Shown here one piece after another: positions 1-44,923 of a stretch of DNA of 44,923 bases (within the stretch, counting starts at the first letter, position 1; each line of letters starts with the position of its first letter). Both the position numbers and the translations under genes were made by a program. Where the stretch lies: positions 1 to 44,923 of the forward strand of contig NZ_JAAVAU010000022.1 of assembly GCF_014803895.1 (NCBI RefSeq). The letters run 5' to 3'. This DNA is from Lactobacillus sp. (GTDB lineage: Bacteria; Bacillota; Bacilli; Lactobacillales; Lactobacillaceae). Under the pieces are notes generated by a model that saw only the letters and a list, made by a program, of their open reading frames with translations, was not told the origin of the DNA and searched no databases.

Positions 1-1
1 A

Positions 2-736
2 ATTAGAATATATAGTATGCGCGTTGTAGGGCCTGAAGAAGGTTATGATATGAGTGAATATGTCACTACTGCACCTGTGCCCCTGATGGAATTAAGACAA
101 GAAATTATGGGTAAAGTGGCTCAAATTTCTAATCCAAATTGGAAAAAGATTATTGAATACTTACTAAAAAAGTTTGATAAACAATTTTTCTCATTTCCTG
201 CAGGTAAATCAAATCACCATGCAGTAAGAAATGGCTTAGCATTTCATACCGCTACAATGTTAAAAGATGCGGAAGGGATTGCTAATAACTATCCGCAGGT
301 TAATCGTGAGCTTCTTTATGCAGGTTGTATTTTACATGATATGGGAAAAGTTTATGAAATGACTGGTCCAGTCGCGACTAAGTATACTGTGGAAGGTAAT
401 TTGATTGGGCATTTAGTTTTAATTGATGAAGAAATTATCTTGGCAGCTAATGAATTAAATTTAGATGCTCATAGTGAGGATATTTTACTTTTACGTCATA
501 TGGTTATTTCTCATCATGGCTTACCAGAATATGGTGCTGCTCGACGACCAGCTATCCTTGAAGCAGAATTACTTCATAAAATTGATGATTTAGATGCAAC
601 TGTTTATGCGATTACAAATGCATTGCAACACACTGAACCAGGTAATTTTACTGATATGATTAGGTCACAAGATGATCGTCGTTTTTATCGTCCAAAGCAT
701 GATTCCTCTCTCACTAATGCCAAAAATCTTGAATGA
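2..736 (+). CDS. yhaM: 3'-5' exoribonuclease YhaM, C-terminal part (5' end outside window)
   Basis: The frame is open to the left edge, so the gene is truncated at its 5' end; the ATG at 17 is internal. YhaM-type nucleases are about 310-320 aa with an N-terminal OB fold and a C-terminal HD domain, and only the HD part plus a linker is visible here (about 240 aa). Metal-binding HD signatures are seen: NHHAVRNGLAFHT near residue 67 of the visible part, then the ILHDMGK motif, and later HHG in the MVISHHGLPE stretch. Family role: degradation of short RNAs and ssDNA in the cytoplasm of Firmicutes. It is followed by a hairpin terminator and converges on prsA, an arrangement also known from Bacillus. 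Identification is confident; the start lies upstream of the window. Confidence 0.9.
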   Translation: MRIYSMRVVGPEEGYDMSEYVTTAPVPLMELRQEIMGKVAQISNPNWKKIIEYLLKKFDKQFFSFPAGKSNHHAVRNGLAFHTATMLKDAEGIANNYPQVNRELLYAGCILHDMGKVYEMTGPVATKYTVEGNLIGHLVLIDEEIILAANELNLDAHSEDILLLRHMVISHHGLPEYGAARRPAILEAELLHKIDDLDATVYAITNALQHTEPGNFTDMIRSQDDRRFYRPKHDSSLTNAKNLE

Positions 737-745
737 AAATTTGTG

Positions 746-783
746 AAAAAAAGCCCCAACATTGATAGTTGGAGCTTTTTTTC
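746..783. terminator. Bidirectional rho-independent terminator between yhaM and prsA
   Basis: Stem 752-760 pairs with 68-76 of the same hundred (752-760 / 768-776) with one mismatch; an A run precedes and a T run follows, so it can end both convergent transcripts. Confidence 0.85.
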
Positions 784-795
784 GTCTAAAAATTA

Positions 796-1713
796 TTAGT
801 TAGAACTAGATGATGAAGAGCTTGAGGAAGTTGATACGTATGATGACAATACGTTCTTCAAGTCATCGTCCTTAATTGAAACATCTGCACGCTTCAATAC
901 AGTAGCAATAACACTCTTCATAGTATTTTGATCTTGAGCCATTTCGTTGTAAATTTGGTTATCAATTTCTTTCTTGTGTTCCTTGAAAGTACCCTTAGCT
1001 GGGTGTTTAATCATCTTAATGATGTGGTAACCGTATTGAGTTTTAACTGGAGTAGTAGTGTATTCACCAGTCTTCAACTTGAAGGCTGCTTTCTTGAATG
1101 TTGAATCTAAACTAGTATCAGTTGAATCAAATGCTGGTAACTTACCGGCATTGTTCTTAGTAGCAGTATCAGTTGAATATTTCTTAGCTAATGACTTGAA
1201 GCTCTTACCAGCCTTTAATTCTTGGATAACTTTTTCAGCAGTACTCTTCTTAGAAACTAAGATTTGTTGTACTTCAACTTTAGGTTGGTAACTCTTCCAA
1301 GCTTTCTTTTCTTGAGCTGAGGTAATCTTCTTAATGTGCTTTAAGGCAGCTTCAGTTAAAAGATTAGTCTTCAAGTTTTTCTTAAAGCTAGAAGTAGTTA
1401 AACCATTTTGTTCAAGAATTGAGCTAAATGATGAACCGTATTGCTTCTTGTACTTGTTGTATTCTTTAGTAACTTCTTTATCAGAAACATATTTACCATA
1501 TTGGTTCTCTAAAGCATCATAAATAATCATGTTAGCCAAAGTAGATTGACCAGCTTGAGATTTCTTCATTTCATCGTAATATTGTTGTTGAGTAATTTTA
1601 CCACCCTTGTAGCTAACAACGGTCTTACCATTGCTTGAGCACGCAGTGGCACTAAGAGCGATACTTGCTAATGCTAATACAGCAGCAGCTTTTTTCCATA
1701 CATTCTTTTTCAT
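796..1713 (-). CDS. prsA: Foldase lipoprotein PrsA (parvulin-type peptidyl-prolyl isomerase)
   Basis: 305 aa, usual length for PrsA. It begins with a lipoprotein signal: basic MKKNVWKKA, hydrophobic stretch, then lipobox LSATAC with the lipidated Cys at residue 25. The central parvulin domain is visible from about residue 147 (VEVQQILVSKK) to about 235 (TQYGYHIIKMIKHP). Flanking helical regions are lysine-rich, and the C-terminus ends in a run of about ten serines, which is low-complexity and probably variable. Role: extracytoplasmic folding of secreted proteins at the membrane-wall interface. It converges with yhaM and shares the terminator at 746-783. The next minus-strand gene upstream ends in its own terminator at 1763-1801, so prsA is probably transcribed alone. 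Confidence 0.95.
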   Translation of the reverse strand: MKKNVWKKAAAVLALASIALSATACSSNGKTVVSYKGGKITQQQYYDEMKKSQAGQSTLANMIIYDALENQYGKYVSDKEVTKEYNKYKKQYGSSFSSILEQNGLTTSSFKKNLKTNLLTEAALKHIKKITSAQEKKAWKSYQPKVEVQQILVSKKSTAEKVIQELKAGKSFKSLAKKYSTDTATKNNAGKLPAFDSTDTSLDSTFKKAAFKLKTGEYTTTPVKTQYGYHIIKMIKHPAKGTFKEHKKEIDNQIYNEMAQDQNTMKSVIATVLKRADVSIKDDDLKNVLSSYVSTSSSSSSSSSN

Positions 1714-1762
1714 AAGAATAAATCTACCATCCTTTGCTTAAATACAGCTTCAAATATAACAT

Positions 1763-1803
1763 AAAAACTCCTAATGCCCAAAGAAAGCACCAAGAGTTTT
1801 TTA
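1763..1803 (-). terminator. Terminator of the ytxH-like gene pair
   Basis: On the minus strand an 11-bp stem (ACTCTTGGTGC with GCATTAGGAGT, several G-U pairs) is followed by TTTTT. It separates the 1815 gene from prsA. Confidence 0.7.
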
Positions 1804-1814
1804 ATTTTTAAGAG

Positions 1815-2156
1815 TTACTTTAAATTTTCTGCTTCAGAACTCATTTTATTTACGGTATTTTTAATAGTCTTAAGATTAGGTTGAATAGAATATTGGAATT
1901 CTTTTACTGACCGTTGAAGACTCTTGATATCACGTTTCACTAAAGGGATTTCTTTATCTTTAATTAAAGAAATATCACTTTTAGCTCTTTGCGTACTAGT
2001 AGTGATATCTTTCACGTCTACTCCTGTAGCATCTACAAAATTTTTTACTTCTCTTTTGATAGGTTGACCAGTTTTTTGGTCAGTCATAAATGATGCGATT
2101 GTTCCAAGAACTGTACCTAATCCAAGTCCAGTTGCGAAAGATTTTATTTTAATCAT
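1815..2156 (-). CDS. Small YtxH-like membrane-associated protein
   Basis: 113 aa. An N-terminal glycine-rich hydrophobic segment (about residues 7-25, ATGLGLGTVLGTIASFM) resembles the membrane-anchor of YtxH/YhaH-type proteins. The rest is charged and helical, consistent with a coiled coil. It starts only 3 nt after the stop of the 168-aa gene at 2160, so the two are one operon, and both have the same Gly-rich N-terminus plus helical tail, suggesting duplication. In Bacillus, yhaH (YtxH family) sits at the equivalent place between prsA and hit. Function unknown; cell-envelope association is inferred. Confidence 0.75.
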   Translation of the reverse strand: MIKIKSFATGLGLGTVLGTIASFMTDQKTGQPIKREVKNFVDATGVDVKDITTSTQRAKSDISLIKDKEIPLVKRDIKSLQRSVKEFQYSIQPNLKTIKNTVNKMSSEAENLK

Positions 2157-2159
2157 AAA

Positions 2160-2666
2160 TTAGTCCTTATCAGCATTATCGATGATAAAGTCATTTTGAG
2201 CAGCTAAATCAGATTCTTCCTTATCTTCATCTGCTAAATGCTTGTATTGGTCAACTTTATTTTTAAAATCAGTTACTTTGTCGGTAACTTTATCTTCAAC
2301 TTCGTCTTTTGTAATTTCAGCAGTATCTTTTAAATCTTGAACACGATCTGCTAAATCATTTAATTCATCATTTTTGTGAGCAACACTCTTAACTGCAGTG
2401 ACTAAGTCAGCAGCTTTATCTTTGATAGAACTTTGACTTAGTTGAACTTCATCAGTATTTTCAGGATTAGAGTTCTCTAAATCAGCTTTACGTTCTGCTT
2501 GAAGGGAAGAGTAAGTAGCTCTAACATCATCGCAAGAATCGCTTAAATTGTTTGCAGCATCTTGGATATCTTCTTTGATAGTTTTATCAGTTAATGGATT
2601 TTTAGCAAAAGCTGCTACACCACCAACGATAGCTCCAGAAAGAAATCCGAGTAAAAATTTATTCAT
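2160..2666 (-). CDS. YtxH-domain protein (YhaH-like)
   Basis: 168 aa. The N-terminus MNKFLLGFLSGAIVGGVAAF is a typical YtxH membrane anchor with small-residue spacing. From about residue 30 the sequence is acidic and strongly helical, with heptad-like repeats (for example VTDKVTDFKNKVDQYKHL), consistent with an elongated coiled coil. A strong GGAGG ribosome binding site lies 7 nt before ATG. First gene of a two-gene operon with the 113-aa paralogue, located between hit and prsA as yhaH is in Bacillus. No catalytic motif is visible; function unknown. Confidence 0.8.
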   Translation of the reverse strand: MNKFLLGFLSGAIVGGVAAFAKNPLTDKTIKEDIQDAANNLSDSCDDVRATYSSLQAERKADLENSNPENTDEVQLSQSSIKDKAADLVTAVKSVAHKNDELNDLADRVQDLKDTAEITKDEVEDKVTDKVTDFKNKVDQYKHLADEDKEESDLAAQNDFIIDNADKD

Positions 2667-2732
2667 AATATTACCTCCAATTTTTTATATTTAATAAAAA
2701 ATAATTTTCCTAATTACATCTTCTATTATAAG

Positions 2733-3170
2733 CTATTGGAGGTTATTTTTGATAGCATCAGCTACTGCTTGGTAGTCTTTTTCTGAATATTTGCTAGAAT
2801 TATCAACATGTGGAACTACCATATCATCGTCTTGACCATATCGAGGAATCAGGTGGATATGAGAGTGCATTACAGCTTGACCGGCAATTTCACCATTGTT
2901 AACTGCCAAATTCATCCCTTTAATTGTAGGGTCTGAGTCTTTGATAGCATTGGCGACAACTGGAATGTATTGTAAATATTTTGCGGCGTCTTCTTGGTTG
3001 TAATCAAAGATGTTTTCTAAGTGTTTTTTGGGAATTAAAAGAGTGTGGCCCTTAGTTACTTGAGAAATATCTAAAAAGGCCTTAACATCATCATTTTCGA
3101 AAACAGTGTAGGATGGAATTTCACCACGGATAATTTTACAAAATAAACAGTCTTTTTCTAATTCTGCCAT
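2733..3170 (-). CDS. hit: HIT-family nucleotide hydrolase (Hit)
   Basis: 145 aa, complete HIT protein. The N-terminal CLFCKIIRGEIPS segment and the C-terminal histidine triad HSHIHLIPR (about residues 100-108) are diagnostic; the central His of the triad is the nucleophile in the family. Likely hydrolyses AMP-linked or dinucleoside polyphosphate substrates in the cytoplasm; the physiological substrate is not known. Divergent from ecsA, an order conserved with Bacillus (hit-ecsAB). Confidence 0.93.
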   Translation of the reverse strand: MAELEKDCLFCKIIRGEIPSYTVFENDDVKAFLDISQVTKGHTLLIPKKHLENIFDYNQEDAAKYLQYIPVVANAIKDSDPTIKGMNLAVNNGEIAGQAVMHSHIHLIPRYGQDDDMVVPHVDNSSKYSEKDYQAVADAIKNNLQ

Positions 3171-3272
3171 AGAAAAACCTCTTTCTACATATAGTTAATA
3201 TATAATTCAGTTTGAATTAATTTCATGCTAACATAAAGTAGCAGTCTTTTCAGTAATAGGGGGACACAAATT

Positions 3273-4019
3273 TTGAGTTTAAAAATAAATAAATTAACCG
3301 GTGGTTATACTGGTATCACCGTTATTAAAGACGTAAATTTAACTATTGAACCGGGTCAAGCCATTGGTTTGATTGGACTTAACGGTGCTGGTAAATCGAC
3401 AACAATTAAGCACTTATTGGGTTTACTTAGAATGCAAAAGGGAACTATTGAGTTAAATGGTGTAAATTTAGCTCAACAACCTTCTAAATTTAAAAAAATG
3501 GTTGCCTATATTCCTGAAACGCCAATTCTTTACCCAGAGCTTACTTTAAAAGAGCATTTAGAGCTAACTATGCTTACTTATGGTTTAACTGATACTGATA
3601 AAGCTTGGAAAAGAGCACATGAGTTATGTAAAATGTTTAGACTAGATAATAAGCTTGATTGGTTGCCAATTAACTTTTCAAAGGGGATGCAACAAAAGGT
3701 CATGTTAGTAGCCGCTTTCTTAGCTAATCCTGACCTTTATGTGATTGATGAACCTTTTACTGGGCTAGATCCTTTGGCTGTAGCAAATTTTATTGATTTA
3801 ATTAAGGAAGCTGTTAGCCAAAATAAGATGGTGCTAATGACGACGCATGTTTTGGCTGAAGCTCAAGAGGCGGTTCAGAAGTTTGCAGTGCTTAATAATG
3901 GAACCATTGAAATTGTCGGTAGTTTAGAAGAAATTAGAAACTTCTACGGTCTTAAACCAACTGATTCATTTGACCGCTTATACAAGATTTTGAACCAGGA
4001 GCAGACTAAGAATGAATAA
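3273..4019 (+). CDS. ecsA: ABC transporter ATPase EcsA
   Basis: 248 aa. Walker A GLNGAGKST at residues 35-43, signature region NFSKGMQQKV (degenerate relative to LSGGQ, as in EcsA-type ATPases), Walker B LYVIDEPF and the H-loop TTH. The start is TTG at 3273, supported by the GGGGGA site upstream; no better ATG exists before the conserved fold begins. It overlaps ecsB by 8 nt, so the two are translationally coupled. Known role in Bacillus: an exporter-type ABC system affecting protein secretion, membrane proteases and competence. Its position beside prsA fits a secretion-related role. Confidence 0.92.
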   Translation: MSLKINKLTGGYTGITVIKDVNLTIEPGQAIGLIGLNGAGKSTTIKHLLGLLRMQKGTIELNGVNLAQQPSKFKKMVAYIPETPILYPELTLKEHLELTMLTYGLTDTDKAWKRAHELCKMFRLDNKLDWLPINFSKGMQQKVMLVAAFLANPDLYVIDEPFTGLDPLAVANFIDLIKEAVSQNKMVLMTTHVLAEAQEAVQKFAVLNNGTIEIVGSLEEIRNFYGLKPTDSFDRLYKILNQEQTKNE

Positions 4020-5214
4020 TATAGTAAAAAAAAGACTGCAAGCTAATTTAAAAAAGCAAATGCACTATTTGACTTTAGTGTTTAATGATTTCTTTATTTT
4101 GGCTTTGATTTTTATGTTTGGGGCGTTGATGTTCTGGTATGCTCAAAATATAAAGACTTGGCCAAATAATTTGTGGTTTTATAAACCAATAATTGCCTTG
4201 ATTTTAACAGTGACCATGAGTGTTGGTCATCTAGCCACTTTATTTCAAAAGGCTGATATTCAATTTATGTTTAATCAAGATAATCAGATGGATTTATATT
4301 TGAAGCCAATGATTAGACATAGTATGTATTTGCCGATTCTATTAATTGCTCTTGTTGCTGGGATTTTATTTCCCTTTGCAGTAACGCGAGCCGGAATTCC
4401 TGGTCACTCATATTTTTTCATGGCTGTAGGATTAATTTTGACGAAGTTTATTCAACTAAAATTGATTGCAAGAAGCTTTTATTTTAATGATCGTACCCTA
4501 TACAATCCAATTTTATTTTTTCTAATAGTTTTAATTGTATTGTGGCTAAGTTTAATCTATGTACCATATCTTTATTTTTTCTTGGCTTTAATAGGTGCAA
4601 TTGTGATCAATTACTTACCTCAAGGAAAAGTATTTAACTGGAATTATGCAGTGGAATATGAAGAACGTCGCCGTGATATGGTAGATAATTTTTATAGCAT
4701 GTTTACTGATGTACCAGATAAAAAGATTAAAATTTCTAGGAGAAAGTACTTAGATTTTTTGATCAATCATCAAAAACAAACACCAAATACTTTCTTATAT
4801 CAAAGAGCATTATTGCGTGATCCAGAATATAGTAATTTAGTGATTAGAATGACTTTATTTTCCTTGCTTTTATCCTGGGCTTTACAAAGTTATCTATGGA
4901 GTGCAGCTTTTAGCGCTTTAGTTATCTTTTTGACAATGTATCAATTGATTCCTTTGGGGACAGTATATGAGCATAATATGATGTATCATGTTCAACCAAT
5001 TTCTCAAGAAAAGCGTGGACAAGATTTAGCAAGAGTTTTGCAAAAGGGAATGCTTTTACAGTGGGTAGTAATTAGTATTGGATTAGTTGCCTTTTCACCA
5101 GAAAAAATTTATGCTCTTTTAGCCGTTATTGCTTTGCTAGCATTCACGTTTATCTTGCTCTACGCTTATTTACCAGTTAGAATTAAAAAGTTGTTTAGTA
5201 AAATTAGATATTAA
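4012..5214 (+). CDS. ecsB: ABC transporter permease EcsB
   Basis: 400 aa integral membrane protein, normal length for EcsB. Hydrophobic segments are visible at about residues 24-44, 56-75, 101-125, 132-150, 168-200, 285-312, 345-362 and 366-390. A soluble charged loop near residues 215-260 (EYEERRRDMVDNFYSMF...) is a recognisable EcsB feature. It begins inside the end of ecsA (8-nt overlap) and is followed after 14 nt by trmB, so the three genes probably share a transcript. The transported substrate is unknown. Confidence 0.9.
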   Translation: MNNIVKKRLQANLKKQMHYLTLVFNDFFILALIFMFGALMFWYAQNIKTWPNNLWFYKPIIALILTVTMSVGHLATLFQKADIQFMFNQDNQMDLYLKPMIRHSMYLPILLIALVAGILFPFAVTRAGIPGHSYFFMAVGLILTKFIQLKLIARSFYFNDRTLYNPILFFLIVLIVLWLSLIYVPYLYFFLALIGAIVINYLPQGKVFNWNYAVEYEERRRDMVDNFYSMFTDVPDKKIKISRRKYLDFLINHQKQTPNTFLYQRALLRDPEYSNLVIRMTLFSLLLSWALQSYLWSAAFSALVIFLTMYQLIPLGTVYEHNMMYHVQPISQEKRGQDLARVLQKGMLLQWVVISIGLVAFSPEKIYALLAVIALLAFTFILLYAYLPVRIKKLFSKIRY

Positions 5215-5228
5215 TTTAGGAGTTTTTT

Positions 5229-5882
5229 ATGAGATTACGTAATAAAACTTGGGCACAAAAGTTGGTTAAAGAGCACCCTGAAGCAATCTTAAATGAACCT
5301 GCCCCAGAAGTAAAAATTAATTGGGAAGAGAGATTTGAAGATTTTTCTAAACCTCTAGCAATTGAAATTGGATCAGGTAAAGGCCAATTTATTACTACTT
5401 TGGCTAAACAACATCCTGAAATGAATTTTATTGCGGTTGAATTGCAAACTACCGCAGCAGGGATGATATTAAGAACTAAGCTTAATGAAGGTATTGATAA
5501 TTTACAAATAATGTGTGCAGATGCTGCTAATATTGCTATATATTTACCTAAAGATAGTGTCGATACTCTTTATCTCAACTTCTCTGATCCTTGGCCTAAA
5601 ACTCGCCATGAAAAACGTCGTTTGACTTATAAGAGTTTTTTGGATAAGTATAAAGAAGTACTTAAGCCTGAAGGTCATCTAGAATTTAAGACAGATAATC
5701 GAGGTTTATTTGAATATAGCTTAGTCAGTTTAAATAATTATGGAATGAAGTTTGATCATGTTAGTGTTGATTTACACCATGATGAAGATGAAATCGCAGA
5801 ACGTAATGTTGAAACTGAATATGAACATAAATTTGTAGCAAAGGGCAATCCAATCTATTGCTTGCACGCACATTTTGAATAA
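5229..5882 (+). CDS. trmB: tRNA (guanine-N7)-methyltransferase TrmB
   Basis: 217 aa, full length. SAM-binding motif EIGSGKGQF at about residues 46-54, and the TrmB signature NFSDPWPKTRHEKRRL at about residues 117-132. It methylates G46 in the variable loop of tRNAs, using SAM. The AGGAG site is 6 nt upstream of ATG. It closes the ecsAB-trmB transcript; a strong terminator follows directly. Confidence 0.95.
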   Translation: MRLRNKTWAQKLVKEHPEAILNEPAPEVKINWEERFEDFSKPLAIEIGSGKGQFITTLAKQHPEMNFIAVELQTTAAGMILRTKLNEGIDNLQIMCADAANIAIYLPKDSVDTLYLNFSDPWPKTRHEKRRLTYKSFLDKYKEVLKPEGHLEFKTDNRGLFEYSLVSLNNYGMKFDHVSVDLHHDEDEIAERNVETEYEHKFVAKGNPIYCLHAHFE

Positions 5883-5889
5883 GGTTAAG

Positions 5890-5920
5890 AGATTAGGCTT
5901 TTTAGCTTAATCTTTTTTTA
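5890..5920 (+). terminator. Terminator after trmB
   Basis: 9-bp stem 5890-5898 / 5905-5913 with a 6-nt loop and a run of T. Confidence 0.85.
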
Positions 5921-6060
5921 TAGAAATTATGAACATATCGGAAATGAATTACTAAGTTTTTGCTCGTGTGTAATAATATGAATAATTTGCTGGAAATTTT
6001 TGTGGAATATGAGTACAATATATGTAACTTATAAAAAGTAAGAAAGAGAGATGCATTATT

Positions 6061-6381
6061 ATGGAAGAAATCAAAGAATTAACTAAAGAAAAACTTGATG
6101 AAATTACCGCTCATGGTCGTGTAGTATTACTTTTTAGTGCAAATTGGTGCCCAGATTGCCGTTTCCTAGATCCATTTTTACCAGAAATTGAAAAAGATTT
6201 CTCTGATACAAAATTCTATAAAATTGACCGTGATGGCTCAATTGATATCGCAAAAGAATTAAATATCTTTGGAATTCCTAGCTTTGTTGTCTACCAAGAT
6301 GGCAAAGAAATTGGTAGACTAGTAAATAAGGACAGAAAGACAAAAGAAGAAGTAGAAAACTTCCTCAATTCTCTTAAGTAA
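6061..6381 (+). CDS. ytpP: Thioredoxin-family protein (YtpP-like)
   Basis: 106 aa, single thioredoxin fold. The redox motif is WCPDC at residues 29-33 (instead of WCGPC), and the cis-Pro stretch IPSF lies near residue 79. Likely a cytoplasmic thiol-disulfide oxidoreductase or bacillithiol-linked protein; partners unknown. An AAGAAAGAGAG site precedes ATG. It is followed after 26 nt by ytpR; in Bacillus ytpP and ytpR are also neighbours upstream of murC, which supports the symbol. Confidence 0.85.
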   Translation: MEEIKELTKEKLDEITAHGRVVLLFSANWCPDCRFLDPFLPEIEKDFSDTKFYKIDRDGSIDIAKELNIFGIPSFVVYQDGKEIGRLVNKDRKTKEEVENFLNSLK

Positions 6382-6407
6382 GTCTAAGAAAGGAAAAATT
6401 TACTAGA

Positions 6408-7055
6408 ATGATTGTTTCTACTAATAAAACTAGTTATCCAGATACATTAATTGTTATTACTGACCAAGATAAGGGACGTAGTCAATTTGAAGAAAGTGAT
6501 AACGTTACGGTTGTTAAGGATGAAGATGGTAAGGTTATTGGTTATAACTTTTTTAAAGTTAGTGACTTTTTAGATTATGATAAGTTGCCTAATGGTGAAG
6601 TTCACCCAACTCAAGAATTGGTTGATACTTTAAACAAGAAAATTTCTGAAGCTGGTTTTGAAGCTAACTTAGAAATTGGCAAGCCAACTTTAGTTTATGG
6701 TTATGTCGAAACTTGTGAACCTCATCCTGATTCTGATCACTTACACGTAACTACTGTTGATGTTGGTGGTGACAAGCATCAAATAGTTTGTGGTGCACCT
6801 AACATTGCTCAAGGCCAAAAGGTTGTTGTAGCTCTTCCAGGTACTTTGATGCCAAATGGTCAACAAATCTGGCCAGGTGAATTACGTGGTGTAGATTCAT
6901 ATGGTATGATTTGTTCAGCTCGTGAACTTGGTTTACCACATGCTCCACAAAAGCGTGGTATTATGGTAGTTCCAGATAGCTTCAAGGCTGGCGATGAATT
7001 TGAACCAACTAAATGTGATGAATTACTGGCTAGTGGTGAAATTACTTTAGACTAG
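6408..7055 (+). CDS. ytpR: YtpR-family tRNA-binding domain protein
   Basis: 215 aa. The C-terminal half is an EMAPII/PheT-N-like OB-fold tRNA-binding domain: VYGYVETCEPHPDSDHLHVT near residue 101, IVCGAPNI near 127 and a GMICSARELGL stretch near 165. The N-terminal half is the family's DUF4479-type extension. Resembles the N-terminal domain of bacterial PheT but is free-standing; physiological role unclear. Co-transcribed with ytpP, and a strong terminator follows. Confidence 0.9.
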   Translation: MIVSTNKTSYPDTLIVITDQDKGRSQFEESDNVTVVKDEDGKVIGYNFFKVSDFLDYDKLPNGEVHPTQELVDTLNKKISEAGFEANLEIGKPTLVYGYVETCEPHPDSDHLHVTTVDVGGDKHQIVCGAPNIAQGQKVVVALPGTLMPNGQQIWPGELRGVDSYGMICSARELGLPHAPQKRGIMVVPDSFKAGDEFEPTKCDELLASGEITLD

Positions 7056-7061
7056 TATAAA

Positions 7062-7097
7062 AGATCCTATCTTCTTTATGAGGATAGGATTTTTTTG
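7062..7097 (+). terminator. Terminator after ytpR
   Basis: Stem 7064-7071 / 7083-7090 (ATCCTATC with GATAGGAT) followed by a T7 run. Confidence 0.9.
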
Positions 7098-7203
7098 TAG
7101 AAGAAATTAATATCTTTTTTGGCTAGATTTAATCAATATTCTGGTAAAAATGTTAAAATTAAAGACGTATAATTTTGACATAAAATTTATGGAGACGACT
7201 TAA

Positions 7204-8520
7204 ATGTTAGATAAGACAAAACAAATTTGGTTTATTGGTATTAAGGGTACCGGTATGGCATCTTTAGCATTACTTTTACATGATTTGGGCTACAATGTCG
7301 CTGGTTCAGATATTGAAAAGTACACGTTTACTCAAGTTCCTTTGGAAGAAGCTGGTATTGAAGTAAAGAATTTTGATCCAGAAAATATTAAAGGCGAAGG
7401 TCAAGTAATTGTTAAGGGTAATGCTTTTAAGGAAGATAACCCTGAAGTTGCTGCTTGTCTGGATAAGAATGTGAAGTGGCAATCCTACCCAGATACTGTT
7501 GAAGAAATTGTTCAAGCACATACTTCAATTGGTGTTTCTGGTACGCATGGTAAGACATCAACTACTAGTCTTTTAGCACATGTATTGGGTGAAGTAGAAC
7601 CTACTTCTTACTTGATCGGTGATGGTCGTGGTAAGGGTGTAGCAGATTCTCGCTTCTTTGTTTATGAAGCTGATGAATATCGTCGTCACTTCTTGGCATA
7701 TCACCCAGATTACCAAATTATGACTAACATTGACTTTGACCACCCAGATTATTTCAAAGATCAAGCTGATTATACTTCTGCCTTTCAAACTGCTGCTGAA
7801 CAAACTAAAAAGGCACTCTTTGTTTGGGGTGATGATCAAAGATTACAATCTTTGAAGACTGATATTCCTAAGTATACTTATGGTTTCAAGGATACTGATG
7901 ACTTCCAAGCTGTTAATATTGAAAAGACTACTGCAGGTTCTAAGTTCAATGTTTTGGCACATGGTAAAGATTTGGGTCGTTTTGAGATTCATTTGTTTGG
8001 CGACCACAGCATCTTGAATGCGACTGCTGTAATTGCTGTTGCTTATACTGAAAATGTGCCAATGGAAGATATCAAGGAAGGGATGCTCACTTTCAAAGGG
8101 GCTAAGAGAAGATTTTCTGAAAAAGACTTTGGTGATATTGCCGTGATCGATGATTATGCTCATCACCCAACTGAAATGCGTGCAACTATCCAAGCTGCTC
8201 GTCAAAAGTTCCCAGATAAGGAATTAGTTGTAGTCTTCCAACCACATACTTTCTCAAGAACTAAGAAATATCAAAAAGATTTTGAAGAAATTTTACGTGA
8301 TGTAGATAAAGCTTATATAACTCCAATTTATGCTTCAGCGCGTGAAGCAAGTGGGGATATTTCTAGTGAAGATTTAACTGCAAATATTCCAGGTTCTGAA
8401 GTGATTGATTTAGATAATATTAGTGATTTAACTCGTCACGAAAATGCATGTGTAGTCTTTATGGGCGCAGGCGATATTCCTAAATATGAAGATGCTTATG
8501 AGGAATTCCTTGTGAAATAG
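7204..8520 (+). CDS. murC: UDP-N-acetylmuramate--L-alanine ligase MurC
   Basis: 438 aa, usual length. N-terminal Rossmann-like motif IKGTGMASLALLL (about residues 13-25), ATP-binding loop GVSGTHGKTSTTSLL (about 110-124), and the central-domain stretches NIDFDHPDYF and DDYAHHPTE typical of MurC. It adds L-Ala to UDP-MurNAc using ATP, the first peptide step of peptidoglycan precursor synthesis in the cytoplasm. ATG has GGAGA 9 nt upstream. A TATAAT at about 7168-7173 in the leader is a plausible -10 element, with a poor -35. Confidence 0.97.
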   Translation: MLDKTKQIWFIGIKGTGMASLALLLHDLGYNVAGSDIEKYTFTQVPLEEAGIEVKNFDPENIKGEGQVIVKGNAFKEDNPEVAACLDKNVKWQSYPDTVEEIVQAHTSIGVSGTHGKTSTTSLLAHVLGEVEPTSYLIGDGRGKGVADSRFFVYEADEYRRHFLAYHPDYQIMTNIDFDHPDYFKDQADYTSAFQTAAEQTKKALFVWGDDQRLQSLKTDIPKYTYGFKDTDDFQAVNIEKTTAGSKFNVLAHGKDLGRFEIHLFGDHSILNATAVIAVAYTENVPMEDIKEGMLTFKGAKRRFSEKDFGDIAVIDDYAHHPTEMRATIQAARQKFPDKELVVVFQPHTFSRTKKYQKDFEEILRDVDKAYITPIYASAREASGDISSEDLTANIPGSEVIDLDNISDLTRHENACVVFMGAGDIPKYEDAYEEFLVK

Positions 8521-8572
8521 AGGAGCTTTAGTGACAATAACTGAGAATGTTCTAGGAAAAGAATATTAAATT

Positions 8573-8665
8573 GTGGGTGAAATTTCTAATTTTGGAGCAG
8601 TACTTAAAAATAATGATTGTTTATGGAACAGCAATGAAGTTTGTGGAAGTTTAAATAACCTTTAA
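8573..8665 (+). pseudogene. Possible decayed ORF remnant downstream of murC
   Basis: After murC a GAGG site precedes GTG at 8531, which opens only 12 codons (8531-8569). A second GTG-initiated frame of 30 codons runs from 8573 to 8665 without a recognisable site. Neither resembles a known protein. They may be relics of a gene that followed murC, or chance. Low confidence. Confidence 0.15.
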
Positions 8666-8671
8666 AGATAT

Positions 8672-8713
8672 AAAAGCACGATAATTTTCTTAATGAATTT
8701 TATCGTGCTTTTA
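8672..8713. terminator. Bidirectional terminator between murC and the SDR gene
   Basis: Perfect 13-bp inverted repeat 8672-8684 / 8700-8712 (AAAAGCACGATAA and complement) with A and T flanks, serving convergent genes. Confidence 0.9.
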
Positions 8714-8716
8714 TTT

Positions 8717-9439
8717 TTAAGAATCTTGGCGTGTATCAGAAATTTGGATTTCTCTTAAATTTACACTTTGTGGCATTTCATAAGCAAAACGAACTGTTCT
8801 TGCAATATCTTCTGGAGTAATGCTACCTACCCCAGTTTCTTCTAGCCACGCATTATAATTCTTTTTAATTTTAGAGTCAGTAGTATGACTTAATAATTCA
8901 GTATTAACAGCACCTGGGGCAATACGCATTACTCTGACATTGTAAGGTGCTAGTTCTTCACGAGCTGTTTCTGATAAACCTTCTATACCAAATTTTGTGG
9001 CACAATATACAGCGTGATTTACAAATGTTTTGACTCCAGCTAATGAAGAAAAGTTAACAATGGTTCCATGTTGGCGTTTTTTCATTTCATTTATTACTGC
9101 TTGCATTCCATTAAGTGTCCCCATAACATTAATATCAAGCATATCTTGCCATTCTTGGCTATTTTGAGTTTCAATATTTCCTAAAAGCATAATACCAGCG
9201 TTATTAATCAATAAATCGGCTGCGCCATATTGTTTAGTTGCTTCATCAATAGCTTGTTGAAAAGCTTCTTTATCACGAACATCAACTTTTTTACATATTG
9301 TATTAGGTAAGTCCATCTGTTCTAATAATTCAACTCGACGAGCAATTAATAATAATGGATAACCAGCTTTACTAAATTCTTTAGCCATAGCTTTTCCAAA
9401 TCCTGAACTAGCACCAGTGATTACAACTAAATTTTTCAT
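8717..9439 (-). CDS. Short-chain dehydrogenase/reductase (SDR family)
   Basis: 240 aa classical SDR. NAD(P)-binding motif TGASSGFG at residues 8-15, NNAG at about 88-91, catalytic Ser in NFSSLAG and the YCATK active-site pair at about residues 153-157. The substrate cannot be told from sequence. It is divergent from a MerR-type regulator, and the shared intergenic region carries a promoter with the 19-bp spacer and internal dyad typical of MerR-activated genes, so this oxidoreductase is the likely target of that regulator and may respond to an electrophile or carbonyl compound (inference). Confidence 0.9.
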   Translation of the reverse strand: MKNLVVITGASSGFGKAMAKEFSKAGYPLLLIARRVELLEQMDLPNTICKKVDVRDKEAFQQAIDEATKQYGAADLLINNAGIMLLGNIETQNSQEWQDMLDINVMGTLNGMQAVINEMKKRQHGTIVNFSSLAGVKTFVNHAVYCATKFGIEGLSETAREELAPYNVRVMRIAPGAVNTELLSHTTDSKIKKNYNAWLEETGVGSITPEDIARTVRFAYEMPQSVNLREIQISDTRQDS

Positions 9440-9478
9440 TTATTTTCTTCTTTCTTTTTATTAATATTGACAATTATT

Positions 9479-9509
9479 ATCTTAACCCTTAGGGTAAGCT
9501 CTAAGACAA
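9479..9509 (-). promoter_or_regulatory. MerR-type promoter/operator of the SDR gene
   Basis: On the minus strand TTGTCT (9504-9509) and TAAGAT (9479-9484) are separated by exactly 19 bp, the over-long spacing that MerR activators correct. The spacer holds the near-palindrome CTTACCCTAAGGGTTAAG (outer CTTA/TAAG and inner ACCCT/AGGGT arms). A MerR gene starts on the other side. Confidence 0.65.
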
Positions 9510-9529
9510 GCAGAAAAGAGAAATTTTTT

Positions 9530-9955
9530 ATGAATTATTCAATTAAAGAATGTAGTCAAAGAACAAATCTTAGCCCTTATACACTTCGTTATTACGAAAA
9601 AGAGGGTTTAATTATAAATATTAAAAGAGATAAATTAGGACAACGTATTTATAATGATCAAGATATTGAACTTATTAAATCGATTGATTGTCTAAAAAAA
9701 GCGGGAATGAGTATTAAAAAAATAAAATCATACATGAAAATTTTTCAAACTGATAATAATGAGGAAGCACGTATAAAATTATTTAAGCAACAAAAAGAAA
9801 TTCTAAGTAGAAGAATGACAGAACTTCAGGAAGAAATGTGGTGGGCTGATTATAAAATTTGGTACTATCAAAATATAGATAAGTTTGTTTCTAAAAATGA
9901 TCCGCTTCATTGTGAAAAAATGGAAAAAATCTATCGTGTGCAATATGAAAAGTAA
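9530..9955 (+). CDS. MerR-family transcriptional regulator
   Basis: 141 aa from ATG 9530, chosen because AAAAGAGA lies 8 nt upstream and the HTH begins at once; an upstream TTG at 9467 would extend through the promoter/operator region and is unlikely. The winged HTH covers residues 1-70 (YSIKECSQRTNLSPYTLRYY at the start), followed by a coiled-coil dimerisation helix (about 75-115). The C-terminus is short, with WWADYKIWYY and a single Cys near the end (DPLHCEK), resembling the AdhR/NmlR-like group that senses electrophiles. Ligand unknown. Divergent from its presumed target, the SDR gene. Confidence 0.88.
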   Translation: MNYSIKECSQRTNLSPYTLRYYEKEGLIINIKRDKLGQRIYNDQDIELIKSIDCLKKAGMSIKKIKSYMKIFQTDNNEEARIKLFKQQKEILSRRMTELQEEMWWADYKIWYYQNIDKFVSKNDPLHCEKMEKIYRVQYEK

Positions 9956-9976
9956 ACAATTGAGTTTATTGTTTAC
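9952..9976. promoter_or_regulatory. Perfect 9-bp inverted repeat between merR and tetR genes
   Basis: GTAAACAAT (9952-9960) and ATTGTTTAC (9968-9976), 7-nt spacer, overlapping the merR-like stop codon. It could be a weak terminator (few T follow) or the operator of the TetR gene that starts 34 nt downstream. Undecided. Confidence 0.4.
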
Positions 9977-10010
9977 TTTAAAATCTGTTTAAATATTTGA
10001 GAATAAAAAT

Positions 10011-10529
10011 ATGACAAAAGCACAAGGATCGTTAAAAAAAGCGCTAATTGAATTACTAATTAAAGAAAATCTTACACAAATTTCTGTTAAAAAGTTGTGC
10101 CAACAAGCTCAGATTGGTAGAAGTACATTTTATACTTACTACAATAATATTGATGAAGTTTTAGAAGAAATTGAAAATAATTTGGTTGAGCAGCTAAGTA
10201 CAAAGGATAAAAAAATTACGGATAGTCATCGAAATAAACCAGCAGATTTTGCGTATTTTACTGACGTAGTTGATTTTGTTAGTGAACATAAGAATGAAAT
10301 TTTAGTTTTAACAAAATATAATCCTAATGCGAGATTTATTGAAAAATGGAAAAACGCCATTAAAGATAATTTACGTAGACGTGGTTTGCCACAGAAGGAA
10401 TTGATTTATGAAATGGTGGCTTCAGAAGTAATTGCTGCATTTGATTACTATCTACTTAATTCTGAACAATTTAGTCAACAACAAATTCAAGAAATTGTGG
10501 TCAAAGCACTAAAAATTTTAGAAAATTAG
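10011..10529 (+). CDS. TetR/AcrR-family transcriptional regulator
   Basis: 172 aa. The N-terminal TetR HTH is clear: KKALIELLIKENLTQISVKK then LCQQAQIGRSTFYTYYNNID (about residues 9-48). The C-terminal ligand domain has the layout of the TetR_C_8-like group of Firmicutes; ligand unknown. The ribosome binding site is weak (GAG 11 nt before ATG). The metallo-beta-lactamase-fold gene 82 nt downstream in the same direction is a plausible target or co-transcribed partner. Confidence 0.85.
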   Translation: MTKAQGSLKKALIELLIKENLTQISVKKLCQQAQIGRSTFYTYYNNIDEVLEEIENNLVEQLSTKDKKITDSHRNKPADFAYFTDVVDFVSEHKNEILVLTKYNPNARFIEKWKNAIKDNLRRRGLPQKELIYEMVASEVIAAFDYYLLNSEQFSQQQIQEIVVKALKILEN

Positions 10530-10611
10530 ACACATTCTTAAATTATGTTCTGTTTTTTAATATCTGCTCATTTAGAATAAATCTATCAAATTAAGAAAGC
10601 AGGTATTACAA

Positions 10612-11460
10612 ATGTCTCAATATAAAATTCATGTTTTGCATACAGGAAAAGTAAGAATTGCTCCAGAATTAGCTTTTGGTGGTGATCATTGTTCTTTGTT
10701 TAAAGCTGCTGGTATATTAGAAAGTGCTAAACGAGAAATTTGGTTGCCTGTAGCGGTATTTTTAGTTGAGACTCCTAAAGGATTATTGCTTTTAGATACA
10801 GGCTGGGATAAGTCGATGAGTCCTGATGGTGTATATGATAAAAAAGCTCAAATAGAGTCTTTAGGTTCTTATATTCTCTATCGTGTAAATAAAGGAATGG
10901 TACCAAAAGGCATGACAGCTAGTGAACAATTAGCGCGCATGGGTATTAAGCCTTCTGATATTGATTATGTAGTAATTTCGCATTTAGATTGTGATCATGC
11001 TAATGGTCTAAGACAATTTAAAGCAGCTAAACAGATCATGGTTGCAAGAACAGAGTATGAATATGCACAAAAACATTCTACTTTCCGCTTCAAGAAAAAA
11101 TGGTGGGAAGGTGTAGATTTGGATTTGTACGACTGGAATGATAATGAAGGACCTTTTAAAAGATCATATGATTTATTTGGCGATAAAACTGTTGAATTAA
11201 TTAACATTCCTGGCCATACTGATGGTTTAGTAGCGACAAAGATTACTAATCCAGATACAGGGAAGTTTTTCTTATATTATGGCGATGGTGGATATGGTGA
11301 AAAGTCATGGAAAGAAATGATTACTTCGGGAATTTCTACCGATAAACCTGCTCAAAAGAAATCTTTAGAATGGATTAGAAAAGAGAGCTTAAATAAGAAT
11401 TGTGTCGAATCTCTTGCATGTCATGGTGAGGAAGTTTCTCCACATGTAATTACATTTTAG
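10612..11460 (+). CDS. Metallo-beta-lactamase-fold hydrolase (AHL-lactonase-like)
   Basis: 282 aa. Metal motif VISHLDCDHANG near residues 122-133: the usual HxHxDH is here HxDxDH, a variant seen in a subgroup of this family. Further ligands: IPGHTDG near 199-205 and YYGDGGYG near 223. The length and the layout resemble lactonases related to AttM/AiiA, but the substrate cannot be assigned and quorum quenching should not be assumed. AGCAGG lies 10 nt before ATG. It follows the TetR gene and ends before a bidirectional terminator. Confidence 0.85.
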   Translation: MSQYKIHVLHTGKVRIAPELAFGGDHCSLFKAAGILESAKREIWLPVAVFLVETPKGLLLLDTGWDKSMSPDGVYDKKAQIESLGSYILYRVNKGMVPKGMTASEQLARMGIKPSDIDYVVISHLDCDHANGLRQFKAAKQIMVARTEYEYAQKHSTFRFKKKWWEGVDLDLYDWNDNEGPFKRSYDLFGDKTVELINIPGHTDGLVATKITNPDTGKFFLYYGDGGYGEKSWKEMITSGISTDKPAQKKSLEWIRKESLNKNCVESLACHGEEVSPHVITF

Positions 11461-11540
11461 AAGTATGTAGCGTGACGGATTATACAGATTGAGTTGAGTA
11501 GAAAAAGTGTTTGCGTGAACTAGAAAAAAATTTACTATAC

Positions 11541-11574
11541 AAAAAAACATTGAGATTAGCCTCAATGTTTTTTT
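11541..11574. terminator. Bidirectional terminator
   Basis: Perfect inverted repeat AAAAAAACATTGAG / CTCAATGTTTTTTT around a 6-nt loop, between convergent genes. Confidence 0.92.
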
Positions 11575-11582
11575 CTTGCTGA

Positions 11583-12578
11583 TTAATTATTCATATTTTT
11601 ATTAAGGAAATCAGTTATTTTATCAAATGGAATGACGTTGTCTTTACCACCATCGTATAAATCAGTATGAACGGCATCTGGAATTGATAAAAATTCCTTG
11701 TTTTCTGGATTAGGATTATTTTTCATCATATTTTTGTAAGCATCTTTACCCATGTAGTATGAGTGTGCCTGATCACCATGCATGATTAAAACGGCACTTC
11801 TAATTTCGTTACTATATTGTAAAATAGGTTGATTAAGGAAGGACATGGTACCAATTACGTTCCAACCATTGTTAGAATTTAATGAACGCTTATGGTAACC
11901 ACGTTTAGTTTTGTAGTAGTCGTAGTAATCTTTAACAAAGAATGGTGCATCATCTGGAAGTGGGTCAACGACACCACCGGCAAGGGTGTAATCCCCAGTC
12001 TTATAATCTCTAGTTCTTTGCTCATTTAAAGCAACTTTCTTGTTATAACGATTCTGTTCGGAATCCTCATTGTCAAAGTAGCCATTGGCATTAATTCTTG
12101 ACATATCATACATTGTTGAAACAACAGTTGCCTTAATTCGAGTATCTAAAGCAGCAGTATTAAGGGCTAAGCCACCCCAGCCACAAATACCAATAATACC
12201 AATTTTTTCGGGATCGATGTTATCTTGAGTAGAAAGAAAGTCTACCGCAGCTTGAAAGTCTTCGGTATTAATATCTGGTGACGCCATGTAACGAGGCTGA
12301 CCACCACTTTCACCAGTATAAGATGGGTCAAAAGCAATAGTTATAAAACCACGTTCAGCCATTTTTTGAGCATAAAGTCCCGACGCCTGCTCTTTAACAG
12401 CACCAAATGGTCCACTTACTGCTAGGGCAGGCATCTTGTCAATTATATCCGTAGGTGTGTACATATCAGCAGCTAGAGTAATCCCGTAGCGATTATGAAA
12501 GGTGACTTTTTGATGGTTCACTTTATTACTTTTAGGAAAGGTTTTGTCCCACTCAGTTGTTAAGTTTAATTTTTTCAT
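11583..12578 (-). CDS. Alpha/beta hydrolase with Cys in the nucleophile position
   Basis: 331 aa, no signal peptide. A dienelactone-hydrolase-like alpha/beta fold: oxyanion-side region ALAVSGPFG near residues 50-58, nucleophile elbow IGICGWGG near 127-134 with Cys where Ser is usual, an acidic residue region IMHGDQAHSYYMG near 269-281, and a late His in PDAVHTDLYD near 303. The GxCxxGG elbow recalls the uncharacterised YcjY-type family. AGGCAGATTACT precedes ATG. Single gene between terminators; substrate unknown. Confidence 0.82.
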   Translation of the reverse strand: MKKLNLTTEWDKTFPKSNKVNHQKVTFHNRYGITLAADMYTPTDIIDKMPALAVSGPFGAVKEQASGLYAQKMAERGFITIAFDPSYTGESGGQPRYMASPDINTEDFQAAVDFLSTQDNIDPEKIGIIGICGWGGLALNTAALDTRIKATVVSTMYDMSRINANGYFDNEDSEQNRYNKKVALNEQRTRDYKTGDYTLAGGVVDPLPDDAPFFVKDYYDYYKTKRGYHKRSLNSNNGWNVIGTMSFLNQPILQYSNEIRSAVLIMHGDQAHSYYMGKDAYKNMMKNNPNPENKEFLSIPDAVHTDLYDGGKDNVIPFDKITDFLNKNMNN

Positions 12579-12690
12579 AGTAATCTGCCTTTCTTTTCAT
12601 TGGTATATTAATTATAGAGGTTAGGCAGAACAATTAAAAATATTTAATATCTATAATTAATTATTCGAATAATGAATAATTAGCAGTAAA

Positions 12691-12720
12691 AAAACATGTC
12701 TAATAGAGACATATTTTTTT
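12691..12720. terminator. Hairpin terminator upstream of the hydrolase gene
   Basis: ATGTCT (12696-12701) pairs with AGACAT (12707-12712), flanked by A and T runs, so it can act in both directions. It would stop readthrough from luxS. Confidence 0.7.
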
Positions 12721-12789
12721 AGTTAAAGATGTTTTTTTATATAAAGATTATTAAGGGGAGAGGGAACATTTTTGTTAGAATTCACTCCA

Positions 12790-12815
12790 GAAAATAACCA
12801 CTGATAAAGGTTATT
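12790..12815 (-). terminator. Possible luxS terminator
   Basis: 7-bp stem AATAACC / GGTTATT (12793-12799 / 12809-12815); the minus-strand 3' side reads TTATTTTC. Weaker than the hairpin at 12691. Confidence 0.4.
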
Positions 12816-12887
12816 AAGAATAGAGAAACGAGTTAGGAAATAGAGATGGCTGGTTTTTTCTGGCATAGGAATTCTTCTTTCTAAAAA

Positions 12888-13364
12888 TTATTCAACAACG
12901 TGTCTTTCAAAAGGTTTATCAGAAATACCTTCCTCTAAAATTTTCTTAGACCATTCTTTAGCAGAAAAGAGAGAGTGATCGCGATAATTACCACAGCTTT
13001 CGATAGTGGTACCTTGTACATCTTCCCATTGAGTTTTATAAGCAATTTCTTCAAGAGAAGATTTAAGAGCTTGCGCTACCTCAGTAGTTGAGTGTTCACC
13101 CCAAGTAATTAAATGAAATCCAGTTCGACAACCAAATGGAGAACAGTCAATGACCCCATCTAATCGGTCACGAAGCAATCCGGCTAAAAGATGTTCAATA
13201 GTGTGGAGTCCAGCGGTAGGAATAGCATTTTCATTTGGTTGGACTAAGCGTAAGTCATAATTACTAATCTTGTCGCCTTTAGGACCAGTTTCAACAGTAA
13301 TTAAACGAACATAAGGTGCCTTAACTTTGGTGTGATCTAATGTAAAACTTTCAACTTTTGCCAT
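12888..13364 (-). CDS. luxS: S-ribosylhomocysteine lyase LuxS
   Basis: 158 aa, full length. Metal ligands H54 and H58 in HTIEHLLAG with catalytic Glu57, Cys79 in SPFGCRTGF, and the third ligand Cys124 in [10 protein letters not shown]. It cleaves S-ribosylhomocysteine to homocysteine and DPD, the precursor of autoinducer-2. Located 20 nt after a methionine synthase-like gene, so homocysteine released by LuxS could be remethylated by its operon partner; both would be under the Met T-box upstream. AAAGGAATAA precedes ATG. Confidence 0.97.
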
Positions 13365-13383
13365 AATAAATTATTCCTTTCAA

Positions 13384-14496
13384 TTAATTCCAAATTTCAT
13401 TAGCAGTATTTAATACTAAGTTTATCTTGTCCCATTGTTCTTTGTCAGTTAATTTGTTTCCTTCTTCTGTAGAAGAGAAACCACATTGGGTAGAAAGAGC
13501 AAGCTTGTCTAAATTATGAAATGCCGTCGCCTCCTTAATGCGTTCTTTTAACTTTGTAGGATCTTCTAATTCTGGCTTTTTACTGGTGACAATACCAAGA
13601 ACCACTTCTTTGTCAGCAGGAATTTTTGCAATTGGATCAAAGTGACCACTTCTTTCGTCGTCAAACTCTAAGTAGAAAGCATCGACATTTTCTTTTGCAA
13701 AAACGTAATCTGCCACGGCATCATAGCCACCACTTGTTGCCCAAGTAGAATGATAGTTTCCTCGGCAGATATGAGTTGAAATCCGTAAGTCATCTGGTAA
13801 ATTATCGATAGCATCGTTATTGAGTTTCAAAAATATTTTACAGAGTTGGTTTTGAGTAAAACCAAGTGATTCGTAAATAGCTAGTAAATTTTGATCAACA
13901 AGTACACCCCAAGTACAGTCATCTAACTTTAAATCGCGACAACCAGCTTCATAGAGAGCAAGAATTAAATTACGATAAGCGGTAGAAATATCAGTAAATA
14001 AATCTTCTTCATTTGGATAATATTTTTTAACTGCCGTGATATTATCTTGATCCCGGATTAATTCTGAATAAAATTGAGCGGGGGAAGGGATACTTTGACG
14101 AGGAATTACATTCTTATCTTTAGTAATGTTTCTCAAAAATTTGAAGGCTTCTAAATCTGGATGATCACCACTAAAACTAATTTTGCCATTTACGATAGCG
14201 GAATCTTTCCTAGTTTCTTCATCATGGAAAAGATAACCATGTTTCTTTTGAATATGAGCAATACCATTAAAGCCCCAGAAGGTATCAAGATGCCAGTAAC
14301 TTCTACGGAATTCTCCATCAGTTACAATTTTTAAGCCAGCTGCAATTTCTTGATCAACTAACTTTTTAATATTTTTATTTTCCACCTCAACTAGTTCATA
14401 TTTAGAAATCTTGCCATCTTCAAAATCAGCTCGAGCATTTTTTAAGTCTTTTGGTCTTAAAAAACTACCAACAATGTCATAATGTAATTTACTCAT
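13384..14496 (-). CDS. Cobalamin-independent methionine synthase-like protein (MetE C-terminal domain only)
   Basis: 370 aa from the ATG at 14496, chosen because AAGGAG lies 8 nt upstream and the family N-terminus (VGSFLRPKDLKNAR) follows; an in-frame upstream ATG at 14583 lies inside the T-box terminator/antiterminator and is not a start. Corresponds to the YxjG/YxjH group, which has only the catalytic barrel of MetE. Zinc ligands are visible: STHICRGN (His and Cys), Glu in YLEFDDER and Cys in STQCGFSS. Likely transfers a methyl group to homocysteine; methyl donor uncertain. Operon with luxS, controlled by the T-box. Confidence 0.9.
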   Translation of the reverse strand: MSKLHYDIVGSFLRPKDLKNARADFEDGKISKYELVEVENKNIKKLVDQEIAAGLKIVTDGEFRRSYWHLDTFWGFNGIAHIQKKHGYLFHDEETRKDSAIVNGKISFSGDHPDLEAFKFLRNITKDKNVIPRQSIPSPAQFYSELIRDQDNITAVKKYYPNEEDLFTDISTAYRNLILALYEAGCRDLKLDDCTWGVLVDQNLLAIYESLGFTQNQLCKIFLKLNNDAIDNLPDDLRISTHICRGNYHSTWATSGGYDAVADYVFAKENVDAFYLEFDDERSGHFDPIAKIPADKEVVLGIVTSKKPELEDPTKLKERIKEATAFHNLDKLALSTQCGFSSTEEGNKLTDKEQWDKINLVLNTANEIWN

Positions 14497-14517
14497 TTTA
14501 ATTCTCCTTAAAAATAA

Positions 14518-14815
14518 ATAAAAAAGCGCCTCTAAAGACAAGTTTGTAGACTCATCTTTAGGGACGCTTTTGCGTGTTACCACCCTGAAATTTAGTCTTA
14601 TTTCACAATAAGACCCTTACTAAGTGCTCCTCAAAAGGAATACTCGGATGCTTTATCGGGCATCAATCGTGTCCTGCTAACCTTATTGGCTCGCATTTCA
14701 TTTAAGCTCTAAGACCATATTCACTTATTAATGCAATCACTGGCTCTCATCATTCCAGTTTTCTGTAGAAAGATTAAAAAGTTACTCATCTTTTCTCTGC
14801 TTTTTGTAATTTTGT
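14518..14815 (-). promoter_or_regulatory. T-box riboswitch, probably tRNA-Met specific
   Basis: On the minus strand the conserved T-box AGGGTGGTAACACG is at 14573-14586. It is followed by a long terminator stem (about 14522-14539 / 14554-14572) ending in a T run just before the gene. Upstream lies a long stem I region with an AGAGA-like box at the 5' end and GAATATGGTC, where ATG (14716-14718) is the likely specifier codon for methionine. Met T-boxes are established for methionine genes of Lactobacillales. Uncharged tRNA-Met would permit readthrough into the methionine synthase-luxS operon. Confidence 0.9.
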
Positions 14816-14822
14816 TGTCATT

Positions 14823-14852
14823 ATAATAAAACTTTTACTTTGATAATGTCAA
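14823..14852 (-). promoter_or_regulatory. Promoter of the T-box leader
   Basis: TTGACA (14847-14852) and TATTAT (14823-14828) on the minus strand, 18-bp spacer. Confidence 0.75.
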
Positions 14853-14889
14853 TACTTTTTTAATAAAAAATGAAAATTATTAGAATGTA

Positions 14890-14918
14890 TTGGTTTTGTA
14901 ATTCTATAAAAGTATAAT
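14890..14918 (+). promoter_or_regulatory. Promoter of the EIIC-like gene
   Basis: TTGGTT (14890-14895), 17-bp spacer, TATAAT (14913-14918); 27 bp before the GTG start, so the leader is short. Confidence 0.75.
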
Positions 14919-14945
14919 TAAAACAAAAAAGGAAGATGACGGAAT

Positions 14946-16208
14946 GTGACTGATAAATTAGTTAACTGGACAGTCCGGTTCAGAAAAATAGAATTTATTC
15001 GTATCTTGCAACGGACAATGTTGATTTTATTTCCAATTGTTTTAATTGGGAGTTTTGCTCAGCTATTGAGTGAAAGTTTATTCTCTACTAATGGGTATTT
15101 AGGAAGTTTAATAAAGATTAACAACCTTCCTAACTATAGATTTTATCGCATGATATTTAGTGATATAGTCAATGTTTCTACTGGATGGCTAGCACCTTAT
15201 TCAGCATTAGTTAGTGCCTATTTAGTAACTAAGCGCCATGGATATGAAGGAATCTTAGGTTCTTTAGTAGCAGTAGGAAGTTATGTATTATTATTTTATC
15301 GTAATGGTGTCAATAATGAACAATACTACGGTGTTAGTTGGTTTTTAATTGGCGTTATCCTAGGCTATATAGTGGGTAAGGTATTTGTAAAATTTGGACA
15401 TGACTTATGGAAAAGTGATAACCAAAACCGTGAAAGTATTTTACAAATAGTTTTATATAATTTAAAACCGATTCTATTAGTAATTATTCCCACTTTAATT
15501 TTTCATATTGTTTTTAGAATATTTGGGTTCTTTGGAATTGATAATACTGTTTCTCAAGGTATAACTTCATTTATCAGCCAACGCAGTAACTATATGTTAA
15601 ATATTATTATTTCTTTATTAGTAACAATTGTTACTTGGTTTGGTTTTCCTGATTTAATGTCAGTTTCTAGTAAAATATACGATAGTGAGACAATGGCTAA
15701 TTTGAATTATGCTTTAACTCATAAAACTAGCTGGGGAATACCTTATCCTTTTACGCCCTCCGCTTTATATAGTGGTTTTGCACAATTTGGTAGTTTGGCA
15801 CTATTGATTGCAATTTTATGGGTAAGTAGACGTAAATATATGCGAAGAATGGCTGATATAGCTGCTGCGCCTGCATTTTTTAATATTCCAGGAGCATTAG
15901 ATTTTGGAATTGGCTTACCTTTTAATCCTATTTATATAATTCCCTTTGTCTTTGTACCAATTATAAATATAGTCTTGGCAAGTGTAGTTATCTACTTTAG
16001 AGTGATGCCACCATTGGTTTATCCTGTTCCTACTGTAACACCAAGTATATTGATTCCTTTAATTGGTTCAGGTGGTAATATTTATGCCTTTATCTTTTCA
16101 ATTTTATTATTAATTATAGATGTGCTGATATATATACCATTTGTTAAATTAGCGGATGTAGTTGATGATCGTTTGATTGCAGATGAAAAGGGTGACCAAC
16201 ATGCGTAA
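14946..16208 (+). CDS. Orphan PTS EIIC-like permease (lactose/cellobiose superfamily)
   Basis: 420 aa, about ten membrane segments, GTG start with AGGAAG about 9 nt upstream. The fold resembles the lactose/cellobiose EIIC family: N-terminal RTMLILFPIVLIGSFAQLL, then a region TWFGFPDLMSVSS and a late FNIPGALDFGIGLPFNP. In the family these two regions normally read FGIHG and NEPVIFG, with a His and a Glu needed for sugar phosphorylation; here Pro and Gly stand at those places. No EIIA or EIIB gene lies nearby. It overlaps the next gene, a secreted-type hydrolase, by 8 nt. It may therefore be a permease that no longer phosphorylates sugar; substrate unknown. Family call firm, functional inference tentative. 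Confidence 0.8.
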   Translation: MTDKLVNWTVRFRKIEFIRILQRTMLILFPIVLIGSFAQLLSESLFSTNGYLGSLIKINNLPNYRFYRMIFSDIVNVSTGWLAPYSALVSAYLVTKRHGYEGILGSLVAVGSYVLLFYRNGVNNEQYYGVSWFLIGVILGYIVGKVFVKFGHDLWKSDNQNRESILQIVLYNLKPILLVIIPTLIFHIVFRIFGFFGIDNTVSQGITSFISQRSNYMLNIIISLLVTIVTWFGFPDLMSVSSKIYDSETMANLNYALTHKTSWGIPYPFTPSALYSGFAQFGSLALLIAILWVSRRKYMRRMADIAAAPAFFNIPGALDFGIGLPFNPIYIIPFVFVPIINIVLASVVIYFRVMPPLVYPVPTVTPSILIPLIGSGGNIYAFIFSILLLIIDVLIYIPFVKLADVVDDRLIADEKGDQHA

Positions 16209-17073
16209 AAGTCAAAAAATTTTAATTTTAGTTATGACTCTTGTGATTGGTATCTTTGCAGTTGCATCATATTGTTGGACTAAAAATAGCGTAACTACCT
16301 TAAAAAATCGACAAAACTCTGAATTATCACCAGTTATTCTTATTCCAGGTAGTAGTGCATCAATTAATCGGTTTGATACTTTAGTAAAAAATATTAATAA
16401 AAAAGAAAAACATCAACATAGTTTACTTAAGGTTAAAGTTTTTAATAATGGCAAAATTTCTTATTACGGACATATAAAAAAAGGTGATAAAGAACCATTT
16501 ATCGTTGTTGGCTTTGAAAATAATAAAGATGGCTATAGCAATATTAAAAAGCAAGCGAAGATGTTTAGTAAAGCTTTCAATCTACTGAAGCAGACTTATA
16601 ATTTTAATAATTTTAAGGGAATCGGTCACTCAAATGGTGGTTTGATTTATACTTATTATCTTGAACACTATTTTAATGAACGACAAATTAAGATTAAGCG
16701 ATTGATGACAATTGGTACGCCATATAACTTTGCAGAACCAACATCTCGTAAAACAGAAATGTTAAAAGACTTTATTAAATATCGAAAAAATTTGCCAAGT
16801 AATTTAATTATGTATTCTATTGCCGGATCTGAGAATTATGTTGAGGATGGGTTAGTGCCTGTAAGTAGTGTCTTAGCAGGTAAGTATATATACCAAGATG
16901 TGGTAAAGAGATATACTCAAATTACTGTTACAGGTAAATTAGCTCAGCACTCAGCTTTACCACAAAATAGTGAAGTTTTAGATTTGATTCAAAAGTATAT
17001 TTTACATCCTGAAATGAATAATAATCAGGGTAGAAATAACCAAGATAAGGCAAATAATAAACAAAACAACTAA
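16201..17073 (+). CDS. Membrane-anchored or secreted alpha/beta hydrolase (DUF915-like)
   Basis: 290 aa from ATG 16201, chosen over an in-frame TTG at 16177 because AAAGGGTG lies about 6 nt upstream. The N-terminus MRKSQKILILVMTLVIGIFA is an uncleaved signal anchor or signal peptide. The catalytic triad is visible: Ser about 144 in GIGHSNGG, Asp in EDGLVPVSS, His in AQHSALPQ. The oxyanion region is VILIPGSSAS. The C-terminal tail is Asn/Gln/Lys-rich. Similar to uncharacterised cell-surface hydrolases of lactic acid bacteria (DUF915, lipase-like). Translationally coupled to the EIIC-like permease, implying a joint task, perhaps hydrolysis of a surface or extracellular substrate whose product is transported. 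Ends at a strong terminator. Confidence 0.85.
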   Translation: MRKSQKILILVMTLVIGIFAVASYCWTKNSVTTLKNRQNSELSPVILIPGSSASINRFDTLVKNINKKEKHQHSLLKVKVFNNGKISYYGHIKKGDKEPFIVVGFENNKDGYSNIKKQAKMFSKAFNLLKQTYNFNNFKGIGHSNGGLIYTYYLEHYFNERQIKIKRLMTIGTPYNFAEPTSRKTEMLKDFIKYRKNLPSNLIMYSIAGSENYVEDGLVPVSSVLAGKYIYQDVVKRYTQITVTGKLAQHSALPQNSEVLDLIQKYILHPEMNNNQGRNNQDKANNKQNN

Positions 17074-17107
17074 AAAAACAACTTCCTTGCGAGGAAGTTG
17101 TTTTTTT
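17071..17107. terminator. Bidirectional terminator
   Basis: Stem CAACTTCCT / AGGAAGTTG (17079-17087 / 17092-17100), 4-nt loop, A7 before and T7 after. Confidence 0.92.
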
Positions 17108-17120
17108 GTGGATTAATTAA

Positions 17121-17486
17121 TTATTCGTCGATTTCTTCAATTTCAATATCAACAACGTAAGCTTGAGGAGCACCAGCTTCTGTAGCAATCTTCTTTTGGT
17201 AATCGTCATCTTCATGGATGGTAGCAGTACCGATAATACGTACGTTAGTATGACTTGGTTCATCTGCAACTACTACAGCAGCTTTTGAACCATTCTTCAA
17301 GTTTTCGTATGCGTGAGCCTTAGTTTTTTCTAAGTATTGTAAATGATTGTCATCAAGCACGTGCATAGATTGCTTAGGACCAACTTGAGGATTACCATTG
17401 GCATCTACAGTTGATAAGTAAGCCAAGTGAGTCTTGAAGAATTCCTTTTGCTTGTCAGTAAGTGTAGTTGAGTCTAATTTTTTCAT
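17121..17486 (-). CDS. Pyridoxamine 5'-phosphate oxidase-fold (PPOX) family protein
   Basis: 121 aa, split-barrel flavin-binding type: TDKQKEFFKTHLAYLSTVDA at the start, NGNPQVGPKQSMHV and NLKNGSKAAVVVAD follow. Such short PPOX proteins bind FMN or related flavins; the substrate is unknown. It has a good site (GAGGTAATATT then ATG). A broken paralogue occurs at 27416-27678 in this window. Confidence 0.85.
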   Translation of the reverse strand: MKKLDSTTLTDKQKEFFKTHLAYLSTVDANGNPQVGPKQSMHVLDDNHLQYLEKTKAHAYENLKNGSKAAVVVADEPSHTNVRIIGTATIHEDDDYQKKIATEAGAPQAYVVDIEIEEIDE

Positions 17487-17693
17487 AATATTACCTCTTT
17501 TTTTATTAATATAGTACTTTCAATTAATAAGTATACACCATATTTTTAAGTTTAAAAAAACATTGACCTTGAAAAATATAGATATTTTAAGTATGAGTAA
17601 TAAAAAGGAGAGACGCTAATACTGATAAATAAAGAAAAATAAAATAACTAAATTTTAGAAAAATAGCAAAAAAATTTAAAATTATTTTTTGAT
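17487..17693. other. Intergenic region with possible dead gene start
   Basis: Holds the PPOX promoter on the minus strand. On the plus strand TTGACC, a 17-bp spacer and TTTAAG are followed by an AAAGGAGAG ribosome-binding-like site near 17605, but no ATG/GTG/TTG follows at the right distance and stops come quickly. It may be the relic of a small gene. Otherwise AT-rich with nothing recognised. Confidence 0.3.
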
Positions 17694-17721
17694 TAAAAAA
17701 ACATCGAGAAAATCTCGATGT
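17694..17721 (-). terminator. Terminator of the 45-aa peptide gene
   Basis: Perfect 9-bp stem ACATCGAGA / TCTCGATGT (17701-17709 / 17713-17721), 3-nt loop, T7 on the minus strand. Confidence 0.88.
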
Positions 17722-17724
17722 AAA

Positions 17725-17862
17725 TTATCTAAATAATGGAATATGGGAAAGTGCATTTTGAATTGCAGGAATATGATAACTAATAGTTGACCAATTGATA
17801 CCATAACTTGCAAGACTGAGGATAGCAATTGTTCCGATAAATAGTAATGTACTTTTCTTCAT
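17725..17862 (-). CDS. Small 45-aa membrane or secreted peptide, unknown
   Basis: 45 codons starting with MKKSTLLFIGTIAILSLASY: two lysines, then an 18-residue hydrophobic segment, then a polar tail ending SHIPLF plus a final Arg. A GAGGGA ribosome binding site is 5 nt before ATG and a strong terminator begins 3 nt after the stop, so this is very probably a real monocistronic gene. It could be a single-pass membrane protein, a small secreted peptide or a signalling peptide. No relation to a known family was recognised. Confidence 0.65.
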   Translation of the reverse strand: MKKSTLLFIGTIAILSLASYGINWSTISYHIPAIQNALSHIPLFR

Positions 17863-17936
17863 AAAATCCCTCGCAGTATTTTAGATGTTAAGGTATTTTA
17901 TCATGAGATAAACTGAAAGGAAATAGTTATACTAAT

Positions 17937-18341
17937 TTACTTCTTTAAAAAATGATCAGCTTTTTTGAGACAATCAACTAAGGCTGGGCGAGAGAGCATC
18001 TTTTCTGCTACTTCTAAATTTACCCACTTTCCATCGACAATTTCTTCAGGTTGCCAATTAGGAGTCTGATTTTCGTTAAATTGAGCTAAGAATAAAGTAA
18101 CTGTTTTGTCTTGCCCAGAAGCAACCGGATAGATTAGACTAGTTTTAAATTTTGAAAGAAAGTCTGGCTTAAGACCGGTTTCTTCAAATACTTCACGATG
18201 AGCAGCTTGTAAATTAGTTTCATTGTCTTTCAGATGTCCTTTAGGAAAACCCCAAGTTTTATGCCAGAGACTTTGAACAATTAAAAATTCATGTTTATTA
18301 TTTATTTTGCGGTAGATAATTGCACCAGCTGAATATTCCAT
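17937..18341 (-). CDS. Nudix hydrolase, Ap4A-hydrolase-like
   Basis: 134 aa from the ATG at 18341, preferred over the ATG at 18347 because the AGGGG site abuts 18347 but is well spaced for 18341. Nudix box: GHLKDNETNLQAAHREVFEE then TGL, with all Glu/Arg positions intact. The WGFPKGHL stretch and the length fit bis(5'-nucleosyl)-tetraphosphatase (asymmetrical) enzymes, which would clear Ap4A or similar nucleotides in the cytoplasm. Substrate not provable from sequence. Single gene. Confidence 0.88.
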   Translation of the reverse strand: MEYSAGAIIYRKINNKHEFLIVQSLWHKTWGFPKGHLKDNETNLQAAHREVFEETGLKPDFLSKFKTSLIYPVASGQDKTVTLFLAQFNENQTPNWQPEEIVDGKWVNLEVAEKMLSRPALVDCLKKADHFLKK

Positions 18342-18458
18342 ACGCATCCCCTATAAAATAATTTGTAGCTATAACTTTTTAGAATAAAACTATTTTAGCA
18401 CTTAATTTTGGTTATAATAGGATAAAAGTAAAAGAAATTTTGTTATTTGGAGGATTTT

Positions 18459-18890
18459 GTGAAGAAAATCGACGCAGATCAGTTGCTAAAAAGATTAGAA
18501 ATGTTAGGAACTTTATTCCAATTGATGTTTGGTATTAGTTTTATGTACTTAGGCTTAAGTCAAGATGAGAACTTTATGGCTAAGATGTGTATGGTAAGTT
18601 TGTTTATCATACTGATTATTGCTAAGCACTTAATTAATAATTGGCAGAAAGAATGGTTTCCTAATCATGATGATGAAGTGTTAGAAGAAGCAATGAGTGG
18701 TGGTAATAAAAAAGTTACAATAATCGCTGTCTTATTGTCGATAATAATTATTGGGGCTGCAATTGTATTCTTATACCTTAAGTTCCATATATCATTAATT
18801 TTGATGGGTGGTATTGTAATTGTGGCTATCACAATTTTTCAGATATTTTTAGAAATTTTAATTGGTATTTTAGAAAGATTTATTGGTTAG
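18459..18890 (+). CDS. Small integral membrane protein, unknown function
   Basis: 143 aa from GTG 18459, chosen because GGAGG sits 7 nt upstream; an in-frame TTG at 18447 would place that site inside the gene. Four hydrophobic segments: about residues 17-35, 43-58, 86-106 and 110-135, with a charged loop between (HDDEVLEEAMSGGNKK). A TATAAT-like -10 box (TTATAAT near 18412) lies in the leader. Not recognised as a known family. Ends at a strong GC-rich terminator. Confidence 0.75.
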   Translation: MKKIDADQLLKRLEMLGTLFQLMFGISFMYLGLSQDENFMAKMCMVSLFIILIIAKHLINNWQKEWFPNHDDEVLEEAMSGGNKKVTIIAVLLSIIIIGAAIVFLYLKFHISLILMGGIVIVAITIFQIFLEILIGILERFIG

Positions 18891-18894
18891 TAGG

Positions 18895-18921
18895 GTAGTC
18901 GCCTGGTTGGGCGGCTTTTTT
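18895..18921 (+). terminator. Terminator
   Basis: AGTCGCC (18897-18903) pairs with GGCGGCT (18910-18916), then T6. Confidence 0.88.
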
Positions 18922-19062
18922 GAGCAATAAAAAAGATAAGTAAACAAAAAACCGCTTTAGCCGGGCAGACTAGCGGTTACTATTAACAAAATTAAGAGTC
19001 AATTGCTTATAAGCAATTCTACTATGAAGGAAGTCAGTTGGCAGCTGGCTTCTTTTTCTTTA
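18920..19062 (+). other. Structured RNA-like relic, possibly 3' end of a type I toxin (holin-like) transcript
   Basis: Directly after the terminator an open frame reads LSNKKDK then stop (18920-18943), like the Lys-rich end of a holin-like type I toxin, but it has no start. It is followed by three hairpins: AACCGCT/AGCGGTT (18950-18978), a perfect 18-bp palindrome AATTGCTTATAAGCAATT (19001-19018), and GAAGTCAG/CTGGCTTC (19030-19052) with a T run, a real terminator. Small toxin genes of lactic acid bacteria typically carry such a multi-hairpin 3' region. The 5' part appears deleted. Inference only. Confidence 0.35.
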
Positions 19063-19259
19063 CTCTTATTTTATTATTTGCTGGTTTTTTGTCAAAAAAT
19101 TCTGCATATCAAGAAGATTGTCCAGCTTAAATTAACTTTTTAATTTGCAATAATATTTGAAGAGTGATAAAGGCATTATGTTAAACTGTATAGCGTAATA
19201 ATTTTCGTTTTCTACACAACGAAAAATTAACTTAAATTAGATTAGATGGATTGATTAAA
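19063..19259 (+). promoter_or_regulatory. hsdM leader with hairpin
   Basis: AT-rich leader without ORFs. It contains TTTTCGTT / AACGAAAA (19202-19209 / 19218-19225), a perfect 8-bp inverted repeat about 35 nt before the hsdM start, which could be an operator or leader hairpin. No consensus promoter is clear; TTGAAG near 19158 is a candidate -35. Confidence 0.35.
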
Positions 19260-20909
19260 ATGGTTGAAACTACTAAAAATTCTAAATCAAAATTATTTAA
19301 TTCGCTCTTTAGTGCGGCAGACTCTTTAAGAGGAAAGATGGATGCTAATGAATATAAAAATTATTTGTTAGGTTTGATTTTCTATAAATATTTGTCAGAT
19401 AAATTATTGTATCAAGCGGTTGAAGAATATTCTTGGGGTGAAGATAGTGATGTTTCTTTGGAAGAAGCACAAACAATTTATACTGAAAATTACCAAGATT
19501 TAAAGGATGAGTTAAAAGGTTCTTTGCGCTACACAATTGAGCCAGAACATACTTTTACTTATTTGATGCAAGAGATTGATGGTACTGCTCGAACTAAAGA
19601 TGGTAATGTTAAAACTTTCCAAAATTCTGATTTAGGTGATGCTTTTAATGATATTGAAAGTACTGGAAAAGAATTTGAAGGCTTATTTGATGATGTAGAC
19701 TTGTATTCTCGTCGCTTAGGTTCAAATGCACAAAAGCAAACTGATACTATCATGGATGTGATGAAGGCATTACGTGACATTCAGTTAGTTAATAGAGACA
19801 AGGATAGTAAATCAGACTCTCTCGGGGATGCATATGAATACTTAATTGGAGAATTTGCTTCTGAAAGTGGTAAAAAAGCTGGCGAGTTCTATACTCCTCA
19901 AGAAGTTTCTAAGATTTTAACCCGTTTAACTTTAGCTGGTGAAGAAAAGCCTTCAGAATTAACAGTTTATGACCCTGCAATGGGGTCAGGCTCTTTACTT
20001 TTGAACTTTAGAGATTTAGTGAAAAATCCTAATCGTATTGTTTACTATGGTCAAGAAATTAATGTTTCAACTTATAACTTGGCCAGAATGAATATGATCT
20101 TGCACGGGGTTAGTCCAGAAAATCAACACTTAAGATTAGGTGATACATTAGATGCAGACTGGCCACCAATTGGTGAGACGATGTTTGATGCGGTAGTAAT
20201 GAACCCACCATATTCATTAAAATGGTCAGCTGATAAGGGATTTTTAGATGATCCACGCTTCAGTAAGTATGGCGTCCTTCCACCTAAGTCCAAGGCAGAT
20301 TATGCATTTTTATTGCATGGCTTTTATCATTTGAAGAATACAGGAACTATGGCAATTGTTTTACCGCATGGTGTCTTATTCCGTGGTTCTGGTGAAGGGA
20401 AGATTCGTCAGAAGCTTCTTGAAGATGGTTCAATTGATGCAGTTATTGGGTTACCACCAAATATCTTTGTTAACACGCCAATTCCTACTACAATTGTCGT
20501 ATTGAAGAAGAATAAGACTGATCGTAGTGTGTTCTTTATTGATGCTTCAAGAGAATTTGAAAAGCAAAAGAAACAAAATAAATTAAGAAAAGAAGATATT
20601 GATAAAGTCATTTCAACTTATGAAAAGCGTGAAGATGTCGAAAGATATGCTCATTTGGCTGATTATAAGGAAATTAAAGAGAACGACTTCAACCTTAACA
20701 TCACTAGATATATTGATTCTTACGTTCCAGAGCCTCCGGTTGACTTGGAAAAGGTAGCAGCTAACTTGACTGAAACTCAAGCTCAAATTGATGAGAATGA
20801 GAAGAAGTTGGTAGGGATGCTCAAAGAATTAACTTCAGATGATGAAAAAATCATGACTGGGTTAAACGATATTATTAAGTTTTTTGAAAGCAATACGGAG
20901 GATAAATGA
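19260..20909 (+). CDS. hsdM: Type I restriction-modification DNA methyltransferase HsdM
   Basis: 549 aa from ATG 19260; a TTG three codons upstream is the alternative start. N-terminal helical HsdM_N domain (about residues 10-150), SAM motif I DPAMGSGSLLL near 239-249 and adenine-specific motif IV NPPY near 315-318. In complex with HsdS it methylates adenine in both strands of a bipartite target. The stop overlaps the hsdS start (ATGA), so M and S are translationally coupled. Length and motifs are intact. Confidence 0.95.
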   Translation: MVETTKNSKSKLFNSLFSAADSLRGKMDANEYKNYLLGLIFYKYLSDKLLYQAVEEYSWGEDSDVSLEEAQTIYTENYQDLKDELKGSLRYTIEPEHTFTYLMQEIDGTARTKDGNVKTFQNSDLGDAFNDIESTGKEFEGLFDDVDLYSRRLGSNAQKQTDTIMDVMKALRDIQLVNRDKDSKSDSLGDAYEYLIGEFASESGKKAGEFYTPQEVSKILTRLTLAGEEKPSELTVYDPAMGSGSLLLNFRDLVKNPNRIVYYGQEINVSTYNLARMNMILHGVSPENQHLRLGDTLDADWPPIGETMFDAVVMNPPYSLKWSADKGFLDDPRFSKYGVLPPKSKADYAFLLHGFYHLKNTGTMAIVLPHGVLFRGSGEGKIRQKLLEDGSIDAVIGLPPNIFVNTPIPTTIVVLKKNKTDRSVFFIDASREFEKQKKQNKLRKEDIDKVISTYEKREDVERYAHLADYKEIKENDFNLNITRYIDSYVPEPPVDLEKVAANLTETQAQIDENEKKLVGMLKELTSDDEKIMTGLNDIIKFFESNTEDK

Positions 20910-22114
20910 TGAATCAAGATTCTAAAAAAGCCCCTGTACTGCGCTTTAAGGGCTTTTCTGACGATTGGGAGCAACGTAAGCTTGGGGAAGTAGCTACTTT
21001 TCATAATGGTGATAGAGGCCGGAATTATCCGCAAGAAAGTGAATTAGTAAAAATAGGGATTCCATTTATTAATGCTGGAGATTTGATTAACGGAAAAATT
21101 GATACAAATAATTGTAAGAAAATAACTCCTGATAAATTTAATTCACTTCGTGGTGCTAAGTTAAAAATCGGAGATATAGTATATTGCTTAAGAGGTACTT
21201 TAGGAAAAAACGCTATAAATCTCGATGTTTCAATCGGTACCATCGCATCTTCTTTAGTCCTTATTCGACCAGTTAAAATAAATAATCATTATTTATTTCA
21301 AATTTTAAATTCTGATGTAGGAAACAAACAAATTTTAAAATTTGATGAAGGTGCAGTTCAACCTAATTTATCAGTTAAAAATTTAAGAAAATTTGTAATT
21401 CCATATGCTTCTAAATTAGAACAAGACAAAATTGCTAAATTAATGTCTTTAATTTCAGAAAATTTAACCCTTCAACAACGAAAATTAGAGCAAATTGATT
21501 CTTTAAAAAATACTGTAGTTGCAACATTGTTTGAAAATAAAAAAACATGGTCAAAAGTTAATTTAAAAGATATTAGTGAAATTTCAAGTGGCGCTAATGT
21601 AGATTCTAGGCACTCTAAAGGATCATTCAAAATAACTAGAATCGAGACAATTTCTTCAGGAGTATTAAACGAGGAAAAACTTGGATATACCAACGAAAAA
21701 ATAGATAACAAATATCTTCTAAAAAAAGGGGATATTTTGTTTAGTAATATTAATTCCTTAAAACATATAGGTAAAACTGCTTTAGCGACTTCATGTGAAG
21801 ACATATACCAAGGTATGAATTTATTAAGAATTAGGCCTAACATACAAAAAGTAGACCCTACTTACTTATTTACTTTTCTTAATCTTCCAGAAACTTTAGC
21901 TTGGTCACAAAGATTTGCTAATCCTGCTGTAAATCAAGCAAGTATTAACAAAACGCAAGTTTCAAAAATGCCAATATATTTGCCCTCATTAGCAGAACAA
22001 ATAGAAATTAAAAATATAGTTACTAAAATAGATTCATATATTTATAATCTGAATAAAAATATTCAAAATTTAAAACAGACTAAAAACTTTCTTCTTCAAA
22101 ACATGTTTATTTAA
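20906..22114 (+). CDS. hsdS: Type I R-M specificity subunit HsdS, expressed copy
   Basis: 402 aa. Starts at 20906 (ATGA overlap) or at the next ATG 20909, which is better spaced from GGAGG. Two target-recognition domains: TRD1 about residues 25-185 and TRD2 about 210-375, each followed by a conserved helical region. The characteristic WEQRKLGEV starts TRD1, LQQRKLEQ marks the central region, and FLLQNMFI ends the protein. The DNA encoding the WEQR and LQQRKL motifs is repeated in inverted orientation in the silent cassette at 23152-24306, so either or both TRDs can be exchanged by inversion. A hairpin follows directly, upstream of the recombinase gene. Confidence 0.95.
   Translation: MMNQDSKKAPVLRFKGFSDDWEQRKLGEVATFHNGDRGRNYPQESELVKIGIPFINAGDLINGKIDTNNCKKITPDKFNSLRGAKLKIGDIVYCLRGTLGKNAINLDVSIGTIASSLVLIRPVKINNHYLFQILNSDVGNKQILKFDEGAVQPNLSVKNLRKFVIPYASKLEQDKIAKLMSLISENLTLQQRKLEQIDSLKNTVVATLFENKKTWSKVNLKDISEISSGANVDSRHSKGSFKITRIETISSGVLNEEKLGYTNEKIDNKYLLKKGDILFSNINSLKHIGKTALATSCEDIYQGMNLLRIRPNIQKVDPTYLFTFLNLPETLAWSQRFANPAVNQASINKTQVSKMPIYLPSLAEQIEIKNIVTKIDSYIYNLNKNIQNLKQTKNFLLQNMFI
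20965..20976 (+). repeat. Inverted repeat IR1, left copy (predicted recombination site)
   Basis: TTGGGAGCAACG, encoding the WEQR motif at the beginning of TRD1; its inverted copy is at 24275-24286. Confidence 0.7.
21470..21486 (+). repeat. Inverted repeat IR2, left copy (predicted recombination site)
   Basis: CTTCAACAACGAAAATT, encoding LQQRKL in the central conserved region; its inverted copy is at 23807-23823. Confidence 0.75.
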
Positions 22115-22127
22115 ACTTGATAAAAAC

Positions 22128-22179
22128 AAAACCTCTTTGAACAATTAAGCACGTGACTTAATTAATTCAAGGAGGTTTT
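22128..22179 (+). promoter_or_regulatory. Long hairpin that terminates hsdS and encloses the recombinase Shine-Dalgarno
   Basis: AAAACCTC (22128-22135) pairs with GAGGTTTT (22172-22179), TTTGAA with TTCAAG, and AATTAAG with CTTAATT, around the 7-nt loop CACGTGA: about 21 bp with one small internal bulge. The 3' arm contains AAGGAGG, the ribosome binding site of the ATG at 22183. It ends in T5, so it may work as a terminator and as an RBS lock. Confidence 0.75.
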
Positions 22180-22182
22180 TAA

Positions 22183-23118
22183 ATGTCACGAAAAAATTAT
22201 AGTACCAAGTTGTTCTACAAGTATTACTTAGAATGGATTCATCTTTACAAGGATGATGCCGTTCGTTCAGTTACACTAGATAAATATTATTTAGTGCAAC
22301 GTCGCTTAAAAGAGTTAGCCCCAGATTTGCACATGAATGAGTTAACTCGTCAAAGCTACCAAAAAATTTTAAACCTTTATGCTCAAACCCATGAAAAAGC
22401 AACTGTATTAGATTTTCATCATCACTTAAAGGCAAGTATCTTTGATGCAGTTGATGATGGCTTACTAAAAAATTATCCAACACGTAGAGCTATCATTAAA
22501 GGACGAACTCCTTCAGAAAAGAAACCAAAGTTTTTAAACTTATTTGATTTACAAAGACTAATTCGCTCTCTTAATTTGAAAGAAGAATTAAGTTGGGATT
22601 GGTTCTTTTTACTAGTCGCAAAAAGTGGCTTACGTTTTGCCGAAGCATTAGCTTTGACACCAGAAGATTTCGATTTTGAAAATCAAGTTTTGATTATTAA
22701 TAAGTCTTGGAATTACAAAGATAAAAATGGTGGCTTCCAACCAACTAAAAATAAGGCATCTAATCGGAAAGTGATGATTGATTGGCATTTAATGCAACAA
22801 TTTAAAATCTTAATTGAAGATAGAGATAAAAAATTACCAATATTTTTCGACAAAGGCCAACGAGTTTATAATTCTAGCTTAAATAAAAAATTGGCTGGAT
22901 ACTGCGAAAATCTAAAAATACCAAAAATTTCAATCCATGGTCTTCGACATACTCATGCATCTCTCTTACTTTATGAAGGAGTATCAATTGCCAGCGTAGC
23001 TAAGAGATTAGGCCATACTAATACAACTACTACTCAAGAAACTTATATTCATATTATTCGCGAACTTGAAAATAAAGATAATGATAAAATTCTCCATCAC
23101 TTATCTCAATTAATGTAA
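22183..23118 (+). CDS. Tyrosine site-specific recombinase, predicted hsdS invertase
   Basis: 311 aa. The N-terminal SAM-like core-binding domain (about 1-115) is followed by the catalytic domain with Arg about 150 in SGLRFAEALAL, HGLRHTHASLL (His and Arg about 252-255), LGHTNTTTTQ and the nucleophile Tyr about 288 in ETYIHI. All residues of the tyrosine recombinase signature can be seen. It lies between two hsdS genes in opposite orientation, as in known phase-variable type I systems (for example CreX of Streptococcus pneumoniae), and inside both predicted inverting segments, so its orientation would flip together with the TRDs. Its ribosome binding site lies in a hairpin. Confidence 0.92.
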   Translation: MSRKNYSTKLFYKYYLEWIHLYKDDAVRSVTLDKYYLVQRRLKELAPDLHMNELTRQSYQKILNLYAQTHEKATVLDFHHHLKASIFDAVDDGLLKNYPTRRAIIKGRTPSEKKPKFLNLFDLQRLIRSLNLKEELSWDWFFLLVAKSGLRFAEALALTPEDFDFENQVLIINKSWNYKDKNGGFQPTKNKASNRKVMIDWHLMQQFKILIEDRDKKLPIFFDKGQRVYNSSLNKKLAGYCENLKIPKISIHGLRHTHASLLLYEGVSIASVAKRLGHTNTTTTQETYIHIIRELENKDNDKILHHLSQLM

Positions 23119-23120
23119 TT

Positions 23121-23150
23121 AAAAAAGACGCTCTTAATGGGCGTCTTTGT
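23121..23150. terminator. Bidirectional terminator between recombinase and silent hsdS
   Basis: AAAGACGC / GCGTCTTT (23124-23131 / 23141-23148), between convergent genes. Confidence 0.85.
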
Positions 23151-23806
23151 GCTATATAAACATATTTTGGAGTAAGAATTTCTTGATTTTTTTACAGTTA
23201 TTAATTTGTAAATCTAAATCCATTAAATTTTCATTAATGTTATTAACTATATTGGTTATGCGAATTTGGTTTTCCAAATTTTTAGGAATAGTGATTTTTA
23301 AATGTTTTAATGAACGTTGACTAATTCCTTGTGCTGTGCCTCCCGTAGCTAATCTCTGTAAATCATTTTGAACTCTTGGTGTTGATAAAATAAATGCTAA
23401 AAAATCATTTGTTATTAGCTTCTCATTTGGAACAAGAGCTATAACTCTTTGACTTAAAATATACTTTTCATTGTCAGGCACTTGAGCAACATTTCCTACC
23501 GGAGCTTCGGTTGTTAGCAATACTTGACCTTGATATAACTCATTACCCGTCATCCATATTTTATATAAATCATCATTACCAAAATGTACTGAGGCATTTT
23601 TATCTACATAGCCTTGTTTAACATTAAGTGCTGACAATGCTATATGTCCCTTAGTTGACCATGTGGATTTTAATTTTTTAGGCGTTTTTCCACGAAAATC
23701 TATAATTTTTTCTATAAGATCTAAAAAATTATATTCTATCCAATCATCGGATTTAGAATTAATAAGTTGTTGAGTAATACCTTTTTTAAAAGACTTTAGC
23801 TGTTTC

Positions 23807-23823
23807 AATTTTCGTTGTTGAAG
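23807..23823 (-). repeat. Inverted repeat IR2, right copy
   Basis: Exact 17-bp reverse complement of 21470-21486, in the central region of the silent cassette. Confidence 0.75.
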
Positions 23824-24274
23824 AGTATTTTCATAATCTAATGCATTTATTAAAAGTCCAATTTTGTTTTGTTCATTCATTCCAGGCACTTTAAATTTGG
23901 AGTTTGAAACTAAATTCCAATCTGAACGTGGCATTTTAGATCCAGAAGATAAATTACTAATATATTTAAACCGAGAAGTTTGGATTAAAGAAAAAAGAAA
24001 ATTGGAATCGGAATTTTCCTTTACTTCAAATACCCAAAAGTCCCCTACAGCAGATCCTTCAAAATTAGCTAATAGTCTATTATCCAAGTATGGACGTAAT
24101 TTGCCAAAAAGAATGTTTGTAGGATAAAAATGAGTACCTTGCTTTCCTGATGAAAGTTTTTTGAAAGGAGTTAATAATTTACCTTCACCAGCTTTAATAT
24201 CATCAAAAGTTACATTTAGTAAATTATTATCTTGGACCTGTTTAGTTACTCTTCTAATAAGCTGTAAGAAAGTT

Positions 24275-24286
24275 CGTTGCTCCCAA
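24275..24286 (-). repeat. Inverted repeat IR1, right copy
   Basis: Exact 12-bp reverse complement of 20965-20976, at the beginning of TRD1 of the silent cassette. Confidence 0.7.
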
Positions 24287-24305
24287 AAGAAAATCAGCAG
24301 AAAAA

Positions 24306-24334
24306 TTCAAAAAGTGATAATTTAAAAGTAAGAT
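24306..24334 (+). promoter_or_regulatory. Possible hsdR promoter
   Basis: TTCAAA (24306-24311), 17-bp spacer, TAAGAT (24329-24334). It lies just outside the inverting segment, so hsdR transcription would not depend on its state. Confidence 0.4.
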
Positions 24335-24359
24335 GTTTTGTGCAAGTAAGGAGTAAGCT

Positions 24360-27353
24360 ATGGAAGAAGAAAAAGTATTAGAAGACAATCTTATTCAGCA
24401 ATTAATTCATGGAGAATCTCAATGGACGCTGCGAGAAGATTTAAAAAATGAAGATGATCTATGGGATAATTTCTTCAAAATTTTGTCTCAAAATAATAAA
24501 AATGTTCTAAAAGATGTGCCGTTGACTGAAAATGAAAAGGCAATGATTAAGTCGAAAGTCGTGCATCCCACATTCTACCGTAGTGTTGAATGGCTAGCAG
24601 GTGCCAATAGGATGGTAAAATTACCAATTCCAAGAGATAAGAGTGAATTAGGAATTGCTGACTTAACAATTTTAGATAATACCAATATTACTGGTGGTAG
24701 TTCTGTCTATGAAGTAGTTCACCAAATTCAGTTCAAAAGAAGAGAGGATATTGACCGTAATCGTCGCACAGATGTAACTCTTTTAATCAATGGTTTGCCA
24801 ATGATTCATATTGAATTGAAGAATCGTAATCATGGTATTAATGATGCCTTCAACCAAATTCAAAAATATATCGATGAACAAATATTTAATGGGATTTTCT
24901 CAACTATTCAAATGTTCGTTGTAACCAATGGCACTGAGTCCAAATATATTGCCGCTGGTCAGCAATTACGTAAGAAGTTTATGACTAATTGGGTCGATAA
25001 GAATAATAAGCCAGTTCATGATTATTTGGCTTTTGCTAAGGATGTATTATCTATTCCAGCAGCCCACCATATGATTGCAGACTATGTTGTTTTAGATAAT
25101 GACCAAAAGAATATTATTTTGCTTCGTCCTTACCAAATTCATGCCATTCAAGCCATTGAACAAGCTTCAATAGGCGATAATCCCCAATCTGGTTTTATTT
25201 GGCATACAACTGGTTCTGGAAAGACTTTGACTTCTTACAAAGTTGCTCATAATTTGTTATCTATTCCATCGGTTCAAAAGACGATTTTCTTAATTGACCG
25301 TAATGATTTAGACACTCAGACAAGTTCTGCGTTTAAGACTTATGCTCAAACGGACACGATTGAAGTAAGCGATACTGACAATAGTTTTGATCTAGCTAGA
25401 AAGTTGGCTAGTCCTAACAAGCAGGTGATTGTTGCTACACGTCAGAAAATGCAGGCTCTTTTTAAGCATATTAAGAAAGACGAAAAAGAAAAGAAAATCT
25501 ATCAAAAAATTAGAAACATGCGGATGACTTTCATTGTTGATGAGTGTCACCGTGCCGTGAGTCCTGATCAAAAGAACGAAATTGATGCATTTTTTGCTAA
25601 AAAACCATTATGGTATGGATTTACAGGTACGCCAATTTTTGAAGAGAATGCTCGACAAGAGAAAGGCTCTAACGCTAGAACCACCGAGCAACAGTATGGT
25701 CATTGCTTGCATCGTTACACTATTAAAGATGCAATTAGAGATAATTCTGTCTTAGGTTTTCAAGTAGAAGAACGTGGTAGTGATGATAATGAAACTGATG
25801 ATGAAGATGATACAAAAAAATTAAATCAAATCTATTTATCAGAAAGTCATATGCGTCAAGTTGTAAAAAATTTCTTTAAGACAGCATACAGAAAGCTTGG
25901 GATTTATAATAAACAAAATCGTGGCTATACTTATTCTGCCTTGTTTACTACTAGTTCAATTAAGCAAGCACAAAGATACTATAAATTATTTAGAAAAGTA
26001 ATTAATGGTGAAGATGAAGAACTTAAGATTCCTGAAAGAATTAAGAAGTTTTTGCCAGATTTTCCTAGGATGGCAATTACATATTCAGTAGGCGAAAATG
26101 GTGATGAAGATGAGGCTAATCAAAATGAGATGAAGCAGTCACTTGAAGATTACAATCACTTATTTGGCACTCATTATAGTATGGATTTGCTTAAAGCTTA
26201 TAACACTAACGTAACTGAAAGATTGGCTCGTAAAAAGAAACAGTATCAAGCTCGTGATCAACAATTGGACTTCGTTATTGTTGTAGATAGATTGCTTACA
26301 GGATTTGACTCACCAAGCTTGTCAACGCTTTATATTGATCGTCGCCCAATGCCTTATAAAGATTTGATTCAAGCATTTTCGAGAACGAATCGTATTTTTG
26401 ATAAAGATAAAAAATATGGCCAGATTATTACTTTCCAATATCCTAAGAAGTACAAGGAAGATATTAATAATGCTCTGACTCTATACTCAGAAGGCGGAAA
26501 CAATGAAATTGTAAGACCTGAGTGGAAAGTTTCTAAGAATAAATTTGAAAAAGCAGAACACCAGATTATTAAATATAAGAATAATTCTGGAATCTCAATT
26601 CTTGATGCATCTGATGAAGATCAAAAGCAATTCTTAAAAGAATATCAACATTTTGACAAGGCCTATGGGGCACTTCAAACTTATAGTGAGTTCGATCAGA
26701 TTGATCCAAGTAAAGATTATGGCTTAGATGATAATTTCTTAGAAGACTTACGTGGAAAATATGAAATTATTCGTGAAAAGTTCAAATCTGGTGATGACGG
26801 AGAAGATGTGTCGGATATCGATTTTGATTATGAATTAGAAGTAGTTGATAAGCAGACAGTTGATTACAGTTACATCGTAAAACTTATTCAATCTTATATT
26901 CCGAGTGATGATGAAGAAGATAGTCATAAGACTGAGGCTGAAGTTAAAGAAATTGACGAATATATCAAGAATCTGGCTATCACTAATCCAACCGTAGCTC
27001 ATATTATGATGGAATTATGGAATAAGATTAAAGCTGATCCTAAGAAGTTTAGAAACAAGCAAGTAAATGAAATCTTGCAAAGTATGATTGATGACGCAAA
27101 GAATAATTTTTTAAAGAAATTTGCTGAAGAATATAAAGTTCAGCTTGATGCTCTTAAATATGTGATGAGACATTATAATTTGGAGAAAAATGAATTCGAT
27201 CAGTTAGGGATGCGGGATTTGTTAGCAAAGGAAAGTTTCTTAGAGTATAAAAAAGAACATGCTATTATTCCTCTAAAGTGGAAAAAGATGGTTCGAGAAG
27301 CTGTAAGAGAACTTTATCGAAAACAAATCAGTCCGTTGATTCATTTATCTTAA
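24360..27353 (+). CDS. hsdR: Type I restriction endonuclease subunit HsdR
   Basis: 997 aa, full length. N-terminal nuclease domain with the PD-(D/E)xK-like IADLTIL and MIHIELKNRN (about residues 99-155), then the SF2 translocase: Walker A HTTGSGKT near 281-288, DECH near 395, motif III GFTGTP near 420, and the later DRLLTGFDSPSL and QAFSRTNRI motifs. The C-terminal helical part is acidic. ATP-driven translocase that cleaves DNA unmethylated at the HsdS target. AAGGAG lies 8 nt before ATG. No damage visible, so restriction should be active. Ends at a terminator. Confidence 0.96.
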   Translation: MEEEKVLEDNLIQQLIHGESQWTLREDLKNEDDLWDNFFKILSQNNKNVLKDVPLTENEKAMIKSKVVHPTFYRSVEWLAGANRMVKLPIPRDKSELGIADLTILDNTNITGGSSVYEVVHQIQFKRREDIDRNRRTDVTLLINGLPMIHIELKNRNHGINDAFNQIQKYIDEQIFNGIFSTIQMFVVTNGTESKYIAAGQQLRKKFMTNWVDKNNKPVHDYLAFAKDVLSIPAAHHMIADYVVLDNDQKNIILLRPYQIHAIQAIEQASIGDNPQSGFIWHTTGSGKTLTSYKVAHNLLSIPSVQKTIFLIDRNDLDTQTSSAFKTYAQTDTIEVSDTDNSFDLARKLASPNKQVIVATRQKMQALFKHIKKDEKEKKIYQKIRNMRMTFIVDECHRAVSPDQKNEIDAFFAKKPLWYGFTGTPIFEENARQEKGSNARTTEQQYGHCLHRYTIKDAIRDNSVLGFQVEERGSDDNETDDEDDTKKLNQIYLSESHMRQVVKNFFKTAYRKLGIYNKQNRGYTYSALFTTSSIKQAQRYYKLFRKVINGEDEELKIPERIKKFLPDFPRMAITYSVGENGDEDEANQNEMKQSLEDYNHLFGTHYSMDLLKAYNTNVTERLARKKKQYQARDQQLDFVIVVDRLLTGFDSPSLSTLYIDRRPMPYKDLIQAFSRTNRIFDKDKKYGQIITFQYPKKYKEDINNALTLYSEGGNNEIVRPEWKVSKNKFEKAEHQIIKYKNNSGISILDASDEDQKQFLKEYQHFDKAYGALQTYSEFDQIDPSKDYGLDDNFLEDLRGKYEIIREKFKSGDDGEDVSDIDFDYELEVVDKQTVDYSYIVKLIQSYIPSDDEEDSHKTEAEVKEIDEYIKNLAITNPTVAHIMMELWNKIKADPKKFRNKQVNEILQSMIDDAKNNFLKKFAEEYKVQLDALKYVMRHYNLEKNEFDQLGMRDLLAKESFLEYKKEHAIIPLKWKKMVREAVRELYRKQISPLIHLS

Positions 27354-27361
27354 AAAAACAA

Positions 27362-27399
27362 AAAATCTCGACGCCTAAATGGAATCGAGATTTTATTTT
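27362..27399 (+). terminator. Terminator after hsdR
   Basis: Perfect 10-bp stem AAAATCTCGA / TCGAGATTTT (27362-27371 / 27385-27394), loop 13 nt, T-rich after. Confidence 0.82.
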
Positions 27400-27415
27400 G
27401 CTTAAGATTAAAAAC

Positions 27416-27678
27416 TTATTCAAAAATCTTATCAATATCAAGTACAAACTACATAAGCATTTGGAGTATCAGTACCTTCAACAACGCTCTTAGCATAGTC
27501 GTCATTTTCGTGAATATGTGGAGTAGCAATAATCTTCATTGCCTTATGAGTTGGCACGTCAGCAACCACGATTGTAGCCTTAGAGCCGTTCTTTAAGTTG
27601 TTGTAAAAGATATTGTAAGTGCCTGTTGAAGAATTATTGTTGGTCCTTTGTTAATTTGTTTGAATCCAATTGTTTCAT
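27416..27678 (-). pseudogene. Broken PPOX-family gene, paralogue of the gene at 17121-17486
   Basis: The minus strand starts MKQLDSNKLTKDQ, like MKKLDSTTLTDKQ of the intact gene, then hits a stop after a deletion. In a shifted frame it continues with NNLKNGSKATIVVADVPTHK and NDDYAKSVVEG, and after another shift ends DIDKIFE plus stop. So there are one internal deletion and at least two frameshifts; length is about 70 % of the intact copy. Clearly non-functional. The start keeps its position relative to a possible upstream promoter. Confidence 0.8.
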
Positions 27679-27873
27679 GCTTTCTTATCTACTTTGATTT
27701 GTTTTTCAAGAAAAATTATCACGCAAATTAGTAGTATTTTAATTATTATAAAAAAAGTAAAAAAATCTGATATTTTTACTTTTTTTCATTTTATTTTTAT
27801 GATAACTCGTGTAATATGTGTGTATGTAGTTTTTAAGCAATTTTCTTGCAAAAATAAGTATTGGAGGGATTAG
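27679..27873 (+). promoter_or_regulatory. Leader of the amino-acid permease with A/T hairpin
   Basis: A 13-bp A/T stem (AAAAAAGTAAAAA 27751-27763, TTTTTACTTTTTT 27773-27785) lies about 90 nt before the permease start; it is an intrinsic-terminator-like element readable both ways. A short open frame over this region (27670-27873) is low complexity and not considered a gene. The permease promoter probably lies after the hairpin, near TAATATG at 27809. Confidence 0.4.
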
Positions 27874-29328
27874 ATGAGTTTTTGGCAAAGATTAACTCAT
27901 AAACAGGATCCAAAAGTATATGCAGATAAGGATAAAAAATTGGTTCCTTCATTGACAACGATTGACTTATTAGCCTTAGGAATTGGTATCGTTGTTGGAA
28001 CTGGTATTTTTACCTTGCCAGGAATTGTAGCAGCTAATCATGCCGGTCCTGCAGTAACGATTTCATTTATTTTAGGTGCGATTGGGGCAGGAATGGCAGC
28101 TTTGGCATATGCCGAGACTTCGTCTGTTTTACCATTTGCAGGGTCAGCCTTCTCGTGGATTAATGTCTTATTTGGAGAATTTTTAGGTTGGGTCTGTGGT
28201 TGGGCCTTATTAGCAGAGTACTTTATTGCTGTTTCTTTTGTGGCTTCTGGTTGGTCAGCTTATATGCAAGGATTTTTAAAACAATTCAATATTGTTCTCC
28301 CAGAATTTTTAGCTAAAGGAACTGATTTTCAAGGACATGGTGGTGTTGACATTTTAACTGTCTTTATCATTATGCTTACCGGTTTTTTGCTTTCTCGTGG
28401 TCTAAAAAAAGTTAGCCGAGTAGAGAACGCTTTAGTTATTTTGAAGGTTATTGTAATTATTTTATTTATTGCAGTAGGTTTAACCGCAATTCATCCTAAT
28501 AACTATGCCCCATTTATTCCACCCCATAAATCAGGAACTAATTTTGGTGGCTGGCAAGGTATTTTAGCCGGTACTTCACAGCTTTTCTTGGTCTATATTG
28601 GATTTGATGCCATTGCAGCCAATACTGCTGAAGCTAAGAATCCTGAAAAGACAATGCCACGTGGAATTATTGGTACTCTAGTAATTGGAACTGCTTTGTT
28701 TGTGACTGTTTCCTTAGTATTAGTAGGGATGTTTAATTACAAAATTTATGCTGGAAATGCTGAACCTGCAGCTTTTGCTTTAAGAAAAGCTGGGCATGCT
28801 TTTACAGCTAACTTACTTTCAATTGTGGCAATTTTTGGGATGTTAACTGGTATGATTGGGATGCAGATGGCTTCGTCACGTTTAATCTATGCTTTTGGTC
28901 GGGATGGCTTTTTACCTAAGTCATTAGGTCATCTGGATAAAAATAAAACACCACAAAGATCACTTTGGATTGTCACCTTTACGGCTGCGATTGTAGGTGG
29001 TGTATTACCATTTACTTTCTTATCTAATCTAGTTTCAGCTGGAACTTTAATTGCCTTTATCATGGTATCGCTTGGTATCTATCGTTTAAGAAAACGTGAA
29101 GGTGTAGATTTACCTCAACCAACTTTTAAAATGCCACTTTATCCTGTCTTACCAGCATTATCTGCCATTGTTTCTGCGATTATTTTTTGGCAATTAAGTG
29201 TTGATGCTAAATTATTAATGGTAGGTTGGTTGATTTTAGGAATAATTGTTTACTTTATTTACGGTTACCGGCATGTCCACCAGGATAAACCTGATGAAGT
29301 AAGTGAGAATATCGAAGATCAAATATAA
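27874..29328 (+). CDS. APC-family amino-acid permease (YfnA/CAT-like)
   Basis: 484 aa, about 12-13 membrane segments. The APC signature GIGIVVGTGIFTLPG lies near residues 36-50, and GFDAIAANTAEAKNPEKTMP near 246-265 is the typical TM6-7 loop. Length and motif resemble cationic or branched-chain amino-acid transporters (CAT group, YfnA). Substrate cannot be assigned. GGAGGG 7 nt before ATG. Single gene between a leader hairpin and a long terminator. Confidence 0.9.
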   Translation: MSFWQRLTHKQDPKVYADKDKKLVPSLTTIDLLALGIGIVVGTGIFTLPGIVAANHAGPAVTISFILGAIGAGMAALAYAETSSVLPFAGSAFSWINVLFGEFLGWVCGWALLAEYFIAVSFVASGWSAYMQGFLKQFNIVLPEFLAKGTDFQGHGGVDILTVFIIMLTGFLLSRGLKKVSRVENALVILKVIVIILFIAVGLTAIHPNNYAPFIPPHKSGTNFGGWQGILAGTSQLFLVYIGFDAIAANTAEAKNPEKTMPRGIIGTLVIGTALFVTVSLVLVGMFNYKIYAGNAEPAAFALRKAGHAFTANLLSIVAIFGMLTGMIGMQMASSRLIYAFGRDGFLPKSLGHLDKNKTPQRSLWIVTFTAAIVGGVLPFTFLSNLVSAGTLIAFIMVSLGIYRLRKREGVDLPQPTFKMPLYPVLPALSAIVSAIIFWQLSVDAKLLMVGWLILGIIVYFIYGYRHVHQDKPDEVSENIEDQI

Positions 29329-29355
29329 GATGTTGTTCTAATAAACGTTATTAAC

Positions 29356-29412
29356 AAAAAACTGTTAAAATATAATACGAGAGAAAACCGTATTAATTTT
29401 GACAGTTTTTTT
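29356..29412 (+). terminator. Long terminator between the permease and polA
   Basis: AAAAAACTGTTAAAAT pairs with ATTTTGACAGTTTTTT, extended by AATACG / CGTATT, about 22 bp with one bulge and a T7 run. polA starts 16 nt later, so the polA promoter must overlap this element or lie upstream. Confidence 0.85.
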
Positions 29413-29427
29413 ATTTAGGGAGGATTT

Positions 29428-32094
29428 ATGGCTGATAAAAAATTACTTTTAATCGACGGAAATTCTGTAGCTTTCCGTGCTTTTTATGCTTTATATCGCC
29501 AGCTCGATAACTTTACCAGTCCCGATGGTTTACATACAAATGCTATTTATGCATTTAAAAATATGTTGGATGTAGTTTTGCGTGATACTGATCCATCTAA
29601 TGTCTTAGTAGCTTTTGATGCAGGAAAAGTCACTTTTAGAAATAAAATGTATGACGAATATAAGGGCGGTCGGGCAAAGACTCCGAGTGAACTTTCTGAA
29701 CAATTACCAGTTATTAAGGAATTGTTAGAGGATATGGGTATCAAAAGTTATGAATTAGCTAATTATGAAGCTGATGATATTATTGGTACTATGGCTAAAA
29801 TGGGTGCAGAAAAGGACTTCAAAGTTACGGTTGTGACAGGAGATCGTGACTTAACACAACTTGCTTCTGATCATACTACAGTTATGGTAACCAAGAAGGG
29901 TGTGGGTGAACTGGAAGCTTTTACCCCGGAGCATATGAAGGAAGTTAATGGGGTTACACCAACTGAATTCATTGATATGAAAGCTCTGATGGGGGACAGT
30001 TCAGATAACTACCCTGGAGTAGAGAAGATTGGTCCCAAAACTGCTGCTAAGCTTATTCAAAAATATGGTAGTGTAGAAAACTTATATGACCATATTGATG
30101 AAATGAAAAAGTCTAAAATGAAGGAGAATTTAATTAAGGATAAGGATAAGGCACTCTTAGGTAAGAAGTTAGCTACCATTAATTGTGATTCTCCAGTTGA
30201 CCTAAATTTAGAAGATACTAGTCGCCAGCCTGTTAATTATGAAAAATTACGTCAACTTTATGAACGTTTGAATTTTAGAAAGTTTTTAGCCCAACTTGAT
30301 CAAAGCGAAGCAGGTAGCGGTGAATCTTCTAGTCCCGCAGAAAGTTATGAATACGAAGTATTGACTCAAAGTAATTTAGGCAAAATAGCTAATCTGAAAG
30401 ATCAATCTGTAAGCTTTTATTTAGCAATGTTGGGTGAAAATTATCACTTGGCTCCCTTTAATGGCTTTGCTTTAAAAGTTGGCGATAAAAACTATGTTTC
30501 TAAAGATACTAGTTTACTTGAAGAAGATATTCTAAAAGATATTTTAGAAAATAAAAATATAAAGAAGAATGTTTTTGATATCAAAAGGACTTATGTTGGC
30601 TTACATCGCTTGGGAATTAAAGCAGAAGGTTTAGATTATGATATGTTGTTGGCCTCATATTTGGTCAATAATGAAAATAATTCTAATGACTTAGGTGAAA
30701 TAGCTCACCTTTATGATGAATATAGTGTGAAGACTGACTTAGAAGTTTACGGCAAAGGTAAAAAAGCAGCTATTCCAGAAGATGAGGTATTTTTCAAACA
30801 CTTAGCTGCAAAAGTCTCTATTATTGATAAATTAAAGCAACCACTCTTAGACAAGCTAAAAGAACATGAGCAAGATGATTTATACGAGACTATCGAAATT
30901 CCCGTTGCTTTTGTCTTAGCTAAAATGGAAATCGTTGGTATCAAGGTGGAAGCCTCTGTTTTAGTTCAAATGGGAAATGAATTAGCTATTAAGATTGCTG
31001 AATTAGAAAAGAAAATTTATGCCCAAGCTGGTGAAGAGTTTAATTTAAATTCGCCTAAGCAACTCGGTCATATTCTTTTTGAAAAACTTAACTTACCACC
31101 AATTAAAAAGACAAAAACAGGTTATTCAACTTCTGTTGAAGTTTTAGAGCAATTAAAACAAAAGAGTCCAATTGTTTCGGCAATCTTAGATTACCGCCAA
31201 TTGAGTAAATTACAATCGACCTATATTAAGGGGCTACTAGACTGCATTCAGCCTGATAGTAGGATTCATACCCGTTACTTACAGACCTTAACTGCAACTG
31301 GACGTCTTTCTTCAGTAGATCCTAATTTACAAAATATTCCTACTCGGACAGATGAAGGTAAACAAATTAGAAGGGCGTTTGTACCAAGCACTAAAGATGG
31401 ATATATTTTTTCTTGTGACTATTCGCAGGTGGAATTACGTGTGTTAGCCCATGTTTCGGGGGATGCAGCAATGCAGGAAGCCTTTAAGTCTGGTTATGAT
31501 ATCCATGCTCATACAGCTATGAAAATCTTTGGCCTGACTTCTACAGATGAAGTAACACCATTAATGCGGCGACATGCTAAGGCAGTTAACTTCGGAATTG
31601 TCTATGGTATTTCTGATTATGGCTTGTCCAAAAATATTGGTATTTCAAGAAAACAGGCTAAGCAATTCATTGATAATTATTTTGAACAGTATCCTCAAGT
31701 TCATGAATACATGGATAAGGCGGTTCAAGTTGCGCGAGAAAAAGGTTATGCTGAAACAATTATGCATCGTCGCAGATACTTACCTGATATTCATGCCAAG
31801 AACTTTAATGTACGAAGTTTTGCGGAAAGAACAGCTATTAATTCACCGATTCAAGGATCAGCTGCCGATATTATCAAAATCGCTATGATTAACATGCAAA
31901 ATAAACTTGATGAATTACACTTAAAGACTAAGATGGTCTTACAGGTACATGATGAATTAATATTTGATGTACCAAAAGATGAATTAGAGACTATTAAAGA
32001 AATCGTTCCACAAGTAATGCAATCAGCGGTTCAACTTGATGTGCCTTTGATTGCTGACTCTAATTGGGGTCATAATTGGTATGATGCTAAATAA
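29428..32094 (+). CDS. polA: DNA polymerase I
   Basis: 888 aa. The N-terminal 5' nuclease (about 1-290) shows YEADDIIGT, GDRDLTQLA and MGDSSDNYPGVEKIGPKTA. The middle part (about 310-490) is a vestigial 3'-5' exonuclease domain: the acidic residues of the Exo motifs are not visible, as in Bacillus/Lactobacillus enzymes, so no proofreading is expected. The polymerase has motif A SCDYSQVELR near 662-671, motif B RRHAKAVNFGIVYG near 714, and motif C VHDEL near 841. Removes RNA primers and fills gaps in replication and repair. AGGGAGG before ATG. First gene of the polA-mutM-coaE-nrdR-dnaB-dnaI run. Confidence 0.97.
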   Translation: MADKKLLLIDGNSVAFRAFYALYRQLDNFTSPDGLHTNAIYAFKNMLDVVLRDTDPSNVLVAFDAGKVTFRNKMYDEYKGGRAKTPSELSEQLPVIKELLEDMGIKSYELANYEADDIIGTMAKMGAEKDFKVTVVTGDRDLTQLASDHTTVMVTKKGVGELEAFTPEHMKEVNGVTPTEFIDMKALMGDSSDNYPGVEKIGPKTAAKLIQKYGSVENLYDHIDEMKKSKMKENLIKDKDKALLGKKLATINCDSPVDLNLEDTSRQPVNYEKLRQLYERLNFRKFLAQLDQSEAGSGESSSPAESYEYEVLTQSNLGKIANLKDQSVSFYLAMLGENYHLAPFNGFALKVGDKNYVSKDTSLLEEDILKDILENKNIKKNVFDIKRTYVGLHRLGIKAEGLDYDMLLASYLVNNENNSNDLGEIAHLYDEYSVKTDLEVYGKGKKAAIPEDEVFFKHLAAKVSIIDKLKQPLLDKLKEHEQDDLYETIEIPVAFVLAKMEIVGIKVEASVLVQMGNELAIKIAELEKKIYAQAGEEFNLNSPKQLGHILFEKLNLPPIKKTKTGYSTSVEVLEQLKQKSPIVSAILDYRQLSKLQSTYIKGLLDCIQPDSRIHTRYLQTLTATGRLSSVDPNLQNIPTRTDEGKQIRRAFVPSTKDGYIFSCDYSQVELRVLAHVSGDAAMQEAFKSGYDIHAHTAMKIFGLTSTDEVTPLMRRHAKAVNFGIVYGISDYGLSKNIGISRKQAKQFIDNYFEQYPQVHEYMDKAVQVAREKGYAETIMHRRRYLPDIHAKNFNVRSFAERTAINSPIQGSAADIIKIAMINMQNKLDELHLKTKMVLQVHDELIFDVPKDELETIKEIVPQVMQSAVQLDVPLIADSNWGHNWYDAK

Positions 32095-32110
32095 AAGAAG
32101 GTGATTTCTT

Positions 32111-32941
32111 ATGCCGGAAATGCCAGAAGTTGAGACGGTTAGAAGAACTTTAGATCCCTTAATGAAGGGAAAAACAATTCAAGAGATGACGGTCTGGTAT
32201 CCTAAAATTATTGTTGGTAATAGTGAGTCTGTTGCTCAAAAATTAGTGGGTAAAAAAGTCCTTGGTGTTGATCGTTATGGGAAGTACTTATTAATTCGCT
32301 TGAGTGATAATTTAACTTTGGTCTCCCACTTAAGGATGGAAGGTAAGTATAGAATTACTAGTCCTGATGCTCCCAAGGAAAAACATGAACACATTCAGTT
32401 TATTTTTACTGATGGTAGTGCAATTCGTTATGATGATGTAAGAAAATTCGGACGGATGCACTTAGTGGAGACTGGAACTGAAAGACAAACAACAGGGATT
32501 AGCAAATTAGGTCCTGAGCCGAATACAGATGAATTTAATATTGAGTACTTCTCTAAAAAACTTTCTAAAAAGAAGAAAAATATCAAAAATACTTTGCTGG
32601 ATCAAACGATTGTATGTGGTTTAGGAAATATCTATGTTGACGAGGTATTGTGGCAAAGTAAGATTCATCCCTTAAGTAGCGCCCAAAAAATTCCTACTGA
32701 AGTTGTGGGAAAATTACATGATAATATCAATACTACGATTGCTGAAGCAACTGCAGAAAAGGGAACTACGGTTCATAGTTTTTTAAATGCAGCCGGCGAA
32801 ACTGGTGGTTATCAAAATAAATTAAAAGTTTATGGTCATGTAGGTGAAAAATGTGAGCGTTGTGGGACAATTTTAGAAAAAATCAAAGTTAGTGGAAGAG
32901 GGACAACATTTTGTCCTCATTGTCAGGTGCTATATAAATGA
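32111..32941 (+). CDS. mutM: Formamidopyrimidine-DNA glycosylase MutM (Fpg)
   Basis: 276 aa. N-terminus MPEMPEVETVRRTL with the catalytic Pro2 and Glu3, Lys in the beta-hairpin of the HLRMEGKY region, and a C-terminal zinc finger: CERCGTILEK ... TTFCPHCQ. Excises oxidised purines such as 8-oxoguanine. 16 nt after polA and overlapping coaE by 4 nt. Confidence 0.97.
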   Translation: MPEMPEVETVRRTLDPLMKGKTIQEMTVWYPKIIVGNSESVAQKLVGKKVLGVDRYGKYLLIRLSDNLTLVSHLRMEGKYRITSPDAPKEKHEHIQFIFTDGSAIRYDDVRKFGRMHLVETGTERQTTGISKLGPEPNTDEFNIEYFSKKLSKKKKNIKNTLLDQTIVCGLGNIYVDEVLWQSKIHPLSSAQKIPTEVVGKLHDNINTTIAEATAEKGTTVHSFLNAAGETGGYQNKLKVYGHVGEKCERCGTILEKIKVSGRGTTFCPHCQVLYK

Positions 32942-33534
32942 CATATTTTTTAGGATTAACCGGGGGAATTGCAACCGGTAAAAGTACTGCAGATCATTTT
33001 TTTCTTAAAAAAAATATTCCTATCATTGACACTGATCAGATTGCTCATGCCCTGATGGCCAAGAATCAGGCAAGTTATCAAGCCATTATTAGGCATTTTG
33101 GTAAGGGTATTTTAGCTGAAGATGGTGAAATTGATCGTAAGAAGCTTAGTGCAATTGTTTTTAACGATAAAAATCAATTAAATCGCTTAAATGAATTGAC
33201 GCATCCACTTATTTTAAATAATATGAAAGAAAAAATGATCCAATATCAAGCTCAGGATATACCCTTTGTAATTTTAGATATTCCCTTGCTTTTTGAAGGA
33301 AATTTAACTAGTTACTGTACTGCCACTTTATTGATTACTGCGCCCTTTCAGCTAGAATTGAGCCGCTTAATGGCAAGAAATAATCTAAACGAAGTTGATG
33401 CTAGAAAACGTATTGCCAGTCAGATGCCACTTGCTAAAAAAGAAAAGCTAGCTGATTATGTGATTGAGAATAGTGGAACAATTAATGATTTAGAAAATAA
33501 ATTATCTAGTTTATTAGAAGAAATAGGCAGGTAA
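32938..33534 (+). CDS. coaE: Dephospho-CoA kinase
   Basis: 198 aa. P-loop GGIATGKST at residues 8-16, the DTDQIAH motif near 30-36, and DIPLLFEG near 112. Last step of CoA synthesis. It begins inside the mutM stop (ATGA). In many Firmicutes mutM and coaE are paired with polA. Confidence 0.96.
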   Translation: MTYFLGLTGGIATGKSTADHFFLKKNIPIIDTDQIAHALMAKNQASYQAIIRHFGKGILAEDGEIDRKKLSAIVFNDKNQLNRLNELTHPLILNNMKEKMIQYQAQDIPFVILDIPLLFEGNLTSYCTATLLITAPFQLELSRLMARNNLNEVDARKRIASQMPLAKKEKLADYVIENSGTINDLENKLSSLLEEIGR

Positions 33535-33539
33535 GAGAT

Positions 33540-34007
33540 ATGGAATGTCCAAATTGTCATCAAAATTCTTCACGTGTAATTGATTCTCGTCCTAGTGATG
33601 AAAATCGTGCGATTAGAAGAAGAAGAGAATGTGAAAATTGTGGTTTTCGTTTTACTACCTTTGAAAGAGTGGAAAAAGCACCCTTATTAGTAGTTAAAAA
33701 TGATGGGACTCGTGAACCCTTTAACCGAGAAAAAATTTTACATGGAGTGGTAATGTCTGCTCAAAAACGTCCGGTCTCTAGTGAACAATTAAATACGCTA
33801 GTTGATCATGTTGATAATGCTATTCGAAAACAGGGCGTTAGTGAAATTTCATCTAAGGATATTGGTGAATATGTAATGAAGGAACTAGCAGATATTGACG
33901 ATGTAGCTTATATCCGTTTTGCAAGTATCTATCGTCAATTTAAGGATGTTTCTGGATTTATGGAGGCCATGGAAGATATGATGGCCAAACATGATAAGGA
34001 GAAGTAG
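33540..34007 (+). CDS. nrdR: Transcriptional repressor NrdR
   Basis: 155 aa. Zinc ribbon with C3, C6, C31 and C34, followed by an ATP-cone domain (about 46-136, from LLVVKNDGTREPFNREKI). Represses ribonucleotide reductase genes by binding NrdR boxes when dATP is high. Starts 5 nt after coaE. Confidence 0.97.
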   Translation: MECPNCHQNSSRVIDSRPSDENRAIRRRRECENCGFRFTTFERVEKAPLLVVKNDGTREPFNREKILHGVVMSAQKRPVSSEQLNTLVDHVDNAIRKQGVSEISSKDIGEYVMKELADIDDVAYIRFASIYRQFKDVSGFMEAMEDMMAKHDKEK

Positions 34008-34011
34008 CTAA

Positions 34012-35394
34012 ATGTTTGCAAGTACAGACCCCAAGGAGCCTTTTTATGTTGCAAATAAAGTAGAAATTGATAATGAAAAAGAAAGAGTTTTGACCCGTCT
34101 TTATCAGCCTTTAGTTGGAATATTAGGTGTCGGTCTGTATATAACGTTAATCAGTGAATTTGATAGTGTTCCTATTGCAGGTGATTATAAAACTCTCTAT
34201 CAATTACAAGATCAGACTAACAGTAGTTTAAAAGACCTCTTTAATAGTCTTCATCGCTTAGAAGCAACTGGCTTAGTAAAGACTTTTATTGGTGAAAATC
34301 CTATTTTAGGAGAAGTAATTATTTTTAAGCTCCAGTCTATTCCAACAGCTCAAGAATTTTTTAGAACATTTTTACTTTCAAGTCTTCTATTAGAAAAAGT
34401 AGGTTCTACAGCCTATCAACGATTAGTTAATGATTTTACTCCCCGTTCTTTTAAAGGTTTAGAGAATGCTCAAGAAGTGACGAGTAGCTTTTTTGATGTG
34501 TTTCATTTAAATAAAGAAAAGGCAATCGACCCTGAGCAAGAAGTAAAAGTAGCTGCCCAAAAAGTTGGTGATAAACCCAAGCGTCTGCTCAAGGTAGGAA
34601 ATAATTTAATCAAGGTTGATTGGCAATTTTTGATTGATAGTTTTGAAACTTATCATATTGATAGGAACGAAATTAATCTCCATAAAAGTGAGATTAGTCA
34701 AATCATTAATTTTTATAAATTAACGGAAATGGATTTTATTAATGTAACTTTGCCTACATTATCTGCCGCTGATAATAAGCTTGATATGCGGGCAATCCAA
34801 CTCTCAGCTAATGATAAGTTTGGTAGTCGAACGAATAGTAAGATTATTAGCGAACAAATTAAAAAGGCTAACGAAGAGAAAATAAAAAATAATATCGAAG
34901 CACCTGTTTTATCTGAAGAAGAAAAAGCCCTTGAAAGAGATATGAAAACTATTAAACCGGTAGACTTTTTGCAGGATTTGAAGTCAGCTAAGAGGCAAAT
35001 TGCTACTTCTTCTGAACGAGTAGTTGCTTTTAAAGTGGAAAATAATTACGGGATTAGTAGAGAATTAGCTAATGCGGTGATTTATGGATGCCTACAGTCG
35101 AACTTTTCTTTATATCTTCGAAGTGCAGAAACCATCATCAATGATTGGACAGCTCATGAAATAACGACGGCTGCCGAAGCAATTGTTTATATGAAAGAAC
35201 GTGCACAAGCAAAACAAGAGCGTAAACAGACTCAGACTACTAATAATTCCAAGCGTTATTATTCTAAGGCTTCAAAATCTACCCAACGAATCGATTGGAA
35301 TAATTATCATCCTGAATCTGAAGATGATACCCCGGATTTATCACAAGATGAAATTAATAAAATCTTTCGTAAATATGGGAAAGATAGTGAATAA
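34012..35394 (+). CDS. dnaB: Replication initiation and membrane attachment protein DnaB
   Basis: 460 aa. Gram-positive DnaB (not the helicase): N-terminal DnaB/DnaD winged-helix domain (YQPLVGILGVGLYI near residue 29; SLHRLEATGLVKTF), and a C-terminal DnaB_2 domain (about 320-400, VENNYGISRELANAVIYG) with a Lys/Gln-rich tail. Acts with DnaD and DnaI to load the replicative helicase at oriC and at restart sites. 4 nt after nrdR and 12 nt before dnaI. Confidence 0.93.
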   Translation: MFASTDPKEPFYVANKVEIDNEKERVLTRLYQPLVGILGVGLYITLISEFDSVPIAGDYKTLYQLQDQTNSSLKDLFNSLHRLEATGLVKTFIGENPILGEVIIFKLQSIPTAQEFFRTFLLSSLLLEKVGSTAYQRLVNDFTPRSFKGLENAQEVTSSFFDVFHLNKEKAIDPEQEVKVAAQKVGDKPKRLLKVGNNLIKVDWQFLIDSFETYHIDRNEINLHKSEISQIINFYKLTEMDFINVTLPTLSAADNKLDMRAIQLSANDKFGSRTNSKIISEQIKKANEEKIKNNIEAPVLSEEEKALERDMKTIKPVDFLQDLKSAKRQIATSSERVVAFKVENNYGISRELANAVIYGCLQSNFSLYLRSAETIINDWTAHEITTAAEAIVYMKERAQAKQERKQTQTTNNSKRYYSKASKSTQRIDWNNYHPESEDDTPDLSQDEINKIFRKYGKDSE

Positions 35395-35406
35395 GGTGGT
35401 GAAGTA

Positions 35407-36309
35407 ATGGAATCAATTGGAGACATATTAAAAAATATCATTGATGGAAAACATTTGAATCAAGATCAAACACAAATTAGGGAAACTGCTTTACAAAATC
35501 AAGATGTTCAAAAATTTCTTTCAGAAAATAAAATAGACCAAGCAACTCTTGAACGTTCGATGGATAATCTAGTTTTTTACGTTCAGCAATTAAATTCTGC
35601 AAGTAATCAACGGGTTATGGCGGGTTATCGTCCAAAATTGTTTTTAAATGGTAATGTGATTGATATAACTTATGCACCTACTGAGCAAAAGCAAAAAGAG
35701 GATGAAAATTCTGCGGCAGCAAAAAGAATAGAATTAATTGATTTACCCGAAAAGTTGCGTCATGTAGAATTAGAAGAAGTAGACCAAAATCCTGATAGGA
35801 TGAAGGCTATTTCTGAAATAGCTAGGTTCTTAATAGAATTTGATAATAATAAGCATGCACGTGGCCTTTATTTAGAAGGAGATTTTGGAGTAGGAAAGAC
35901 CTACTTATTGGCTGCTTTAGCTAATTCAGTGGCGAGAAAAGGTGTCAAGGTAATCTTTTTACATGTACCATCTTTTATTGCCAGTTTAAGTAGTCATTTT
36001 GGCGATAATAGCCTAAATGATGAAATAGAGCGGATTGCTAATGCACCTGTTGTAATTTTTGATGATATTGGAGCAGAAACACTTAGTGAGTGGTCTCGTG
36101 ATGATGTATTAGGTGTAATTTTGCAAAAACGGATGGATAATGAATTACCTACATTTTTCAGCTCTAATTTAAATTTAACTATGCTAAATGAGCATTTTGC
36201 TCAAGTAAAAAATAGTAATAATAGTTTAAAGGCTGAGCGTTTAATGGAAAGAATTAATTTTGTAAGTAAAGAAGTTCGTGTTCTTGGTAAAAATCGACGT
36301 TATCGTTAA
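35407..36309 (+). CDS. dnaI: Primosomal protein DnaI (helicase loader ATPase)
   Basis: 300 aa. N-terminal helicase-interaction domain (about 1-130) and AAA+ domain: Walker A EGDFGVGKTYLL near 156-168, Walker B VVIFDDIGAE near 216-225, and Arg finger region near the end (LMERINFVSKEVRVLG). Loads the replicative helicase with DnaB. GGTGGTG precedes ATG. No strong terminator follows; a separate promoter for thrS starts 18 nt after the stop. Confidence 0.95.
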   Translation: MESIGDILKNIIDGKHLNQDQTQIRETALQNQDVQKFLSENKIDQATLERSMDNLVFYVQQLNSASNQRVMAGYRPKLFLNGNVIDITYAPTEQKQKEDENSAAAKRIELIDLPEKLRHVELEEVDQNPDRMKAISEIARFLIEFDNNKHARGLYLEGDFGVGKTYLLAALANSVARKGVKVIFLHVPSFIASLSSHFGDNSLNDEIERIANAPVVIFDDIGAETLSEWSRDDVLGVILQKRMDNELPTFFSSNLNLTMLNEHFAQVKNSNNSLKAERLMERINFVSKEVRVLGKNRRYR

Positions 36310-36326
36310 AAAATTGATTTTTTCCC

Positions 36327-36354
36327 TTGCATCTAATTGCGTAGCTAGTATAAT
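36327..36354 (+). promoter_or_regulatory. thrS promoter
   Basis: TTGCAT (36327-36332), 16-bp spacer, TATAAT (36349-36354). Confidence 0.8.
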
Positions 36355-36360
36355 GAGAAA

Positions 36361-36590
36361 AGATGAGAGACATGACTGTTTTCACCACAGAGACAAGAGC
36401 CGAGTTCTGGAAGCTCTTGATAGAAGGCAGCCCCAACTTTCTTCAGCCCAATTTTATTATATTTTGGTTAGGTACCATTAACGACCTTAGAGGAACTAGT
36501 AGGATTACTAGTTCGAATTTTGGGTGGAACCACGTAATTAACGTCCCAGCACTTTTTATTAGTGCTGGGATTTTTTATTTGGAGGTAAAT
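36361..36590 (+). promoter_or_regulatory. T-box riboswitch of thrS, tRNA-Thr specific
   Basis: The T-box sequence TGGGTGGAACCACG is at 36521-36534. Upstream stem I ends with GGTACCATT, in which ACC (36474-36476) is the likely Thr specifier. A short stem GAACTAGT / ACTAGTTC lies at 36493-36514. The terminator TCCCAGCACT / AGTGCTGGGA (36544-36553 / 36561-36570) with a T run precedes the ribosome binding site. Uncharged tRNA-Thr would favour antitermination and thrS expression. Confidence 0.92.
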
Positions 36591-36594
36591 ATAT

Positions 36595-38526
36595 ATGAGT
36601 TTTGCTGTAACTTTGCCAGATGGCTCAAAGAAAGAATTTGACAAACCAGTATCAGTTAAGGATTTAGCTTCATCAATTGCAACTTCTCTTGGAAAAGCAG
36701 CTGTTGGTGCCAAAATTAATGGTGTAATGAAGCCATTAGAATACGTAGTTGATGGTGACGTAGAAGCTGCAATTATTACTGATAAAGACGAAGAAGGCTT
36801 AGATATTTTACGTGCTACTACTGCATTCTTATTTGAAGCGGTTGTCAAGCGTGAATACGGCGATGTTCGTTTAGGTGAACATGTTGCTGATGAAGGTGGT
36901 TTCTTTGTTGATACTGATAAAGAAAACCAAATCAAGGTTACTGAATTACCAAAGCTTGAAAAGGCAATGCAAAAAGCTATCAAGAATGGTGAAAAGATTG
37001 AATACACTACTATGAAGAAGAGTGAACTTGAAGAAATCTTTAAAGATGATCCATTCAAGCTAGACTTACTCAAAAAAGAAGCTGACGAAGTTGCAGTTTA
37101 CAAGTTAGGTGACTTTGTAGACTTTGGTTTTGAAGCATTATTACCAAACACTGGAAAAATTAAGCAATTTAAGTTATTGTCAGTTGCCGGTGCTTATTGG
37201 ATGGGTAAGTCTTCTAATCCAATGCTTCAAAGAATCTTTGGTACTGCATTCTTTAAGAAGGCCGATTTGGATGCTGATATCAAACGCCGTGAAGAGATTA
37301 AAGAAAGAGACCACAGAACTATTGGTAGAGACTTAGACTTATTCTTTGTTGATCCTAAGGTTGGTGCAGGTCTTCCTTACTGGATGCCAAATGGTGCAAC
37401 TATTCGTCGTGTAATTGAACGTTATATCATCGATAAAGAAGTTGGAGATGGCTATAAACACGTTTATACACCAGTTTTGATGAATTTGGATGCTTATAAG
37501 ACATCTGGTCACTGGGCACACTATCGTGAAGATATGTTCCCACCAATGGATATGGGTGATGGCGAAATGCTTGAATTACGTCCAATGAACTGCCCAAGTC
37601 ACATTCAAATCTACAAGCACCACATTCGTTCATACCGTGATTTACCACTTCGTATTGCGGAATTAGGTATGATGCATAGATATGAAAAGTCTGGTGCTTT
37701 ATCAGGTCTTCAACGTGTACGTGAAATGACTTTAAATGATGGTCATACTTTTGTTGAATTAGATCAAGTTCAAGAAGAATTTGCTAAAGTTTTGAAGTTA
37801 ATTATGGATGTTTACAAGGACTTTGATATCACTGATTACTACTTCAGACTTTCTTACCGTGATCCTAAGAATACTGATAAGTACTACGCAAATGATGAAA
37901 TGTGGGAAAGAAGTCAAACTATGCTTAAGGCAGCTATGGATGACCTTGGCCTTGACTATGTTGAAGCAGAAGGTGAAGCCGCATTCTACGGTCCTAAGCT
38001 TGATATTCAAACTAAGACTGCTTTGGGTAATGATGAAACTATGTCAACTATCCAATTAGACTTCATGCTTCCAGAAAGATTTGGCTTAACTTACGTAGGT
38101 AAAGATGGTGAAGAACACCGTCCAGTTATGATTCACCGTGGTATTGTTGGTACGATGGAAAGATTCATTGCTTACCTTATTGAAATTTACAAGGGTGCAT
38201 TCCCAACTTGGCTTGCCCCAGTTCAAGCAAGAATTATTCCTGTTAACCTTGATGCTCATAACGACTATGCTAAGAAGGTAGAAGAAGAACTTACTAAGCG
38301 TGGATTTAGAGCAGAAGTAGATACTCGTAATGAAAAATTAGGTTACAAGATCCGTGAATCTCAAACCCAAAAGTTACCTTATACTTTAGTTTTAGGGGAT
38401 GAAGAAATGAACGCGGGTAACGTAAATGTTCGTCCTTATGGTACTGAAGAACAAAATACAATGAGTTTAGACGAATTCCTCAAGATGATTGATGAAGATG
38501 TTAAGTCATACTCACGTGAAAATTAA
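36595..38526 (+). CDS. thrS: Threonyl-tRNA synthetase
   Basis: 643 aa, full length. N-terminal TGS domain (about 1-65), the editing domain (about 65-225), and class II catalytic core with [20 protein letters not shown] (zinc ligand Cys) near 324-343, [16 protein letters not shown] near 361, and the C-terminal anticodon-binding domain (from about 535, [20 protein letters not shown]). TTGGAGG about 8 nt before ATG. Regulated by the Thr T-box in its leader. Terminated by a strong hairpin. Confidence 0.97.
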
Positions 38527-38542
38527 TAATTTATAAAAAAAT

Positions 38543-38579
38543 AAATCATGTTCTGATTTTTTCAGAGCATGATTTTTTT
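38543..38579 (+). terminator. Terminator after thrS
   Basis: AAATCATGTTCTG / CAGAGCATGATTT (one G-U pair) with a T6 loop and T7 run. Confidence 0.92.
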
Positions 38580-38895
38580 ATATTTTTGTAAAGATAGTGT
38601 ATCTTTTTTTGGAAGTTTTTGTGAAGAAAGTGTGAATTTTTTCTTTACTAGTTATTTTATGTAAACGGATACATTTACAAAAATTGGAAAAATTTTATAT
38701 TAAATAACTAAAAAATTAAAATAATAAATAATTCTCAAATTATAAATCAAAAAGTTAATATTATAACTCGGTTAAACCTTATAATTACTGGATTAATACT
38801 AATGTGATTAGATAACAACGAACACCCAAAAAAGACTAATTTCCCACTTTTTTTGGTGTTATTTAATAAAAGCTAAAATAAATTTTGAAGAGGGC
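38580..38895. other. Non-coding AT-rich region upstream of the adhesin promoter
   Basis: About 315 bp with no reading frame of note. It holds a TATAAT at 38780-38785 and a stem AACACC-AAAAAAG / CTTTTTT-GGTGTT at about 38821-38861, which may be a terminator or attenuator of an unknown short RNA. No gene assigned. Confidence 0.4.
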
Positions 38896-38925
38896 TTGAC
38901 CCCCCCGATTTGTTTGTGGTAAAAG
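38896..38925 (+). promoter_or_regulatory. Probable adhesin promoter with C7 tract in the spacer
   Basis: TTGACC (38896-38901) followed by a spacer beginning with more C (C7 in total, 38900-38906) and -10-like TAAAAG (38920-38925), 18-bp spacer. It stands about 285 nt before the start codon. Confidence 0.5.
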
Positions 38926-38929
38926 ATGG

Positions 38930-39209
38930 TTGTAACGGATGAAGCACGTTTTAGTTGAAAGGGTTATAAAACAAAAACGTGTTATCTAAAATTAATATTC
39001 AATACCGCTTCCGCAAATGGAGCATAAATAAAATATTTTAGTTGATGTGAAATAATGAAATAGCTTTAAAGAGCTACTTAATTACTCATTAATTTACAGA
39101 GACTAAGCCATAACTTTATCAATTGTTGAAGGAGCAAATGATGAAGTTAGGGTAACCGTTGATGCTAAAAGTGGTTTAACCACTTATGAGTTTGAGGAGA
39201 ATTATTATT
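38930..39209 (+). promoter_or_regulatory. Structured ~280-nt 5' leader of the adhesin
   Basis: CACGTTTT / AAAACGTG (38945-38952 / 38974-38981) forms a stem near the 5' end. AAGGAG (39129-39134) precedes ATGATG and a 4- to 5-codon frame MMKLG stop (39138-39155). Then comes a perfect palindrome AAGTGGTT-T-AACCACTT (39169-39185), 8 nt before the adhesin's GAGGAG site. This arrangement could allow translation control. No sequence family recognised. Confidence 0.45.
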
Positions 39210-42200
39210 ATGTTATCAAAGAATAATTATCAAGAAAAAATTAAGAAGATGGAACCTAAGCAAGATCGGTTCTCTATTCGTAAATTTACTGTAGGTACTG
39301 CTTCAGTATTAATCGGTTCATTCATTATGGGTGTAACTAGTGCTCATGTTGTTCACGCAGATACTGTTGAAGGTAATAATGACAGTGAAAAATCTGATGC
39401 AACTGATGCTATCCAAGATACTAAGACAATTAATATTACTGAAGCAAGTTCTGCTGCTGACCAAACTAGTGCAGCTTCATCTAGCGAAGCAGAATCTAGT
39501 GTAGCTTCATCTAGCGCAGTTGAATCAGACAGCACTAATACTTCAAGTTTTGCTGCTACATCTGCTAATAGTGAAAATTCTTCCGCAAAAGAATTTAGTG
39601 CAGTTGATAATTCTAAGAGCTTTACTACTGTTGGTAGTGCACAAGCAACTACAACTAAAAGTAGCGCTTCTGATGTAGCTTCTACCAAGGAAGCTGCAAG
39701 TTCTGCTCAAAATAAGGCTCAATCACAATCCGCTCAAACTAGTGAAAATAGTACTGCAACTAGTGAAAATAATGCCGCTAAGAGTAGTTCTGCTACAGCT
39801 AACTTAGATACAGCTACAGTTAAAAATTCAGTAGCTACTGAAACAACTCAATCAGCTGCAGCTACTAGTTCTTTTAATTCAGCAGATAGTAGTGCTGCCT
39901 CCGCTTCAACAGCAACTACTAATACTCTTGATTTAAATACTGATACTCTTTCAACTGATGCAGCTCAATTAGATACTAATACTTCTAAAGATGCACAAGC
40001 TTTAAAGACTGCTTCATTATTAAGAACTTCTTTAGTTCAATTAGCAGCTAATGCAAATGATGTAACTACTGATAGTCAAACTAAGTCCAGTGATACTGTA
40101 AAGCCTATTACTAGTTTTGCTGAGTTACAGTCTGCTGCAAGTAGTGGTGAAAAGAGTGTTACTATTTCTGGTAACATTACTGCAGTTACTGACTTAAATA
40201 TTAATAGCGATTTTACTATCAATGGTACAGATAATGCATCATTAACTTTTACTAATTCATCTGCTATTAACAACAATGGTAATTTAACTTTAAATAATCT
40301 TACTATTAATGGTTCCATTAAAGGTACTGGTACTGTTACCGTTGAAGGAACTGTAAATTCTAATGTTACTGATGCTAGTGCTGATACTCTATCAAATGAT
40401 GAGATGGATACCCAAATTGGTCAACACTCAGGTGATGGTGTAAAGAGTAGCAACTGGAAAGCAGCTAACATTTCTGCTTCTAAAGTTGATGTTGAACAAG
40501 GAGCAACTTTAAATATTAATCGTGACATCACTGGTGACGGTATTGCTTTAACTGGTGGTGCTGCAACATTTACAGATGATGGTTCAACTTTTGGTAAAAC
40601 TACTCCATCTAATGATAAGGGTACTTTAACTGTTGGTATTAACAGTACTTTAACTATTAACTTAAAGGATGCTACAACAGCTAGTCGTTCAAATGAAAGT
40701 AAGTCTAGTTTAGATAACGCTTCTGCTGGTATTCGTGCAGTTAATAATGGTCACGTAACTACTGGTGATAGTGCTCAAATTACAATTAATGCAGGACATG
40801 GACGTGCTATTGTATTTAATGAACCATTTGGTGGTACAACTTCAGTACAACAAAGTAGTAATTTGGAAACTGGCTGGTACAGAAATAGAAGTACTACACG
40901 TGATAAATCTTACGCTCAAGACACTAATAACTCAGTAGTATTTGGTGATTCAAACGTAGTTAATATTACTGGTCGTGATGGTATTTTAATTGGTAATAGA
41001 AGTCTTTTCCAAACTGGTGATCACAGTAAAGTTCACATTGACTCTAAGGGTAATGGTGCTGGACTTTTAGGTGATGCATTCAGTGTTGTTGAAGTATCAC
41101 CTCAATCAGAACTTATTTTAACTTCTGACGGTAAAGATAGATCAGGTCAATGGAGTGGTGGTAACTTTATTGGACTTGGTGAAAATGGTCAATTCCGTGT
41201 AGAACACGATGCTACATTTAAATATACCTTAGTTAACCGTAAAGGTACTCCAGATCCAAACGCATATGACGATAACATGAATATTATCTCAACCAACAGT
41301 AAATCTAAGCCTTTAGTTTATGTTGGTAATAACGCAGTCTTTGATGGTCAAAGTGACTACACAGACTACTATGGTGAAATTTTTGCCTTCCCACTAGGTG
41401 GTAGTACTAATGGTGTATTCCAAATTGATGGTGCAAAATATGTTAACTGGCAAAAGACTGCTACTGTATATGCTCACTCTAACCATGGTAACTTGTACTA
41501 CTCAATGGGTAAGAGTTTGATTGATGCTACTTCTCAAGATGGTCAATCATACTACGTCTTCAAGTGGAACAATAAAGACTTTAACGGTAAAACAGATACT
41601 TTTGATGATTCAACTGTAGATTCAACTAAGCAATCATTACAAAACTTTATTAATAGTTCAAGTGAATATTGGCAAAATGTTACTCACTTGGCAACTTCTT
41701 ACAGTAAGAACGGTAATTCTTCAGAATTCCCAGGTCACTATGTTGATAGTGTTTCTATGAATGGTGATGCCACTGCTGGTATGAAGAATGGTACTGCACT
41801 TAATAACTTTAAAGGTGGAGATGATGGATTCGATCCTGAAAGTTCACAACGTTTAGTTTTAGTTGCAACTATTATTCCTACTCAAGAAGATCAAACTGAA
41901 CAAGTTAAGGATCCATACCAAGTAATTGTCAAAGAAAATGATGAACTTAAACCAGGTGAAGTTCGAGTTGTTCAAAAGGGTGTTGATGGTTTAAAGCGTA
42001 CCACCACTACTACTTACTACAATGTTGATCCTTCAAGTGGTAATAAGACTCTTGATACTACTAAAGGTGATAATGGTGTAGAAACTACTACTACTGTTCT
42101 TAACGAAAAGCAAGATGAAATCATCGAAGTAGGTCCACAAACTGCAACTATTAATTACGTTCACCAAACTGGTACAGATGCTCAAGGTAATCCAACTTAT

Positions 42201-44923
42201 GAAGCAGTTAAGGATTCAGACGGCAATGCTATTGTAGGTACTGTGACTGATTCACCTGTAGCAGTTGATGCAGATAATAACGTTATTTTTGATTCAGATG
42301 GTAATGTAACAGCTAATACCATTGATTACACAAATTATGCAACTGATTTGGCTAATGCACAAAAGTCATACCCAGTAGTAATTTCTGATGGATGGCAAGA
42401 AGCAGTTAACAACGGTACAGATAAGTTTGATGTAGGTGATAACTTTACTAAGGAAACTATCGCTAACGGCACTGCTACTTTACCTACTACTGGTCCTACA
42501 TTTACAGTTGTGTTAGGAGAACCTGTCAAGGATAAAGGTAGCGTAACTGTTACTTTCCATGATGTAACTGATAACAAAGATATTCCACAAGATGAAGCAG
42601 GATACACTTCAGGTGAACAAGATGTTGATACTCCTGTTAGTTATGATCCACAAACAGATTTAACTAAGCTTGAAGATGAAGGCTATGTATTAGCAGATTC
42701 AAGTGTACCAACTATCCCAACAACCATTGAAAAGGGCGATCAAAACATTGTTATCAATGTTAAACATGGTACTCAACCTGTAACTCCAGAAAATCCAGGT
42801 AAACCAGGTGATCCAATTAATCCTAATGATCCAGATGGTCCTAAGTACCCAGATGGTACTGATGATAAGAGTTTAACTAAAGATGTAACTCGTACCATTG
42901 TTTACAAGGGTGCAGGCGATAAGACTCCAGCTTCAGTTGATCAAACTGTTAAGTTTACTCAAAGTGGTGTGTTAGATAAGGTAACCGGTGAATGGACTAC
43001 TCCACTTACTTGGTCCGAAGACCAAACCTTTACTGCTCAAACTTCACCTAAGGTAGATGGCTACCATGTAGTGAGTGTTGACAAGGATACTACTGATAAT
43101 GTAAACGTTGATGCAGCAACTGTTAGCCATGATGCAAATGATTACACAGTTACTGTAACTTATGAACCTGATGCACCAACAACTCCTGATAAAACACCAG
43201 CTACGGGTAAAGTAACTTATATTGATGATACAACTAACAAGACCCTTAAAGCTGATGATTTGAATGGTAATGTTGGTGATAAGATTGATTACACTACTCA
43301 AGATAAGATTCAAAATTATGAAAATGAAGGTTATGTATTAGTTTCAAATGACTTCAATGATGGAAATGAAACTTTCCAAGAAAATGGTAATAACTTTGAA
43401 GTTCACTTGAAGCATGGTACTGCTCCAGTTGGACCAAATGATCCACATGATCCTGATACTCCAGTTAACCCTGATGATCCACGTGATCCAGATGATCAAC
43501 CTAAGTGGCCTTCTAAAGATACATATACTGAACAATACACTTCAACTCTTCATTATCAATATGCAGACGGTACAACTGCTGCTCCTGATAATACACAAAC
43601 TTCAACTTGGACTCGTACTTTAACTATTGATAAGGTAACTGGTGAAGTACAAAACCCTGATGAAGCTTGGACATCAGATATTGATACCTATAAAGATGCA
43701 CAAGTTCCAGTAATTAATGGTTATGTTGCTAGAAAACAAACTAAGAACGGCAAAGCTGTTTCTTCAATTGTTGCTGGTGACAAGGCTGTTCAAGAAAATC
43801 TTGAAGATACTGTAATTTATGACAAGATCGGAAATATTGTTCCACAAGATCCAAGTGGTAATCCAGTTCCAGATCCAAGTGATCCATCAAAGGATGTACC
43901 AGATAAGCCTTATACTAATGATCCAGATGATCCAACTAAGGTAACACCAAATGAACCAGTGCCTGAAATTCCAGGATACACACCAAATACTCCAAGTGTT
44001 ACTCCAGATGATCCAACTAAGGATACACCAGTAACTTATACTAAGGCTGATGACACTAAAGTAACAGGTACACAAACTGTTCATTATGTTGATGACCAAG
44101 GTAATGTTTTACGTCCAGATGAAGTAAATGATAGTTTTGTATTTACTCAAGACGCTGATACTAAACAATGGAATGAAACTAGTCACAAGTACAACGATGC
44201 AACTGCACCAGTAATTACTGGTTACGTAACTAAAGAAAAGACTGTTACTGGTCAAACTGCTACTCCTGACGATCCAAACAAAGAAATTACTATTGTTTAT
44301 AGTAAGATCGGTAAGATTGTACCAGTTGATAAAGATACAGATAAACCTATTCCAAATTCCCCAACCCCAAGTTATTCTAATGATCCAGAAGATCCAACTA
44401 AGGTTGTGCCAAATGAGCCAGTACCAAATGTACCAGACTATAGACCAGTTGATCCAACACCAATTACTCCTGAAGACCCAACTAAGGATACAGAAGTTCC
44501 TTATGTTAAGGACTCAACTCCAGAAGCTCAAGATCAAACTGCACAAGTTATTTACCAAGATGTAAATGACCCAGCAAACCCAATTCAATTAGCAACTTCT
44601 GGTAACTTAACTGGTAAACCAGGTGACAAGATCAACTACAGTACAGCTGATCAAATCAAGGCTTTAGAAGATCAAGGTTATGTTCTCGTTAACGATGGTT
44701 TCCCAGAAGGAACTGCATACGATAACGATAGCTCAACTAATCAAACTTTCTATGTAACTTTCAATCATGGTACTCAACCTGTAACACCAGAAAATCCAGG
44801 CAAACCAGGTGAACCAATCAACCCTAACGATCCAGATGGTCCTAAGTACCCAGATGGTACTGATGCAGATAGCTTAACTAAGACAGGTAAGCAAACTATC
44901 CATTACGTTGGAGCAGGTGACAA
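39210..44923 (+). CDS. Large YSIRK-type mucus-binding surface adhesin (3' end outside window)
   Basis: At least 1,904 codons, open to the right edge. ATG 39210 with GAGGAG 10 nt upstream. Signal peptide of YSIRK type (FSIRKFTVGTASVLIGSFIM, residues 21-40), predicted cleavage after Ala50. Residues about 52-290 are Ser/Ala/Thr-rich. About 295-830 is an N-terminal beta-rich region resembling a beta-helix (TFTNSSAINNNGNLTLNNLT). Then a G5-like domain (about 900-980, GEVRVVQKGVDGLKRTTTTT). From about 1,108 on, alternating MucBP-like units (for example VTYIDDTTNKTL, EGYVLVSNDF) and Mub B2-like units (TRTIVYKGAGD, TWTRTLTIDKVTGEV) are separated by Pro-rich linkers. An LPxTG anchor is expected downstream. 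Binding to mucin is inferred from the family. Confidence 0.88.
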   Translation, partial: MLSKNNYQEKIKKMEPKQDRFSIRKFTVGTASVLIGSFIMGVTSAHVVHADTVEGNNDSEKSDATDAIQDTKTINITEASSAADQTSAASSSEAESSVASSSAVESDSTNTSSFAATSANSENSSAKEFSAVDNSKSFTTVGSAQATTTKSSASDVASTKEAASSAQNKAQSQSAQTSENSTATSENNAAKSSSATANLDTATVKNSVATETTQSAAATSSFNSADSSAASASTATTNTLDLNTDTLSTDAAQLDTNTSKDAQALKTASLLRTSLVQLAANANDVTTDSQTKSSDTVKPITSFAELQSAASSGEKSVTISGNITAVTDLNINSDFTINGTDNASLTFTNSSAINNNGNLTLNNLTINGSIKGTGTVTVEGTVNSNVTDASADTLSNDEMDTQIGQHSGDGVKSSNWKAANISASKVDVEQGATLNINRDITGDGIALTGGAATFTDDGSTFGKTTPSNDKGTLTVGINSTLTINLKDATTASRSNESKSSLDNASAGIRAVNNGHVTTGDSAQITINAGHGRAIVFNEPFGGTTSVQQSSNLETGWYRNRSTTRDKSYAQDTNNSVVFGDSNVVNITGRDGILIGNRSLFQTGDHSKVHIDSKGNGAGLLGDAFSVVEVSPQSELILTSDGKDRSGQWSGGNFIGLGENGQFRVEHDATFKYTLVNRKGTPDPNAYDDNMNIISTNSKSKPLVYVGNNAVFDGQSDYTDYYGEIFAFPLGGSTNGVFQIDGAKYVNWQKTATVYAHSNHGNLYYSMGKSLIDATSQDGQSYYVFKWNNKDFNGKTDTFDDSTVDSTKQSLQNFINSSSEYWQNVTHLATSYSKNGNSSEFPGHYVDSVSMNGDATAGMKNGTALNNFKGGDDGFDPESSQRLVLVATIIPTQEDQTEQVKDPYQVIVKENDELKPGEVRVVQKGVDGLKRTTTTTYYNVDPSSGNKTLDTTKGDNGVETTTTVLNEKQDEIIEVGPQTATINYVHQTGTDAQGNPTYEAVKDSDGNAIVGTVTDSPVAVDADNNVIFDSDGNVTANTIDYTNYATDLANAQKSYPVVISDGWQEAVNNGTDKFDVGDNFTKETIANGTATLPTTGPTFTVVLGEPVKDKGSVTVTFHDVTDNKDIPQDEAGYTSGEQDVDTPVSYDPQTDLTKLEDEGYVLADSSVPTIPTTIEKGDQNIVINVKHGTQPVTPENPGKPGDPINPNDPDGPKYPDGTDDKSLTKDVTRTIVYKGAGDKTPASVDQTVKFTQSGVLDKVTGEWTTPLTWSEDQTFTAQTSPKVDGYHVVSVDKDTTDNVNVDAATVSHDANDYTVTVTYEPDAPTTPDKTPATGKVTYIDDTTNKTLKADDLNGNVGDKIDYTTQDKIQNYENEGYVLVSNDFNDGNETFQENGNNFEVHLKHGTAPVGPNDPHDPDTPVNPDDPRDPDDQPKWPSKDTYTEQYTSTLHYQYADGTTAAPDNTQTSTWTRTLTIDKVTGEVQNPDEAWTSDIDTYKDAQVPVINGYVARKQTKNGKAVSSIVAGDKAVQENLEDTVIYDKIGNIVPQDPSGNPVPDPSDPSKDVPDKPYTNDPDDPTKVTPNEPVPEIPGYTPNTPSVTPDDPTKDTPVTYTKADDTKVTGTQTVHYVDDQGNVLRPDEVNDSFVFTQDADTKQWNETSHKYNDATAPVITGYVTKEKTVTGQTATPDDPNKEITIVYSKIGKIVPVDKDTDKPIPNSPTPSYSNDPEDPTKVVPNEPVPNVPDYRPVDPTPITPEDPTKDTEVPYVKDSTPEAQDQTAQVIYQDVNDPANPIQLATSGNLTGKPGDKINYSTADQIKALEDQGYVLVNDGFPEGTAYDNDSSTNQTFYVTFNHGTQPVTPENPGKPGEPINPNDPDGPKYPDGTDADSLTKTGKQTIHYVGAGD
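42765..42880 (+). repeat. Direct DNA repeat in the adhesin, copy 1
   Basis: About 116 bp covering the end of a MucBP-like unit and its Pro-rich linker (HGTQPVTPENPGKPGDPINP ...). The copy at 44766-44881 is offset by 2,001 bp (667 codons); about ten differences, mainly third-position, and a block of 40 identical bases. Confidence 0.85.
44766..44881 (+). repeat. Direct DNA repeat in the adhesin, copy 2
   Basis: Second copy of the 42765 repeat, followed by another B2-like unit (TIHYVGAGD) at the window's edge, so the repeat unit probably continues outside. Confidence 0.85.

What the first reader, a model, noticed from the sequence alone, without database searches (positions are those of the whole stretch)
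20906..24306. Invertible type I R-M specificity locus (predicted phase-variable methylome switch)
Seen: a functional plus-strand hsdS, a tyrosine recombinase, and a start-less minus-strand hsdS cassette, between hsdM and hsdR. The two hsdS genes share a 12-bp repeat at the start of TRD1 and a 17-bp repeat in the centre, in inverted orientation. Known: such inverting hsdS loci with a tyrosine recombinase create phasevarions in streptococci and others. Inference: inversion through IR1 swaps both TRDs, and through IR2 only TRD2, so combination gives four HsdS variants and four methylation patterns in one population.
Basis: partly seen in the sequence, partly recalled or inferred. Interest (0 to 1): 0.85.

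Follow-up and report, generated by a model that had tools for sequence, protein, structure and literature searches.

The report
Invertible DNA-specificity switch in Lactobacillus
A Lactobacillus locus carries a spare, start-less copy of the gene that sets which DNA sequence its restriction-methylation enzyme recognises and looks able to flip it in, a known kind of switch of which two predicted flipped forms turn up letter for letter in other public sequences.

Summary
Order: hsdM, active hsdS, tyrosine recombinase, start-less antisense hsdS', hsdR, in a Lactobacillus species not matched here. Inverting the window in silico through its 12-bp (IR1) and 17-bp (IR2) repeats gives four HsdS proteins. 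Three exist letter for letter in a public protein set: the window's own (P0001), the IR2 product (P0003) and the IR1+IR2 product (P0002). The IR1-only form was not found. Of 93 related recombinase genes, 63 sit between convergent hsdS genes, 25 oriented with hsdM, 27 opposite, 11 without hsdM on the fragment. IR1 alone is chance-level by length; its position and the public junctions carry it. The kind is known: L. reuteri LreRMII has the same gene set, with four TRD arrangements sequenced. Methylomes, coexistence in one culture and gene control are untested. Noticed here: a hairpin before the recombinase that pairs its Shine-Dalgarno (64 of 86 upstream regions, shuffled null 32; hsdM 6 of 41, hsdR 3 of 16). 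About half of 44 carry a good -10-like box in the 5' arm; the window's is weak. It may keep recombinase dose independent of orientation; unproven.

The parts
19251..20909 (+). hsdM, type I methyltransferase subunit (552 aa)
   Evidence: Pfam N6_Mtase 1.1e-108, HsdM_N 2.6e-22
20906..22114 (+). hsdS, active specificity gene; TRD1a-TRD2a; start overlaps the hsdM stop
   Evidence: Pfam Methylase_S 1.4e-29; protein without its first Met = P0001
20965..20976 (+). IR1 copy in active hsdS (WEQR codons)
   Evidence: exact match search
24275..24286 (-). IR1 copy in silent hsdS'
   Evidence: exact match search
21470..21486 (+). IR2 copy, centre of active hsdS (LQQRKL codons)
23807..23823 (-). IR2 copy, centre of silent hsdS'
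22117..22145 (+). promoter-like TTGATA-17-AACAAT whose start point would lie inside the hairpin (weak: 9 of 12 matches, -10 box 4 of 6)
22128..22179 (+). hairpin that buries the recombinase Shine-Dalgarno (AAGGAGG 22169-22175) under AAAACCTCTTTGAA (22128-22141)
   Evidence: fold of 22110-22200: -23.4 kcal/mol, z -6.51; positions checked; relatives
22183..23118 (+). tyrosine recombinase (311 aa), inside the invertible segment
   Evidence: Pfam Phage_integrase 1.9e-21; P0239, 100% identical, one member sequence in 9 contigs
23124..23148 (.). hairpin between recombinase and hsdS', A-rich before and U-rich after on each strand: possible two-way terminator
   Evidence: fold; not flagged by the consensus terminator scan
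23152..24306 (-). silent start-less hsdS' cassette, TRD1b-TRD2b
   Evidence: Methylase_S 3.4e-18; frame
24360..27353 (+). hsdR, restriction subunit (997 aa)
   Evidence: T1R_D3-like, SWI2_SNF2, HSDR_N, EcoR124_C; TIGR00348 above cut-off

Best explanation
A site-specific DNA inversion switch. The tyrosine recombinase recombines IR1 with IR1 (3,322-bp segment) or IR2 with IR2 (2,354-bp segment). The IR2 flip replaces TRD2 of the expressed hsdS, the IR1 flip replaces both TRDs, and both flips together replace TRD1 only, giving four HsdS subunits from one hsdM-hsdS operon. hsdS' as it lies is not expected to be translated whole because it has no start. Shown: anatomy, repeats, and three of four products in public sequence. 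Inferred: that this recombinase is the catalyst, that switching occurs within one culture, and that each form methylates a different motif.
For: In-silico inversions give proteins equal letter for letter to P0001 (no inversion), P0003 (IR2) and P0002 (IR1+IR2) (proteins found; segment identities 100%). P0239, the identical recombinase, lies in 9 contigs, the longest of the same length (154,435) as P0002's longest. 63 of 93 recombinase genes examined lie between convergent hsdS genes, 25 oriented with hsdM, 27 opposite, 11 without hsdM on the fragment; 49 of 63 have an inverted repeat of 12 bp or more near the hsdS centre and 22 of 63 near the start. Several close relatives carry nearly the same sites, TGGGAGCARCG and CTYCARCAACGAAAA. 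LreRMII of L. reuteri has the same gene set, and its Table 3 lists four TRD arrangements (PMC6122466 section 11).
Against: The IR1-only form was not among the 120 best hits listed. P0001-P0003 stand for clusters at 90% identity in contigs I could not read; one of P0001's two contigs may be the window itself; different samples or strains may hold the different forms. IR1 is only 12 bp, a length reached in about half of shuffles. In pneumococcus the longer repeats recombine without the locus recombinase (PMC6620402, passages).
Confidence: 0.93

Rival explanations
1. The forms are fixed alleles of different strains, made by occasional homologous exchange or domain shuffling between strains; the locus no longer flips and hsdS' is a relic.
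For: The public forms come from contigs whose origin I could not read. TRDs move between HsdS positions in general: TRD1a matches the second half and TRD2b the first half of one HsdS profile (PDLC03078).
Against: Exchanges end at 12- and 17-bp repeats with all TRD segments 100% identical; the recombinase frame is intact and identical in 9 contigs; its orientation is about 1:1 across relatives.
Confidence: 0.05
2. The chimeric HsdS proteins are assembly artefacts across repeats.
For: P0002 and P0003 carry only the source label 'ena' and no given name, so metagenome assemblies are likely.
Against: 12- and 17-bp repeats are shorter than the k-mers of usual assemblers (recalled); P0002 and P0003 stand for 2 and 3 contigs, the longest of 154 and 128 kb.
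Confidence: 0.02
3. For the hairpin before the recombinase: only an intrinsic terminator of the transcript that runs in, with the Shine-Dalgarno inside it by economy of space.
For: A T run follows the Shine-Dalgarno in most of the 27 aligned hairpins. 48 of 57 recombinases between two hsdS genes have the pairing, but only 4 of 14 with hsdS on the downstream side alone.
Against: 8 of 10 recombinases with no hsdS found on either side also have it (3 of the 10 near contig ends); among them L088 and L010, and in L010 it follows a separate strong hairpin. The consensus terminator scan did not flag the window's copy.
Confidence: 0.35

Closest known systems
LreRMII of Limosilactobacillus reuteri ATCC PTA 6475, with recombinase LsrA (PMC6122466; section 11 read in full, passages)
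   Same: Two hsdS genes on either side of an integrase/recombinase gene, flanked by hsdR and hsdM; two conserved regions per hsdS; four TRD arrangements of the first hsdS among the strains and clones of Table 3.
   Different: Other species; TRDs not compared. I did not compare LsrA itself with this recombinase; other Limosilactobacillus recombinases are 72-73% identical (L005, L007, L008, L009).
SpnD39III / Spn556II (cod) locus of Streptococcus pneumoniae with CreX/PsrA (PMC6620402, PMC7096588, PMC4948785, PMC12324116; passages only)
   Same: Tyrosine recombinase inside the invertible segment, silent hsdS, short repeats with a shared core, recombinase orientation changing with state.
   Different: Three hsdS genes, three repeat pairs (15, 85 and about 300 bp) and six forms there; two hsdS, two repeat pairs and four forms here.
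Four-way inverting type I system of Streptococcus suis and the REBASE survey (PMC7394358; section 6 in full and passages)
   Same: Duplicated hsdS with inverted repeats, silent copy without start; 'a number of Lactobacillus species' are mentioned among the hits.
   Different: The survey required repeats of at least 20 bp with 100% identity, so 12- and 17-bp repeats like these fall below its threshold.
Transposase mRNAs with a hidden ribosome-binding site, such as IS10 and IS200 (recalled; a title on IS200 mRNA structure was seen only in a reference list)
   Same: A hairpin hides the translation start of a recombination enzyme, as proposed here.
   Different: No homology tested; different enzymes and elements.

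Membership tests
Inverting type I R-M locus (SpnD39III / LreRMII kind) | hsdM, hsdR and one complete hsdS in one locus | tested here: met
Inverting type I R-M locus (SpnD39III / LreRMII kind) | second hsdS on the opposite strand without a start codon | tested here: met
Inverting type I R-M locus (SpnD39III / LreRMII kind) | inverted repeats at TRD borders of the two hsdS genes | tested here: met
   IR2 above chance, IR1 by position and junction only
Inverting type I R-M locus (SpnD39III / LreRMII kind) | locus-encoded site-specific recombinase | tested here: met
   Phage_integrase 1.9e-21
Inverting type I R-M locus (SpnD39III / LreRMII kind) | alternative arrangements observed in nature | tested here: met
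   3 of 4 predicted proteins found, 2 of them flipped forms; protein level only, contigs not read
Inverting type I R-M locus (SpnD39III / LreRMII kind) | switching within one clonal population, dependent on the recombinase | not testable with these tools
   needs reads or cultures
Phasevarion | distinct methylation motif per HsdS form and altered gene expression | not testable with these tools
   needs SMRT/Nanopore methylation calls and RNA-seq
Known Rfam RNA family | recombinase leader hairpin matches a described RNA family | tested here: not met
   0 matches at E <= 1 for window 20900-24400

The most novel reading that the evidence does not exclude
hsdS invertase genes of this family carry a conserved leader hairpin that traps their Shine-Dalgarno in any transcript reading in from outside, while a promoter overlapping the 5' arm starts transcription inside the hairpin and yields a translatable mRNA. 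The recombinase dose, and so the switching rate, would then not depend on which way the invertible segment, recombinase included, happens to point.
Probability: 0.4. Interest if true: 0.6.

Novelty: new member of a known kind. Interest (0 to 1): 0.42.

Why it matters
It shows that repeats as short as 12 and 17 bp, below the 20-bp cut-off of the REBASE survey, border the TRD exchanges seen in this locus, so such switches may be under-counted. Four HsdS forms would give a Lactobacillus population four methylation and restriction patterns, relevant to phage defence and transformability (inference). The leader hairpin, if functional, would explain how an inverting segment keeps its own invertase at a steady dose in either orientation, and it is directly testable.

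Tried and rejected
Chance for the repeats: rejected for IR2, not for IR1 by length alone. Assembly artefact and fixed alleles: weighed and scored low. Rfam: no match. Defence library: the best matches of HsdM, both HsdS and HsdR are type I subunits (weaker ones include MADS, type II and PglX models); nothing for the recombinase. NCBIfam: the recombinase is below the cut-off of each of the 9 families listed, XerA, XerC, XerD and XerS among them, so it is not filed as any of these. Formal pair counting on alignment A1 was not done, because MAFFT lined up the -10-like block and the Shine-Dalgarno but not the arms; arm swapping between sequences was used instead.

Results against the hairpin reading: with the Shine-Dalgarno kept and its upstream bases shuffled (20 rounds), 32.0 of 86 regions already paired it on average (maximum 39; observed 64). 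21 of 61 recombinases at 45-60% identity lack the pairing, and only 4 of 14 with hsdS on the downstream side alone have it. Of 44 hairpins, 12 had no -10-like box in the place tested and 9 had a box of 4 of 6 or better together with a -35 of 4 of 6 or better; the window is one of the 9 but its box is only 4 of 6, so it is not among the 21 with 5 of 6. Promoter-like matches in the region are no more common than in shuffles (34 against 40.6). Ten integrases of about 30% identity were a control: one had no start with a Shine-Dalgarno, and 1 of the other 9 reached the 0.8 criterion, 2 more 0.75.

Rows dropped: one search kept recombinase hits of at least 45% identity and 100 aligned residues that begin by query residue 20, with a Shine-Dalgarno-like word and 75 upstream bases, identical regions once (86 kept); the regions come from related species and are partly redundant. 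One search reduced them to 65 (below 80% identity), 46 with the hairpin, 44 with complete arms. One search left out L025-L084 and L100-L124 (places held again with wider flanks, short hsdS loci, distant integrases), of which L122-L124 were held in no other form, and L165 (same place as L005); identical frames were counted once; L184-L212 were fetched later. Its repeat counts are too low for some loci: L002, L006 and L017 show centre repeats that it missed. One search left out 15 of the 44 hairpins by hand, and one search aligned 27 of the remaining 29.
Full report
Observation. The window carries, in order, hsdM (19251-20909), hsdS (20906-22114), a tyrosine recombinase (22183-23118), an antisense hsdS' (frame 23152-24306) and hsdR (24360-27353). 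hsdS' has no start codon in frame before 24087, which lies inside its first TRD. IR1 (12 bp) and IR2 (17 bp) each occur exactly once per strand of the whole window, at homologous places of the two genes. By length alone IR2 is beyond chance (0 of 1000 shuffles reach 17) and IR1 is not (509 of 1000 reach 12). The recombinase sequence contains the blocks SGLRFAEA, HGLRHTH and LGHTN...ETY; that these hold the catalytic Arg, His-x-x-Arg and Tyr of the family is recalled, not tested.

Test by products. I inverted the window in a script through IR1, through IR2, and through both, and translated the hsdS that starts behind hsdM. The unflipped product equals P0001 (401 aa, from the second of two adjacent ATGs), the IR2 product (410 aa) equals P0003 and the IR1+IR2 product (387 aa) equals P0002, letter for letter. 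These proteins had been found beforehand by searching the active and the silent gene against about 5.8 billion proteins. P0001, P0003 and P0002 stand for 2, 3 and 2 contigs (longest 70,765, 128,332 and 154,435 bases); one of P0001's may be the window. The IR1-only product (396 aa) was not among the 120 best listed in either search, where it would be expected near the top. The identical recombinase (P0239) lies in 9 contigs. Clusters are at 90% identity, and I could not read these contigs.

Test by relatives. A scan of GTDB species genomes gave 24 loci with a recombinase relative, and 112 of 397 sampled genomes of the family have one at E <= 1e-80. Of 93 recombinase genes examined, 63 lie between convergent hsdS genes; the recombinase points with hsdM in 25 and against it in 27 (11 fragments lack hsdM). 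This near 1:1 split is what a flipping segment that contains the recombinase predicts. 49 of the 63 have an inverted repeat of at least 12 bp near the hsdS centre, 22 near the start, 21 both; some 12-13-bp cases may be chance, and a few true ones were missed (see Tried and rejected). In several close relatives the sites read TGGGAGCARCG (L001, L002, L008, L009, L011, L012, L085) and CTYCARCAACGAAAA (for example L001, L003, L004, L007, L008, L012), so both repeat pairs share a CARCG core within codons for WEQRKL and LQQRKL. The sites are conserved between species as DNA: over ten loci the longest centre match is 15-61 bp within a locus and 15 bp (median, maximum 29) between loci, so within-locus identity is only partly locus-specific. 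For the window, its own partner gives 17 bp, and 8 of 9 other species give 10-12 bp, one 18 bp.

Organism.

Known kind. L. reuteri LreRMII (hsdR, hsdSA, lsrA, hsdSB, hsdM) shows four TRD arrangements among its strains and clones (PMC6122466 section 11). Pneumococcal SpnD39III is the six-form paradigm; its three repeats share a 10-bp sequence, inversion at its 15-bp repeat was lost without CreX, and creX was 2.6-fold more expressed when oriented with the operon (PMC6620402 passages). A REBASE survey used a 20-bp minimum for repeats (PMC7394358 section 6) and mentions Lactobacillus species among its hits. The window is therefore a new member of a known kind.

A feature not asked about. Directly before the recombinase start lies a hairpin (22128-22179) whose 3' arm holds the Shine-Dalgarno (fold z -6.51). 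In 86 distinct recombinase upstream regions the Shine-Dalgarno is at least 80% paired to upstream bases in 64, against 6 of 41 for hsdM and 3 of 16 for hsdR. Shuffling the upstream bases gives 32.0 of 86 on average, maximum 39 in 20 rounds; hsdM and hsdR do not differ from their shuffles (7.2 and 2.7). At 60% identity or more to the window's recombinase the count is 24 of 25, at 45-60% it is 40 of 61. By context it is 48 of 57 between two hsdS genes, 4 of 5 with hsdS upstream only, 4 of 14 downstream only, 8 of 10 with neither. Median fold z is -3.16 and -1.82 in the two identity bands, against 0.39 (hsdM) and -0.02 (hsdR). In 44 non-redundant hairpins, eight stem columns distal to the Shine-Dalgarno pair in 214 of 352 cells within a sequence, against a mean of 158.2 and a maximum of 188 in 2000 swaps of arms between sequences; several columns show A-U and U-A, some also G-C and C-G. 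Relatedness is not removed by this test. 52 of 352 Shine-Dalgarno pairs in the 64 are G-U, which favours RNA pairing over a DNA palindrome. 21 of 44 carry a -10-like box of 5 of 6 or better in the 5' arm, against 6.5 expected; the window's own box is 4 of 6 with a TTGATA 17 bases before it. A transcript starting from the predicted box would leave the Shine-Dalgarno unpaired with mean probability 0.53, against 0.03 with the whole hairpin (31 cases; window 0.72 against 0.00). I read this as a trap for read-through transcripts that spares the gene's own mRNA, so that the recombinase dose does not follow the orientation. A plain terminator remains possible. Two recombinases without hsdS beside them, L088 and L010, keep the hairpin and stand next to amino-acid permease and tyrosine decarboxylase-like genes. 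Rfam has no match. Two paper searches for such a hairpin (7 papers and 1 paper) listed nothing on it in hsdS loci, judged from titles and the starts of abstracts; most subscription papers are not held.

Not shown: catalysis, coexistence in one culture, methylation motifs, gene-expression effects.

Noticed in passing
window 22117-22183; relatives L001, L003, L004, L007, L012, L014, L016, L087 and others: Conserved hairpin hiding the recombinase Shine-Dalgarno, in about half of 44 cases with a -10-like box of 5 of 6 or better in its 5' arm.
   Followed up: yes
L088 7108-8070 and L010 5669-6607: Orphan relatives of the recombinase with the same leader hairpin but no hsdS next to them; both stand beside antisense genes of the amino-acid permease and tyrosine decarboxylase families.
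   Followed up: partly
L009 4494-12192: Two hsdS-recombinase-hsdS units side by side in Limosilactobacillus fastidiosus, one recombinase broken by stops.
   Followed up: no
window 39186-44921: Large YSIRK-signal surface protein with mucin-binding repeats, running off the window end.
   Followed up: no
window 27344-27412: Inverted repeat of 28-nt arms around the end of hsdR, 71% complementary, possibly a terminator.
   Followed up: no
window 29428-32094: polA at most 81% identical to the 75 Lactobacillus genomes searched: unnamed or unheld species.
   Followed up: partly
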